This document shows positions 1 to 64,000 of a DNA stretch of 64,000 bases, piece after piece. Numbering within the stretch: the stretch's first letter is position 1; each line of letters starts with the position of its first letter. Origin of the DNA: Verrucomicrobiales bacterium. GTDB lineage: Bacteria > Verrucomicrobiota > Verrucomicrobiia > Limisphaerales > UBA11320. The notes below the pieces were generated by a model. That model ran no database searches, was not told where the DNA came from, and saw only the letters and a list, made by a program, of their open reading frames with translations. Made by a program: the position numbers and the translations under genes. Location of the stretch: the NCBI GenBank assembly GCA_016793885.1, contig JAEUHE010000197.1, positions 62,001 through 126,000 of the forward strand. The letters are read 5' to 3'.

Positions 1-3000
1 ATTTCCACGTAGCCGGCACCGGGGTCGGCGGGCGAGTAAGAGATTTCGTTGATAATGACGTTCCCCTCGGGCTCCACGACCTCGGCGTTGTTCACGACGC
101 GGACCGTTTGAGTTCCGTTGACCACCACATTCCCGAACCGGTCGCGGGCTTCGATGGTGAGAGAGTTTTCTCCCGGGAGCAGGGGAACCTGAGTGGACCA
201 ATAGATCGGGCGGCTGCCGATAGTGGTCCAGGTGAGGCGCTGCTTGGTCCCGTTCACGGTGATGGAGTCCACGTTGACTGGAGCAGCTCCTGTCAACGTA
301 AGGAAGTTCACGTTCGTCGTGATCAGGTTGGGTCCGTAAACGACGAAGTTGGTTTTCGGAAGGACCTGGTTGAGGATGTAGTTCCGTCGATCGCGCGCGT
401 AGTCCTTGATGAATTGAGGGGACGATACTGTTACCCCGTTGTCGGCCAGGCCCTTGGATTTCGCATCGATGAGCGGAGCCAACAAGTCCGCGCGAAGAGG
501 ACCTTCAGCTGCTTCCTGGCAGATGCGGAGGTACATCCGTCGGAACAAGGGATTGGCGTAGAGACGTTGGATCGTCGGCTCATTCGTGGCGAATAGATCG
601 GTGGTGGCACCATCGCTACCAGAACCTAGATCGAAGTCGATGTCCCACAGCAACAACCCCCACTTGCCGCGCGTCGGCTTGTAGGTATACATGTTCTTGC
701 CGCGGTTGTATCCATACGAATCCCAGTTCCCAACGATGTGCTGCATGGCAAAGACACTCAGCCATTGCTCCACGTCGACGATGTCTTGAAGTGCTGTGTT
801 GTACGGTTCTGGAGTAGCGGCGCTGAGCGCATCGACGACTTTAAACAGCTCCGAGAAGTCGTTGGGGTTGTCGCCGGCTCCGATCGACCGAGGACGCCAG
901 CAGACTCGATAGCGAGCCACCTTCTTGCCCTCCAGTGTCAGGAACTGATCGAGGGTCGCATCGACATTGCCAGTTTTGGTGTCCCCAGCATCGTCGAACT
1001 CGAACCAATCTTCAATTTTGTGAAGCGGGCCGCTTGCGTCATCGGGAAAGTACTGGTCGATGACCTCACCGCTCGGCTGTTGAGTATCCTCGTAAACCGA
1101 TGAAGCGCGTCGCTGGCCGTTGAAATACATAAAGAAGAAGCGACGGTAGTTGTAGGGGATTCCCATTTTTCTGGCGATCCAGTAGCTCGTTTGCTCGGCG
1201 AGTTTGCTGGGGTCGTTGTCCTGGTTTCCGACCGTGCCGAAGACGAAATCCTCCGTGCCCAACAGCAAGTCGTCGGCTGGCGCGTGCAGTACGTAGTCCG
1301 TTGGAGGTTCTCCGGCCGGGCCGCCGTTGTAGGCGGGGGTGTGCCAGGGACTGCCGCTGTAGAGGGTCTCGGCATTGTAGATCACCCTGAAATCATTGTA
1401 GGCGAAGGAGCAATCCAGAGGGTGATTGCTTTGGCGCCCCCGGGTGGACCAGCGGCTGAGGGTGGCCTTGGTAACCCACAGTCGGTAGCTGCCGAGCGCA
1501 CTGGAGGGTTGGGTTTCACCGATGCGGAAGAGGCATTCCCGTTTGGGAGCATCTTTAGGGAATGTCGATGCTGCCGGCGTCGCCGCCGCGTCCCTGCCGC
1601 TGATATAAAATGCCACCATGGTGTTGTTGGGCTGCCCGGGGATGATGGCCGAGTAAGTTCCGTCACCCGGTATAGCATCGCCTTGGGTTCCATCGTCGAG
1701 CAGGGCCACTTCCTGATAGTTCCCTGGAATGGAAATGGTGTCGTTCCTCCATTTAAGCGTGAGGGTGCTGAGGCCGTCGGGGTCGGAAACGTGGGCGGTC
1801 ACCACAATGCCCTGGTTCGCCACCGGGAGTATGGGAGCATGAGTGACTTCAAAGATCGCTGGTCCCGCGTTGCTGATGGTCCGGCTGTTGGCGGCTCCGG
1901 GTGTGCCGAGATTCTTCGGCAGCGTCATGATGCCGGCGCATTCGAGATAGTTGCCGCGGAGGCGCAGCAGAATGTGAGGCGTGCCGGCCAGCCAGCGGAC
2001 CTTGGCCCGAATGGTGGTGATGGAGTTGGCTGCTACCGCTCGGGCAAGGTTGGCTCGAATCCGGTTTCCGCCGTTGTCGCCTCGTGCGCTGGCGCGGATA
2101 TGCATGGACTGCTTGCTCTGGTAGCCTTCCGTTGTCTCCAAAGTGGTCTCCTCATGCGTGCCCTGCGGTGTCCACCCGCTGAGGTTGGTTTCGAACTTCG
2201 GGTTGGCCAGGAGATTCGTGGAGTTCGCGGCCGTGAACACCTCGATATCATCGATCAGGGCTTCACCCGGATTCTGGAGGAAAAGTTGCAAGCGGTCTGG
2301 GTTTTCCATGCCTCCGAGGTCAGCCCGGCCGGTGAACTCAATGGGAGTCCACGGAGCCTTCTTGGTCTCATCGCTGTCCGCCCAGTTCGCCGGCTGACGG
2401 ATATCGCTGTGGGCGTCGATCAGCTCCAGGCTGCTTCCGCCTCCATCCGACCATTTACCCCAGCGGCCACCATCGCGATAGCTCATGTCATTCACCACCA
2501 CGAAGGCCATGTTCGTGATGCTTTTGCCATTGTTGTCGGTGTCGATCACCGGCTCGGGCATGAGCAATTGGATGCGATCCCCGCCGTTGCCCAGGCTGCC
2601 ATTATAGTTGCCGTAGGTGTTGCCAAAATTGAGGTTGGGATAATTGGCGACCAGTCGGGCCAGGTTCCTTCCGACGACCACATAGCCCTTGGCCGGGATG
2701 GAGGCGTTCGTCGGGAAGGTGAAGGTGGCAGCCTGTGCCAGTTTCCAGCCGGCGAGCGAGATCGCAGTGTCGCCGCGGTTGTAAAGCTCGATGAATTCGT
2801 CGTCATTGTCGCCGGTGATGGGGGCGTACATGATTTCGTTAACGACCAGGTCCCGTCGCAGTTCGGCGCTGTTCGCGGCTCCTGGCGTGCGGGCTTTTAG
2901 TTCCGAAATGAATTTGCTGCCGTCGGGGAAACGCCCTTGCGACACCCCTTTGGCCGAACCTTCAAAAGCCACCGCATCGATGACGCGAGTGGCCGAGGGG

Positions 3001-5492
3001 TTCACCAAGTAGATGGTTTCTCCGAAGGAGCTGAGACCGAACTGAAACTGAGCGGTGGCGAACGAAACAAACCCATGAGCTGGGATGGTCGTGTTGGCGG
3101 GGATCTTGAATTTGTTGGTGTTCGGGCTGTCGGTGAGCCAGGCGCCGGAAAGATCCACGGCTTGGGCGGTGTGGTTGTACAGCTCGATGAAATCAGGCTG
3201 CCCCTGATCCGGGTTCGCCAGCCACTCGTTGATCACCACCCCCCGCAAGGGCTCGGGACCCACGCCGTCGAACCGACCTGGTGAACCGCCGACTCGATCA
3301 CTGGCGCTCCAGGCCCGGAGTTCGTTTTCGCCATAAGAGGGACGTGCGAGCACTAGCGAATGGCCGGCCCCATCGGCTGATACCGGCCACGGCATCTGCC
3401 CTTGGTAGTTCACTTCCTGAATGATGCCGCCAATTTCATTCCAGAGGCGCACCTGTCCGAAATTGTTCGGGAGCGTGCCGGTGTATGGCCCCAGAACTCC
3501 TGAGATCCCTTGAATACTTTCCAGGTCCGCCGGAGCTTTGGCCACCACCAGGATACCGCCCGCCGGGATGATGGTGTTGGGAGCGAATTCAAACGTGATG
3601 TCACCGCTCAGCTTGTATCCCGACATGTCTTCAAAGAAGGGCTGGCTATTGAAGATCTCGACGAATTCGAGGCTCTTGCCGTCGGCTCGATCCTGAGGAT
3701 GATACATGATCTCGGAGATCACCAAGCCTCCGCGTCGGCTGCTGGGTCCCGGGGGTTCGATGCTCAGGGGGCCGGGAGGAGTCAGGGGTTTTCCAGTGGC
3801 GTCCGTGTAGTCTCGGAAGCGGGCCGTGGTGGTGGCGTTCGTGCTACGACTGCTGGCGGCCATGCCCACAAACAAGAACTCCGGCATGCCAATGGTGGCG
3901 CTGCCCAGCGGCTTCCAGGTGGTGCCGTCCAAGCTGCCGTAGCCGCTGAAGTCGTCACCGACGCGACGCAGGCGCAGCCAGGTATTGGGGAAATTCACCT
4001 GGAGGTTGCCGCTTTGGGTCGTGTCGCGAGAGGGTTGGGTTCGACTTTGAAAGAGGAGCCCATTCAGCGAGGGGGTGGCGAATACGGCGGCGAAGCGGCT
4101 CGTGCTGCTCAGGTCTTCCCGGGCCATGAGCCCGCCGCGGGCCAACAGATCGCTGAGTGAGAGAGACTCAACTCGGAGTTGGATGTCGAAATCACCGGGC
4201 AGAAGTGTCCATTGATAGAGGAATTGGTCGGACTTGCCGGCGATCTCGCGTCCCCCCGCTTGCAGATCGAAGCCATTGCCGGCGGCGCTGATGGTGCCGA
4301 GGCTGTTGGTGGTGCCGACGGTGGAGCCATAGAAGGGCTCGACCGTCAGGGAGACTCGAGTGTTGGCGGCCAGGCCGAGCCCAGCCAAATCCTTCAGGTT
4401 GCGGATCTCGATCGTGTAGGTTCTGCCCAGCGTGAGGGGTGAGGTGTTGAGTCGGACCTGGGTGGGGTCCGATCCTAGCTCGGCTGATTGAATGGTCGTA
4501 CCTTCGACGGTGAAGTTGCCGACGGTTGACGCTTCGCCGGGTTGAATGGCTTCCGAGAAAGTCAGGAGAAATCCGTTTAGACCGATGCTAGCCACGCTGA
4601 GGACCGTCGGGGCGACGGAATCGGGCAAGATAGTAAACTGAGCCTCTGCGCTGGGCAGGCTGGCTGCGGAGGTCGTGACCAGGCAGCGATACTTCTTACC
4701 TGCCTGGCCGGCCTCGGTGACGCTGGGGAACTTGAGCACGGAACTGTTGGCTCCGGGCAGGTTCACCCCATTTTCCTGCCATTGGTAGGAGACGGGCGAT
4801 TGGTTGCTTACCAGCAAGGAGAGCGAGGCGGGGCGTCCGGCGGTAACCACTAAATTGGAAGGATTACGAAGGAATGCCGGGGCCACAATGGTGTTGGTGC
4901 GGAACGGAATCAGTCGCTCGGCCCGGCCGTTGCCAGGACGGGAGTTGATGGGGGATTCGATGGTGTCGTCGGCCAACTGCCATTGGACGTCGAGATAGTC
5001 GAGGCCCAACGCCTCTCGGTGCAACGCTTCGATATAATAGCGTCGTCCGGCTTCCAGCGCCACCGGGGCGGAGGTCTGGTTGGTCTGGGCCAGATAGTCG
5101 CGCTGTGCGGTGGCTCCGTCGACGTAGGCGATTCGGACGCGGTTTTCCGGGGTCTCGTCAGTGCTCAGGTAGAGCTGAGACCACTCATCCGAGGCGATCG
5201 CGAAGGTGTAGTTCCCGCTTAATGGAGGCAAGATAAATGCCCGGAGGCGCTGCCCATAGCCATTGCCGGAGTTACCCGTTGTGAAGCTGGTCACGATCTT
5301 GGCGCTGGTCGGGGCGATGTTCGTAAAGCTGGCTCCGTCCGGGTAAGCGAAGTCGTTCGTGCTGAGTCCATTCCATTGTTCCTGCGCGATCCCGTAACTC
5401 TGGGCATGGGTTTGTGCGGGGCAGGCCAAGGCGAGGCAAGTGGCCAGAAGAGCCAGCAAACGTTGAGTGCGGGGTTGTTCGTGTGGGGTCAT
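1..5492 (-). CDS. Giant secreted PA14 / Ig-like / lamin-tail / CotH-kinase protein, 3' end outside window
   Basis: Open from an ATG at 5492 to the window edge with no stop (about 1830 codons visible); the C-terminus is missing. The N-terminus has basic residues then a hydrophobic stretch ending near AQTHAQ, a signal peptide. Visible modules in order: a PA14-like domain (about residues 35-190, LPPLSGNYTFAIASDEWSQL), an Ig-like domain (about 210-290), a Big-like segment, a LamG/DUF1349-like region, three lamin-tail domains (starting VISEIMYHPQ, VVINEWLANP, LVVNEIMYAP), a carbohydrate-binding-like segment (ANPKFETNLSGW), then a CotH kinase-like domain. The CotH part has NWDSYGYNRGKNMYTY followed by LLLWDIDFDLGSG, the usual Asp/Asn metal-binding pattern. 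A further lamin-tail domain (VIINEISYSP) begins at the window edge. Architecture is clear; the substrate is unknown. It differs from the two CotH proteins at 40765-54834 in having PA14 and more N-terminal modules. Confidence 0.88.
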   Translation of the reverse strand, partial: MTPHEQPRTQRLLALLATCLALACPAQTHAQSYGIAQEQWNGLSTNDFAYPDGASFTNIAPTSAKIVTSFTTGNSGNGYGQRLRAFILPPLSGNYTFAIASDEWSQLYLSTDETPENRVRIAYVDGATAQRDYLAQTNQTSAPVALEAGRRYYIEALHREALGLDYLDVQWQLADDTIESPINSRPGNGRAERLIPFRTNTIVAPAFLRNPSNLVVTAGRPASLSLLVSNQSPVSYQWQENGVNLPGANSSVLKFPSVTEAGQAGKKYRCLVTTSAASLPSAEAQFTILPDSVAPTVLSVASIGLNGFLLTFSEAIQPGEASTVGNFTVEGTTIQSAELGSDPTQVRLNTSPLTLGRTYTIEIRNLKDLAGLGLAANTRVSLTVEPFYGSTVGTTNSLGTISAAGNGFDLQAGGREIAGKSDQFLYQWTLLPGDFDIQLRVESLSLSDLLARGGLMAREDLSSTSRFAAVFATPSLNGLLFQSRTQPSRDTTQSGNLQVNFPNTWLRLRRVGDDFSGYGSLDGTTWKPLGSATIGMPEFLFVGMAASSRSTNATTTARFRDYTDATGKPLTPPGPLSIEPPGPSSRRGGLVISEIMYHPQDRADGKSLEFVEIFNSQPFFEDMSGYKLSGDITFEFAPNTIIPAGGILVVAKAPADLESIQGISGVLGPYTGTLPNNFGQVRLWNEIGGIIQEVNYQGQMPWPVSADGAGHSLVLARPSYGENELRAWSASDRVGGSPGRFDGVGPEPLRGVVINEWLANPDQGQPDFIELYNHTAQAVDLSGAWLTDSPNTNKFKIPANTTIPAHGFVSFATAQFQFGLSSFGETIYLVNPSATRVIDAVAFEGSAKGVSQGRFPDGSKFISELKARTPGAANSAELRRDLVVNEIMYAPITGDNDDEFIELYNRGDTAISLAGWKLAQAATFTFPTNASIPAKGYVVVGRNLARLVANYPNLNFGNTYGNYNGSLGNGGDRIQLLMPEPVIDTDNNGKSITNMAFVVVNDMSYRDGGRWGKWSDGGGSSLELIDAHSDIRQPANWADSDETKKAPWTPIEFTGRADLGGMENPDRLQLFLQNPGEALIDDIEVFTAANSTNLLANPKFETNLSGWTPQGTHEETTLETTEGYQSKQSMHIRASARGDNGGNRIRANLARAVAANSITTIRAKVRWLAGTPHILLRLRGNYLECAGIMTLPKNLGTPGAANSRTISNAGPAIFEVTHAPILPVANQGIVVTAHVSDPDGLSTLTLKWRNDTISIPGNYQEVALLDDGTQGDAIPGDGTYSAIIPGQPNNTMVAFYISGRDAAATPAASTFPKDAPKRECLFRIGETQPSSALGSYRLWVTKATLSRWSTRGRQSNHPLDCSFAYNDFRVIYNAETLYSGSPWHTPAYNGGPAGEPPTDYVLHAPADDLLLGTEDFVFGTVGNQDNDPSKLAEQTSYWIARKMGIPYNYRRFFFMYFNGQRRASSVYEDTQQPSGEVIDQYFPDDASGPLHKIEDWFEFDDAGDTKTGNVDATLDQFLTLEGKKVARYRVCWRPRSIGAGDNPNDFSELFKVVDALSAATPEPYNTALQDIVDVEQWLSVFAMQHIVGNWDSYGYNRGKNMYTYKPTRGKWGLLLWDIDFDLGSGSDGATTDLFATNEPTIQRLYANPLFRRMYLRICQEAAEGPLRADLLAPLIDAKSKGLADNGVTVSSPQFIKDYARDRRNYILNQVLPKTNFVVYGPNLITTNVNFLTLTGAAPVNVDSITVNGTKQRLTWTTIGSRPIYWSTQVPLLPGENSLTIEARDRFGNVVVNGTQTVRVVNNAEVVEPEGNVIINEISYSPADPGAGYVE

Positions 5493-5669
5493 AAGGGGTG
5501 TCCTTGGAAAAAAGACGGAATTTGTCGTCACGTCGGCGGAGACGACAGTTTTTGAACCTTGGTGGGCACAAATTAAGTATTTCAAGGTCGGCTGAACGGG
5601 TTGGTAGAAGTATTGCCTCTGATGGATGCCGAAGCAAGCCTGGAGGTCGAAATGGGCGGTACAAAAAAG

Positions 5670-5694
5670 AAGCGACCGGGGGTACCGGTCGCTT
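5670..5694 (-). terminator. Bidirectional intrinsic terminator
   Basis: Perfect 10-bp stem AAGCGACCGG/CCGGTCGCTT with a 5-nt loop. Read on the minus strand it is followed by TCTTTTTTGT; on the plus strand by TTCTCT. It probably ends the oxidoreductase transcript from 5939-7102 and insulates the downstream CotH gene. Confidence 0.75.
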
Positions 5695-5773
5695 TTCTCT
5701 ACGCACGAGGCGCAAACTTTTGGGTTCCTGCCCCTCCAACACCTAGAGTTGCCTGAACCACTTAGAAGCTCCC

Positions 5774-5844
5774 CACTGGTTGGGTTTTGGTTTCTCTACA
5801 CACGAGAACCGACACACAAGAACATTTTCTTTACCCAACCAGTG
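5774..5844. repeat. 12-bp inverted repeat
   Basis: CACTGGTTGGGT at 5774-5785 is exactly complementary to ACCCAACCAGTG at 5833-5844, with a 47-nt spacer. Could fold as a long hairpin in a leader RNA or be a small mobile-element remnant; no open reading frame lies inside. Confidence 0.5.
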
Positions 5845-5896
5845 CGTCTTCCACAGAGGATGAACACGAGATGACTATGGCCTATCCCTGACTTCT

Positions 5897-5926
5897 CTGC
5901 ATGTCACCTCTTTGGGTGACATGCAG
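5897..5926 (-). terminator. Stem-loop just after the oxidoreductase stop codon
   Basis: CTGCATGTCACC and GGTGACATGCAG form a perfect 12-bp stem with a 6-nt loop, 12 nt beyond the stop at 5939. No T-run follows on either strand, so it may stabilise the mRNA 3' end rather than terminate by itself. Confidence 0.45.
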
Positions 5927-5938
5927 GAAGGCTGGCAT

Positions 5939-7102
5939 TTAGACCTTGATCCAGGATCGGCTCTTGGCTGAAGCCTCAACAGCTTCAAGTACTTGCTCGT
6001 TCTTGAGGCCGTCTTCAAAGGTGGGTTGGACTGATTTTCCGTCGACCACGGCGTTCACAAAGTCGGCGATGGTGTGCACGAACGTGTGTTCGTAGCCGAT
6101 GATATGTCCGGGCGGCCACCAGTTGCCCACGAAGGGGTGTTTCCCACCGGGTTCGGTGACCAAGATGTCGCGGAAGCCCTGCAAGCCTGCTGGGTCTTCG
6201 TTGTTGAAGAACTTCAAACGGTTCATGTCTTCGAAATCGAAATGGAGCGAGCCTTTGCTGCCATTGATTTCGAGTTCGATGTGGTTTTTTCGGCCTAATG
6301 CGAAGCGGGTGGCCTCGAGGTTGGCGAGCGCTCCGTTCTTGAAGCGTCCGATGAAGAGGGCGGCATCATCCACGGTGACCTTGCCCATTTTCCGGCCTCC
6401 TTTCCCGCCCAAACCATCGCCCTTAGCGGCGGCTTCTTCGATGGGGCGTTCCTTAATGAACGTGTGCATGAGGCCGCAGACCTCGCTGAAATCGCCGACG
6501 AGATAACGGGCCAGGTCGATGATGTGGGCGTTGATATCGCCGTGCGTTCCGCTTCCGCTCACGCCTTTTTGGAGGCGCCAGACCAAGGGGAAGTTCGGAT
6601 CCACGATCCAGTCTTGGGCGTAACGAGCGCGGTAATGAAAGATTTCGCCCAGCAGGCCGGCCTCGATCATCTTTTTAGCCTGAGCGATGGCGGGGATGCG
6701 GCGATAGTTGTGGCAAACCATGTTCACCACGCGTGCCTTCTTGACGGCGGCCACCATCTCCTCGCACTGCTTCACGTTCAGAGCCAGAGGTTTCTCACAG
6801 AGGATGTGCTTACCGGCGCGTGCCGCGGCGATGGCGATTTCGGCATGCGAATCATTCGGCGTGTTGATGTCGATGATATCGATCGCTGGGTTGTTGATCA
6901 CTGCTTCCCAGTCATTGCTGGCATTCTCCCATCCGAGTTGATCCCGGGCGGCTTCCACCCCTTTCGAATCGCGGCCGCAGATGGTGTGCAGCTTGACTTT
7001 GGCCTTCAGGGGAAAGAAATGCGGCGCTTGCCGCCAGGCGTTGGAGTGCGCCTTGCCCATGAACCGATAACCAATCATCCCGACGCTTAACGTTTTTGGC
7101 AT
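5939..7102 (-). CDS. Gfo/Idh/MocA family NAD(P)-dependent oxidoreductase
   Basis: 387 aa, the usual family length. The N-terminal Rossmann fold begins SVGMIGYRFMGKAHSNAW, a variant of the GxGxxG nucleotide-binding motif with Tyr-Arg-Phe inside it. The family EKP signature is present in ILCEKPLAL (about residues 99-107), followed by a C-terminal alpha/beta substrate domain containing HGDINAHIIDLARYLVG, typical of the active-site histidine region. Members oxidise or reduce sugars and inositols in the cytoplasm; the substrate cannot be read from sequence. The gene stands alone, transcribed away from panD, with a near-consensus promoter at 7138-7166. Such oxidoreductases are very abundant in Verrucomicrobiota and Planctomycetota. 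Confidence 0.92.
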   Translation of the reverse strand: MPKTLSVGMIGYRFMGKAHSNAWRQAPHFFPLKAKVKLHTICGRDSKGVEAARDQLGWENASNDWEAVINNPAIDIIDINTPNDSHAEIAIAAARAGKHILCEKPLALNVKQCEEMVAAVKKARVVNMVCHNYRRIPAIAQAKKMIEAGLLGEIFHYRARYAQDWIVDPNFPLVWRLQKGVSGSGTHGDINAHIIDLARYLVGDFSEVCGLMHTFIKERPIEEAAAKGDGLGGKGGRKMGKVTVDDAALFIGRFKNGALANLEATRFALGRKNHIELEINGSKGSLHFDFEDMNRLKFFNNEDPAGLQGFRDILVTEPGGKHPFVGNWWPPGHIIGYEHTFVHTIADFVNAVVDGKSVQPTFEDGLKNEQVLEAVEASAKSRSWIKV

Positions 7103-7117
7103 AAATCAAGTAGGGGG

Positions 7118-7145
7118 TTGAATGTGATGCGGCGCGGTTTATAGT
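7118..7145 (+). promoter_or_regulatory. Sigma70-type promoter for panD-lpxD
   Basis: TTGAAT (7118-7123), a 16-nt spacer and TATAGT (7140-7145). Predicted start near 7152, about 32 nt before the panD ATG at 7184. It overlaps the opposite promoter at 7138-7166. Confidence 0.5.
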
Positions 7146-7166
7146 CACGGCCGATTTTCAAGTCAA
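7138..7166 (-). promoter_or_regulatory. Sigma70-type promoter for the oxidoreductase gene
   Basis: On the minus strand TTGACT (7166-7161), a 17-nt spacer and TATAAA (7143-7138) form a near-consensus promoter. The predicted start near 7131 leaves about 29 nt before the ATG at 7102. Its -10 box overlaps that of the divergent panD promoter. Confidence 0.6.
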
Positions 7167-7183
7167 CGTGTGACTTGAACCGT

Positions 7184-7561
7184 ATGCTCGTCCATCTACT
7201 AAAGTCTAAAATTCATCGTGCCGCGGTGACCGCGGCCAGTATTGACTACGAGGGAAGCCTGACCATTGCCAGCGATCTCATGGAGACGGTTGGCTTTCTA
7301 CCCTTTGAGCGGGTTCTTTGTAGCAATCTGGCTAATGGTCAACGGTTTGAGACGTACCTGATTCCCGGCGAACCGGGGTCGGGATCGATTATTCTAAATG
7401 GGGCAACTGCCCATTTGGGCAAGGTGGGCGACCGCTTGACGATCATGAGTTATACCGAGGTGGATGCCGCCATGGCCAAGGGGTGGACGCCGCGCGTGAT
7501 CGTTTTGGGGGAGCGCAATGCGGTTACCGCCATGCGCGGGCTGGGTAGCCGTGGATCCTGA
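7184..7561 (+). CDS. panD: Aspartate 1-decarboxylase proenzyme
   Basis: Converts L-aspartate to beta-alanine for pantothenate and CoA synthesis. The protein is made as a proenzyme that cleaves itself between Gly and Ser to generate the pyruvoyl cofactor. Starting at the ATG at 7184 gives 125 aa and places the cleavage pair at Gly24-Ser25 (DYEGSLTI), the standard position in this family. An in-frame TTG at 7175 would add three residues and is less likely. The conserved core NGATAHLGKVGDRLTIMSY is present. lpxD follows 26 nt later on the same strand, so the two are probably cotranscribed. Confidence 0.95.
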   Translation: MLVHLLKSKIHRAAVTAASIDYEGSLTIASDLMETVGFLPFERVLCSNLANGQRFETYLIPGEPGSGSIILNGATAHLGKVGDRLTIMSYTEVDAAMAKGWTPRVIVLGERNAVTAMRGLGSRGS

Positions 7562-7587
7562 CCGCATCTCCTGAGATCTGATTAGCC

Positions 7588-8610
7588 ATGCCATACACTG
7601 CTCAAGAAATCGCGACGCATCTCCAAGGGGAAGTCGTGGGGGATCCCACCACCGTCCTGACCGGTTTTGCCTCCGCTGAAGGCGCTCGTCCAGGCGAGTT
7701 GACCTTTGCGGAAAATGAGTACTATTTCACCCGGGCGCAACAAGGCGCGGCTACTGCCATCCTCGTGCCGCACGAGTTTGTGGCCTCCAGCAAGGTCTTG
7801 ATTCGGGTGGGCAACCCCCGGGTCGCCTTTGCGCAGGTGCTGCCGTTGTTCTTCCCCACTGCCCGGTTTGCACCGGGCATCCATCCTTCGGCCGTGGTCT
7901 CGCCGGGGGCGATGGTGGATCCGTCTGCCTTCGTTGGGCCCTTGAGCGTGATCGGAGACCAGGCGCGCATTGGAGCCCGGACGGTGATTGAGAGCGGTGT
8001 CCATGTGGGGGATCGATGCGAGGTGGGGCAGGACTGCCATCTCTTCCCGCGAGTGACGCTTTATCCGCAGGTCAAAATGGGAGATCGGGTGAATGTGCAT
8101 AGCGGCTCGGTGATCGGTTCCGACGGGTTTGGCTATGTCTACGACAGTGGCCGCCACTTGAAGATCCCCCAGGTCGGCACGGTGATTCTCCAGGACGATG
8201 TGGAGATCGGGGCCAACGTGACGATCGACCGTGGTGCCTTGGGGCCTACCATCATTGGCAAGGGCACGAAGATCGATAACCTAGTGCAGGTAGGTCACAA
8301 TGTGGTGATCGGTGAACACAGTGTGCTGGTCGCGCAGGTGGGCGTCGCGGGCAGCACTCGGTTGGGGCATCATGTGACTTTGGGCGGTCAAGTGGGCGTG
8401 GCGGGGCATCTCAAGATCGGTAACGACGTCACGGTGGCCGCTCAGTCGGGGGTTATGCATCCGATTCCTGATGGAGAGAAGTGGTTAGGTTCCCCGGCGC
8501 GGCCGGATCGACAGACCAAGCGCCAGCTGATTGCTCTGCAGCAACTTCCTGAGCTGCTTCGCCGGGTGCACGATCTCGAAAAGCGGGCGGGCAGTGGACC
8601 ATCGGCCTAG
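7588..8610 (+). CDS. lpxD: UDP-3-O-(3-hydroxyacyl)glucosamine N-acyltransferase
   Basis: Third step of lipid A synthesis: transfers a 3-hydroxyacyl chain from acyl carrier protein to the 2-amino group of UDP-3-O-acylglucosamine, at the cytoplasmic face of the inner membrane. 340 aa, full family length. An N-terminal LpxD domain (about 1-95, with [11 protein letters not shown]) is followed by a left-handed beta-helix of hexapeptide repeats (about 100-320). The catalytic-histidine region [20 protein letters not shown] and the upstream [10 protein letters not shown] segment are recognisable. Its presence indicates an outer membrane with lipid A. No lpxA, lpxB or fabZ lies next to it; it is paired with panD instead. 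Confidence 0.95.
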
Positions 8611-8642
8611 CAGGCCGTCGGAAAGAGGAGCGGGGGTATATT

Positions 8643-8760
8643 GCCCACGGATGACGCGGAGCACGCGGATCTGAGGAGGGGCCTGTCAGGACTGGGCCGG
8701 TTGACGTCACGTTTCTTCAGAAGCCCCTCCGACTCCGTGTGCTCCGCGTGTTACGTGGGC
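8643..8760. repeat. Long imperfect inverted repeat between convergent genes
   Basis: The arm at 8643-8682 (starting GCCCACGGATGACGCGGAGC) and the reverse complement of 8723-8760 (starting GCCCACGTAACACGCGGAGC) match over nearly their whole length, with a 40-nt spacer. Both arms carry the GCGGAGCAC purine-rich motif. Lying between convergent lpxD and rnhC it may act as a bidirectional terminator, or be a dispersed intergenic repeat; copy number cannot be judged from one window. Confidence 0.6.
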
Positions 8761-8805
8761 CAAACTCTTCCTCAGAATTGGTTCTGGTCCGCTTCCGTTT
8801 GCCGG

Positions 8806-9798
8806 TCAGACCTCCTCTGTTTTGCTCTTGGCGCCTCCGCTCCGCTTCCACTCCTTCTTAGGTGGTTCCGGCAGGCCTTGGGCTCTAAGCGCGGTGCGGA
8901 AGTGCATCTTGGCCACCGAGGGCAGTTTGGCGACCCCGTGTTTCTCGATGAAGGCCTTGGCGGCCGCATCCACGGCGGCGGAGGCGCCTTTAGGGAGCAC
9001 TTGCTCGAACTGCTTCTCCAATTTGGCGAGCCGACTGACAAATTCATGTCGTGCCAGGATCGACGCTGCGGCCACGGCCAGGTCGGACTCCGCCTTGTGC
9101 CGTTGAATCAGTTCGATCTCCCGACCGAGGCTCATCAGCGCTCCCGCGACGACCTCTTTGTTGGCGGCGAACTGATCGCTGATGGCCCGCACGGGGAGGG
9201 GCACCATGCGATGCCTCTGGAGCATGAGATTTTCGATCACACGAGCGTGGCCCCAAGCGAGGATGGCGTTCACGCTGCGCATGGTTTTATAAAGCCGGTT
9301 GTAAGCCTCGTTTCCGATGGGAACCACGGTTGAAACACAGCCCGGGGTATCCCGAATCAGTTCGGCGAGCTTGGCGATTTTGGCATCGCTGCTGATATTC
9401 TTGGAATCGCGAACGCCAGCCTCCCGCCAGGACTGGACGATGGTTTCGTTGACATAAACCCCGGCGACGCAGAGCGGCCCAAAGAAATCGCCTTTTCCGG
9501 ATTCGTCCACGCCGATGCGGGGGATCAGCAATTCTGGGTTAAGGACCGCTTCATAACCGATCTGGGCTGACTTCAGGATTTCTGGTTCCAGGGTGAACTC
9601 GACAAATTCCTGGGTGCCTTTGCCTTGCACCACCAGTTTTCCGCTGGTGTAAAAGACCACGTTCGTTTTGTCCTTTTCGCCGGCGTATTGAGCGTAGGGC
9701 ACCTCGCGGAAACGATAGCCATGCTCCTTGAGCCAAAGGTGCAGGTGCTCAGCCTGCTCCGGGGTGAGCTTGCACGTGTGGGAGGTCAGTGGGGCCAT
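8806..9798 (-). CDS. rnhC: Ribonuclease HIII
   Basis: Endonuclease that cuts the RNA strand of RNA-DNA hybrids. 330 aa, typical of HIII and longer than HII. The N-terminal about 90 residues are the TBP-like substrate-binding domain that distinguishes HIII. The catalytic domain opens with GVDESGKGDFFGPLCVAG, giving Asp98-Glu99 of the D-E-D-D/E active site, followed by VRDSKNIS and a later AESDLAVAAASILARHEF segment. HIII is found in Firmicutes, Chlamydiae and relatives, which fits a PVC-group host. Convergent with lpxD across the inverted repeat; msrA lies 12 nt upstream on the same strand. Confidence 0.93.
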   Translation of the reverse strand: MAPLTSHTCKLTPEQAEHLHLWLKEHGYRFREVPYAQYAGEKDKTNVVFYTSGKLVVQGKGTQEFVEFTLEPEILKSAQIGYEAVLNPELLIPRIGVDESGKGDFFGPLCVAGVYVNETIVQSWREAGVRDSKNISSDAKIAKLAELIRDTPGCVSTVVPIGNEAYNRLYKTMRSVNAILAWGHARVIENLMLQRHRMVPLPVRAISDQFAANKEVVAGALMSLGREIELIQRHKAESDLAVAAASILARHEFVSRLAKLEKQFEQVLPKGASAAVDAAAKAFIEKHGVAKLPSVAKMHFRTALRAQGLPEPPKKEWKRSGGAKSKTEEV

Positions 9799-9810
9799 GC
9801 TCGCCTGGGG

Positions 9811-10449
9811 CTACTTGCTCTTCTTCAGCTTTTCAAGCTTTGGAGCAATAACCACCTTGCAATAGCCCTTTTCGGGGTTCAGACGGAAATAGTCCTGATG
9901 GTAGGCTTCGGCGGGGTAGAATTTGGTCAGCGGCACCACCTGGGTCACGATGGGATCGCGGAACAGGGATTGGGCGGTCTTGATGGCCTTTTCAGCCGCC
10001 GCTTTTTGAGCCTCGTTGTGATACAGGATGATAGAACGGTATTGAGTCCCGACGTCCGCTCCCTGTTGGTTGAGCGTGGTAGGGTTGTGGGCTTTCCAGA
10101 AAAAATCCAAGAGCTGCTCATAGGTGATCACGGCCGGGTCGTAGGATACCTGAATGACCTCGGCATGACCGGTAGTACCGCTGCATACAGCTTCGTAAGT
10201 AGGATTGGGAGTAGGGCCTCCGGCGTAGCCGGAGACGGCGCCGTCGACGCCTTTCAAGGTCTCGAAATAGGCTTCGGTGCACCAGAAGCAGCCCCCGCCG
10301 AAGGTCGCCAACTCCCGAGATGGTTTCGAGGACTGGTCACTCGTTTTGGTGTCGGCGGCATTCATAAGCGGGGTCAGCAATAGTGCGAGCAGCAGCGATA
10401 TCGACGCGGTGATCGCCAGGGGTCGGTTCTGCGGCATGGTTCCGTTCAT
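9811..10449 (-). CDS. msrA: Peptide-methionine (S)-S-oxide reductase, exported
   Basis: Repairs oxidised methionine, reducing methionine-S-sulfoxide in proteins. 212 aa. The catalytic motif GGGCFWCTEAYF gives Cys54 as the nucleophile, with SGYAGG and GHAEVIQVSYDP further on, all MsrA hallmarks. The first 31 residues contain a hydrophobic run (ITASISLLLALLLTPLM) ending AADTK, a signal peptide, so the enzyme probably acts in the periplasm. An alternative start at the fifth codon (10437) would keep this. It is 12 nt upstream of rnhC and diverges from the radical SAM gene. Confidence 0.93.
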   Translation of the reverse strand: MNGTMPQNRPLAITASISLLLALLLTPLMNAADTKTSDQSSKPSRELATFGGGCFWCTEAYFETLKGVDGAVSGYAGGPTPNPTYEAVCSGTTGHAEVIQVSYDPAVITYEQLLDFFWKAHNPTTLNQQGADVGTQYRSIILYHNEAQKAAAEKAIKTAQSLFRDPIVTQVVPLTKFYPAEAYHQDYFRLNPEKGYCKVVIAPKLEKLKKSK

Positions 10450-10502
10450 GCGCTTAAACTAGCGGAGCCACTCCGGACTGGCAACTGAAGGTTGACTGGT
10501 AC

Positions 10503-11609
10503 ATGTTATGCCTCCAGATGGGTTCTGACCAATACCTCCCGCGGCAGCTTTCCGGCGCGCCCGAGCCCCCGCGTGGGCGGGGGGCATTGAGTAACCCCTC
10601 CTCCCGATTCGAAAAGCTGCATGTCGAACCTGATCCCGAGGATGATTCAGAACCTTCGCCAGCCCGGAGAACCGAGTTTTACCGCGATACCAGCGAGACC
10701 CTCATCAATTATAATGACAGTCCAGACATTGGCTTTGAGGCCAGCATGAACCCCTATCGCGGATGCGAGCATGGATGCATCTATTGTTATGCCCGGCCGA
10801 CCCACGAGTATCTGGGGTTCTCGGCGGGTTTGGACTTTGAGACGCGGATCATGGTGAAGGATCGAGCGCCACAGCTGCTGCGAGCCGAACTGAGTTCTCC
10901 GCGATGGAAGCCTCAGGTGATCGCTTTGAGCGGAGTCACCGACCCCTATCAGCCCGTCGAGCGGAAGCTCCGCATCACGCGCGGATGTTTGGAGGTGCTG
11001 GCTGAGTTCCGAAATCCGGTGGGCATCGTCACCAAAAACCATCTGGTGACCCGAGACCTCGACCTGCTGTCGGTGCTGGCCCGGTCCGATGCCGCGATGG
11101 TCTACATTTCGGTTACCACTTTGGACCCGGAATTGGCGTCGCGGATGGAACCCCGGACATCGCAGCCCCAGCATCGGCTCGACGCGATGGCTCGCTTGGC
11201 GGAGGCCGGGATTCCGGTTGGTGTCATGGTGGCGCCGGTGGTGCCGGGGCTGACGGATCATGAGATGCCCGCGATCCTGGCCGCCGCGGCTGCCGCAGGT
11301 GCTCGGTCAGCTGGGTATGTGGTGCTGCGGTTGCCCCACGGGCTTTCCTCCCTGTTTCCAGAATGGTTGCAGGCGCACTATCCTCTGCGCTCGGAGAAGG
11401 TCCTGAGTCAGATTCGTTCGGTGCGGGAAGGGAAGTTGAACAGCGCCGAGTTTGGCACACGCTTTCAGGGGAAGGGGACTTTGGCCGACCAAATCGCCCA
11501 GATGTTTCGTGTCTCGTGCCAGCGTCATGGGATTCAGGCCCGCTCTCCCAGTCTCTCGGCTGCGGACTTTCGTCGTCCAGGCGGTCAGCAGCTGGATCTG
11601 TTTCGTTGA
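10503..11609 (+). CDS. PA0069-family radical SAM protein
   Basis: 368 aa. The radical SAM cluster-binding triad is Cys88-Cys92-Cys95 in YRGCEHGCIYCYARPTHEY, spaced CxxxCxxC. The following segment with GLDFETRIMVK, GVTDPYQPVE and TRGCLEVL is typical of the PA0069/spore photoproduct lyase-related group. The reaction of this family is not established. The N-terminal about 60 residues are Pro/Arg/Glu-rich and probably disordered. An in-frame ATG at 10518 is an alternative start. The gene diverges from msrA with only 53 nt between start codons, so both promoters must share or overlap that gap. Confidence 0.88.
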   Translation: MLCLQMGSDQYLPRQLSGAPEPPRGRGALSNPSSRFEKLHVEPDPEDDSEPSPARRTEFYRDTSETLINYNDSPDIGFEASMNPYRGCEHGCIYCYARPTHEYLGFSAGLDFETRIMVKDRAPQLLRAELSSPRWKPQVIALSGVTDPYQPVERKLRITRGCLEVLAEFRNPVGIVTKNHLVTRDLDLLSVLARSDAAMVYISVTTLDPELASRMEPRTSQPQHRLDAMARLAEAGIPVGVMVAPVVPGLTDHEMPAILAAAAAAGARSAGYVVLRLPHGLSSLFPEWLQAHYPLRSEKVLSQIRSVREGKLNSAEFGTRFQGKGTLADQIAQMFRVSCQRHGIQARSPSLSAADFRRPGGQQLDLFR

Positions 11610-11686
11610 GGTGGCGCTCCCCCTGAGTTGCCATTTTTTGCGCAGTTTAATCGTCTTTTCAGGTGTGATGGTTTATGGTCTGGAGG

Positions 11687-12370
11687 ATGCGTCTCCTGGT
11701 GATTGAAGATGAGCCGAAGGTCGCGCGCTTTCTCGAGCGTGGGCTGAAGCAGCAGTCGTATGCGGTGGATGTGGCGTTTGATGGCAACGAGGGACTGCAG
11801 CTTGCTGGGGAAAACCCTTATGACTTGATCGTTCTCGACGTGATGCTGCCCGGCATTGATGGCTTTACCGTGCTGCGGGAGCTGAGGCGCCGGGATCGGT
11901 TCCATCGGGTCCTGATGCTGACCGCGCGCGATGGCATTGCGGATCGGGTTCGCGGGCTTGATCAGGGGGCCGACGATTATTTAGTGAAGCCCTTCGATCT
12001 CGACGAGTTCCTGGCGCGGGTTCGAGCGCTCCTGCGTCGCGGTGGAGTGGAGGCTCCGTTGGTTCTCAAGTGCCATGACTTGGAGCTCGACCCACGCACC
12101 CGCAAGGTGCGTCGGAGCGGGAAGCAGATCGACCTTACCGCCAAACCTTTTGCGATCTTGGAGCTGATGCTCCGTCGCAGTGGCGAGGTAGTCACTCGCG
12201 CCGAGTTGGCGGAGCATGTCTGGGATCGTTTTTTTGATCCATTCAGCAACGTCATTGATGTGACCATTCACCAGTTGCGGGAAAAGGTGGATCGCGGATT
12301 CTCGGGGCGGTTGATCCACACGGTGCGGGGTGTGGGTTATGTCCTGCGCGCTGAATTGGAGGGGCTATGA
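11687..12370 (+). CDS. OmpR/PhoB-family response regulator
   Basis: Receiver domain (residues 1-118) with acidic pocket Glu7-Asp8, phospho-acceptor Asp51 (LIVLDVMLPG), the conserved Thr in MLTARD and Lys in LVKPFDLDEF. C-terminal winged-helix DNA-binding domain (about 125-220) ends in the typical HTVRGVGYVLRAE. Starting at ATG 11687 gives the standard N-terminus MRLLVIEDEP; an in-frame ATG at 11675 would add four residues. The stop overlaps the start of the histidine kinase by 4 nt (ATGA), so the pair is translationally coupled. The inducing signal and target genes are unknown. Confidence 0.94.
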   Translation: MRLLVIEDEPKVARFLERGLKQQSYAVDVAFDGNEGLQLAGENPYDLIVLDVMLPGIDGFTVLRELRRRDRFHRVLMLTARDGIADRVRGLDQGADDYLVKPFDLDEFLARVRALLRRGGVEAPLVLKCHDLELDPRTRKVRRSGKQIDLTAKPFAILELMLRRSGEVVTRAELAEHVWDRFFDPFSNVIDVTIHQLREKVDRGFSGRLIHTVRGVGYVLRAELEGL

Positions 12371-13890
12371 AGCGGTGGGGGCCATGCGTGATCTGGTGGA
12401 GCGGGGTTCTGGTGCTCCTGGCCTGGGGAACCTGGGGCACGTTGGAAGCGAACCGGCGGGATCTGGAGCAAACCCAGAATATTCTTTCCATGCAGGCCCA
12501 GCTCATTGCGAACCATGTGAATGCGTGGAAACCCGAGTATTCGGCCCATCTTCAGCGCGTGGTTTCCTCCAATCCGCGGCACCTCCGGGTTTTGCTGTAT
12601 GACCTGTCCGGTTGGGAGATTGGCCGACCGGGCGGATCTGGCGCCGCGTTACCCTTGAATCAGACCGCCGCACGGTTGCCGTCAGTCCAGCTGCTCCGTC
12701 CGATGAACGGCGAGACTCCCTTGCCCGGCTTTGCGACACTTCCGCCCGAGGTAGCCGCTGATCCGCGAGTGTTCAATCGTTTATTCGCCTCCAATATCTT
12801 GGGGGCCGCCTGGGTGCAGCGGATGGTTTCGCACGATGGGGAGCCCTGGGTGGTGGCCACCGCCGCGGTGAACGATTACGACGCGGGTTCGAAGCGGGCT
12901 TTCATCAGTGCCTGGCTGCAAGCGTGCATGCGACAGGCGGATGTCCTCCGTCCCTTAAATGAGCGATGGTTCCGGTTCGGCACATTGGTGGCCGGGGTGG
13001 CGGCACTGCTGGGGAGCTGGACTTGGTGGACCACCAGGCACAGCCGTTCGCTCAACGCGGTCGCAGACACCGCAGAAAAGCTGCCGATCGACCGCCTCCA
13101 GGGTGCCAGGCTGGAAGTTCCGGAGGACAATCGAGAGGCGGCTCGGCTGGTGAGTGCCTGCAATCGGCTCATCGAGCGCGTGGGGGAAGTTCACCTGGCG
13201 CAGCAGCGTTTCGTTGCGGATGCCGCCCACGAGCTCCGCACCCCGCTGACCATTCTTCGCGGCGAGATTCAAGTTGCGTTGCGGGAGCCGGCCAACCACC
13301 CGTTGCTGGTGCAGACGCTTCGCAGCAATCTCGAGGAGTCGGTGCATCTCTCGCGCTTGGTGGACAGCCTGCTCACCCTCGCACGTTCGGATGCGGGGCA
13401 GCCCCTGGCACCTCGCCAGCGGGTGGATCTGAGCGCCTTGATCAAGCAGGTCTTGGATAAGCTCGACATCTTCGCCGCGGGCCGGCAGGTCAGGCTTTCC
13501 TTGGTGCACGCGGTCAAGGGGGATGGGATGCACGTGGAAGCTGACCCGCTGGCATTGGAACGGATTGTGTTCAATCTCGTGGAGAATGCCGTGAAGCATT
13601 CTCCGCCGCAGTATGAGGTCGTGGTGACGCTGGCGGCGACCTCGAGCGGGGTATGCCTGAGCGTGACCGACCAGGGCATCGGCATCGAGGCGGAGCATCT
13701 GCCGCACCTGTTCGAACGCTTCTATCGCGTCGATTCGGCCCGGCGCCGCGCGGATGGCGGCACGGGGTTGGGACTCTCGCTGGTGAAAGCCCTGACGGAG
13801 TCGCACGGCGGCAAGGTGGGGGTTCGCAGCGAGATCGGGGTCGGCAGTACCTTTACCGTCGAGTTGCCCTTGGCGCAGGCTGGTTCTTGA
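12367..13890 (+). CDS. Two-component sensor histidine kinase
   Basis: 507 aa inner-membrane kinase, partner of the preceding regulator. First membrane segment about residues 7-24, a periplasmic sensor loop of about 170 residues, second membrane segment about 203-222, then a HAMP-like linker. The HisKA phospho-acceptor is His288 in FVADAAHELRTPLTILRGE. The HATPase domain has the N box NLVENAVKHS, G1 DQGIGIE, F box FERFYR and G2 GGTGLGLSLVK. The periplasmic loop has no recognisable sensor fold. Resembles the heavy-metal (CusS) and QseC-type group in layout, but the ligand is not assigned. Confidence 0.93.
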   Translation: MKRWGPCVIWWSGVLVLLAWGTWGTLEANRRDLEQTQNILSMQAQLIANHVNAWKPEYSAHLQRVVSSNPRHLRVLLYDLSGWEIGRPGGSGAALPLNQTAARLPSVQLLRPMNGETPLPGFATLPPEVAADPRVFNRLFASNILGAAWVQRMVSHDGEPWVVATAAVNDYDAGSKRAFISAWLQACMRQADVLRPLNERWFRFGTLVAGVAALLGSWTWWTTRHSRSLNAVADTAEKLPIDRLQGARLEVPEDNREAARLVSACNRLIERVGEVHLAQQRFVADAAHELRTPLTILRGEIQVALREPANHPLLVQTLRSNLEESVHLSRLVDSLLTLARSDAGQPLAPRQRVDLSALIKQVLDKLDIFAAGRQVRLSLVHAVKGDGMHVEADPLALERIVFNLVENAVKHSPPQYEVVVTLAATSSGVCLSVTDQGIGIEAEHLPHLFERFYRVDSARRRADGGTGLGLSLVKALTESHGGKVGVRSEIGVGSTFTVELPLAQAGS

Positions 13891-13934
13891 TTTTGACTGT
13901 TCTTTGAGCCTGGACCTGACACTGTCACCTTCGA

Positions 13935-14453
13935 GTGACCTCTTTTCCTGATTGCGTTCTCGATCTGGCCCTCGTTGGGTCGGGAATACCCATCCCACGC
14001 GGGCAATATTTGGTGGCTTTGATCTCGGTTGCATTGGTGGTGGCCTGTGTGCTGTTGCACTACGAGGTGTTGCGCATGCTGTCGGATTGGCTGGCTCGGC
14101 TTCGGCAGTTGCATCGAACCCGGGTGCTCGTCCTGATCCTGGGACTCTTTGCCACCCATCTGGTGGAGATATGGGTGTTCGCTTCAGGCTTCGGGTTTTT
14201 GGACGGAGTGGCTGATTTTGGTCACATCATGCACGTGCAGGCGACGGGGGTAGCGGCCAACTGGCTCGATTACGTTTACTATTCTTTTGTGACCTACACC
14301 ACGGTGGGGTACGGAGACCTGGTTCCAGTCGGCCCCATTCGCTTCATTGCTGCGACCGAGGCCTTAACCGGCTGGATGCTGCTCGGTTGGTCGACCTCCT
14401 TCACTTTCCTGGAGATGCAGCGTTTTTGGAGAGATGCCGCCACGCGCAACTGA
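13935..14453 (+). CDS. Small two-TM potassium channel (Ion_trans_2 type)
   Basis: 172 aa. The pore signature TTVGYGDLVP follows a pore helix YYSFVTYT, giving the K+ selectivity filter TVGYGD. Hydrophobic segments lie at about 25-47, 62-84 and 132-155, so there may be an extra N-terminal helix before the usual outer helix-pore-inner helix unit. There is no cytoplasmic RCK/TrkA-N domain. Start is GTG at 13935; an in-frame stop at 13917 leaves no room for a longer protein. The GTG lies in the 3' arm of a small 5-bp hairpin (13924-13939). It follows the kinase gene by 44 nt and could belong to the same transcript. Confidence 0.85.
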   Translation: MTSFPDCVLDLALVGSGIPIPRGQYLVALISVALVVACVLLHYEVLRMLSDWLARLRQLHRTRVLVLILGLFATHLVEIWVFASGFGFLDGVADFGHIMHVQATGVAANWLDYVYYSFVTYTTVGYGDLVPVGPIRFIAATEALTGWMLLGWSTSFTFLEMQRFWRDAATRN

Positions 14454-14575
14454 CCGGGCGTGGAATCTCACCCGGAGATAGTCACACCCGCGTTTGCTTC
14501 GCTGGGAGCCCCGGCATTGACTGGTGGGTGGGGCGCGATTAGTTTCCGCTCGGAGTTGCGATATCTGAATCGACT

Positions 14576-14974
14576 ATGGAGATGGTACCCAGCGAAGTCC
14601 GGATGGACAAATGGTTGTGGGCGGTTCGTCTGTTCAAGACGCGATCGCTGGCCATTCAGGCCTGCAACAATGGTCGGGTTTCCCTCCAGGGCGTGGCCGT
14701 GAAGCCCTCCCGTTCCGCTCGCGTAGGCGATGTGATCACCGTTTCCATGGAAGGGTTATCCCGCACGGTGCGGGTGCTGCGACCCATTGAGCGGCGGGTT
14801 GCGGCCAGCGTGGTGCCCGAATGCCTGGAAGACCTGACGCCCGCTGAGGAGTATCAGCGGGCTCGGGAAGTTCGCGCCGCTGGTAGCGGCTTCAGCCCCA
14901 GGGCCAAAGGCGAGGGCCGTCCCACGAAGCGAGATCGTCGGGCGATGGATCGGCTGGATTCTTCTAGCGATTAA
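14576..14974 (+). CDS. S4-domain RNA-binding protein (Hsp15/HslR-like)
   Basis: 132 aa. An S4 RNA-binding domain occupies about residues 9-70, beginning VRMDKWLWAVRLFKTRSLA, close to the Hsp15 signature, with GRVSLQGVAVKPSRSARVGD. The C-terminus is basic (PRAKGEGRPTKRDRRAMDR). In E. coli Hsp15 rescues stalled 50S subunits bearing peptidyl-tRNA; the same role here is inference. The stop codon overlaps that of convergent lysS by 4 nt, so the two 3' ends are interleaved. Confidence 0.88.
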   Translation: MEMVPSEVRMDKWLWAVRLFKTRSLAIQACNNGRVSLQGVAVKPSRSARVGDVITVSMEGLSRTVRVLRPIERRVAASVVPECLEDLTPAEEYQRAREVRAAGSGFSPRAKGEGRPTKRDRRAMDRLDSSSD

Positions 14975-16425
14975 GCCTTGGGCTTCAGCTGCGGAAACAG
15001 GATGACATCGCGGATGCTTTCCTGTCCGAGCAGCATCATGCAGAGGCGGTCAATCCCCAATCCCATGCCCCCGGCCGGCGGCATGCCGTGCTCCAGAGCC
15101 TGGAGGAAATCCTCATCGAGCTTCTGTTGCTCACCCCCGGCCTGGTGTTCCAGCCGTTCGCGTTGTTCGATCGGGTCGTTCTGTTCGGTGTAGGCTGGCG
15201 CAATCTCCTGGCCGTTGATGCAGCACTCGAAGACCTCGACGGTCGTCGGATCGTCCGGAGAAAGCTTGGCCAGCGGCACCAATTCCTTGGGGAGATGGGT
15301 GACAAAGGTGGGCTGGATGAGCGTTGGCTCGATCAGTTTTTCGAACACCGCTCCAGTGATTTCAAAATCCTCGTGGTCTTTGCCGATCTCAGCGCCTAAT
15401 GAAATGGCGCGTTCGCGGCGTTCGGCGGGGGTGACGTCAAACCAGTCGGCCCCTGCCTTTTCTCGAACGAGATCCTTGTAGGTCACCCGGCGCCATGGCG
15501 GGGTAAGGTCGATCGTTTTGGTGACCGCTCCGCTGGCATCCTTGTGCTCGATCTTGTAGCCCCCTTGGAGTTTGTCGGCGACTTGACAGATCATCGACTG
15601 CACCAACTCCATCATCGACTCATAGTCACCGAAAGCCTCGTAGGCTTCGAGCATGGTGAATTCGGGGTTATGGCGTCGGGACAAGCCCTCGTTCCGGAAG
15701 TTCCGTCCGATCTCGAAAACTCGGTCCATACCGCCGACGAGCAGGCGTTTCAGGTAGAGTTCCAAGGCGATCCGCAGGTAAAACTGGCAGCCCAGGGCAT
15801 TGTGGTGGGTGACGAAGGGTTGTGCGGCGGCGCCTCCCGGGATGGCTTGCATCATGGGCGTCTCGACTTCGACAAATCCGCGTGAGTGCAAAAAGCTACG
15901 GATTTCGCGAATGATCAAACTTCGGTGGAGAAACACCTGTTTGACCGGATCGTTCGCCATCAGATCGAGATAGCGTTGCCGGTAGCGCACCTCCGTGTCC
16001 TCGAGTCCGTAGTATTGGGAGGGAGGGGGACGCAGAGCCTTGGAAAGCACGGTGAAACTGTCGCATTTGACGGAGATTTCTCCCGTCTTGGTGGTGAAAA
16101 GAGTGCCCTTGACGCCAATGATATCCGCGAGGTCCAGGAGTTTGAAGAGTTCCCACTGTGCGTCGCCGAGCGCCTGTTTTTGGACATACACCTGAATTCG
16201 GCCCGATTGGTCGCGCAGGTTTACAAAGTGGCTTTTACCCATGTCGCGGTGGGCGATAATGCGGCCAGAGACAGCTACCGCGCGTCCTTCGACATAGTTT
16301 TCGCGGGCCGCCGAGCAACTCTCCGAGGGGGTGAACTTGTTCTTGAAAGGGTTGACTCCAGCGGCCTGCATGGCCGCGAGCTTGGCTTTTCGCTGATCAA
16401 TCAGTGAATCGGTCTGTGGTTCCAT
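14971..16425 (-). CDS. lysS: Lysyl-tRNA synthetase, class II
   Basis: 484 aa, typical length. N-terminal OB-fold anticodon-binding domain (about 45-150, VSGRIIAHRDMGKSHF and DQSGRIQVYV) followed by the class II catalytic core. Motif 2 is visible as GRNFRNEGLSRRHNPEFTM and motif 3 as GMGLGIDRLCMMLLGQ near the C-terminus. Charges tRNA-Lys with lysine in the cytoplasm. Convergent with the S4-domain gene (4-nt overlap). The start ATG at 16425 faces a 670-nt gap that also carries the promoter region of the tRNA-Thr/tuf cluster. Confidence 0.97.
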   Translation of the reverse strand: MEPQTDSLIDQRKAKLAAMQAAGVNPFKNKFTPSESCSAARENYVEGRAVAVSGRIIAHRDMGKSHFVNLRDQSGRIQVYVQKQALGDAQWELFKLLDLADIIGVKGTLFTTKTGEISVKCDSFTVLSKALRPPPSQYYGLEDTEVRYRQRYLDLMANDPVKQVFLHRSLIIREIRSFLHSRGFVEVETPMMQAIPGGAAAQPFVTHHNALGCQFYLRIALELYLKRLLVGGMDRVFEIGRNFRNEGLSRRHNPEFTMLEAYEAFGDYESMMELVQSMICQVADKLQGGYKIEHKDASGAVTKTIDLTPPWRRVTYKDLVREKAGADWFDVTPAERRERAISLGAEIGKDHEDFEITGAVFEKLIEPTLIQPTFVTHLPKELVPLAKLSPDDPTTVEVFECCINGQEIAPAYTEQNDPIEQRERLEHQAGGEQQKLDEDFLQALEHGMPPAGGMGLGIDRLCMMLLGQESIRDVILFPQLKPKA

Positions 16426-17098
16426 AAAGAAAACGGATAACGAACGCGACCCTCATCAAACCATGGGGGACCGATGGTGTCCAAGTATTTGCGGAGGGCG
16501 GTTCTGGTGGTGGGTGTGCGTGATCATTTCCGGGTGAGGCTTGGGCTTTAGGGGGCCCCTGGTGGTTGATGCCCCTGGAAATGCTGGATTCTGTAATGTT
16601 GCGACCAGGGGAACGTCCTTTCCGCCTCGGGCGTAACTCCATGCGCAGAACGATCACTCGGTTCGCCGTTGGATCGTTCGGCGCCTGACCCAGAAATAAT
16701 CACGCCCTTCGCTGTTAGGACCGCTGGAAAAGCGGAGGGGCGCCCCGAATCTCAGGCAAACCTGTGACTGCCTTGAGAAAAATATGAGTTTTGTTAATGA
16801 ACTACATCAATAGGAAGAATTTGCCTAGAATGTGGGGATTGGCCTATGAAAGCAGGGGCGTTTGCGGTGGTCGGGGGCCAAGGGAGACCGGAACCGGATT
16901 TCGATCATCCACAATTAGTTAAAAACCCGTTGACACCTCCGCCTAGCTTTCATAGCTTTTGCGGCCAGTCATTGGGCCGAACCGGTGTGACGTGCAGCTC
17001 CACTAGCCTTTGAGAAAAAGGGTCGGGGTTGCGGCTTTTTATTCTTTGGAAGAAAGCAGCGTCAGTCGAGGTAAGTTGGCGTCTGATTGTGGGTGAGC
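16426..17098. other. Intergenic region between divergent lysS and tRNA-Thr/tuf
   Basis: No convincing protein gene. It holds a candidate promoter for the tRNA-Thr/tuf transcript (16930-16958) preceded by an AT-rich stretch. It also has a GC-rich segment at about 16682-16775 with hairpins such as CCGCT-GGAAA-AGCGG and a CTCAGGCA/TGCCTTGAG pairing. That segment contains CTCAGGCAAA, which resembles one strand of a glycine riboswitch, but the rest of that consensus is missing. Confidence 0.5.
16930..16958 (+). promoter_or_regulatory. Candidate promoter for tRNA-Thr/tuf operon
   Basis: Perfect -35 TTGACA at 16930-16935, a 17-nt spacer and a weak -10 TAGCTT at 16953-16958, with an A/T-rich tract (CACAATTAGTTAAAAACCCG) just upstream resembling an UP element. 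It is about 140 nt before the tRNA. Confidence 0.45.
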
Positions 17099-17174
17099 GC
17101 CCATGTAGCTCAGTTGGTAGAGCACGTCCTTGGTAAGGACGAGGTCATCAGTTCAATCCTGATCATGGGCTCCA
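17099..17174 (+). tRNA. tRNA-Thr (GGT)
   Basis: Complete cloverleaf: acceptor GCCCATG/CATGGGC, D arm with AGCTCAGTTGGTAGAGC, anticodon stem CGTCC/GGACG with loop TTGGTAA (anticodon GGT), T arm with GTTCAATCC, and an encoded CCA at 17172-17174. It precedes tuf by 56 nt, a common arrangement in which tRNA and tuf share a transcript. Confidence 0.97.
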
Positions 17175-17230
17175 GACTATTTAATTAGAGAAACAAACGA
17201 TAACGTAAACATCAGAGAACAGGAGACAGC

Positions 17231-18421
17231 ATGGCAAAAGAAAATTTCCAACGGACGAAGCCGCACATGAACGTTGGCACGATTGGGCACGTCGATCATG
17301 GTAAGTCGACCCTGACTGCTGCTATCGTCGAAGTGCAGCACCGCAAGGGTATGGCCCCGCCCATCAGCTATGCTGAAATCACCAAAGGTGGAACGGTTCG
17401 TGATGATACGAAGACCGTGACCATCGCTGTCTCCCACGTGGAATACGACAGCAATTCCCGCCATTACGCGCACATTGACTGCCCTGGACACGCTGATTAT
17501 GTCAAAAACATGATCACCGGTGCCGCTCAGATGGACGGTGCGATTCTGGTGGTGAGCGCGGCGGACGGTCCGATGCCTCAGACCCGTGAGCATATCCTGC
17601 TCGCTCGTCAGGTCGGTGTTCCGGCGATTGTGGTGTTCCTGAACAAGGTTGACTTGGTGGATGATCCGGAGTTGCTGGATCTGGTCGAGATGGAAATCCG
17701 CGACCTGCTCAACAAGTATCAATTTCCGGGCGACAAGACCCCGGTGGTTCGTGGTAGCGCCACCGCGGCGATTGCAGCCAAGCCTGAAGGTGAGAAGGCG
17801 ATCCAGGAGTTGTTGGACGCGATCGACGCTTTCATTCCGCTGCCGACTCGCGAGGTCGACAAGCCCTTCCTGATGTGCATCGAAGACGTGTTCAACATTG
17901 AAGGTCGTGGAACCGTGGTGACCGGCCGTGTGGAACGTGGCGAGCTGAACAAGATGACGGAAGTTGAAATCGTTGGGTTGAAAGACACCCGCAAAACGAC
18001 CGCGACTGACATCGAAATGTTCCGCAAGCTGCTCGACAAGGCGAGCGCCGGCGATAACGTGGGTATTCTCCTGCGTGGAACGAAGAAGGAAGATGTGGAG
18101 CGGGGTATGGTTCTCGCCAAGCCCGGCAGCATCACGCCGCACACTCAGTTCAAAGCTGAAGTGTATGTTCTCTCGAAGGAAGAGGGTGGTCGTCACACTC
18201 CGTTCTTCACGAACTACCGTCCGCAGTTCTACTTCCGCACCAGCGATGTGACTGGAAGTGTGATCTTGCCTGCTGGCGTTGAAATGGTTATGCCTGGTGA
18301 CAACGTTGCGGTCGAGGTGACTCTGATCGTGCCTGTCGCGATGGAAAAAGGTCAGCGCTTCGCGATTCGTGAAGGCGGTCGCACCATTGGTGCCGGTCGT
18401 ATTTCCGAAGTCGTTAAGTAA
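17231..18421 (+). CDS. tuf: Elongation factor Tu
   Basis: GTPase that delivers aminoacyl-tRNA to the ribosomal A site. 396 aa, with GTPase domain, then domains 2 and 3. G1 is GHVDHGKST (19-27), G3 is DCPGH (83-87, with catalytic His87), G4 is NKVD (about 138). An AGGAG Shine-Dalgarno sits 7 nt before the ATG. Odd feature: switch I reads [18 protein letters not shown] (55-72) where most bacteria have EEKARGITINTSHVEY, so the RGITI motif becomes KTVTI while the Mg2+-binding Thr (Thr64) is kept. The surrounding loop is about two residues longer than in E. coli. I suspect this is shared across Verrucomicrobiota but cannot check. Part of the tRNA-Thr to rpoC cluster. Confidence 0.98.
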
Positions 18422-18438
18422 GTTAACTCTTTGCGTGT

Positions 18439-18467
18439 TTGCCAGGGGAGTTTATCTCCTCTGGCAA
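18439..18467 (+). terminator. Stem-loop after tuf
   Basis: TTGCCAGGGGAG and CTCCTCTGGCAA form a 12-bp stem (one G-U pair) with a TTTAT loop, 17 nt after the tuf stop. There is no strong T-run, so it may be an attenuator or an RNA processing site ahead of tRNA-Trp. Confidence 0.5.
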
Positions 18468-18501
18468 CTATTTGCGGGCGACGCGCGAAAGACTTTAGGT
18501 T

Positions 18502-18577
18502 AGGGCGTTAGCTCAATTGGTAGAGTAGCGGTCTCCAAAACCGTTGGTTGGGGGTTCAAGTCCCTCACGCCCTGCCA
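18502..18577 (+). tRNA. tRNA-Trp (CCA)
   Basis: Acceptor AGGGCGT/ACGCCCT, D arm TAGCTCAATTGGTAGAGTA, anticodon loop CTCCAAA giving anticodon CCA, T arm GGGGGTTCAAGTCCC, encoded CCA at 18575-18577. tRNA-Trp before secE-nusG is a widespread bacterial arrangement. Confidence 0.97.
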
Positions 18578-18590
18578 GCTTTGTGTGGTC

Positions 18591-18680
18591 GGAGGGGTGG
18601 CAGAGTGGTCTATCGCGGCGGTCTTGAAAACCGCTATCTCTTAACCGGGATCGGGGGTTCGAATCCCTCCCCCTCCGCCA
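18591..18680 (+). tRNA. tRNA-Ser (TGA)
   Basis: Acceptor GGAGGGG/CCCCTCC, anticodon stem GCGGT/ACCGC with loop CTTGAAA (anticodon TGA), a long class II variable arm (about CTATCTCTTAACCGGGATC), T arm GGGGGTTCGAATCCC, encoded CCA at 18678-18680. It lies 13 nt after tRNA-Trp and so is probably processed from the same transcript. Confidence 0.95.
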
Positions 18681-18810
18681 GAGCGGCGGCTGAGAGGTTC
18701 GCCGACTGGCGCGTGCGCTAGTGGGATGTTCTAGAAGGTTCGAGCTCGAACGCTGGGTGTGAGGGTCTCGAGGGTGATGCAGTGTCGGTGGTTCAAGTCG
18801 AAGATTTTGC

Positions 18811-19086
18811 GTGAACGACTATACTAAATTTGGAATCGGCCTGGCCGTGGTGGCAGTGATCTTCGGCATCCTGTGGCGGATGGGTTATCTGCTGCGTCTG
18901 ACGAGATACGTTCAGGACACCAAAGAAGAGCTCAAGAAGTGCACTTGGCCAACGGTCGATGAACTGAAGGGTTCTACGGCGGTGGTCATGATCACGATCC
19001 TGCTGCTCGGCCTCTTCATTGTGAGCGTTGACTTTTTGATCACCGTCGTGGTCAACGTTCTCACCAACATCAACAAGACCGCCTAG
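18811..19086 (+). CDS. secE: Preprotein translocase subunit SecE
   Basis: 91 aa with a GTG start. An N-terminal membrane segment (about 7-23) and a C-terminal one (about 56-84) flank the conserved amphipathic motif KEELKKCTWPTVDELKGST. This two-helix form lies between the three-helix E. coli SecE and the single-helix minimal version. SecE clamps SecY in the inner membrane translocon. nusG follows 22 nt later. The preceding 130 nt after tRNA-Ser contain a 14-bp palindrome GTTCGAGCTCGAAC (18738-18751) and no gene. Confidence 0.93.
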   Translation: MNDYTKFGIGLAVVAVIFGILWRMGYLLRLTRYVQDTKEELKKCTWPTVDELKGSTAVVMITILLLGLFIVSVDFLITVVVNVLTNINKTA

Positions 19087-19108
19087 TTTGCGGAGTTCAA
19101 TTACTCGC

Positions 19109-19657
19109 ATGCGTAGCCAGTGGTTCGTCATTCATACGTTGGCCGGTCAGGAACAGAAGGTTAAGGACAGCCTCGAAAAGCGGGTCAAAGCCGAGGAGAT
19201 GTCCGAATTCATTCACGAAGTCCTGGTTCCGATGGAACGCGTTGCCGAGGTTCGCAACGGCAAAAAGACGGTCACGAACCGAAAGCTCTACCCGGGTTAC
19301 GTCTTCGTCGACATGGTTCTGTTGGATGAGGGCAACCGGATCATTGAGAAGCCCTGGTATTTTATCCGCGAGACTCAAGGCATCATCGGCTTTGTGGGCG
19401 GGGAGCGTCCGACGCCCACTCCGGGCGACGAGATCGAATCGATCAAAGCTCAGATCTCCGAGTCGGAGGATCAGGAGAAGCCCAAGGTTGCGTTCAACGT
19501 GGGCGAGACGGTCAAGATCAACGACGGGCCCTTCCTCAACTTTAGCGGTGTGATCGAAGAAATTGACCCGGACAAGGGCAAGTTGAAGGTCACGGTGAAC
19601 ATTTTCGGCCGGAATACTCCGGTTGAGCTGGAATACTGGCAGGTGGAGAAGGCCTAA
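19109..19657 (+). CDS. nusG: Transcription termination/antitermination factor NusG
   Basis: 182 aa from ATG 19109 (MRSQWFVIHTLAGQEQKV, the standard NusG start); an in-frame TTG at 19088 would add seven unlikely residues. The N-terminal NGN domain (about 1-110) includes RKLYPGYVFVDM and TQGIIGFVG. The C-terminal KOW domain (about 128-182) has VGETVKINDGPFLNFSGVIEE. Binds RNA polymerase to suppress pausing and links it to Rho or the ribosome. In the secE-nusG-rplK order found in most bacteria. Confidence 0.97.
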   Translation: MRSQWFVIHTLAGQEQKVKDSLEKRVKAEEMSEFIHEVLVPMERVAEVRNGKKTVTNRKLYPGYVFVDMVLLDEGNRIIEKPWYFIRETQGIIGFVGGERPTPTPGDEIESIKAQISESEDQEKPKVAFNVGETVKINDGPFLNFSGVIEEIDPDKGKLKVTVNIFGRNTPVELEYWQVEKA

Positions 19658-19724
19658 GCGGGCCTAAATCGCTGGCCGCAATATCGGGTAAGGCGACGAG
19701 AAATTTCGAAGAGAAAACTTAGTT

Positions 19725-20150
19725 ATGGCAAAGAAGAAAGTTGGTGAAATTAGGTTGCAGATCGCGGCAGGTCAGGCCAATCCGGCTCCTCCCGTCGGTC
19801 CTGCGCTGGGTCAGCATGGCGTGAACATCATGGCCTTTTGCAAAGAGTTCAACGCGGTGACCAAAGGCGATGCCGGCTTGGTCATCCCGGTCGTGATCTC
19901 GGTGTATCAGGACAAATCCTTCACCTTCATCACCAAGTCTCCGCCCGCCTCCATTTTGCTGAAGAAAGCGGCTGGTGTTGCCTCCGGGTCCAAGGTTCCG
20001 AACAAGGACAAGGTTGGCAAAGTGACTCGTAAGCAGATCATGGACATCGTCAAGATGAAGGCCAAGGATCTGAACGCGGCGAGCGACGAGGCCGCTTTTC
20101 GCTTGATTTCGGGTACTGCCCGCAGCATGGGCATCGAAGTCATTCCCTGA
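19725..20150 (+). CDS. rplK: 50S ribosomal protein L11
   Basis: 141 aa, full length. Proline-rich N-terminal domain with [20 protein letters not shown] and C-terminal RNA-binding domain ending [12 protein letters not shown]. Forms the GTPase-associated centre of the 50S subunit with 23S rRNA and L10-L12, where elongation factors act. First gene of the rplKAJL block. Confidence 0.98.
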
Positions 20151-20206
20151 TTTAGTCCGTCCCAAAAAGCGGGAGAGCCAACGCTCGTATGCACCGCCTA
20201 TAAAAC

Positions 20207-20905
20207 ATGCCAAGTAAACGATACAAAAAAGCACTTAGCCTGGTCGACAAGACCAAGCCGCAGGCCTTGAAGGCCGCGGTGGAAACACTCGCCAAGCTCC
20301 CGAAGGCGAAGTTCAACGAAACAGTCGAACTATCCATGCGTTTAGGGGTGGATCCCCGTCAGTCGGACCAGATGGTTCGTGGCACGGTTCCATTGCCTCA
20401 TGGCAGCGGCAAGACCGTCCGCGTGCTGGTGTTCGCCAAGAGCGGCCAGGCCGCCGATGCCGCCACTGCGGCCGGAGCTGAGCATGTTGGATTTGATGAG
20501 TTGATCAAGAAGTGCAATGAGGGATGGTGCGATTTCGACGTCGCGATTGCGACGCCTGAGGCCATGACCGAAGTTCGTAAGCTGGGTAAGGTGCTCGGAC
20601 CTCGAGGTCTGATGCCGAATCCGAAGACGGGCACCGTCACGGACGACACCGCCAAAGCGGTGAAGGAAGTCAAAGCCGGCCGTGTCGAGTTCAAAACCGA
20701 CAAGAGCGGCAATGTTCACGTTCCCGTTGGCAAGCTGTCCTTCACTCCCAAGCAGCTGGAAGAAAACGCCCGCACCGTCCTCGAGACGCTCTACAAAGCG
20801 CGACCGGCGAGCGTCAAGGGCATCTTTGTCCTCAGCTGCACGCTGTCGGCCACCATGAGCCCTGGCATCCGGATCGATACCAAAGAGTTCATCTCGGCAG
20901 CATAA
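20207..20905 (+). CDS. rplA: 50S ribosomal protein L1
   Basis: 232 aa. Typical segments VELSMRLGVDPRQSDQMVRG, GLMPNPKTGTVT and FTPKQLEENARTVLETL are present. L1 builds the mobile L1 stalk at the E site and in many bacteria autoregulates the rplKA mRNA; an L1-like leader hairpin is not obvious in the 67 nt before rplK. Confidence 0.98.
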   Translation: MPSKRYKKALSLVDKTKPQALKAAVETLAKLPKAKFNETVELSMRLGVDPRQSDQMVRGTVPLPHGSGKTVRVLVFAKSGQAADAATAAGAEHVGFDELIKKCNEGWCDFDVAIATPEAMTEVRKLGKVLGPRGLMPNPKTGTVTDDTAKAVKEVKAGRVEFKTDKSGNVHVPVGKLSFTPKQLEENARTVLETLYKARPASVKGIFVLSCTLSATMSPGIRIDTKEFISAA

Positions 20906-20933
20906 ACAGAAACCCTAAAATACCTTTTACTCC

Positions 20934-21443
20934 ATGCGTGCTGAGAAACAAAACATCAGTTCGGAATACGTCGCCCGGTTGGGGAAGTCTCCTTTCTTCT
21001 TCGTGGTAGACTACACCGGTTTGAAGGTCGCGCCCTTGACCGAGCTCCGCAAGCGCCTGCGCGGCGCTGGTGCTGAGATTCATATCGTCAAGAACTCCAT
21101 CTTCCGGATCGCAGCCAAGGACTCTGGGGTCGCTGATCTGGGAAGCACCCTCACGGGCCAGACGGCCGTGATCACGGGCCAGAAGGATGCGGCGGCGGCA
21201 GCCAAGATCCTCAAGACCTTTGCTTCGGAGTTTGAAAAGCCCAAGTTGAAATTCGGGTTCCTCGCGAACCAGCGAATGGAGGCGGCGGCCATCAACATCC
21301 TGGCAGATCTGCCTTCCCTCGACGTGTTGCGGGCCAAGCTGCTCGGGCTTATCAATACCCCTGCCACGAGCCTGGTGCGCATCATCAATACGCCGGCGAG
21401 TCAGCTGGCTCAGGTCATCAAGGCCAAGTCCGAGAAAGCTTAA
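20934..21443 (+). CDS. rplJ: 50S ribosomal protein L10
   Basis: 169 aa. Contains FVVDYTGLKVAPLTELRKRL and NTPATSLVRIINTPASQLAQVIKA, the C-terminal helix that carries L7/L12 dimers. L10 anchors the stalk to 23S rRNA and usually represses its own mRNA; no leader element can be assigned in the 28 nt upstream, so any control site would lie within or before rplA. Confidence 0.97.
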   Translation: MRAEKQNISSEYVARLGKSPFFFVVDYTGLKVAPLTELRKRLRGAGAEIHIVKNSIFRIAAKDSGVADLGSTLTGQTAVITGQKDAAAAAKILKTFASEFEKPKLKFGFLANQRMEAAAINILADLPSLDVLRAKLLGLINTPATSLVRIINTPASQLAQVIKAKSEKA

Positions 21444-21588
21444 TCGGATCGGTTTTGGACTGGTAACAATTTCCTCCGGACGATGTCCGTCTGGGGAATC
21501 ATCAAGAACAACAAAGTAAATCGTCGGTTTGCGGGCCGCAGGCTGAAAACCTTCATGGCCGTGAAGGACGACGAGACTGAAAGGAACT

Positions 21589-21975
21589 ATGTCGGATATC
21601 GCATCGATCGTTGATCAGTTGAGCAAGTTGACCGTGGTAGAAGCCGCGGATTTGGTTAAGCAACTCGAAGCCGCCTGGGGTGTTAGCGCCGCGGCTCCTG
21701 TGGCTGTTGCAGCTGCCGGTGGTGCTACTGGCGCCGCCGCTCCCGCTGCTGAAGCCCAGACCACGTTCGACGTGATCGTGGCGTCTGTGCCGGCTGATAA
21801 GAAGATCGCCGTCATCAAAGTGGTTCGCGAGGTCAAGGCCGGACTGGGATTGGCGGAAGCCAAGGCTCTGGTTGAAGGCGCTCCGAAGCCCGTGCTCGAA
21901 GGTGCTAGCAAAGCCGATGCTGATTCTGCCAAGAAGAAGCTCGAAGAAGCTGGTGCCAAAGTTGAGTTGAAGTAA
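21589..21975 (+). CDS. rplL: 50S ribosomal protein L7/L12
   Basis: 128 aa. N-terminal dimerisation domain (1-33), an Ala/Gly-rich hinge (about 34-57), and the globular factor-binding domain with [30 protein letters not shown]. The 145-nt gap from rplJ has a small GGAC-GAT-GTCC hairpin. Stoichiometric excess of L12 is typically achieved by extra translation of this gene. Confidence 0.98.
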
Positions 21976-21988
21976 TTACCGTTCTCAA

Positions 21989-22130
21989 GCGTCGGGACGA
22001 TGAGCGGACTCGTCGTCCCGACGCCATCTCCATTTTCGGAGCGCGATTACGCTCCAAGAGACCGCAAAATTGAACAGTCAGAGCCGATTAGATTGGCAAG
22101 TATTCCGGGAGAAAAACCGGGACGCTTGCC
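21989..22130 (+). promoter_or_regulatory. Three stem-loops in the rplL-rpoB gap
   Basis: A 16-bp stem with one G-U pair and a CGGA loop at 21989-22024 begins 13 nt after the rplL stop. A 6-bp hairpin GGAGCG/CGCTCC follows at 22038-22055. A two-tier hairpin at 22095-22130 has GGCAAG/CTTGCC outside and CCGG/CCGG inside. None has a strong T-run. In E. coli this gap holds an attenuator and an RNase III site that set the ratio of ribosomal protein to polymerase mRNA; a similar role is likely by position. Confidence 0.6.
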
Positions 22131-22189
22131 TTATGTCGTTGAATAAAACCAGAGTCCGGCCGGTTTCCGGACGATGATGAGGACCAAAA

Positions 22190-26005
<3,816 letters not shown>

Positions 26006-26055
26006 GACGAAACCCGAAAACTTAGGCGCCAAAACCGTCCTGTTAGCTCCATACT

Positions 26056-30225
<4,170 letters not shown>

Positions 30226-30254
30226 TCGAGGTCCATCAGACCTCGAGTTTTTCG

Positions 30255-30288
30255 GGGCGGCGCGCTCCCTCGCGCCGCCCTTATTCAG
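30255..30288 (+). terminator. Intrinsic terminator after rpoC
   Basis: Perfect 10-bp GC stem GGGCGGCGCG/CGCGCCGCCC with a 6-nt loop, followed by TTATTC, 30 nt after the rpoC stop. Confidence 0.7.
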
Positions 30289-30304
30289 CGAATAATCTAA
30301 TGGG

Positions 30305-30344
30305 AAAACGCCTCGCGCTCACAAGGTTCGAGGCGTTTTTGTTT
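30305..30344 (+). terminator. Second intrinsic terminator after rpoC
   Basis: 11-bp stem AAAACGCCTCG/CGAGGCGTTTT with a 13-nt loop and a TTTTTGTTT tail: a textbook terminator in tandem with the one at 30255. Confidence 0.85.
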
Positions 30345-30384
30345 ATGAGTAGTGAGTAGTTTGAACGGATATTGAGGATCATTT

Positions 30385-32208
30385 ATGGAAGCCCCAAAGC
30401 AACCAGTCGAACGGAAGACCCTGGACCAGCGAGAACAGATGGATGAGTTGCAGCGCATCCGGCACTCCTGCGCGCATATTCTTGCCACCGCGGTCCTTCG
30501 GCTGTGGCCGGACGCTCTGCTCGACATTGGCCCGCCCACGGACGAGGGTTTCTACTACGACTTTGATCTCAAGAGCCATCGGTTCGCCCCGGAGGACTTC
30601 ACGCGCATCGAGGAGGAGATGAAGAAGGTGGTGAAGGAGAACCAAGTCTTCCAGAAGCTCGCGAAGACCCGCGAGGAAGCCAAAGCCTACTTCGAGGAGA
30701 AGGGGCAGAATTTCAAGGTGGAGCGGCTGGCGGACATTCCGGAGGGAGAAGCCATCTCTTTCTACCAGAACGGCGAATTTGTGGATCTGTGCGCGGGGCC
30801 GCACGTCATGCGGACGGGCAACGTGAAAGCGTTCAAGTTGCTCCGGGTCGCTGCCGCCTACTATCGGGGCAATGAAAAGAACCCGCAGCTTCAGCGCATT
30901 TACGGGACCGCGTTCAAGGGCAAGGAGGAGCTCGAAAACTGGCTCAAGCAGCAGGAAGAGGCACGCCGACGGGACCATCGCAAGATCGGCAAGGATATGG
31001 GCCTCTTCACGTTTGACGACGACATCGGGCCCGGTCTCGTGCTTTGGATGCCTAAAGGCGGGGTGCTGGTGGAGGAGTTGGAGAAGCTCGCTAAGGAGAC
31101 CGAGTTTGAGGCGGGCTACGTGCGTGTTCGGACTCCGCACATTGCCAAGGAGAGCATGTACATCAAGTCAGGGCATCTTCCGATGTATGCGGAATCGATG
31201 TTCCCACCGATCGAGATGAAGGAATCTCCGGGGGACCTCAATGCCACGAAGTACTATCTTAAGCCCATGAACTGCCCGGGGCATCATAAGATCTTCGCTG
31301 CCGAGCCGCGCAGCTACCGGGATCTGCCCTTGCGGTTGGCTGAGTACGGTTGCTGCTATCGTTATGAGCAGAGCGGGGAGTTGATGGGCCTGATGCGGGT
31401 GCGCGCCCTCCAGATGAATGACGCCCACATCTATTGCACTCGGGAGCAGTTTGCTCAGGAGTTTCGCGCCGTGAACGAGATGTATCTGAAGTATTTCAAA
31501 CTCTTCGGGTTTGAGAAATATCTGATGCGTTTCAGCACTCACGATCCCTCCAAGCTCGGTCAGAAGTTTGTGGATGAACCGGAGCTTTGGAAGGAGACCG
31601 AGGACATGGTTCGCGATGTTCTCAACGAGTCGAAGATCAATTACATTGAGGTTGCCAACGAGGCTGCGTTCTACGGCCCGAAGATCGACGTTCAGGTCTG
31701 GAGCGTGAGCGGTCGGGAGTTCACCATTGCGACCAATCAGGTTGATTTCGCGGTTCCCAAGCGGTTCGGGCTGACCTACAAGACCCGCGACAATACCGAC
31801 GCCACTCCGCTGTGCATTCACCGCGCCCCGTTGGGCACACATGAGCGGTTCATCGGCTTCTTGATCGAACACTACGCTGGAAACTTTCCGCTCTGGCTGG
31901 CGCCCGAGCAGGTGCGCGTGCTGACGATTGGCGATGAGCCGTCGTTGGTGGAATACGCGCAAGCCATCGTGACCCAGCTGCGGGCCGCACATGTGCGAGT
32001 CGATCTGGATTTCGGGACGGATAAAATCAACGGCAAAATTCTTCGCGCGGAAGAATCTAAGGTTCACACCATGCTGGTGATTGGTGGGCGCGAAAAGGAT
32101 GCGAACGCCGTTGCGCTTCGCCTGCACGGCAAGGGAAGTCAGGGCGTGAAGCCTCGCGACGAGGTGGTGGCCGACATCGTTGCCGCCATCAAGGAGCGTC
32201 GGAGCTGA
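30385..32208 (+). CDS. thrS: Threonyl-tRNA synthetase lacking the TGS domain
   Basis: 607 aa. The protein begins almost directly with the N2 editing domain (HSCAHILATAVLRLWPDA and later DLCAGPHV, the His/Cys zinc-like editing residues). The approximately 60-residue N-terminal TGS domain found in E. coli ThrRS is missing. The catalytic core has YLKPMNCPGHHKIF (zinc-binding Cys) and RAPLGTHERFIGFLIEHYAG (motif 3). The C-terminal anticodon-binding domain includes RVLTIGDEPSLVEYA and DLDFGTDKINGKILRAEE. A GAGGA Shine-Dalgarno precedes the ATG. It is convergent with the bpX operon, with only 26 nt between stop codons. Confidence 0.97.
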   Translation: MEAPKQPVERKTLDQREQMDELQRIRHSCAHILATAVLRLWPDALLDIGPPTDEGFYYDFDLKSHRFAPEDFTRIEEEMKKVVKENQVFQKLAKTREEAKAYFEEKGQNFKVERLADIPEGEAISFYQNGEFVDLCAGPHVMRTGNVKAFKLLRVAAAYYRGNEKNPQLQRIYGTAFKGKEELENWLKQQEEARRRDHRKIGKDMGLFTFDDDIGPGLVLWMPKGGVLVEELEKLAKETEFEAGYVRVRTPHIAKESMYIKSGHLPMYAESMFPPIEMKESPGDLNATKYYLKPMNCPGHHKIFAAEPRSYRDLPLRLAEYGCCYRYEQSGELMGLMRVRALQMNDAHIYCTREQFAQEFRAVNEMYLKYFKLFGFEKYLMRFSTHDPSKLGQKFVDEPELWKETEDMVRDVLNESKINYIEVANEAAFYGPKIDVQVWSVSGREFTIATNQVDFAVPKRFGLTYKTRDNTDATPLCIHRAPLGTHERFIGFLIEHYAGNFPLWLAPEQVRVLTIGDEPSLVEYAQAIVTQLRAAHVRVDLDFGTDKINGKILRAEESKVHTMLVIGGREKDANAVALRLHGKGSQGVKPRDEVVADIVAAIKERRS

Positions 32209-32234
32209 GCCGTTTCTGACGGGTTGGGGTGGGC

Positions 32235-35006
32235 TTAGGACCGTGACCGAGGCAACTTATGCCTCGTGATGATGCCGTCCTGATCGAGAAGCGCGAACTC
32301 TCCGCGCGAGCCGAGGGGCAGGGCTGCGATGATCGTTCGGTCCGCGGTCGTCCAGTGCATGAGCTGGGTTCCGCCTTCGGCGTCGACGCGCAACACGCGT
32401 CCCTCCTCCCCCGCGTGAATCAGTACGAGTCCGCGGCCGAGCAGAGCCACCAAAGGCTTTGGCGTGGCTTCGTCCAGTGCGCCGCAGGTCAGCGGCGGGC
32501 CGGGAGAATGGTAAAAGACTCCCTGATCGAGAGCTGCGATGATGGTGGGCTTGACCGTGGACTCGTCCAGGAGCAAGCGATGGACTTTGCTGGGCAACTC
32601 GTGGCCTTCCCAGGTGCCTCGGTGGCTGAGGATCAGCAAGCGGTTGCCGAGGCTGACTGCCGCCACATTCTTACCCGCCGCCAGGCACGCTCCGAGGGAT
32701 GCACTGGGGACGTCGCTGGCCAGGAGAGGTTCGCTGATGTCCCAGCTTCTGATCAGTGTGCCGTCAAACTGATGGTGGAACACGGTGGCCGAGGAACGAG
32801 CGAGTTCCAGGCTCCAGACTCCTTCGGAGGTGCAGCATACCGGGTGACCTCGGGATCCCAACCATCCCGGGGTCAAGAGTTCCGCTGCTTCCGGGAAATC
32901 TGGGGAAGCGACTGGAAAACGGATCGGCCCGCTGGTTTGGCCCTGGGGCAGTCGGAAGAGGACTTCGCTTCCGTCGGGCGGGATTGGCTCGAAGAGGAGT
33001 CCGGTGGTGTCTCGCTTTGGTGATGCGGCCACCTCAAGCGTTTGTACCAACCCGCTCCAGGACGCCCGGATCATCACCCAGTGCATCCCTTTGGCGCCGA
33101 GCCCGTAGAATCCTGAACCGGCTGGCTTGAAACTCAGCCATCGGACCCCGCTCGGGAGCACCAGGTTTTCCGCGCCCGCCTTCCCCGTGGTTCCGGTCGG
33201 GCCGCTCTGAGTATCCTCCTGATGGGAGCCGGATTTGCTGCCGAGGTTGGCTGGATGCCTTCGGCAGTTGACATAGTGGTTGGCATCCCGGCAGAGGAGC
33301 CGGTCACCAGGTGTCAATTCGCAGAGATAACTGGCGAGCCGTGAAAGGGTGCGCAGCGGCAATCGCGGTTCCTGCAGGCGTCGGGATATGGCGATATGGC
33401 AGAGATTGGCGGTCGCCTTGCGCACCTGGGGATCCGGGTGTCGTCGCGCCTGTTGGATGAGGATTTCGAGAAAGCCATCCTGTTTCCAGAAAGCCCCGCG
33501 AGCCTGCTCTATCCTCCCAAGAAACCCGATGGTCTCTCCATGATGGCCGCGTCTCGACCACAGTTCGAGCAGGGCGTGCAGGCAGGGTATGGACTGCGGG
33601 GAGTCGGGCCAGCCAACTTGCAGCTCCGTTGCGGCCTCTTCCGGCAAGTCCAGCTTTTCGTCCAGCAAGCGGGCTGCTTCGAGGTGATCTTCGGCCAAGC
33701 GGTGGTCTGCCACCATCGTGATCCAAATCTTCCTCGCCGCGGCGATATCCCCGCGTTTCTCATGGACCCTGGCGGCATCCGCCTTGGCGTCGATCCGCTC
33801 GTAGAGTTCCAGAGCTTCCGGCAAGAGTTCCCCTTCCTCGAGGCAATGGGCTGCTGCCATCGTGTTCTGCATGCGCTCTTCATAGAGCACAGCCGCTTCC
33901 CGGAAGTGCTTTCCTTGCTTCAAGGCATCGGCAGCCGATGCCAAATCCCCCAGCAGATGGGCGAAAATGTAGGCGGCACGACGAAAATTCCGCAGGGAGA
34001 GTTCTCGGTTGGCCAGTTCACAGTAGGCTCGTCTGAGTCTGGCCTGCAGATCTGCGGGAGCTTCCCAAAAGTCGGCTGGCTCTCCTCCCAGCCGCTGAGG
34101 GTCAAAGTCGGGATTTCTGGTTCCGAGACGGGATCCCGGCTTCGCGCGGCCGCGATGCGGCAGGTGGGTGAGCGGGATGGCGTGTCGGAGTCCCGACTCC
34201 GGATCGCGCTCCAGTTGGTTCAGCAAACGGTGCAACTCCAGGTCGCGTTCCTTCCGCAGGTTCTGGCTTTCCTCGCCGAATCGGCGCGTTGCCCACTGAG
34301 TCAACGGATTGACCCACTCCTTCGCGACTGATTCCTGCGGTAACTGAGAAGCTACCCCTTGAATGCTTTGGGCTATCATGTCCTTCAACTGATCGGTGAA
34401 GGATCGCCCATCGGCTCGGAGTTCTTCCGGGCCGGGAGGAAGCTCGTGGGCCGGCCGTGTGCCAATCAAGTCGACCGCATCACCGAACAGATCCTGCAGT
34501 CGCGGTGGCGACTGCAGCGTGATGTGCGTGAGGTCGGAGTGCAGTCGAACGCCGAGTCGAGCGCCGCTCCATTCAGCGGCCTGGGCATCGGGGCTCACCA
34601 GCAGATCCCAAACGTGAAGCGGCTTCGTGTGGGCGAAACGGCTTGCTCCAAGCGTTGGATGGAGGAACACGAGATCGTCGCCGCAGAGCGCATCGGCCTC
34701 GGCTGGAGCCAGGGGAGGATATAGCTCAGCGTCGGCTGGAACACACAGTCTCTTGCCGAGCCAGGAACACGCGAATCCCGAAGGTAGGGCCTGGGGCCTT
34801 TTCCCTGGGGCGGGAATGATGAGCACGCCGGCGGCCCCGGGGTCCGATGCCGAGGAGGGCACCACATGGAGCAGGGTGTCGGCCTCCGCCAAGCCGCATC
34901 TAGCGAGCTCGGCGAGCCACCGTTCTGTCTGAGAACCGGGAAGGAACCAAGCCTCCGCCGAGCGCAGGGTTCTTTCCGACATTCTCAGTTCAAGCTCGAC
35001 GTTCAC
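32235..35006 (-). CDS. MoxR-vWA-bpX system protein: bpX domain, TPR-like repeats and C-terminal beta-propeller
   Basis: About 923 aa from a GTG at 35006 whose GTGA overlaps the stop of the vWA gene; ATG 34982 is an alternative. The N-terminal about 200 residues look like a bpX-type domain (SAEAWFLPGSQTERWLAELA). The middle (about 260-560) has LRHAIPLTHLPHRGRAKPGS and ANRELSLRNFRRAAYIFAHL followed by TPR-like helical repeats (AADALKQGKHFREAAVLYEE, AAHCLEEGELLPEALELYER), which I associate with the bpX0/bpX1 families. The C-terminal about 330 residues are repeats of short beta-strands, consistent with a beta-propeller. No signal peptide, so cytoplasmic. Family assignment is from memory of the pattern. 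Probably a scaffold or target-recognition subunit; that role is inference. Confidence 0.78.
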   Translation of the reverse strand: MNVELELRMSERTLRSAEAWFLPGSQTERWLAELARCGLAEADTLLHVVPSSASDPGAAGVLIIPAPGKRPQALPSGFACSWLGKRLCVPADAELYPPLAPAEADALCGDDLVFLHPTLGASRFAHTKPLHVWDLLVSPDAQAAEWSGARLGVRLHSDLTHITLQSPPRLQDLFGDAVDLIGTRPAHELPPGPEELRADGRSFTDQLKDMIAQSIQGVASQLPQESVAKEWVNPLTQWATRRFGEESQNLRKERDLELHRLLNQLERDPESGLRHAIPLTHLPHRGRAKPGSRLGTRNPDFDPQRLGGEPADFWEAPADLQARLRRAYCELANRELSLRNFRRAAYIFAHLLGDLASAADALKQGKHFREAAVLYEERMQNTMAAAHCLEEGELLPEALELYERIDAKADAARVHEKRGDIAAARKIWITMVADHRLAEDHLEAARLLDEKLDLPEEAATELQVGWPDSPQSIPCLHALLELWSRRGHHGETIGFLGRIEQARGAFWKQDGFLEILIQQARRHPDPQVRKATANLCHIAISRRLQEPRLPLRTLSRLASYLCELTPGDRLLCRDANHYVNCRRHPANLGSKSGSHQEDTQSGPTGTTGKAGAENLVLPSGVRWLSFKPAGSGFYGLGAKGMHWVMIRASWSGLVQTLEVAASPKRDTTGLLFEPIPPDGSEVLFRLPQGQTSGPIRFPVASPDFPEAAELLTPGWLGSRGHPVCCTSEGVWSLELARSSATVFHHQFDGTLIRSWDISEPLLASDVPSASLGACLAAGKNVAAVSLGNRLLILSHRGTWEGHELPSKVHRLLLDESTVKPTIIAALDQGVFYHSPGPPLTCGALDEATPKPLVALLGRGLVLIHAGEEGRVLRVDAEGGTQLMHWTTADRTIIAALPLGSRGEFALLDQDGIITRHKLPRSRS

Positions 35007-37729
35007 AGGTGGTGGAGAAAGTCCTGAACGCAGCGATAGACCCGCAGCGCGTCCGAGTTCTGTCCTGGTCGAAGAAAGAAATCGCTTCCGCAGACGATTT
35101 GGTCGGAGTTCCATCCAGCCACTTCCGATTCGCTGAGCACGAGGGAGATTTCCGGAATCCTTGGGTTTCCGCTCTTCAGATGGAGCAGTCCGCGATGGTC
35201 CAGGAACGCTCGGCTGCCGCCTGGCCAGAGTGCGCTTTCCAGGCCCTGTCCCGCCTTGGCGAGGCCGGCGATGGAGACCGGGTTGAACCCTAGGAACGGG
35301 GCCGAGGCATCGCTGGGAGATGTCTCAGCGAACCGGAGCCTTCCCCCCGCGTCTAATTCCAAGATCCGCTCGGTTCCTTTGCGGCTGCGGATGCGCAACC
35401 CGTCGGACAGGGAACCCGATACGGCCTCGATGTTCTTCAGAAGATTCCATTGGGGCAATGGAGGTGCGGGATCCAAGGCTTCCAGATCGTCCAGTGGAGC
35501 CCGCATGATCTCCCCTTTGCCGGTGGTGAGATCGAACAAGCTGTGCCAGTTCAAGTCGGGGATGGTCAGGTACACTCGATGTCCATCCCGGGACACATGG
35601 ACATTGCGGCGATGCGACGACTGACCGATGGGCAGGGGAATTTGGAACCGTTCTCCGCTGGCGAGGGAAATAATCTGACAGAGCTGGTTCAGCACCCAGG
35701 GACCTTCACAGCCTTCGCGATCAAAGATGGTCACCACGCTCGAAACGCCTATCGAGGAGGGAAAGGAAACCGGCTCGAATCGCACCCTCCCGCCGTCCCA
35801 GCTGACGAAGTGAAACTTTTGGAGCGAGGAGAAGAATCTGCCGCGATGCCATCGGCTGGGACTGGGAGATCGGTCCAAGGGCTGGCCATCCCGCAGCGAG
35901 TAAGCGCAAACGTCTCCTTCTCGAATCACCAGAAGCGCATTGCCGGATCGGCAGGCCGCCACGGTGGAGAGTCCGGTGCCCAACTCCGTCACCTGAGGCG
36001 GACCGCTCGGTTCGAGGCGGAGCAGACGGCAAGGCCTCTGGGGGCTGCCCGCCTTGAGCAGGCAAACCGTGGCATCGATGCTTTCGAGCCACAGGGTTTT
36101 CCCGGGTGGAACTTTCTGGATGAGCAAGTCGCCACCCTGCTCCCGGTCCTGGTATCTGACCAAGCGACGGTCGCTCATGACTGCGAGATACGAGCCCGTG
36201 GATTCGCGGGTCCAGTGGCTTACTTTGCCGCACAGCGGCAGTCGCAGCGGGGCTGGCGTCTGCTGGATGAAGGCAGGCAGCTCGGGGTTGGCCTGCGCGC
36301 GTCCAGCCTGGGTGGTTGCTCCCGAGTTTGGGAACAGGCGATCCACGTCCAGTTGAGATTCGCACATGGCCTGGCGGGGGAGAAACGGCGGCGCATGGAG
36401 TGCAAAACGGCCATCGCGGCTCACCGTCGCGACAAACGCGAGATTTCCCCCATGGCGCTCCAGCAGGGTTCGAAAAGTCGGGTCGCCGAGGGTGTCTTGC
36501 TGGGTGATCAGAACCGACTGGAGCGGGGGTTGATGCTCACGGATCACCTGCTGAAAGCTGCGCAGCGAGCCCCCGGGATGAATATCAGGCTCGAGGACTT
36601 CCAGATGAGCCAGCAGTCCCCCTTCATGCAGTAGATCGACGGAGGTGATTCCTTTTCGGCCGGCTCGCCACACACGAACCGCCCGGGTATGGGACCCATT
36701 GGCTACCATCGCAAGCGCTGCCGCCGTGGCAAAAACCCGAGGCAAGCCCCACATGCGCAGGCCGCAATCCAGAAGCACAGCGAGATCCGACGCCGGTTCG
36801 TGCTCGGGAGGATCCCGTCGCAGGAACAGCGCTTCATTCAGAGCGATCCGAGTGGTGAGCGTGAGATCATCATGGGCAAGCTCGCTCAGCAGCAGGCGAT
36901 CGAGCGGACCTCGATTGCTCAGATCGGAGACCCCTCCGACGGCTGAGTCGTCGTGTTCCCACAGGCGGTGAGGCAGACGAATGGCAGCCCTGAGTTCCTG
37001 TGCCGCGCGGGCCAGCATCTGCTGGTCCGGATCCTGGAGCAGTTTGGCCAATAGCTGCCGGGCCGCTTCGGACGGAGGCAGGCCTGGATCTAGGGGCTGA
37101 GGCAGTTCGTCCAGTCCGGTCCGCAGCCTGAGGCGCAAGGAGGCCTCAGTTTGACGCCGGATTCCTTTGGCGACCCAGTGGATGTCCTTGAGGAGGTTGC
37201 CCTCGGGGATCTCTTCTGAGTTTCCGTTGAGGTCGTCGGAAGTCAGATCGAGGGACAGCAGATCCTCAGGATCGATGCCATCGGCGCCGAGGTGCGGATC
37301 GTGGTCCTCGAACACCGCGTCCGCGAGCAGGCATTTAGAGCGGAGCGGTTTGATCAACTCGCGCGGCAGTGAGGCGAGGCGACGTAATTCGCCGAGATCC
37401 TCCTTGATCTGGGTTTCGCGACGGATTCGGGAGGCTTGCCGGAGTTGCGCTTTCGCTCCCTCGGTCTGGTCCAGGTTAGTTGGTGACTCGCCGAGCACGT
37501 GGACGACCTGTGGGATGAGTCCTTGGCAGGCGGCCAGTAGAAGAACCACGCCCTCAAACGGAGGCAGGCCGCGAGGGGCGAGGCCCTCCAGGATTTCGAC
37601 CACCTCCTCGCGAAACGCGATCGTGCTGCCATCATGCCAGGCAAGAACCGTGCCGTCATCCTCCCAATGCCAGAGGGATTCCAGGCTGGGTCGAACGTAA
37701 TCCAGAAGCTGAGATCGGGCATCGATCAT
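35003..37729 (-). CDS. MoxR-vWA-bpX system protein: vWA domain with degenerate MIDAS plus beta-propeller
   Basis: 908 aa from an ATG at 37729 that overlaps the preceding stop (ATGA). The N-terminal about 300 residues are helical and charged. A vWA-like domain covers about 315-450, with strand LAVLLDCGLRMWGLPRVFAT where the metal-site DxSxS is replaced by Asp321-Cys-Gly-Leu-Arg, and later LQSVLITQQD and GNLAFVATVSRDG strands. The preceding LDRLLLSELAHDDLTLTTRI segment is typical of this group as I know it. From about 470 to the end, repeated WxxD-like strand patterns (for example RDGHRVYLTIPDLNWHSLFD) suggest a beta-propeller. A vWA partner of MoxR ATPases usually acts as substrate adaptor. 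A longer frame upstream to 37942 lies inside the previous gene and is discounted. Confidence 0.8.
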   Translation of the reverse strand: MIDARSQLLDYVRPSLESLWHWEDDGTVLAWHDGSTIAFREEVVEILEGLAPRGLPPFEGVVLLLAACQGLIPQVVHVLGESPTNLDQTEGAKAQLRQASRIRRETQIKEDLGELRRLASLPRELIKPLRSKCLLADAVFEDHDPHLGADGIDPEDLLSLDLTSDDLNGNSEEIPEGNLLKDIHWVAKGIRRQTEASLRLRLRTGLDELPQPLDPGLPPSEAARQLLAKLLQDPDQQMLARAAQELRAAIRLPHRLWEHDDSAVGGVSDLSNRGPLDRLLLSELAHDDLTLTTRIALNEALFLRRDPPEHEPASDLAVLLDCGLRMWGLPRVFATAAALAMVANGSHTRAVRVWRAGRKGITSVDLLHEGGLLAHLEVLEPDIHPGGSLRSFQQVIREHQPPLQSVLITQQDTLGDPTFRTLLERHGGNLAFVATVSRDGRFALHAPPFLPRQAMCESQLDVDRLFPNSGATTQAGRAQANPELPAFIQQTPAPLRLPLCGKVSHWTRESTGSYLAVMSDRRLVRYQDREQGGDLLIQKVPPGKTLWLESIDATVCLLKAGSPQRPCRLLRLEPSGPPQVTELGTGLSTVAACRSGNALLVIREGDVCAYSLRDGQPLDRSPSPSRWHRGRFFSSLQKFHFVSWDGGRVRFEPVSFPSSIGVSSVVTIFDREGCEGPWVLNQLCQIISLASGERFQIPLPIGQSSHRRNVHVSRDGHRVYLTIPDLNWHSLFDLTTGKGEIMRAPLDDLEALDPAPPLPQWNLLKNIEAVSGSLSDGLRIRSRKGTERILELDAGGRLRFAETSPSDASAPFLGFNPVSIAGLAKAGQGLESALWPGGSRAFLDHRGLLHLKSGNPRIPEISLVLSESEVAGWNSDQIVCGSDFFLRPGQNSDALRVYRCVQDFLHHL

Positions 37730-38451
37730 GGCGCTATCTGTCGATCCCGGCAGGATGCACGGACGTTGCTTCGGTTGGCGGGGACGAACTGTTCCGACTG
37801 GATCCATTGTGCCTGGCCGTCGGGATGCCAGAGCACCAGACGGTGCGGGCTGGTGCCCCACACGCGAGCCAGGCTCGTCGCGCTGATATGGGGGTGCCAG
37901 ACAAAGCCCAGCGGAATTCCGACACCTTCGACCTCCGTCCATCGCTGACCTGGTAGCGGGGGCAGCGGGGTGCCACGGATCAGAGCCTGCCCGCGGTCGT
38001 TGATGGCGAAGCTAAGTCGGGAAAGCCGCAGCTCGCAGGCAGTGAGGGCGTAGGCATCCCAGTCGCTCACGTTGGCCAGGAGGAGGTGGCTGGGAGATTC
38101 GATCGAGCAGCGCTTCAGCGAGAGAGAGACAGGGTTAGGAGTTTGACTTGCTGACGTGGTGGGAGGGAGTTTGGGCACCAACCAGTCGGCGATGTTTATC
38201 CAGGGTCGGAGGGGGAGATTTTCAGACGGGATTCGCCGTCCCGTCTCCAACAAAAGATCTTCCTCCAACCAAAGGTATCGGGCCTCCACGGGAAGGCCGC
38301 GAATGGCCATATCCAAGGCTTCATCCAGATGCCTGGCCCGGGCCCACACGGTGGCATCGGCCACGCACACTTCGACGCCCGGCACCAATCGTAGCGAGGC
38401 AAGCGCCCCGGCGTTCTCGAGCGCCAGGCGGATGGCCCACGCCGCGTTCAT
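37726..38451 (-). CDS. MoxR-vWA-bpX system small subunit, bpX2-like
   Basis: 241 aa from an ATG at 38451 overlapping the MoxR stop (ATGA). Its recognisable segments are RLVPGVEVCVADATVWARAR, LDEALDMAIRGLPVEARYL, PSENLPLRPWINIADWLVP and GTPLPPLPGQRW, which fit my recollection of the bpX2 family; there is no catalytic motif visible. It is soluble, with no signal or membrane segment. Its position between MoxR and the vWA protein, with 4-nt overlaps on both sides, implies equal expression and a shared complex. Confidence 0.72.
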   Translation of the reverse strand: MNAAWAIRLALENAGALASLRLVPGVEVCVADATVWARARHLDEALDMAIRGLPVEARYLWLEEDLLLETGRRIPSENLPLRPWINIADWLVPKLPPTTSASQTPNPVSLSLKRCSIESPSHLLLANVSDWDAYALTACELRLSRLSFAINDRGQALIRGTPLPPLPGQRWTEVEGVGIPLGFVWHPHISATSLARVWGTSPHRLVLWHPDGQAQWIQSEQFVPANRSNVRASCRDRQIAP

Positions 38452-39599
38452 GCAGCCTGAGGCCGGGTCTTGACCCGAGACCAGAGTTCCGTGGTGAGTT
38501 GCTGAAGCCACTCGCGTTTTCCGGAATCCTGAACCCATTGACATCGACCTTCGAGAATCCCCAGACGGTCCTGGATGTAGGAAAGTTCAGAGTCCGGAAG
38601 GGTGGGGGATTGAAGCTGGTCGCTCAGGGCTTCGAGATCGCGCGCGAGCGCTTCAGGATCAGGTCCGTCACTGGGGTGGGATCGGTGATGGTCTCCTTGA
38701 GCTGCTTCCTCCTTGCCCAGGGTTTGGCTGACCAGGCTGCTCAGGATTTCCTGCTGTTCGAGAGTGTCCCAGATATGCCGGGCGACCCACAGGTCACTGA
38801 CTCGCGCGGTGACCCGGCTGCACAGGAGGGCGCTCGCTGCAATCGCCCGCTGCAGCTTCACCGCGCGCCGATCGCTGACGCTGATTCCAGCATGGCGGAT
38901 GCGCTGGATCAGTTCGGCGAAGGGCTGTCGGATCTTTGACAGATCTACCTCAAGAATGGCGGGTTGCAGGGACTTAAGGTCTTCGAAGCGCAACGATGAT
39001 CGGACCGGGTGATGGGCGGCAAGCCGCCAGCCCGCTTCGAGAACATCCGGCAAGCGCTCTCCGGGAACGTTATCAGAAGTGACCCGGAGCAGAAAGCGAT
39101 CGAAGAGCGCTTTGAGAGCATCGTCCTCCGGCAGTTGGTTGCTGGCTCCGACAAAGAGAAGCGTCGCCAGGGCCCGGCTCTCTTTCCCTCGGCGAAAAAC
39201 CCGTTCGTTCAGCGCCACCAACAGTGAGTTCAGAATGGCGCTGTTGGCATTGAGCAGCTCGTCGAGGAACACAAAGGACGCCTCCGGCAGCATCCCTTCG
39301 GTGTTGGTCACCAGTTCTCCTTCCCGCAGGCGGCGAATATCGAAAGGCCCGAAAAGTTCGTTGGGCTCGGTGAAACGGGTCAGGAGGTAGTCGAACGACC
39401 GACCTTCTAGGCGTGCAGCCAAGTTATTGACCAGGGCGCTTTTCGCAGTTCCGGGCGGCCCCAGGATGAACAAGTTTTCCCCTGCCATCAGGCTAATCCC
39501 CAGCAGGTCAATAACTTCACCTTTGCCGACGAAGTCCTTCTTCATCGGCTCCAGGACCTCGGAAACCAGTCTGCTGGCCAACTCGGGTGCGTTTATCAT
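38448..39599 (-). CDS. MoxR-family AAA+ ATPase
   Basis: 383 aa. Walker A GPPGTAKS (47-54), Walker B FVFLDE (109-114), sensor 1 Asn154 in GASNQLPEDDALKALFDRF, which also supplies the candidate arginine finger. LFGPFDIRRLREGEL and TEGMLPEASFVFLDELLNAN are characteristic of the MoxR/RavA group. An acidic, likely disordered stretch (about 300-335, DHHRSHPSDGPDPEALARD) precedes a helical C-terminus. An AGGA Shine-Dalgarno precedes the ATG. MoxR ATPases remodel proteins together with vWA partners. First gene of the four-gene coupled operon, 65 nt after the HAD gene on the same strand. Confidence 0.92.
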   Translation of the reverse strand: MINAPELASRLVSEVLEPMKKDFVGKGEVIDLLGISLMAGENLFILGPPGTAKSALVNNLAARLEGRSFDYLLTRFTEPNELFGPFDIRRLREGELVTNTEGMLPEASFVFLDELLNANSAILNSLLVALNERVFRRGKESRALATLLFVGASNQLPEDDALKALFDRFLLRVTSDNVPGERLPDVLEAGWRLAAHHPVRSSLRFEDLKSLQPAILEVDLSKIRQPFAELIQRIRHAGISVSDRRAVKLQRAIAASALLCSRVTARVSDLWVARHIWDTLEQQEILSSLVSQTLGKEEAAQGDHHRSHPSDGPDPEALARDLEALSDQLQSPTLPDSELSYIQDRLGILEGRCQWVQDSGKREWLQQLTTELWSRVKTRPQAA

Positions 39600-39664
39600 T
39601 TCCTGCTCAATCGCTCGTCCGTATCAATAGTCGGAGGATTGAGCGGAAGCTTTAGGGCTGACCC

Positions 39665-40543
39665 TTACCAGGTCGGCCGCTCGGGCAGGCAACCATCGAA
39701 TTCTCTGACGAGGTCGGCTTCGTAATCGCCGGCGTACGTTCCCTTGAAGAACCTGTCGAGTCCCTCATGGAGGAGACGGTCCCACGATGCCTCCTCCTTC
39801 CCGGGGTTGATGGGAAAGAACAATGCCTGGTTGCCCTTGGCCGCCTTGTGGTCCCCCGGGGCATCGCCGATCATGAGAATCTTCTTGGGGTCGTATTTCC
39901 CGGCGGCGGCGAACTTGATATGCTCAGTTTTGGTGCCCATTTCTTGGCCAGCGATCATCTTGACGAACCCATCGATACGATGTTCGCTCCACTCGCGTTT
40001 GAGGGCATCCGCTGGTGTTTGGGAGATGCACATGGCATCGGCTTTGAGGTTGAGCTTTTCCAACGTTTGCTGCACCAGCGGGAAGGGCGGTACTCCGTGG
40101 ACGATGTCCTCGACGGCTTTGTTTACCGCATCGCTCCACACTTTGATGTGGGCCAGATCCTTGTTCCCGCGGGCCACTTCAGCGTTAAGGGTGGCGTTGC
40201 CGAGCTTGGTCTCGCGCTTCATCCATTCGTTCAAGCCGGCCATGTCCGGCATCTTCACTTTTCGGGCCTGGACTTGCGGACGTTGCTCCAGGAGCCCGAT
40301 CGCTTTGACCAGAGCGGGGAATCGATTGGCGCCGCGGTCCTTGGAGTAAAGATTGACGAATTCCCAAACTTCGCGGGCATATTTGCTGACGGCTTGGAGG
40401 TGGAAGTTCTTGATGAACATGGGGGTGAAGCACTCCTTGTGCTTGATCTCCATGCTGTCGAAGATGCATCCATCGGAGTCGATTCCGATGAAGAACTCCT
40501 TGGAGGGCTTGAAATCACGCAAAACTTGGGCCGCGTCGCTCAT
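39665..40543 (-). CDS. HAD-superfamily hydrolase
   Basis: 292 aa. Motif I IDSDGCIFDS gives nucleophile Asp22 and acid/base Asp24. Motif II is CISQTP, motif III a Lys near KTEHIK, and motif IV GDAPGDHKAA. An inserted helical cap of about 130 residues lies between motifs I and II. Phosphatase or phosphonatase chemistry is likely; the substrate is unknown. A cytosolic protein. It sits 65 nt upstream of the MoxR gene in the same direction with no terminator obvious between them, so it may be cotranscribed, but nothing in the sequence ties it functionally to that system. Confidence 0.85.
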   Translation of the reverse strand: MSDAAQVLRDFKPSKEFFIGIDSDGCIFDSMEIKHKECFTPMFIKNFHLQAVSKYAREVWEFVNLYSKDRGANRFPALVKAIGLLEQRPQVQARKVKMPDMAGLNEWMKRETKLGNATLNAEVARGNKDLAHIKVWSDAVNKAVEDIVHGVPPFPLVQQTLEKLNLKADAMCISQTPADALKREWSEHRIDGFVKMIAGQEMGTKTEHIKFAAAGKYDPKKILMIGDAPGDHKAAKGNQALFFPINPGKEEASWDRLLHEGLDRFFKGTYAGDYEADLVREFDGCLPERPTW

Positions 40544-40764
40544 GGCTGGTCAGTAGTTGGATCAGGTTTCTAACGGTTTGTTCAGTTATGAGGAGGATAC
40601 TTGGGCATTCCTGAGCTTCAGTCAACAGGCTCGTTTCCTCGAAAACATCATTCCCTTTTGTTTCGTTTCGGTTACACTGTCAGCATGCATCTCCGTTGTG
40701 CCCATCCGTTGGAGTTTTTATGTACGGCGGAGCTGTCTTGTTCATGCCCTGAGTTTTTATTCCT

Positions 40765-43700
40765 ATGAAGTGTCATTCGTTGTGGTTTTCCGTCGTTCTC
40801 GCTCTCAGCGTCCTGCCTGTTCGTGCCGAACTGATCATCTCCGAGTTTCTGGCCAGCAACCTGCGCAATCTCGCCGACGAGGATGGTGCCTTTGAGGATT
40901 GGATCGAGATCCGAAATACCTCCGAAGCCGCTTTGGATCTACGGGGCTGGTTTCTGACGGATTCAGCGAACGATAAAGTTAAGTGGCAGTTTCCGGCGAC
41001 CAACCTGAACGCGGGCGCCAGCCTGATCGTCTTTGCATCGGGCAAGGACCGTCGCGTTCCAGGGCTGCCGCTCCATACCAATTTCAAACTGTCACCCGAG
41101 GGTGAGTATCTCGCCCTGGTCAAACCTGACCGCCTGACGACCACGACGGTTTTCGCGCCGGTTTATCCGCCCCAGTTCGCGGACGTTTCGTATGGGTTTG
41201 GCCTCGTGACGACAAATGTGCCGCTGGTGGTCAACTCAGGCGGTGCCCGACTGTTTATCCCGACGGTCGCCAATGGGGGCGATCTGTTGGGCGAGTCTTG
41301 GAAAGGTGGGGCGGAGCCGTTCCTGGCTGATGGCTGGACGCCGGTCGATGGCGGGGCGGGTTACTCGGGTGCAGATGTCAGCCTGGTCTCCCAAGGCGCA
41401 CTCGCCCTGCGGCTCAATTTTGACGCAGCTCCCGTGAGCAATGTGCTCTTGGACACCAAGCCGGCCGGGACTCCCCGCAATGGCGTCAACCGGGGAGCCG
41501 ACTGGATCGCCGTTTCTAACGATAGTTCTCAGAACCCGGTCGCCCGCAGCGGCGCAATGGGTTTTGTGGCGGCCAACTCGGACCAGGTGACGGTGGCTGC
41601 GAACGCTGATTTCAACCTGGCCCAGGGCACGCTCTCGATGTGGGTGCGCTCCTCTGGTCCTGCGGGCGTGGGGACGGAAGCGGCGGTGTTGTTCGAGCGT
41701 CGAACTACCGCCGCGGGCCTGCAGCTCCTGCTTCTGGACGACGGGCGGCTGCGCGTGATCGCGAACTCTGCGGCGGGTGCGGTTCGTAACACGATCACCA
41801 CCTCTGCTAGTGTCGGTGACAAACGATGGCATCACGTCGCCGTGACCTTCGAACAGGCGGCGGCGGGGAGCATCTCGATTTCAATCGATGGCCAGCCGGC
41901 AGGCTCAAGCCTCAATACCGGGGCCTGGGCGTGGCCTACGACGACGTCCCTTGCGTTCGGTAAATCCCAGGAAGCGGCCTCCACCTGGCGTCGGTTCAAC
42001 GGGGCTCTGGATGACATCCGCCTCTACAACACCGTGCTCAGCAGCGAGCAGTTAGCCCAGATTTATTCGGGTGATGGCGGGGTGGCCCCAGCCGACTACG
42101 CCGTAGACCTGACTGCTCCGCTCCGCGGGACCTCCAGTTCCGTTTTCGCGCGTTTCCCCTTCGTGGTCGGAGATCCCAGTGTCATCAGCTCGCTGTTGCT
42201 TCGGGTGAAGTATGATGACGGCTACGCCGTCTGGCTCAATGGGAGGCCCCTGGGCCGTTCAAACGTCCCGGATCCGCTGAACTGGGATTCACAAGCGACG
42301 GCCGAGCATTCCAGTGCCTTCTCGGAAACCTTAGTCCAAGCGGTCACGCCCGGGCTGCTTCGTTCGGGTACCAATATCCTGGCGTTCCAGGGAGCCAACC
42401 TTTCCGCTGGCGATCCCACCTTTCTGCTCAGCGCAGAATTGACCGGATTCGCCATTCTGGACGCTAGTTCCACCCCGCAATATTTCACCCGTCCCACACC
42501 GGCGGAGGCGAACGGAGTGGGGGCGAAGGTTACTGGACCGACCATCACTGAGGTGGGGCACAGTCCCAAGGTTCCCCGCGACGACGAGGATCTTTGGGTG
42601 ACCTCGCGCATCAGCCCCTCCTTCAACAATCTCTCGAATGTGGTGATGCGCTACCGCGTGATGTTCACCAACGAAGTTGTCGTTCCCATGAAGGACGATG
42701 GGAGGAGCCATGATGGATTGGCCAATGATGGAGTCTTCGGGGCTGTCATCCCGGCGTCCGCGTCTACCAACGGTCAAATGGTCAGGTATCTGATTAGTGC
42801 CGAGGACGTGGCCGGCAACGTATCGCGGTGGCCGCTGTTTCATGATCCAACCGGGTCTGAGGAGTACCTCGGAACCGTAGTGAATCCCAGCTCGGTCAGC
42901 AGTCCGCTGCCGGTATTCCATTTGTTTGTCTCCGCCGCCAATCTTCCAAAGATGGACGACGAGGCTACCGGGGGGCGGGTCACCGTCTTCCATGAAGGGG
43001 AGCTTTACGACAATGTCCACATGGAGCTGCGAGGTAACACCAGCGCCGGCCTGCCGAAGAAATCGCATCGGGTGGAGTTTCATCGGGAGAAATGGCTTCT
43101 GCATGAAGGGCCTGGAGGGAGGGTCCGCAAGACTTCGTTCATCGCGGAGCATCTGGATCCCACCTACATGCGGCAGGGACTGAGCTTTTGGCTGTTGAAT
43201 GAAAGCGGCACCCCGGCCCCGTTCTACTACCCGGTTCGAATTCAACGAAATGGCGAGTTCTATCAGTTGGCGTCCCATACCGATGTGTTGGGTGAGGATC
43301 AGCTTGAGCGCATGGGGTATGATCCCCGCGGGGCCCTGTACAAGGCGGCGGGTAACATTGATCCTAGCCAGTCCAGCACCGGCGGATTCGAGAAAAAGAC
43401 GCGCACCTTCGAAGGTGTGGCGGACTACCAGGCCCTGGCGGCGGCCATCAATGAGTCGCGTCCATTGGCCACGCGTCGCACAAATGTCTTTGAGTTTTTA
43501 GATGTGCCCAATGTGATCAATTATCTCGCCTGCGCGCGCTGGGTGCAGGAGGGCGATGATGTTTGGGCGAACATGAGCATTTATCGCGATTCGGAAGGGG
43601 ACAAGCTGTGGCGGATCATCCCGTTTGACATGAATCTCTCCTGGGGTGCCCTGTACTATGGTGACGCCCCGGATCGTAATTTCGGAGTCATCTCCACTGA

Positions 43701-46700
43701 CGATGGCAATAAGAGCCATCCACTTTACGGTGGATCGGCGGTTCGGGCGGTTGGCGGCAGCTACAACCAGATCTACGACATCATCATCCAGGTTCCTGAG
43801 ACCCGCCAGATGCTGCTTCGTCGGATGCGTAGCATCATGGATGAATGGATCCAGCCCCCGGCGACCCATCCGCTCGCCAAGAAATTCGAACAGCGCATCA
43901 CTTGGCTCACCAATCAAATGTGGACGGATGCCTTCATCGACCGTGCCAAGTGGAAGTGGCCTGATTTGAGCGGACCTTACAGTCTGGGACCCAACCAGTG
44001 GTTGACCAACGCCACGCAGGAGTTGGTGGAAAAGTTTATCGAGCCGCGTCGCTACCACTGGTTTGTAACCCACGCTGCGACCAACGTAGCTCGCCCGATC
44101 GGCGTGGCCAACAATCGGAACGCGGGTATCCCGGAGTCCCAGTCGGACGACCTGGTGTTGAAATTCGGGGCGGTCGAGTTCAACCCCTCTAGCGGCAATC
44201 AGGCGGAGGAGTTTATCACGCTTACCAATCCGAATCCTGTGGCGGTGGATCTTTCTGGCTGGACGCTCAGCGGAGGCATTGAATTTGTTTTTAAGGGCGG
44301 AACCGTGATGCCCTCCAACAGCCTGCTTTACGTGTCGCCAGACATCGCCGCCTTCCGCAATCGGACCGTTGGTCCCCGTGCTGGTTTAGGCGTCTTCGTC
44401 GTGGGGCCCTATCGTGGACAAATCTCCGCTCGAGGCGAGCCGGTGGCGCTGATGGATCGGAGCGGGCGGGTGGTAGCGACTGTGAACTCCCCGGCCCAGC
44501 CCACCATGGCCCAGCAGTTTTTGCGCGTCACTGAGATCATGTTTCATCCTACCGGCGCAGCGGAAGGCAGTCCATACACCGAACGGGATTTTGAGTTCGT
44601 CGAGTTAAGGAACACGGGCGACCAGACGCTGGACTTGGGGGGCATTCATTTTACGAATGGCTTGGCTTTCGAGTTCACCGGCAGCGCCGTGACCTCCCTG
44701 GGTGCGGGGGAGCGCGTCCTGGTGGTCAAGAATAGAACGGCCTTTCTGACCCGTTATCCCACGGCAACTCGCATCGCGGGCGAGTATGCGGGCACCCTGG
44801 ACAACAGTGGGGAACGGCTGACTTTGCACGACGGCGTCGGTGAGGTGGTGCTCGATTTTGCCTACAGCCGCACTTGGTATCCCGTCACCGACGGCGCCGG
44901 TTTCTCACTGGTGTTTCGCGACGATCGATTGTCGCACTCTGCCTGGGATACCAACTCCAATTGGCGTGCGAGCAGCTTCGATCAAGGATCTCCGGGCGTT
45001 GCCGAACCGGCCTCGATCGAGGTCTCTCCGGTTTTGGTGAACGAGATCCTGAGCAATCCCTTGGTCGCCAATGGCGACGCTGTCGAGTTGGTCAACACCA
45101 ACTCCGTGGCAGTGGACATTTCCGGCTGGTATCTGTCGGATGATTTTCTGACCCCCCGGAAGTACCTCATTCCCGCGAATACAGTGGTGCCGGCGAACAG
45201 CGTCGTGCGCATCCCGGAAACCGCCTTCAACTCGAGCCCTGGATCGGCCTCAAGCTTCGCTTTGGGTAGCTCGGGCGATGGCATCTATCTCTTCTCGGCC
45301 GACTCGAGTCGCCGGCTGACCGGCTTTGCGCACGGTACGGAATTTGGTCCCTCCCTGCGCGGCATCACTTTCGGCCGGCACCTGAACAGCGTTGGCATCG
45401 AATCGTTCCCCCCGCAGCTGACCAACACGCTCGGGACTCTCAACGCCGGTCCGGCGGTTGGGCCCGTGATCATCTCCGAATTCCTCTACAATGCCCCACC
45501 GCTTCCTGCTGGGGTGCAGGATTACAATCGGCAGTTCGTGGCGCTCCGAAATGTCAGTCCGAGCGCGGTTCCCCTGTTTGACCCGGCGGCGCGCACGAAT
45601 ACGTGGAGAATTCGGGGAGATGTCGATTTTGACTTTCCGACGAATGTGACTCTCACCGTCGGCGAGCAGGTGGTCGTGGTGGGTTTCGACCCCGCGGTCG
45701 ATCTCGGATCCGCACAGGCTTTCCGGGCTGATTTCCAAGTTCCCGTTGCAGTGCGGTTGTTCGGTCCGTTCCGCGGCGACTTGGGTAACGGTAGCGGGAT
45801 CGTTCGTGTGGGGCGTCCCAACCCGCCGACAGCAGAGGGGATTTTTTTCCCGGTCGTGGATGAGGTCGCCTATGATGATCAGCTGCCTTGGTCACCGGCC
45901 GCGGACGGTTGGGGTGGGTCCTTGCATCGGCGGGAACCGGCCGCGTACGCCAACGATCCGGCCAGCTGGGTTGCCGCATCGCCATCACCCGGAAGATTGG
46001 TCACGAGCGCCAGCGAGCCCCAGATCGTGTCCCAGCCCCGGTCGGAGCAGGTGCTCGCCCTTCAACCGGTGCGGTTTGAGGTATCCGCGATCGGTTCTGA
46101 TCTCACCTACCAGTGGTTCCTCAACGGCGATTCCATTGACGGAGCTCGCGCCTCTGTTCTCGAGCTGGCCGCGGTGCTGCCCGGCGATGAAGGAAACTAT
46201 CAAGTCGCGGTGGTTGGCTCTGGGGGGGCAGTGATGAGCGAACCGGCGTTGCTGCAGGTCTCTCTGCCCCTCGCTTTTGCGGTTCAGCCGAAGTCCCGAT
46301 TCGTAACTGCAGGCACCAATGTGACCTTTTCCGCGCCGGCAGTGGGTGTGGGCGAAGTGCGCTATCAATGGCGTCGTAACGGTCAGCCAATTTCTGGGGC
46401 AACCGGCTACGATTTAAGCCTGACGGCGGTTCAGCCGGCGTTGTCAGGAGTTTATGACGTTTTGGCCAGTGACGATCTTGGATCCATTGTGAGTCAGCCT
46501 GCCCAGTTGGTGGTCTCCGTGAAACCGGCCTTTGTCTTTCAGCCCCAGGCCCGAACGGTGCTTCAAGGGGAGACGGTGACGCTGTTTACCACGGTTTCGG
46601 GGACGACTCCCTTGTGGTATCGCTGGTCTCGAGCGGCGAGGACGATCACGAATCAGTTCAGCCTGAACAACTACGGATTGTTGGTGATTACCAACATTCA

Positions 46701-47172
46701 GACCAGCAATGCCGGACCTTATACGGTGACAGTGACTAACCTGGCGGGCGCAACCGCGGCCAGTCCTGGCATCACGTTGATCGTGCTAGCCGACGTCGAT
46801 CAGGATGGGATGTCGGACGCTTGGGAGGCGTTGCATGGATTCAGTAGCCAGACCGCCCAGGATGCGTCTATGGATGCCGATGGCGATGGCGTTTCGAACC
46901 GCGATGAATACGTTGCGGGAACAGATCCGCGCAGCAGCGCCAGCCGGCTAAGGCTCAGCGTGGAGCTGCAGTCCCCGGGGGTAGTGATCCGATTCAACGC
47001 GATCTCCAATCAAACCTTCAGCGTGCTCTATCGCACCAACCTGGACGCATCCGCTTGGCTCAAGTTGGTCGATGTGCCATCCCGATCCACGAATCGTCTG
47101 GTGGAGGTGCGCGAGACCAATGCGGCACCGGATTTGCGACTCTACCAGGTCCTAGCGCCAGCTCAGCCCTAG
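40765..47172 (+). CDS. Giant secreted CotH-kinase / lamin-tail / LamG / Ig-like protein
   Basis: 2135 aa. Signal peptide (1-22, ending PVRA). Modules with approximate residues: lamin-tail 23-130; LamG/concanavalin-like 265-450; a YDDGYAVWLNG-type domain 460-580; FN3-like 600-710; CotH kinase-like 715-1040; four more lamin-tail domains starting near 1130, 1253, 1424 and 1566; three Ig-like domains 1750-2005; a calcium-binding TSP3-like DVDQDGMSDAWE / DADGDGVSNRDEYVAGTDP segment about 2010-2060; and a small beta-rich C-terminus. In CotH, ELRGNTSAGLPKKSHRVEF carries the kinase-loop Lys, and DDVWANMSIYRDSEGDKLWR with PFDMNLSWG carries the metal ligands. No membrane anchor or sorting tail is visible. 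Shares its architecture with the paralogue at 48265. Confidence 0.92.
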   Translation: MKCHSLWFSVVLALSVLPVRAELIISEFLASNLRNLADEDGAFEDWIEIRNTSEAALDLRGWFLTDSANDKVKWQFPATNLNAGASLIVFASGKDRRVPGLPLHTNFKLSPEGEYLALVKPDRLTTTTVFAPVYPPQFADVSYGFGLVTTNVPLVVNSGGARLFIPTVANGGDLLGESWKGGAEPFLADGWTPVDGGAGYSGADVSLVSQGALALRLNFDAAPVSNVLLDTKPAGTPRNGVNRGADWIAVSNDSSQNPVARSGAMGFVAANSDQVTVAANADFNLAQGTLSMWVRSSGPAGVGTEAAVLFERRTTAAGLQLLLLDDGRLRVIANSAAGAVRNTITTSASVGDKRWHHVAVTFEQAAAGSISISIDGQPAGSSLNTGAWAWPTTTSLAFGKSQEAASTWRRFNGALDDIRLYNTVLSSEQLAQIYSGDGGVAPADYAVDLTAPLRGTSSSVFARFPFVVGDPSVISSLLLRVKYDDGYAVWLNGRPLGRSNVPDPLNWDSQATAEHSSAFSETLVQAVTPGLLRSGTNILAFQGANLSAGDPTFLLSAELTGFAILDASSTPQYFTRPTPAEANGVGAKVTGPTITEVGHSPKVPRDDEDLWVTSRISPSFNNLSNVVMRYRVMFTNEVVVPMKDDGRSHDGLANDGVFGAVIPASASTNGQMVRYLISAEDVAGNVSRWPLFHDPTGSEEYLGTVVNPSSVSSPLPVFHLFVSAANLPKMDDEATGGRVTVFHEGELYDNVHMELRGNTSAGLPKKSHRVEFHREKWLLHEGPGGRVRKTSFIAEHLDPTYMRQGLSFWLLNESGTPAPFYYPVRIQRNGEFYQLASHTDVLGEDQLERMGYDPRGALYKAAGNIDPSQSSTGGFEKKTRTFEGVADYQALAAAINESRPLATRRTNVFEFLDVPNVINYLACARWVQEGDDVWANMSIYRDSEGDKLWRIIPFDMNLSWGALYYGDAPDRNFGVISTDDGNKSHPLYGGSAVRAVGGSYNQIYDIIIQVPETRQMLLRRMRSIMDEWIQPPATHPLAKKFEQRITWLTNQMWTDAFIDRAKWKWPDLSGPYSLGPNQWLTNATQELVEKFIEPRRYHWFVTHAATNVARPIGVANNRNAGIPESQSDDLVLKFGAVEFNPSSGNQAEEFITLTNPNPVAVDLSGWTLSGGIEFVFKGGTVMPSNSLLYVSPDIAAFRNRTVGPRAGLGVFVVGPYRGQISARGEPVALMDRSGRVVATVNSPAQPTMAQQFLRVTEIMFHPTGAAEGSPYTERDFEFVELRNTGDQTLDLGGIHFTNGLAFEFTGSAVTSLGAGERVLVVKNRTAFLTRYPTATRIAGEYAGTLDNSGERLTLHDGVGEVVLDFAYSRTWYPVTDGAGFSLVFRDDRLSHSAWDTNSNWRASSFDQGSPGVAEPASIEVSPVLVNEILSNPLVANGDAVELVNTNSVAVDISGWYLSDDFLTPRKYLIPANTVVPANSVVRIPETAFNSSPGSASSFALGSSGDGIYLFSADSSRRLTGFAHGTEFGPSLRGITFGRHLNSVGIESFPPQLTNTLGTLNAGPAVGPVIISEFLYNAPPLPAGVQDYNRQFVALRNVSPSAVPLFDPAARTNTWRIRGDVDFDFPTNVTLTVGEQVVVVGFDPAVDLGSAQAFRADFQVPVAVRLFGPFRGDLGNGSGIVRVGRPNPPTAEGIFFPVVDEVAYDDQLPWSPAADGWGGSLHRREPAAYANDPASWVAASPSPGRLVTSASEPQIVSQPRSEQVLALQPVRFEVSAIGSDLTYQWFLNGDSIDGARASVLELAAVLPGDEGNYQVAVVGSGGAVMSEPALLQVSLPLAFAVQPKSRFVTAGTNVTFSAPAVGVGEVRYQWRRNGQPISGATGYDLSLTAVQPALSGVYDVLASDDLGSIVSQPAQLVVSVKPAFVFQPQARTVLQGETVTLFTTVSGTTPLWYRWSRAARTITNQFSLNNYGLLVITNIQTSNAGPYTVTVTNLAGATAASPGITLIVLADVDQDGMSDAWEALHGFSSQTAQDASMDADGDGVSNRDEYVAGTDPRSSASRLRLSVELQSPGVVIRFNAISNQTFSVLYRTNLDASAWLKLVDVPSRSTNRLVEVRETNAAPDLRLYQVLAPAQP

Positions 47173-47330
47173 CGCGTCCTAGTAGGGGGTGATTAAACCC
47201 GGGTGAAGGCAGCCTAGATCCCCCTCCGGGGGCGGGGAAGCTGTACAGGGCTCTCCTCGTTTCCCACAAAAGTGAGAACTAAGCAGGTTGTCGGAGATCC
47301 TCACTTCTTGGGGTGAGTTCCTTTTGGAGT

Positions 47331-47352
47331 GCTGTAGGCCTCTACAGCTTTT
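47331..47352 (+). terminator. Hairpin with T-run downstream of CotH gene
   Basis: GCTGTAG/CTACAGC 7-bp stem with GCCT loop, followed by TTTTC. It lies about 160 nt after the CotH stop, so it is a plausible but weak terminator. Confidence 0.4.
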
Positions 47353-47446
47353 CAAGACCAGACGCAGTCGGGTATCCCCCGGCAAGACAAACGGATCTCA
47401 CCCACTTTTGATCACACCCGCCCTAGTAGGCCATCGAATTCCAGGC

Positions 47447-47474
47447 TTGCATTGACTTGTTTCCGCACTATTTT
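47447..47474 (+). promoter_or_regulatory. Candidate efp promoter
   Basis: TTGCAT (47447-47452), 16-nt spacer, TATTTT (47469-47474); predicted start about 40 nt before the efp ATG. Confidence 0.4.
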
Positions 47475-47522
47475 AGTTGGCTCTTGCTCCTCGGATCGAG
47501 GTGCAAACATCTATCGAATTTT

Positions 47523-48083
47523 ATGGCAACAGCGAACGATCTGCGTAAGGGAATGGCAATTAGTTACAACGGTGACGTTTCCGTCGTGTTGGACAGCCAG
47601 CATCGCACACCCGGAAATCTCCGCGCCTTTGTGCAGGCAACCCTGCGGAGCATCCGCACTGGCAAATCTGCCGACGTGCGTTTCAGCTCGACTGAAAAGA
47701 TCGAAGTCATCCCGATGATGACCAAGAAGATGGAGTTTAGCTACCTTGACAATGGCGATTACGTCTTCTCAGACCCGGAGACGTTTGAGACCGTGACCAT
47801 CACTCCGGAGATCGTCGGGGACGCCAAGAATTACCTGATTGAGAACGCCTCTGTGACGATGACATTGGTGGAGGACAAGGCGGTCTCCATCGAATTGCCG
47901 CCCAGCGTGGTGCTGAAGGTGACCGATGCCCCCGAGGGCATCAAAGGTGATTCAGCCAACAACGTGATGAAAACCATCACCGTTGAGACTGGCGTCACCG
48001 TTCAAGCCCCCTTGTTCATCAAGCAGGGCGAGAAGATCAAGATTGATACCCGGACCGGTAAATACATGGAGCGGGCCAACTGA
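47523..48083 (+). CDS. efp: Elongation factor P
   Basis: 187 aa from ATG 47523 (MATANDLRKGMAISYNG); upstream in-frame codons give unlikely residues. Three domains: KOW-like (1-63), OB 2 (about 64-126) and OB 3 with IKGDSANNVMKTITVETGV and KIDTRTGKY near the end. Relieves ribosome stalling at consecutive prolines. The loop that contacts the CCA end reads TPGNLRAF (29-36), so Asn32 replaces the modifiable Lys34 of E. coli and Arg34 lies two residues on. EpmA-type lysylation is therefore excluded; any other modification is unknown. Some features (MEFSYLDNGDYVF) recall the EfpL/YeiP paralogue, but overall it reads as EF-P. A strong terminator follows, and giant CotH genes flank it. Confidence 0.92.
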   Translation: MATANDLRKGMAISYNGDVSVVLDSQHRTPGNLRAFVQATLRSIRTGKSADVRFSSTEKIEVIPMMTKKMEFSYLDNGDYVFSDPETFETVTITPEIVGDAKNYLIENASVTMTLVEDKAVSIELPPSVVLKVTDAPEGIKGDSANNVMKTITVETGVTVQAPLFIKQGEKIKIDTRTGKYMERAN

Positions 48084-48114
48084 GCTGACCCCGCGGGGTG
48101 GACCTGATTTTGCT

Positions 48115-48158
48115 GAAGCGGCGTGAGCGAGAGAATCGCTCCGCCGCTTCTTCGTTTT
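48115..48158 (+). terminator. Intrinsic terminator after efp
   Basis: 15-bp stem GAAGCGGCG(T)GAGCGA / TCGCTCCGCCGCTTC with one bulged T, 5-nt loop, then TTCGTTTT. Confidence 0.85.
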
Positions 48159-48202
48159 ATGGGCTGGGCGTGGGCCCGGGTGCACGATTCCACGGTTCCT
48201 CA

Positions 48203-48231
48203 TTGATCCCGGCTAAACGTAACGCTAAAGT
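48203..48231 (+). promoter_or_regulatory. Candidate promoter for second CotH gene
   Basis: TTGATC (48203-48208), 17-nt spacer, TAAAGT (48226-48231); predicted start about 27 nt before the ATG at 48265. No clear Shine-Dalgarno follows. Confidence 0.4.
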
Positions 48232-48264
48232 AACCACTTAGTCTGGAAACCTCAGAATTTTGTT

Positions 48265-51200
48265 ATGCGTTGTGCTCTTGCTGTTCTTCTCTTCTGTTCG
48301 GTCTGGTGTCCCGTCGTCACCTCCGCCGATCCCCTGGTGATCTCCGAGTTCATGGCGAGCAACCAGACTGGGCTCAAAGATGAGGACGGGGAGTTTAGCG
48401 ATTGGATCGAGCTTCAGAACATCACCACCAACGCAGTAAACACCGCGGGGTGGTCTCTGTCGGACTCCGCCGGTAACCTGCGCAAGTGGCTGCTCCCCGC
48501 CACCAACATTCCGCCCCGCGGCTTTTTGGTGGTTTTTGCTTCCTCAAAGAACCGCGCACTCCCCGGGAGGCCGTTGCACACCAACTTCAAGCTGGATGCC
48601 GGAGCCCCGGGGGAGTTCCTCGGCTTGGTGAAGCCGGATGGCCTCACGGTTGCTTCCCAATACTCCCCCGCCTATCCCGCCCAGTTTCCGGATGTGAGTT
48701 ATGGGTTGGCACCGAGTGTGATCACCCTTCCCTTGATCCCCGCCGGGGCAACCGCCAAGGTTCGGGTGCCCGCCAACGAGGCCGAAGGCTTGGCCTGGAC
48801 CACTCGTGGATTTGATGACGCCAGCTGGACTTCTGGAACCGCTGCTTTCGGATACGACACCGGTGTTCCGGACTCCGCGGAGGATTCCGCTGCCAGCTTC
48901 GTTTTGGCGTCGGACCCTCTGGCATTTTTCCGACTCAACGAGAGCGCGGGGTCTTCCGCCCGTAACGACGGAAATCTGGGCGCAGCCGCCAACGGCCTCT
49001 ACTCCGGGACTGCGGCTCCCGGGGCGGCCGGCCCGCGCGGTCCTTCGTTCAGTGGCTTCGAGGCTTCCAATATGGCGTTTCGTCCGGGAAGTGCGGGCAA
49101 TTTGCGCATCCCGGCCAACCCAGCTTTCAACTTCGGAACCGGGCCGTTCACGGTCGAGATGTGGTTCCTGACCACCAACCCAACTCCGCGCGGCGACCTC
49201 TTTACGTACAAGGGCGCCGGCGGGGATTTTGGAATTCAGCTGTCCGCGCAGGCGGCGCGACGGATCAGCGTGTTCCACAACACGTACCTCGGAAACGGCG
49301 GAACGGTCGCGACCAATCAGTGGCAGCATCTGGTGGTGACCCGCGACAGCTCCCGAGCCCTGCGTGGATTCTTGAACGGGGTTCGCATCATCAACGCGAC
49401 CCACAACGGCGACCTCAGCTTTGGAACGGACCTGATCTTTGGCAGTAATCACAGCGGCGACCCCGGATCGCCTACTACGACCTTCAACGGCCTGATGGAC
49501 GAGATTGCGATCTATGGACGGGCCTTTTCCACCAACGAAGTCCTGGCTCACTACCAGGGCGCTCAGACTTTTGTTCCCGTTTCGTTCGCCTCCCAGATCA
49601 CGACTGACCTGCGCAGCCAACTATTCGGTGTCAATGCCTCCGCTTATTTTCGGTTCCCTTTCACGGCCGCGGACGTGGGTGGGATAGATCGTTTGAAGCT
49701 GCGCGTGCGTTACGACGACGGCTTCGTCGCCTATCTGAATGGTGTGGAAGTGGCGAGCGCCAACGCGCCCATCAGCAACATCTGGAATTCTGCCGCAACC
49801 GATCGGCATGCGGATTCGTTGGCGCTTCAATTGGAGGAATTCGATCTGAACAGTGTTCGCGGCTTGTTGGTGGAAGGGGTCAACGTTCTAGCTATCCAGG
49901 GGTTGAACGTGGCTGCCGACAACTCGGATTTCTTTCTGCAGCCTCAATTGGAGGCCACCGAAATCGGCGACCTTTCGCAGCAGGCTCGGTATTTCCCAGT
50001 ACCCAGCCCCGGAGCGGCGAACAGCAGCGCCGCAGCTGAGCTCGGCCCGGTCATCAGCAGTCCGTCGCATCGACCGCTTCAACCTCGCAACGAGGAAGAC
50101 CTGGTGGTGACGGCTCGCATCTCACCGGTCGGCACCGCCCTCGGTCCGATACTTCTGAGCTATCGCGTCATGTATGGCGTCACCAACACACTGCCCATGC
50201 TGGATGATGGTTTGCACGGTGATGGCGCGGCGGGCGATGGCGTCTTTGGCGCAACAATCCCAGCCGCCGCGTCTACGAACGGTCAGATGGTTCGCTGGTT
50301 TATTTCGGCATCGGATCTCGCGGGACGCGCCTCCCGCTGGCCTCTCTTCGATGACCCGACCGGCTCGCCAGAGTATTTGGGCACGGTGGTCTTCAACACG
50401 GGGATCACCAGTACCATTCCGACTTGGGAGTGGTTTACCCCGAATGAAACCGGATCCCGGAGCCGCAACGGCGCCCGCGGGTCGCTCTTCTACCAAGGCC
50501 GCTTCTACGACAATGTGTTCATTCGGGAGCGTGGCGGCGCGACCACCTTGGGGTCGCAGAAGTTTGATTTCAACCGTGGGGACGAATTTCAGCTGGATGA
50601 GAGCTATGGGGGGATTCGCGAGGCGAACCTGAACTCCAATGGAAGCGATCCCAGCTTCATTCGTCCGCTGCTGGCCTTCGAGACTTTTCGTCGGGTGGGC
50701 GTGCCTGCCTGCCTTTCCTTCAATGTGCTGATGCGGGTGAACAACAAGCAGGACCGGGTGGCGGTCTGGGTCGAGCAAGTCGATCAGCGGTTTTTGGAGC
50801 GGAACGGTTTGGATCCCGAAGGCGCCCTTTACAAGATGGTTCAGCGAGGAAGCCTGGATCCCGTCTTCAATGACTCCACCGATGGCGTGGAGAAGAAGAC
50901 CCGGCAGAACGAATCCAATGCCGACCTCCAGGCTTTGGTTACGGGGATTCGGTTGAACAAGACTGCTGATGAGCGGGCTCTCTACATTTTCGACAACCTG
51001 AATCTCCCCGCGATGGTCAACTTTCTCGCGGTTCGCAGCCTGATCATGGACGCGGACGATGTGCGCAAGAACTTCTACGTGTATCGCGACTCAAACGGCA
51101 CCAAGGAATGGTCCATTTTTCCGTGGGACAAGGATTGGTCCTTCGGGGTTGAAGGCGACGGAGGCCAGCACCTGCATCATCCGTTCTTTGGCGATCGCGC

Positions 51201-54200
51201 CCATTCCAAGGACAATGCGGATCAGTGGAACGTGCTCTGGACGGTGCTGTTCAACGATCCGCGCCCTCGGGAGATGTACTTGCGCCGGTTGCGAACCCTG
51301 ATGGACGATCTGCTGCAGCCGCCGGGAACTCCCTCCGCGACCGGCTTTTTTGAGCAAAGGGTTCGGTCTCTTTCCACCAACCTGTCGCGGCCGGGGCCGA
51401 TCCCTGGCAATAGCGATGTTCTGAGCTATTTCCCCACCCGCCGAAACGACCTGTTTTCGCGTTACAATGTAGCTGGAGGCGGGACACCTCAGAACGCGGT
51501 CGTCCCTTTTGAGCAGCCTACTTCCGCAGATATCAGCTTCGGCGAGATCGAGTCCTTTCCCGCCTCTGGCAACCAAGACGAGGAGTATGTGCAATTGGTG
51601 AATCCGAATGGTTTTGCCTTGGATCTGAGCGGATGGAAGGTATCGGGTGGAATCGAATTCGAGTTTCATCCGGGCACGGTGATTGGGCCTTCCGAGACGA
51701 TGTACTTGTCGCCCAACGTGGCGGCATTCCGAGCCCGAACCACTGGGCCGCGGGGCGGTCAGGGCCTGTTTGTTCAAGGCAACTATTCCCGACGCCTTTC
51801 GGCTCGCGGGGAGTCGCTCCAGTTGACCGATCGGTACGGGCGGCTGGTGGCCGAGGCTCAGAGTGCGGTGCGTCCCACTGTGGCGCAGCAGCATTTGCGC
51901 GTGACCGAGATCATGTATCATCCCCCCGCGCCGCCCGTGAACAGCGCCTTCACTCGTGAGGATTTCGAGTACATCGAGCTGACTTACACCGGCTCCAGTC
52001 CGCTAGCCCTCGCGGGATTTCAGTTCACCCGTGGAATCCAATTTGACTTTACCACCAGCTCCATCCCGGTCATCCCGGCTGCTTCCGTGTCGGCGCCTGA
52101 AACCTTGCTCTTGGTCAAGAATCGAGCGGCTTACGAAAGCCGGTACGGCTCGTCGGCGCGCATCGCTGGCCAGTACGAAGGGCTGCTGGATGACAGCAGC
52201 GAGGTGCTTCGACTTGAGGAGGCGACCGGTGAGGTGATCGCTGAGTTCGAGTATCGGGACGAGTGGTATCCAGTGACCGACGGAGCCGGGTTGGCTCTGG
52301 CCGCGAACCCAGCGGCTGGCGGGGCGGTCACTCCGAGCTTGAAGGCCTACTGGATTCCAACTCCGATAGAAACCCACCGCCCGGGCACTGCTCAAGATCC
52401 CGCATCGCCGGTGATACCGGCCGTCTTCGTCAACGAGTTGCTCGCCAATCCCGGATCTGCGGGAGTCGATCGGGTCGAGCTGTACTCGCCCCAAGGGGCA
52501 GACATCAGCGGTTGGTTCCTGACCGACGACCTCCAAGATCCTAAAAAGTACCGAGTGCCGAACAATACCGTAATCCCTCCGGGCGGTTTCTGGACTGCGG
52601 TCGAGGATCAGTTTAACGCGGGGCCGAACCGGTTCTCCTTCAGCTCCGCAGGGGAGGAAGTGTATCTCGTAGCGGCCAACCTTGCGGGCGCCGTGCTCCC
52701 GTGGGCGCACGGATACGATTTCGGCGCCTCGGCGCCAGGAGTATCCTTCGGACGATTTCTAGCCTCAACCGGTGATGATTCCTTTGTTGCGCAATCGACA
52801 ACCTCGTTCGGGCAGGCGAATGCCGGCCCACAGGTGGGACCTGTCGTTGTGAGCGAGGTGATGTTCCATCCGGTTGATTTGGCGGGGGGGCTGGACAACG
52901 GCGTTGATGAGTTCGTTGAGCTGAGCAACCTGTCGTCCTCGGCTGTCGCGCTGTTTGATCCTGCGGCCGCGACCAATCGTTGGGAGATCACGGGCGACAT
53001 CCGTTTTACCTTCCCGTTGAACACCTCGCTCGCCGCCGGCAAGCGTCTCCTGCTGGTTAACTTTGATCCGCTGGTTTCCGTCTCGGTCGCCACCAGCTTT
53101 CGGCAGCGGTTTCAAGTGCCTGCGGACGTTCCGCTCTATGGCCCATATGGTGGCCGGCTCGATAATTCGGCGGGCCGGATTTCTCTGCGCAAGCCCGGGC
53201 AGGCGGCGACGAACGGAGTTCCGATGATTCTGGTCGATCGGGTGGATTATCAAGATGGGGGTGTTTGGCCTGCTGGGGCCGACGGAACCGGCGCCTCCCT
53301 TCAGCGGCTGGTGGAATCGGCGTTCGGGGATGACGCGTCGAACTGGATCGTGGCGGCCGCAACCGCCGGACAACCCTTGGGGAGCGGGACGCGGCCCGAG
53401 ATCAGCCAGTTTTCCGCGCCTTTGATCACCGCGGCTGCTGGAACGGAGGTTCGGCTGGATGTGGTTTCTTCGGGGGAAGGGCCGCTTTCATACCGCTGGC
53501 GATTCCAGGGGCAGCCGCTGGCGGGTGCCACGAATGCTAGCCTGCAGCTCACCAACCTGCAGGCCCATCGGGCTGGGATATACGACGTCGTGGTCTACAA
53601 TCGAAACGGGTCGCGTGTGAGCCCCGCCTCCGAAGTGGTGGTCGAGAATCGCGTGCGGATCCTGCTTTCCCCGCAGACAGTCAACACCGGACCAGGGACC
53701 AATGTTGTGTTTCGGGTGGCTGCGCTGGGGACGGGTGGCTTGCGCTATCGATGGCTGAAGGATGGCGTTGAGTTGCCGGGCAATGATTCTCCATCGCTGC
53801 TGCTTCCCGCGGTTCAAATGGCCGATGCGGGCAGCTATTCGGCTCGAGTTTCTGACGCCTCCGGCACGGTGGTGGACAGCTCGGCCGCGTTGCTCCGAGT
53901 TCTGTTAAAGCCCGTGGTTGTTTCTGCTCCCCAGAGCGTGACAGCGGTGGTGGGTGAGAACGTGACCTTGACCGCGGGTGCCAGCGGACAACCGCTGCCG
54001 CTGGTGTATCGCTGGCGGCGAGGCACCAGTGTATTCCTGACCACGACGAACAATGCGAACCAGGCATCGATTGTCTTGACCAATGTTCAACTCAGTCAGG
54101 CTGGTCGATACTCCGTCATCGTTACGAATTTGGCAGGTGCCTCCACAGCGAGCGCAGAGGCTGTGCTGACCGTGCTTCCGGACACGGATGCCGATGGGCT

Positions 54201-54834
54201 TCCGAACGACTGGGAAACCGCCTACGGGTTCGCCCCCGGCGGACCCAATGAGTCACTGGAGGATACCGATCAAGACGGGATGAACAATCGCAGTGAGTGG
54301 CTGGCTGGCACCCATCCGCGGAACGCCTCAAGCGTGCTGCGCCTCCGTCTCGAGCCCTTGGCCAACGGTGGTCAGCAGCTCCGGTTTACGGCAGCTTCCA
54401 ATCACTCCTACACCCTGCGCATGCGCGGGGACCTATCGTCCGCCTCTTGGAATACCATCTCGAATGTGGTGGCGGGAACGGCGGACCGCGATCTCGCGAT
54501 GGTGGACACCTATCCGGGGGCGTTGACCCGGTATTATCAAGTCGTCACTCCGTCACTCCCGGACACTCGCCTCGCTGGCCCGACTCTTGTGCAGGCGCCC
54601 GCCGATCTGCGTGTTGCACCTGGGAGCTCGTCGGGATTCAGCGTGCTCGCAACCGGGCAGGGCGTACTGCGGTATCAATGGTACTTTGAGAACAGCCTGA
54701 TCCCAGGCGCTACTGGGTCGACGTTCCCCTTGAATGCGATTCAGCCGGCCGCTGCGGGCGTTTATCGAGTGACCGTGAGCGACCAGTTGGGAACGAAGAG
54801 TGCCAGTGCGCGGCTGGAAGTGGCGGCGCCTTGA
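48265..54834 (+). CDS. Giant secreted CotH-kinase / lamin-tail / LamG / Ig-like protein, paralogue
   Basis: 2189 aa. Signal peptide (1-20, LLFCSVWCPVVTSA). Approximate modules: lamin-tail 22-125 (LVISEFMASNQTGLKDEDGE, close to the LIISEFLASN of the paralogue); a SWTSGTAAFGYDTG segment near 190; LamG 215-435; YDDGFVAYLNG domain 450-570; FN3-like 590-700; CotH 705-1040; lamin-tail domains starting near 1089, 1211, 1387 and 1525; Ig-like domains near 1710, 1794 and 1880; TSP3-like DTDADGLPNDWETAYGF about 1971-2015; and an extra C-terminal Ig-like domain from about 2109. CotH retains DADDVRKNFYVYRDSNGTKE and PWDKDWSFG. Shares architecture with the 40765 gene, so an old tandem duplication with efp lying between is likely. 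Function unknown; probably surface-exposed or released. Confidence 0.92.
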   Translation: MRCALAVLLFCSVWCPVVTSADPLVISEFMASNQTGLKDEDGEFSDWIELQNITTNAVNTAGWSLSDSAGNLRKWLLPATNIPPRGFLVVFASSKNRALPGRPLHTNFKLDAGAPGEFLGLVKPDGLTVASQYSPAYPAQFPDVSYGLAPSVITLPLIPAGATAKVRVPANEAEGLAWTTRGFDDASWTSGTAAFGYDTGVPDSAEDSAASFVLASDPLAFFRLNESAGSSARNDGNLGAAANGLYSGTAAPGAAGPRGPSFSGFEASNMAFRPGSAGNLRIPANPAFNFGTGPFTVEMWFLTTNPTPRGDLFTYKGAGGDFGIQLSAQAARRISVFHNTYLGNGGTVATNQWQHLVVTRDSSRALRGFLNGVRIINATHNGDLSFGTDLIFGSNHSGDPGSPTTTFNGLMDEIAIYGRAFSTNEVLAHYQGAQTFVPVSFASQITTDLRSQLFGVNASAYFRFPFTAADVGGIDRLKLRVRYDDGFVAYLNGVEVASANAPISNIWNSAATDRHADSLALQLEEFDLNSVRGLLVEGVNVLAIQGLNVAADNSDFFLQPQLEATEIGDLSQQARYFPVPSPGAANSSAAAELGPVISSPSHRPLQPRNEEDLVVTARISPVGTALGPILLSYRVMYGVTNTLPMLDDGLHGDGAAGDGVFGATIPAAASTNGQMVRWFISASDLAGRASRWPLFDDPTGSPEYLGTVVFNTGITSTIPTWEWFTPNETGSRSRNGARGSLFYQGRFYDNVFIRERGGATTLGSQKFDFNRGDEFQLDESYGGIREANLNSNGSDPSFIRPLLAFETFRRVGVPACLSFNVLMRVNNKQDRVAVWVEQVDQRFLERNGLDPEGALYKMVQRGSLDPVFNDSTDGVEKKTRQNESNADLQALVTGIRLNKTADERALYIFDNLNLPAMVNFLAVRSLIMDADDVRKNFYVYRDSNGTKEWSIFPWDKDWSFGVEGDGGQHLHHPFFGDRAHSKDNADQWNVLWTVLFNDPRPREMYLRRLRTLMDDLLQPPGTPSATGFFEQRVRSLSTNLSRPGPIPGNSDVLSYFPTRRNDLFSRYNVAGGGTPQNAVVPFEQPTSADISFGEIESFPASGNQDEEYVQLVNPNGFALDLSGWKVSGGIEFEFHPGTVIGPSETMYLSPNVAAFRARTTGPRGGQGLFVQGNYSRRLSARGESLQLTDRYGRLVAEAQSAVRPTVAQQHLRVTEIMYHPPAPPVNSAFTREDFEYIELTYTGSSPLALAGFQFTRGIQFDFTTSSIPVIPAASVSAPETLLLVKNRAAYESRYGSSARIAGQYEGLLDDSSEVLRLEEATGEVIAEFEYRDEWYPVTDGAGLALAANPAAGGAVTPSLKAYWIPTPIETHRPGTAQDPASPVIPAVFVNELLANPGSAGVDRVELYSPQGADISGWFLTDDLQDPKKYRVPNNTVIPPGGFWTAVEDQFNAGPNRFSFSSAGEEVYLVAANLAGAVLPWAHGYDFGASAPGVSFGRFLASTGDDSFVAQSTTSFGQANAGPQVGPVVVSEVMFHPVDLAGGLDNGVDEFVELSNLSSSAVALFDPAAATNRWEITGDIRFTFPLNTSLAAGKRLLLVNFDPLVSVSVATSFRQRFQVPADVPLYGPYGGRLDNSAGRISLRKPGQAATNGVPMILVDRVDYQDGGVWPAGADGTGASLQRLVESAFGDDASNWIVAAATAGQPLGSGTRPEISQFSAPLITAAAGTEVRLDVVSSGEGPLSYRWRFQGQPLAGATNASLQLTNLQAHRAGIYDVVVYNRNGSRVSPASEVVVENRVRILLSPQTVNTGPGTNVVFRVAALGTGGLRYRWLKDGVELPGNDSPSLLLPAVQMADAGSYSARVSDASGTVVDSSAALLRVLLKPVVVSAPQSVTAVVGENVTLTAGASGQPLPLVYRWRRGTSVFLTTTNNANQASIVLTNVQLSQAGRYSVIVTNLAGASTASAEAVLTVLPDTDADGLPNDWETAYGFAPGGPNESLEDTDQDGMNNRSEWLAGTHPRNASSVLRLRLEPLANGGQQLRFTAASNHSYTLRMRGDLSSASWNTISNVVAGTADRDLAMVDTYPGALTRYYQVVTPSLPDTRLAGPTLVQAPADLRVAPGSSSGFSVLATGQGVLRYQWYFENSLIPGATGSTFPLNAIQPAAAGVYRVTVSDQLGTKSASARLEVAAP

Positions 54835-55243
54835 GCCCAATCCATGCAGTAGGGCGGCCTGCGGTTGCGCAGCAGGTTTGTGCGAAAACCGAGGCGTGAG
54901 GAGCGAGCGTATTGAGCGAAATACGTAAGCGACGAACAACGAAGGATTTCGCAAAAAGATCAAGCAAACGCGTGCTGAACGACTGCATGGATTGGGCCTG
55001 AGCCCGTGTAGGAGCCGACCTGAGAAGGCTTATTCCGGTCGGTTCAGACGGGGAAGAGAACTGGTCTTGATTTTTCCTCTCTTTTGGCTCGGCCGGGTAA
55101 TCTTCGGCTCATGACCTTGGTGAGCTTCGTGCCTTTGTGAGAGACATTCGAGCCCACTGCGCTCGTGGCCGGGGAATCGTCCGAGGGCGGACGACCCTAC
55201 AATGTAGTGTGGGCCGTGTCGGCCCATCAGAGGCACCTGGCAC
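54835..55243. other. Intergenic region with inverted-repeat element
   Basis: No protein gene. It carries the nested inverted repeat at 54877-54957 and, near 55208-55226, a 7-bp hairpin TGGGCCG/CGGCCCA just past the epimerase stop that could help end that minus-strand transcript. Confidence 0.45.
54877..54957. repeat. Nested inverted-repeat element
   Basis: Outer arms TTTGTGCGAAAACC (54877-54890) and GGATTTCGCAAAAA (54944-54957) pair with two mismatches; a central hairpin CGTATT-GAGCGA-AATACG sits at 54908-54925. Size and layout suit a REP/MITE-like repeat, but copies elsewhere cannot be checked here. Confidence 0.45.
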
Positions 55244-56194
55244 CTACGCGCGCTTCCGAAACCACTCGACGAATCGAGAGATGCCGGCTTCGATCTTCAC
55301 CTGCGGATTGTAACCCAACTGGGAACGCGCTTTGTCGATGTTGGCATACGTAATGGGCACGTCGCCAGGCTGGGCGCCGTGACGGTCGATGATGGCCTTC
55401 CGACCCAGTGCTTGCTCCAGAAGTTCAATCAGCCGACTCAGCGTGACTGTTTGGGACTCGCCGAGGTTAAATACATCGTAGCCGAAACGATGCTGGGTGG
55501 CGGCCATGATGCCATCCACTGTATCGTCGACGTACGTATAGTCGCGCGCGCTCGAGCCGTCGCCGAAGACAGGGATCGGTTTCCCTTGGGAGATGAGTTG
55601 CGCGAACTTGTGGATGGCGAGGTCGGGACGCTGGCGAGGTCCGTAGACGGTGAAAAAGCGGAGCATGATGATATCCAGACCGTAAACATGATGGTACACA
55701 TGCCCCAGCGCTTCGCAGGCTAGTTTGCTAGCCGCGTAGGGGGAGATCGGAGTGGTGATCGGGTCGGCCTCGCTGAAGGGGACCTTGGAGTTGATGCCGT
55801 AAACCGAGGAGGATGACGCGATGGTGACCTTGGGTACCTGGCTCAGCCGCGCGGCCTCCAAAATGTTGACGGTGCCCTCGACGTTTACTCGTTGATACAA
55901 GGCTGGTTCTTGCAGGCTGGGGCGAACGCCCGCCCGCGCTGCGAGGTGGATCACTTGGTCGAAGCGGGTACCCGCGAACACGGCGTCGACCTTGGCGCGG
56001 TCCGCCAAATCGCCTTCGATGAACTGGATGGAACCGCCGGAGGCAGTGATTTCCTCGAGATTTCGGCGCTTGATCGCGGGGGAGTAGAACGAGTTGAGAT
56101 CATCCAGGATAGACACATGATGTCCGGCCCGAAGCAGGCGTTCACAAACGTGGGAGCCGATAAAACCTGCTCCTCCGGTTACCAGGAAGTTCAT
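55244..56194 (-). CDS. NAD-dependent epimerase, UDP-glucuronate 4-epimerase-like
   Basis: 316 aa extended short-chain dehydrogenase. Nucleotide-binding TGGAGFIGSHVCERLL (6-21); SSSVYGINSKVPFSE holds the catalytic Ser region and SPYAASK the Tyr-x-x-x-Lys pair. RFFTVYGPRQRPDLAIHKF and FGDGSSARDYTYVDD are typical of UDP-glucuronate to UDP-galacturonate epimerases, supplying precursors for surface polysaccharide. Related UDP-glucose 4-epimerases cannot be fully excluded. It stands alone, divergent from nusA across an 812-nt gap, with no other polysaccharide genes nearby. Confidence 0.88.
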   Translation of the reverse strand: MNFLVTGGAGFIGSHVCERLLRAGHHVSILDDLNSFYSPAIKRRNLEEITASGGSIQFIEGDLADRAKVDAVFAGTRFDQVIHLAARAGVRPSLQEPALYQRVNVEGTVNILEAARLSQVPKVTIASSSSVYGINSKVPFSEADPITTPISPYAASKLACEALGHVYHHVYGLDIIMLRFFTVYGPRQRPDLAIHKFAQLISQGKPIPVFGDGSSARDYTYVDDTVDGIMAATQHRFGYDVFNLGESQTVTLSRLIELLEQALGRKAIIDRHGAQPGDVPITYANIDKARSQLGYNPQVKIEAGISRFVEWFRKRA

Positions 56195-57006
56195 GGCGAA
56201 AGTCTACGGACTTTCAGCTGTATCGATCAACACTCCAGAATCGAAATTGGCCGGCGCTGGATATTGGCAAGTCTGCAGGAGGCGGGACCTAAAGTGGCCA
56301 TTAGAAAAGCCAAGCTTGCGCCACTTTCTCAAAAATAATCCCAAGCAAGCTCAGCTGAAGTTTCGGTATGGCCAGCGCCGGCCACTGGTTTTCGATTCGT
56401 TACCTTCCGAACGTTTATAGAGACAGAGCTCGGATCGATTCGTTGCGATCTTTTTTCTCCATTCCACCGAGTGCTGCACTTCGGCCACCTGATCCCCGCA
56501 GGGAGTCCTGCTCAATTGGATAAACTAATGACAGGTCTAGTTCTGCTTACATGGCGTTGGGACTCTTCGCCAGGAAGCGGCCGAGGTGGGTGCTTTCCTT
56601 TGGCTCTCAGCCGTTCTAACCGACCGCCCAGCTCGTGGGCATCTCTTTGAGTTTGCGTATTGGGCAAAGACGACGATGGAGTTCTGGTTCGTGAAGGCTC
56701 GGGGTTCTTTAATCTATTGTATCCAATGGGTTATGAATCTAACAATGTCAGTGGTGCGACTTGACCAGAGGTTGTTCGAGGCCGAGCGGGGCATCCGGAT
56801 GAGGTGGGGGCGAGCAGATTCTTGGATTTAGACAAGACTGGCACCATCCCCTTCCGAGGCCGCCCGGAATTGCGGCTTGACCTTCCTTGATCGGACTCCT
56901 AATCTACGTCAACTATAGGTTAGATTGCTGGCTTGGCCAGCGCGTCGAAGTCGGAGAGCAATCTACCGACTTTTTTGTTCCCCGGGTGGGGACACGGACT
57001 CTGTCT
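56195..57006. other. Long intergenic region upstream of nusA
   Basis: 812 nt without a convincing gene between divergent epimerase and nusA. Small frames (for example 56586-56831) lack any family resemblance. rimP, which often precedes nusA, is not here. A candidate promoter lies at 56717-56745. Confidence 0.5.
56717..56745 (+). promoter_or_regulatory. Candidate nusA-operon promoter
   Basis: TTGTAT (56717-56722), 17-nt spacer, TAACAA (56740-56745). It would give a leader of about 255 nt before nusA. Support is motif match and position only. Confidence 0.25.
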
Positions 57007-58296
57007 ATGAATGCCGACCTGTTAGCTGTGCTGGAATTTTGGGAGCGGGAGAAGGGAATCAACCGCGACACGTTGCTTGCCGCGGTTCAAGAGTCGTTGC
57101 TTGCGGCGGCCAAGAAAGCCGTGGGTCCGGCTCGGGAGCTTCGTGTCCAGATCGATCCCAAGAGCGGCGATATCAAGGCTTTTGCTAAGATGATCGTCGC
57201 CGAGAAGGTGATCTCGAAGCACGACCAAATGTCCGTGTTCGATGCCCGTCGTGTTAAGTCCGATGCCGTTGTCGGTGATGAGGTGGAGATCGAAGTGACT
57301 CCGGCTGGGTTTGGTCGGATCGCCTCCCAATATGCGAAGCAGTCGCTCATGCAGCATATTCGACGGGCGGAGAAGCAGTTGATTTTTAATGAGTTTAAGG
57401 ATCGGGTCGGCGATATTGTAAGCGGCGTGGTGCGTCGTTTCGAGCGTTCCGATGTCACGATCGACCTTGGCAAGTACGAGGCGCTGTTACCCAATCGCGA
57501 GCGGGTCCCGACCGAGGAATATCAGGTAGGCGAGCGGATTCGCTGCTACGTGAAGGCGGTGGACAATGGACCCCATGGTCCGGAGATCATTCTGTCGCGG
57601 GCAGATCCTCTGTTCGTTCAAAAGTTGTTTCAGGTGGAAGTTTCGGAGATCCACGATGGCACCATCGAGATCAAGTCGATTGCCCGCGAGCCCGGCTTCC
57701 GCACGAAGATTGCCGTCTACACTCGCGACGAGAAGGTGGATCCTGTGGGGGCCTGCGTTGGATTGCGCGGGCAGCGCGTGAAGAACATTGTTCGCGAGTT
57801 GAACAATGAGAAGGTGGACATCATTCGGTGGTCCTCGAATATTCGGGACTTTGTCACCAATGCGTTGGCGCCGGCGAAGATTAAGAGTTTTGACATGGAT
57901 GAGGGTCGTCGGCGTATCAAGCTGGTGGTGGGATCGGATCAGCTGTCGCAAGCGATCGGCAAGCGTGGACAAAACGCACGCCTGACTTCCCGTTTGACGG
58001 GTTGGCAGGTGGACATCGAGGCTGAAGAAGCTCCGGTGGTTGCTTTGGACGATAAGTTTCAGGCTCAGTTCACGGAGGCGGTGCGTGTGCTAGCGGCGAT
58101 CCCGGGGATCACCGCTGAGCAAGCGGATGCCTTGGTGCACAACGGCTTGGCTAGTTTGGAAGATTTGCTGCAGGTTGAGGCGGCGGATCTGGCGGAAATT
58201 CCTCAGATCGGAGCTAGTGCTGAGGCGGTTCTGGAATCGGCGCGCCAAGAGGTGGCACGTCGCACATTCAAAGTGGGCGAGACGTCCACTGTATAA
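57007..58296 (+). CDS. nusA: Transcription termination/antitermination protein NusA
   Basis: 429 aa from ATG 57007 (MNADLLAVLEFWEREKGINR); the frame stays open further upstream but that part is not NusA-like. N-terminal polymerase-binding domain (1-125), S1 domain (about 130-200, VGDIVSGVVRRFERSDVTID), two KH domains (about 200-345, VDPVGACVGLRGQRVKNI and SQAIGKRGQNARLTSRLTGW), and one C-terminal helix-hairpin-helix acidic-repeat-like domain (about 360-420), fewer than the two in E. coli. Controls pausing, termination and antitermination. First gene of nusA-infB-rbfA-DHH-truB-ribF. Confidence 0.97.
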   Translation: MNADLLAVLEFWEREKGINRDTLLAAVQESLLAAAKKAVGPARELRVQIDPKSGDIKAFAKMIVAEKVISKHDQMSVFDARRVKSDAVVGDEVEIEVTPAGFGRIASQYAKQSLMQHIRRAEKQLIFNEFKDRVGDIVSGVVRRFERSDVTIDLGKYEALLPNRERVPTEEYQVGERIRCYVKAVDNGPHGPEIILSRADPLFVQKLFQVEVSEIHDGTIEIKSIAREPGFRTKIAVYTRDEKVDPVGACVGLRGQRVKNIVRELNNEKVDIIRWSSNIRDFVTNALAPAKIKSFDMDEGRRRIKLVVGSDQLSQAIGKRGQNARLTSRLTGWQVDIEAEEAPVVALDDKFQAQFTEAVRVLAAIPGITAEQADALVHNGLASLEDLLQVEAADLAEIPQIGASAEAVLESARQEVARRTFKVGETSTV

Positions 58297-58377
58297 ACCA
58301 TGACTTGGGTTCTGCCCATCGTCGCTTCGTTCCGAGCATGAAAGGCTTGGCATTCAACCGAGGCGAATTACTAAATT

Positions 58378-61038
58378 ATGCCCGTTCGCATTTACGACCT
58401 AGCAAAGAAACTTGGCCTGGAAAGCAAGGAACTGCTCACTGTGGCCAAGGAGCTAGGTATTTCTGGTGCCCGGGTCGCTTCTAGTTCTCTCGATAAAATC
58501 ACCGCGGAGTATCTCGAAGAGCAGGTGGTCGCTCGGCGTCCGGCTGGAACGGTTTTCACCCCCACCGATGCCCCCGCTGAGGCCGAACCGGTTTCCAGCT
58601 CGCCCCCTGCTGTTCACACCCCAGTGGAGCCGGTAATCGAGGTGATTAAAGTCATCAAGGAAACGCCTCCGGCGCCGGTACCCGAGCCCGTCGCGGCCGT
58701 TCCTGCTCCGATTCCTGAGGTTGTCCCCGTTCCCGAGCCCCAGCTGGTTCCGGTTGCTGCCGAAGCGACTCCAGCTTTGGTGGCATCCGCTAAGCCTTTG
58801 GTTGCGAGTGAGAAACCGGCTGCTGAGGGGCCTGCGGTTCCTGAACCTGTCCGGCCCTCCGCGGCAGCCATACCCATCGTTCCGCCATCCGTCCCTAGTC
58901 CGGCGCCCGTGATTCCACCGGCGCCCGTGGTTCCGCCGGCTCCGCCGGCGGGTCCTCGAATCGGCGATAAGGTTGGGTTCATCCAGTTGCCCACTTCCGG
59001 TCGTTCCGGCCGCGGCAATGAACGTTCAGCTCCGCCTCCGCCGGTGCCGCAGCGTGGCAATCTGCCCCCGCGTCCGGGCATGGATCGTGGTCGGATGCAG
59101 GGTGGCGGCTACCAGAACCAAAATCGGCCCGGCATGGGCAACCGTCCCCAGGGCGGACCTGGTGCTTACCGTCCGCAGGGTGGCTATCAGCAAAATCGTC
59201 CCGCGCCGCAGTCGGCGGGTTCTCAGCAGGGGGGTGTTTCGGTGGAAGGTCCCACCATCACGATCAAGCCTCCGATCATCGTTCGAGAGTTGGCTGAGAA
59301 GATGGGCATTAAGCCTTTCCGCCTGATTGCGGACCTGATCGATCTCAAAGTGATGGCCACGGTAAACCAGGCCATCGATGAAACTATCGCCCAACGAGTT
59401 TGCGCCAAACACGGGTTTCGCTTCGAGGTAGAGAAGCGGAAAACCGGCACCGGCGTGACGGCTCCCAAACAGGAGCTGAAGCTGGATCAAGAGGATAAGC
59501 CGGAGGATCTTCGTCCGCGGGCGCCTGTAGTCACGATCATGGGGCATGTCGACCACGGCAAGACCTCCTTGCTGGACATGATTCGGAAAGCGGACGTCGC
59601 TGCCGGCGAGGCGGGCGGCATCACCCAGCACATCGGCGCTTACACCATCGCGATCCCGCATCCGGAGCGGCCCACCGAGATGGCTCAGATCACTTTCCTC
59701 GACACCCCGGGTCATGCCGCCTTCAGTTCCATGCGAGCTCGCGGTGCGAACGTCACTGACATTGTCATTCTGGTGGTGGCGGCGAATGACGGTGTGATGC
59801 CGCAAACTCTCGAAGCCTTGAGCCACGCTCAGGCGGCGAAAGTGCCGATCCTGGTGGCGGTGAACAAGGCCGATCATCCGAATGCCAATCCCATGAAGGT
59901 GCGCCAGCAGCTTCAAGAGAAGGGCTTGGTTCCTGACGAGTGGGGTGGCACGACCTTGTTTGTGGATGTCTCGGCGCTGACTGGCCAAGGGGTGCCCAAG
60001 CTGCTCGAGATGATTTTGTTCCAGGCCGACTTGCTCGAGTTGAAGGCCAATCCCAATCGCTTGGCGAAGGGGAATGTCATCGAATCCGGTTTGGAGCCAG
60101 GAGGTCCCACCGCCACTGTGCTGGTTCGCAAAGGCACTTTGAAGTTAGGCGAGGCCGTCATCTGCGGGCCTTTCTGGGGGCGGGTGCGCGCTCTCATCAA
60201 CGAGGAGGGTAAGCGGCTCAAAGAGGCCGGCCCCTCCGTCGCGGTCAAAGTTCTCGGCTTGAACGGTGTTCCCGAAGCGGGACTGGAGTTCAGCGCGATC
60301 GAGGATGAAAAGGCGGCTCGCGAGGTTGCCGAAAAGCGGGCCGAGCAGGCTCGCTTTGACGCCCAACAGCAGCCTTCTGCCAAGGCGACCTTGGAAGATC
60401 TCTTCGGACGCATCGAAGAGGCCAATGCCAAGGTGCTCAAGGTGGTGATCAAGGCGGACACGCAAGGTTCGATCGAGGCCATCGTGGAAGCCTTGCGCAA
60501 GATCGAGTCGGATCGCGTCAGCCTCGAGATCGTGCATTTCGCGGTGGGTACCATTACCAGCAACGATGCTACACTGGCATCGGCCTCGCACGCCATCATC
60601 CTGGGATTCCATACCCGGCTCGACAACGGAGTGTCGGACTTGGCCAAGCACGAGGGGGTGCAGATCAAGCTTTACTCGATCATCTACGAGTTGATCGATG
60701 AGGTGAAGAAAGCCATGGCGGGACTTCTTCCGCCAATCCTCCGGGAAACCGTGGTGGGTTCGGCCGAAATTCGCAAAGTATTCGAGCTTTCCAAGGGCGG
60801 CAATGTGGCAGGTTGCATGGTAACCAATGGTCGCGTGATCCGGGGCAAGCTGCGGGTGATGCGTCGCAAGAACCGCATTTACGAAGGGGTATCGCTTTCG
60901 CTTCGACGTTTCCAAGACGAAGTCAACGAGGTCCGTTCGGGCATGGAATGCGGCATCCGGCTGGATGGGTTCAACGAATTCCAGGTGGGCGATGTCATCG
61001 AGTGCTACGCAGTCGAGAAGCTTGCCCCCGAGCTGTAA
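58378..61038 (+). CDS. infB: Translation initiation factor IF-2
   Basis: 886 aa. An IF2N domain at 1-50 ([20 protein letters not shown]) is followed by a Pro/Ala/Val/Glu-rich linker (about 62-205), then a Gly/Gln/Asn/Arg/Pro-rich segment (about 210-290). A second IF2N-like domain at about 300-350 ([20 protein letters not shown]) precedes the GTPase. G1 is GHVDHGKTS (about 388-396), G3 DTPGHAAF, G4 NKAD. The C-terminal domains II-IV end in [20 protein letters not shown]. It places initiator tRNA on the 30S subunit and promotes subunit joining. The long low-complexity linker replaces the basic linkers of other species. Confidence 0.98.
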
Positions 61039-61056
61039 CTCTTTCCTGACGACCCT

Positions 61057-61458
61057 GTGTCCTCTCATCGGCAACTGCGGGTTCGAGAATTGCTCAAGCG
61101 CGAGATCGGCGAAGCCATCCGTCGCGAAGTGCGGATCGAGGAAGGCGGGTTGATCAACGTCAATGACGTCGACATCTCGAGCGATTTGCGCCAGGCGACG
61201 GTGATCCTCGGCTTCTACGGCACGAATGCTCAGCAGCGGAATGCCCTGAACCTGGTCAACGCGAGCCGGCTGCGCATTCAGGACTGGGTCGCCAAAGCCG
61301 TCATCATGAAGTTCACTCCCCGGCTCAGGTTCGTTCTCGACGACTCCATCGAGCGTGGGAACCGGGTTCTTCGCCTTATGGAAGATCTGGAAAAGGAAAC
61401 AGGGCAGGAAGCTTCCGCCCCCGTTCCTTTGCCGAAGGAACCCCCGACGGCCGAATGA
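61057..61458 (+). CDS. rbfA: Ribosome-binding factor A
   Basis: 133 aa, GTG start 18 nt after infB. KH-like fold with RQLRVRELLKREIGEAIRRE, GLINVNDVDISSDLRQATV and TPRLRFVLDDSIERGNRV, standard for RbfA. Assists late maturation of the 30S subunit and 16S rRNA 5' end. The stop overlaps the next gene's ATG (ATGA). The C-terminal tail is Pro/Glu-rich. Confidence 0.95.
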   Translation: MSSHRQLRVRELLKREIGEAIRREVRIEEGGLINVNDVDISSDLRQATVILGFYGTNAQQRNALNLVNASRLRIQDWVAKAVIMKFTPRLRFVLDDSIERGNRVLRLMEDLEKETGQEASAPVPLPKEPPTAE

Positions 61459-62438
61459 AAGCACCCGTCATCGACCGAATCCTGGAAGTGATTCGGTCTC
61501 ATCAGTCTTTTTGCATCGTTGGGCACATTCGGCCGGATGGCGATTGCATCGGGTCCCAGCTGGGATTGACCCTGGCCTTGCGAGCTGCCGGCAAGGATGC
61601 CGTTTGCTGGAATCAGGATCCTGTTCCCAACAAGCTCGCGTTCTTGGATCCGCAGAAGCTGGTGGCGGTTCCCGAACCTGGCCAGAGCTTCGATTGCGTG
61701 ATTGCGACCGACTGCGCGTCGTTTGAGCGTCTCGGGCGCACGGCGGAGCATATCGGGCTGCGCAAGGTGTTCATTAACATCGATCACCATGCCAGCAACA
61801 CCAAGTATGGGGATCTCAACTGGATATCGCCCAAACAGGCTTCCACCGGTGAGCTCATCTACCAGCTGTTGGTGCAGGCCAAATGGCCGATCACCTCGCC
61901 CATTGCCGATTGCCTCTTCACGGCGGTTTCGACCGACACCGGGTCTTTTCAATACGCTTCGACCAGTCCCTCCACGTTCAAGACCGCCAGTCATCTGGTG
62001 GAGCGGGGAGCGAATCTCGCTCGTGTTTGCCACGAGGTGTATCAGTCGTATCCGCTCTCGCGGATGAAGCTGCTCAAGCGGGTTTACAATAGATTTCGGC
62101 TTACCCATGACGATCGGACGGCCTATTTCTGGCTCAAGCAGGCCGATTACACGCGCACCGGAGCGAAGCCGGCGGATTCTGAAGGGCTGATCGATCATAT
62201 CCGTGCGATCGATGAAGTCATCGTGGCTTGCGTGTTTGAGGAGATGGAACCCGAGCTGACTCGCGTCAGCCTCCGGTCCAAAAGCGCCCAAGTGGATGTG
62301 AATCAGATCGCAGGGCTCTTCGGCGGCGGCGGGCATGTGGCGGCGGCTGGAGCTCGCATTGCCGGGCGTCCCCTGGCGGTTCAGCGACGGGTGCTCGCCG
62401 CGATTCGAAAAGCTCTCAAGACAGTTCGTGCTTCATGA
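61455..62438 (+). CDS. DHH-family phosphoesterase, NrnA-like oligoribonuclease/pAp phosphatase
   Basis: 327 aa. DHH domain with HIRPDGDCIGSQLGL, an ATDCASFERLG aspartate, and NIDHHASNTKYGDLNW (the DHH motif); DHHA1 domain ends with GGGGHVAAAGARI. These residues bind two Mn2+ ions. NrnA enzymes degrade short RNA and pAp in the cytoplasm, and the gene commonly sits between rbfA and truB. Both junctions are ATGA overlaps, indicating translational coupling. Confidence 0.93.
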   Translation: MKAPVIDRILEVIRSHQSFCIVGHIRPDGDCIGSQLGLTLALRAAGKDAVCWNQDPVPNKLAFLDPQKLVAVPEPGQSFDCVIATDCASFERLGRTAEHIGLRKVFINIDHHASNTKYGDLNWISPKQASTGELIYQLLVQAKWPITSPIADCLFTAVSTDTGSFQYASTSPSTFKTASHLVERGANLARVCHEVYQSYPLSRMKLLKRVYNRFRLTHDDRTAYFWLKQADYTRTGAKPADSEGLIDHIRAIDEVIVACVFEEMEPELTRVSLRSKSAQVDVNQIAGLFGGGGHVAAAGARIAGRPLAVQRRVLAAIRKALKTVRAS

Positions 62439-63151
62439 AAACATTCACCGCGCTCGATGGAGCGCTGCTGGTGGACAAACCCGCCGGCCCCACCTCCCAT
62501 GATGTCGTTGACAACATTCGCCGCCAATTTGGCATTGCGAAGGTGGGGCACTGTGGAACGCTGGATCCTCAGGCCACCGGACTTCTGATCCTCGTGCTGG
62601 GACAGGCCACCAAGCTCTCCGAGAAGCTGATGGCGGACGACAAGGTGTACTGCGGTCATATTTCCTTTGGTGTGACCACGAATAGTTACGATGCGGATGG
62701 CGAAGTGGTTTCGTCGCTTCCGGTGCCGCCGATGACACTCGAAGAGATCAACGAGACTGCGGCGACCTTTGTAGGGGATCAGATGCAGGAACCGCCGATG
62801 GTGTCCGCGATCAAGAAGGATGGGGTCCCGCTGTACAAGCTGGCTCGCAAAGGCATTGAAGTGGAGCGGAAGCCTCGACTGGTGCACATCTATCGTTTCC
62901 GATTTACGGAGTATCAGGAGCCGGTAGGCGCCTTCCGCATTGCCTGTACGAAGGGGACCTATGTGCGCAGTGTGGCGCACGATCTTGGGCAAAAACTGGG
63001 GTGCGGGGCTCACCTGACGACTCTTCGTCGCCTGGTGTCCGGCAAGTTCGACGTGGAGGATTCCATGGAGTATGAGGAGTTGTTGAACATCTCCACGGCT
63101 GAGTTGGAGAAGCGTGTGATCCCCATGCTCCAGCTGGCGAAAGACTCTTAA
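62435..63151 (+). CDS. truB: tRNA pseudouridine-55 synthase
   Basis: 238 aa, on the short side and lacking an extended C-terminal PUA domain. Catalytic motif GHCGTLDPQATGLL gives nucleophile Asp44, preceded by LLVDKPAGPTSHDVVDNIR, and followed by YDADGEV and a C-terminal CTKGTYVRSVAHDLG. Makes pseudouridine 55 in the T loop of tRNAs. Overlaps the DHH gene by 4 nt; ribF follows after 27 nt. Confidence 0.96.
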   Translation: MKTFTALDGALLVDKPAGPTSHDVVDNIRRQFGIAKVGHCGTLDPQATGLLILVLGQATKLSEKLMADDKVYCGHISFGVTTNSYDADGEVVSSLPVPPMTLEEINETAATFVGDQMQEPPMVSAIKKDGVPLYKLARKGIEVERKPRLVHIYRFRFTEYQEPVGAFRIACTKGTYVRSVAHDLGQKLGCGAHLTTLRRLVSGKFDVEDSMEYEELLNISTAELEKRVIPMLQLAKDS

Positions 63152-63178
63152 CCTACTTATCTCACGTCACGGTTCAGC

Positions 63179-64000
63179 ATGCAGCTGGTTCGTCAACCCC
63201 AGGATCTACATAACAGCAAACGCAGGGTCTGCGTTGCGATTGGGGTCTTTGACGGCGTTCATCTGGGGCATCAGGAGGTCATTCGGCGGACTTGTGAGGA
63301 TGCGGCTCGCCGGGAGGCCCATTCGCTGGTTGTGACCTTTGACCGTCATCCGAGTGCCATTGTGTCCCCGGATCGGATGCCTCCCATGATCCAAACCACT
63401 GCGCAGCGATTGCGTGCCCTCCAGTCGACGGGTGTGGAAGCCGTGTGGTTGATCCCCTTTGATCGCCAGTTCAGCCAGAAGACGGGGGAGGTCTTCGTTA
63501 GGGAGTTGGTTCGGGAGTTCCCGGTCCTGACGAGTGTTTCGGTTGGAAGCGATTTCGTGTTTGGGCATCGGCGCAGCGGCAATTTGGCGTTGCTGCGGCA
63601 GATGGGCGGCGAGATGGGATTTGAGGCGAACGGCCTGGCTCCCGTCGTGTTGGATGGTGAGGTGGTGAGCAGCACGCGTATTCGGCAGGCTATTGCGGCG
63701 GGCCGAATGGAACAGGCCGGTGGGATGATCGGTCGTCCTTGGGCTTTGGGTGGAATCGTGGAGCGTGGCGCTCAGCTTGGGAGGAAACTCGGCTTTCCGA
63801 CGGCCAACTTGGACACCTCGGGAATGGTGCTTCCCCCTCCGGGAGTTTATGCGGTGGAGGCGACTGTGGATGGGAAAGTGCGGCTAGGCGTGATGAATTT
63901 GGGGTTGCGGCCAACTGTTGCCCAAGAGGCCTCGGTGCTCCGAGCAGAGGTGCATCTTTTGGATTTTGACGGCGACTTGTATGGGCGCGAGCTGGAGTTG
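63179..64000 (+). CDS. ribF: Bifunctional riboflavin kinase/FAD synthetase, 3' end outside window
   Basis: 274 codons visible from ATG 63179 to the window end, in frame and without a stop. The FAD-synthetase nucleotidyltransferase domain opens CVAIGVFDGVHLGHQEVI and has SVGSDFVFGHRRSGN and SSTRIRQAIAAGRMEQA. The riboflavin-kinase domain begins GIVERGAQLGRKLGFPTANL with PPPGVYAVEA and NLGLRPTV. Converts riboflavin to FMN and FAD. Only about 40 C-terminal residues are missing. Follows truB, the usual order. Confidence 0.96.
   Translation, partial: MQLVRQPQDLHNSKRRVCVAIGVFDGVHLGHQEVIRRTCEDAARREAHSLVVTFDRHPSAIVSPDRMPPMIQTTAQRLRALQSTGVEAVWLIPFDRQFSQKTGEVFVRELVREFPVLTSVSVGSDFVFGHRRSGNLALLRQMGGEMGFEANGLAPVVLDGEVVSSTRIRQAIAAGRMEQAGGMIGRPWALGGIVERGAQLGRKLGFPTANLDTSGMVLPPPGVYAVEATVDGKVRLGVMNLGLRPTVAQEASVLRAEVHLLDFDGDLYGRELEL

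Follow-up and report, generated by a model that had tools for sequence, protein, structure and literature searches.

A beta-propeller MoxR-vWA operon of a Verrucomicrobiales bacterium whose usual fifth gene, bpX4, lies elsewhere in the genome

Introduction

The closest described relatives of the locus analysed here belong to a class that Kaur et al. 2020 (PMC7159879) described as the beta-propeller-containing MoxR-vWA ternary system and that is represented in Pfam by the bpMoxR and bpX0-bpX4 families. Even its discoverers call the class enigmatic. In their account, additional linked genes are features of a subset of the systems, and a membrane-spanning segment is reported in the variable N-terminal region of the third component, a trait that we take as typical and not as defining; the kin MoxR-vWA systems (VMAP, iSTAND and FtsH) bear effector domains (PMC7159879). 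The best structural template for mechanism is the NorQ-NorD pair of P. denitrificans, likewise a MoxR ring with a vWA co-chaperone, in which the ring takes a finger of the vWA partner into its pore and twists a linker (PMC13036017). For the beta-propeller systems themselves, a search of the open literature by family names returned no experimental paper. RavA-ViaA of E. coli also pairs a MoxR-clade ATPase with a vWA partner and is not known to have propeller, TPR, bpX2 or bpX4 partners.

Here we describe an operon within a 64,000-nucleotide stretch of a Verrucomicrobiales contig (hereafter the window). The locus is a real member of the beta-propeller class, already published and present in Pfam. 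As in the systems outlined by Kaur et al. (PMC7159879), bpMoxR carries a GxxxTAKS P-loop, the vWA protein ends in a propeller, the third protein combines TPR repeats with a propeller, a conventional effector is absent and the family occurs in Verrucomicrobia and Planctomycetes; unlike in that outline, bpX4 is unlinked here and a clear transmembrane segment is absent. The locus further shares a divergent vWA domain and the same P-loop variant with the FtsH-type ternary system as sketched in the same study (PMC7159879), whereas an FtsH component or a ubiquitin-like protein was not found in the operon.

Results

A four-gene operon with overlapping frames

The operon consists of four open frames on the minus strand between positions 39599 and 32235 of the window, which in order of transcription encode bpMoxR (383 aa, 38448..39599), bpX2 (241 aa, 37726..38451), the vWA protein (908 aa, 35003..37729) and the bpX3 protein (923 aa, 32235..35006). 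The bpX2 ATG lies within the bpMoxR stop and the GTG start of bpX3 overlaps the stop of the vWA gene; all three junctions are 4-nt overlaps (ATGA, ATGA and GTGA, respectively), confirming the nested minus-strand arrangement and the 241-aa small protein of the preliminary description. Relatives, too, most often show this spacing at each junction (33/73, 40/75, 23/68 and 31/58), counts that are biased upward by our preference for 4-nt overlaps when picking start codons. Promoter and terminator scans of the locus gave nothing above chance, and comparison of the neighbours of the operon loci revealed no recurring gene outside the five of the system (bpX4, bpMoxR, bpX2, vWA and bpX3).

The class membership and the domain guesses made earlier from the sequence held up in Pfam matches, profile matches and the model of the vWA protein. 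In particular, a Pfam HMM search recovered bpMoxR, bpX2, bpX0, bpX1 and bpX3, all with scores so far over the cut-offs that the assignment cannot be due to chance. The ATPase matches PF20030 at 313.6 bits (5e-94) and has intact Walker A (GPPGTAKS) and Walker B (VFLDE) motifs, as had been noted; GPPGTAKS is invariant in eight aligned relatives and fits the GxxxTAKS P-loop. Its nearest solved structure is RavA (1.2e-49). The Pfam cut-off of PF20030 (27 bits) is lax, with scores of ~300 bits setting true members apart, and a search at that cut-off is uninformative because ordinary MoxR proteins match in 12 of 14 control genomes; bpX2 and bpX4 were therefore used as markers in family searches.

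The bpX2 and bpX3 proteins

The small protein is bpX2 (PF19918, 7.9e-52, 177 bits), for which a confident model was obtained (pLDDT 94.6). Neither bpX2 nor bpX4 has a solved relative by sequence search, and the fold search with bpX2 yielded no clear structural relative. The best hit, the C-terminal domain of the MecA-family protein YpbH (VIA Z 6.1, rmsd 3.2, 81 aligned residues), is below a meaningful level, and a resemblance to adaptors is not claimed. A weak match of bpX2 to fvmX7 (5e-4, 19.6 bits), a further point of resemblance to the FtsH-type ternary system, falls under the Pfam cut-off of 24. The second half of bpX2 also aligns weakly with the bpX3 N-terminus in hhalign (probability 28%, p 6.5e-4), which we record as a lead only.

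The last protein of the operon, the second propeller protein of the earlier annotation, has the predicted architecture: a bpX3 domain at residues 4-176 (34479..34997, minus strand; PF19919, 6.4e-35), TPR-like repeats at about residues 368-471 (33594..33905, minus strand), which match the IFT144/WDR19 profile at 4.3e-9, and C-terminal WD40-like propeller blades at about residues 762-914 (32265..32723, minus strand), which match the LST8 (1.7e-4) and Prp19 (2.3e-4) profiles. The membrane-spanning segment reported for the N-terminal region of the third component was not found in this protein, which carries the Pfam bpX3 domain and in which 19-residue hydropathy means peak at 1.2. Within this clade, conservation in bpX3 is higher at the N-terminus than in the propeller, and the N-terminus is not hypervariable, in contrast to the outline of Kaur et al. 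(PMC7159879). Where bpX2 and the bpX3 N-terminus are conserved, the residues are mostly Trp, Gly and Pro with some Arg, a composition that does not suggest an active site.

A vWA protein with a degenerate metal site and a conserved segment that the model does not place

The vWA protein has the order bpX0-helical-vWA-propeller-bpX1, with the bpX0 domain at residues 34-200 (37130..37630, minus strand; PF19915, 8.2e-22) and the bpX1 domain at residues 832-893 (35051..35236, minus strand; PF19917, 3.1e-16). An AlphaFold model built with 60 homologues has a mean pLDDT of 88. As expected from the preliminary description, the predicted fold includes a propeller, recognised by structure, and a vWA domain, recognised by the strand-helix order of the model. 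The propeller occupies residues 497-758 (35456..36241, minus strand), with further strands to about residue 870, and resembles that of Elp1 (VIA-align Z 12.4, rmsd 4.8, 242 aligned residues) and BamB (Foldseek, 3e-8); the modelled domain seemingly has about seven or eight blades, against about four in the system outlined by Kaur et al. (PMC7159879). No transmembrane segment is clear in this protein either, the highest 19-residue hydropathy mean (2.0) falling within a modelled bpX0 helix.

Residues 311-470 (36320..36799, minus strand) follow the alpha/beta strand-helix order of a vWA domain in the model, the invariant Asp321 closing strand 1. Since no Pfam VWA model matches this region, its identity as a vWA domain rests on model topology and the known family; its absence from the fold-search results reflects a list filled by the propeller. 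Among the 60 homologues, the metal-ion-dependent adhesion site (MIDAS) positions are occupied by D321 in 60, G323 in 52, R325 in 54 and D412 in 34; the pattern of a functional site, DxSxS...T...D, was thus not found, Gly and Arg replacing both Ser residues and only the first Asp being invariant. Judged by these residues, the metal site is degenerate, which makes metal-dependent ligand capture doubtful. In NorD, by contrast, the MIDAS is intact and the client, cNOR, has been identified; no client is known for the vWA protein described here.

The most conserved stretch of the vWA protein, residues 259-310 (36800..36955, minus strand), is also the one where the otherwise good single-chain model is worst (pLDDT mostly 40-61). 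These 52 residues hold nine of the protein's 14 invariant columns and 22 of its 57 invariant or near-invariant columns, a clustering with p 4e-15 against an even spread. Strong conservation of a segment that a single-chain model fails to place is as expected of a partner-binding element, and on conservation and the model residues 259-310 are the best candidate for a docking element for the ATPase; bpMoxR is the best conserved of the partners.

The fifth gene is split from the operon

The operon had been described as complete. This does not hold: the operon lacks bpX4, the usual fifth gene, which the genome carries on a different contig. A survey of the neighbours of homologous operons, proposed in the preliminary description, covered the window, its relatives and 80 loci obtained by scanning 84,980 species genomes, 88 loci in all (a few genomes being present under two identifiers); in 76 of these the position directly upstream of bpMoxR on the same strand is occupied by bpX4, the identity of this gene (PF19920) being recovered in 8/8 examples scanned. 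In the window a HAD-like gene takes that position. The bpX4 of this genome (G000) is at C53:31200-31811, 15 nt behind gatB; it is intact and 50% identical to that of a congener. A 4-nt overlap joins bpX4 to gatB in three of the four remaining genomes of the genus. In G003 and G004 the remaining operon genes come after bpX4, with hflX facing their end, whereas in G000 and G002 the four-gene part faces thrS instead. Congeners whose operon lacks bpX4 likewise encode it elsewhere. The earlier placement of the operon in a core-genome neighbourhood is therefore right in that the locus is chromosomal and wrong in that the site is not conserved, being thrS-adjacent in two of the five genus genomes and between gatB and hflX in two others. 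Because bpX4-bpMoxR adjacency is common across phyla, the arrangement in the window is probably derived, and it probably arose by departure of the four-gene block from gatB-bpX4, the direction being inferred. An assembly artefact was rejected as the source of the split: bpX4 of this genome is internal to its contig, flanked by gatB and an MFS gene, and the operon is likewise internal to a 129-kb contig.

Of 293 genomes from the order, 13 contain bpX2 and 14 contain bpX4, and all 13 genomes with bpX2 carry bpX4; the one genome with bpX4 alone has a completeness of 75%, and its bpX4 sits close to the end of a contig. The hypergeometric probability of this co-occurrence is 1e-21, a value that ignores, and is too small because of, relatedness of the genomes; the positive genomes are spread over seven families of the order. 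In five of the 13 (G000, G001, G002, G035 and G437) bpX4 is on a separate contig, and in G491 the split lies between bpMoxR and bpX2 (contig ends obscure the arrangement in G647). Breaks in the operon occur at several junctions. A part is absent next to bpMoxR in six additional genomes, each of which contains bpX3 and bpX4. Given that every bpX2 genome has bpX4, unlinked in several cases, and that the six additional genomes keep bpX3 and bpX4, the parts appear to form an obligate five-protein system, one in which dispersal is tolerated. The additional genes, which in the outline of Kaur et al. (PMC7159879) belong to a subset of systems, are both present here, bpX2 in the operon and bpX4 unlinked in the same genome, and seem obligate.

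Distribution and tempo of evolution

The system is rare, being present in 13 of the 293 genomes of the order and in three of 388 sampled in the phylum. Chitinophaga, of which cultured hosts exist, also carries the operon. Mean identity within the genus is 87% for thrS, 83% for gatB and 75% for bpMoxR, compared with 48% for bpX4, 43% for the vWA protein, 40% for bpX2 and 38% for bpX3, indicative of a steady motor with fast-changing remaining parts; the bpX3 propeller has the lowest identity (22-32%). The bpMoxR tree, a quick tree with NCBI labels of bins that may be wrong, clusters by phylum with five label changes, the fewest possible, which points to descent within phyla and loss more than to free exchange between phyla. 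A search with bpX2 gave no match in phages and a single plasmid match, and the only bpMoxR match in viral contigs is distant (35%). No informative match to an effector domain or a known defence family was obtained in PADLOC, Pfam or NCBIfam, searches that an undescribed effector could escape.

Discussion

The lack of an enzyme or defence match in these searches, the lack of a clear transmembrane segment, the degenerate metal site and the candidate docking segment lead us to favour, with somewhat better than even confidence, the view that these genes specify four of five components of a cytoplasmic, ATP-driven machine for remodelling proteins, of the beta-propeller MoxR-vWA type. In such a machine, a bpMoxR ring would hydrolyse ATP, and the vWA protein would serve as its co-chaperone, docking mainly via the conserved residues 259-310. 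The propellers of the vWA and bpX3 proteins, together with the bpX3 TPR repeats, may bind a client protein, whose remodelling would be the work of the complex, or scaffold the assembly; bpX2 and bpX4 would be adaptors, the latter supplied in trans from the gene behind gatB. The fast-changing propeller, TPR and bpX parts may recognise something variable.

Recognition of something variable keeps alive the conflict hypothesis put forward for the class by Kaur et al. 2020 (PMC7159879), according to which an anti-phage or programmed-death system senses an invader via propellers or TPRs and the MoxR-vWA pair sets the threshold for releasing an effector, here an unrecognised one. The effector domains of the kin systems in that account (PMC7159879), the fast evolution of the non-ATPase subunits and the patchy distribution fit this possibility, which we nonetheless regard as less likely: no effector domain was found in Pfam or NCBIfam and no informative match in PADLOC, the parts are dispersed yet all retained, the bpMoxR tree follows phyla with the minimum number of changes, matches in phages, plasmids and viral contigs amount to one plasmid hit for bpX2 and one 35% hit for bpMoxR, and in this clade bpX3 is more strongly conserved at its N-terminus than in its propeller. 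No client is known for the remodelling machine, and the fast divergence of bpX2, bpX3, bpX4 and the vWA protein and the rarity of the system would also fit a conflict role.

A dedicated maturation factor for one enzyme or complex, acting in metal insertion or assembly like NorQD, CbbQO or RavA-ViaA, is a still less probable alternative. Characterised MoxR-vWA pairs mostly serve such maturation, and RavA is the nearest solved structure to bpMoxR, but no client gene recurs beside the operon and the NorD-type metal site (DxSxS-T-D) is degenerate, with only its first Asp invariant. That the operon is instead decaying, having lost bpX4 and drifting toward a pseudogene cluster, would account for the missing gene and for the site differing from that in two congeners, and is highly improbable in view of four open frames, intact overlaps, retained invariant residues and an intact bpX4 elsewhere in the genome.

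Returning to the remodelling machine, a bolder version of it, possible but tentative, is that the 'ternary' system is an obligate five-protein intracellular machine (bpX4, bpMoxR, bpX2, vWA and bpX3) unrelated to conflict, the genes of which are scattered yet kept together, and in which a vWA protein deficient in its metal site would engage the ATPase via a new conserved segment and remodel a lineage-specific client.

New in this work are the apparently obligate status of bpX4 and bpX2 in this clade, the retention of the parts even where they are dispersed, with the window providing an operon without one part in cis, and a segment of the vWA protein, conserved across the homologues, that the predicted model leaves unplaced. 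That five parts are kept even without linkage shows which genes should be co-expressed; bpX4 is among them and would be lost from a clone based on the operon at this locus. The conserved segment offers a concrete candidate interface to mutate. Finally, both the dispersal of the parts and a tree that follows phyla are relevant to whether this class should be grouped with mobile conflict systems in the first place.

Gene neighbourhoods and operon integrity

The gene for bpX4, the fifth part of the system, directly follows gatB in four of the five genomes of the genus (L135:9195-11318, L137:675-2740, L037:3610-5696 and L038:16636-18800, coordinates in the locus sequences compared), with the two genes overlapping by 4 nt in three of these four cases. 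In the locus from another verrucomicrobial bin (L122), a gatB-like frame lies at most 3 kb from bpX4-bpMoxR.

In one locus an oppositely oriented frame of 319 aa (L086:11941-12900) is inserted between bpX2 and the vWA gene, and the same junction contains ~1 kb of additional DNA in another, L090, where two frames also separate bpX4 from bpMoxR. The bpMoxR gene of genome G035 (L042:9129-10326) is read in two frames, which means that either the gene itself is frameshifted or the assembly is wrong there.

Near the window operon, the region 40765-54834 encodes two giant secreted-type proteins of 2135 and 2189 aa with lamin tail, CotH kinase, laminin-G and Ig domains, their genes being separated by that for elongation factor P (47457-48083).

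Protein families and distribution

The gathering cut-off of PF20030, the Pfam model of bpMoxR, is very low: when the model was run on 14 control genomes and on relatives of the window, ordinary MoxR proteins of E. coli and B. subtilis passed it (27 bits), and annotation by PF20030 only therefore overcounts the system. The second half of bpX2 (window 37777-38136) aligns collinearly, with weak significance, with the N-terminus of bpX3 (34614-35006), hinting at a domain common to both. The sole plasmid match for bpX2, at 31% identity, lies on a plasmid of Hymenobacter yonginensis (NZ_CP115397.1:119135-119821), so a large extra replicon can harbour the system.
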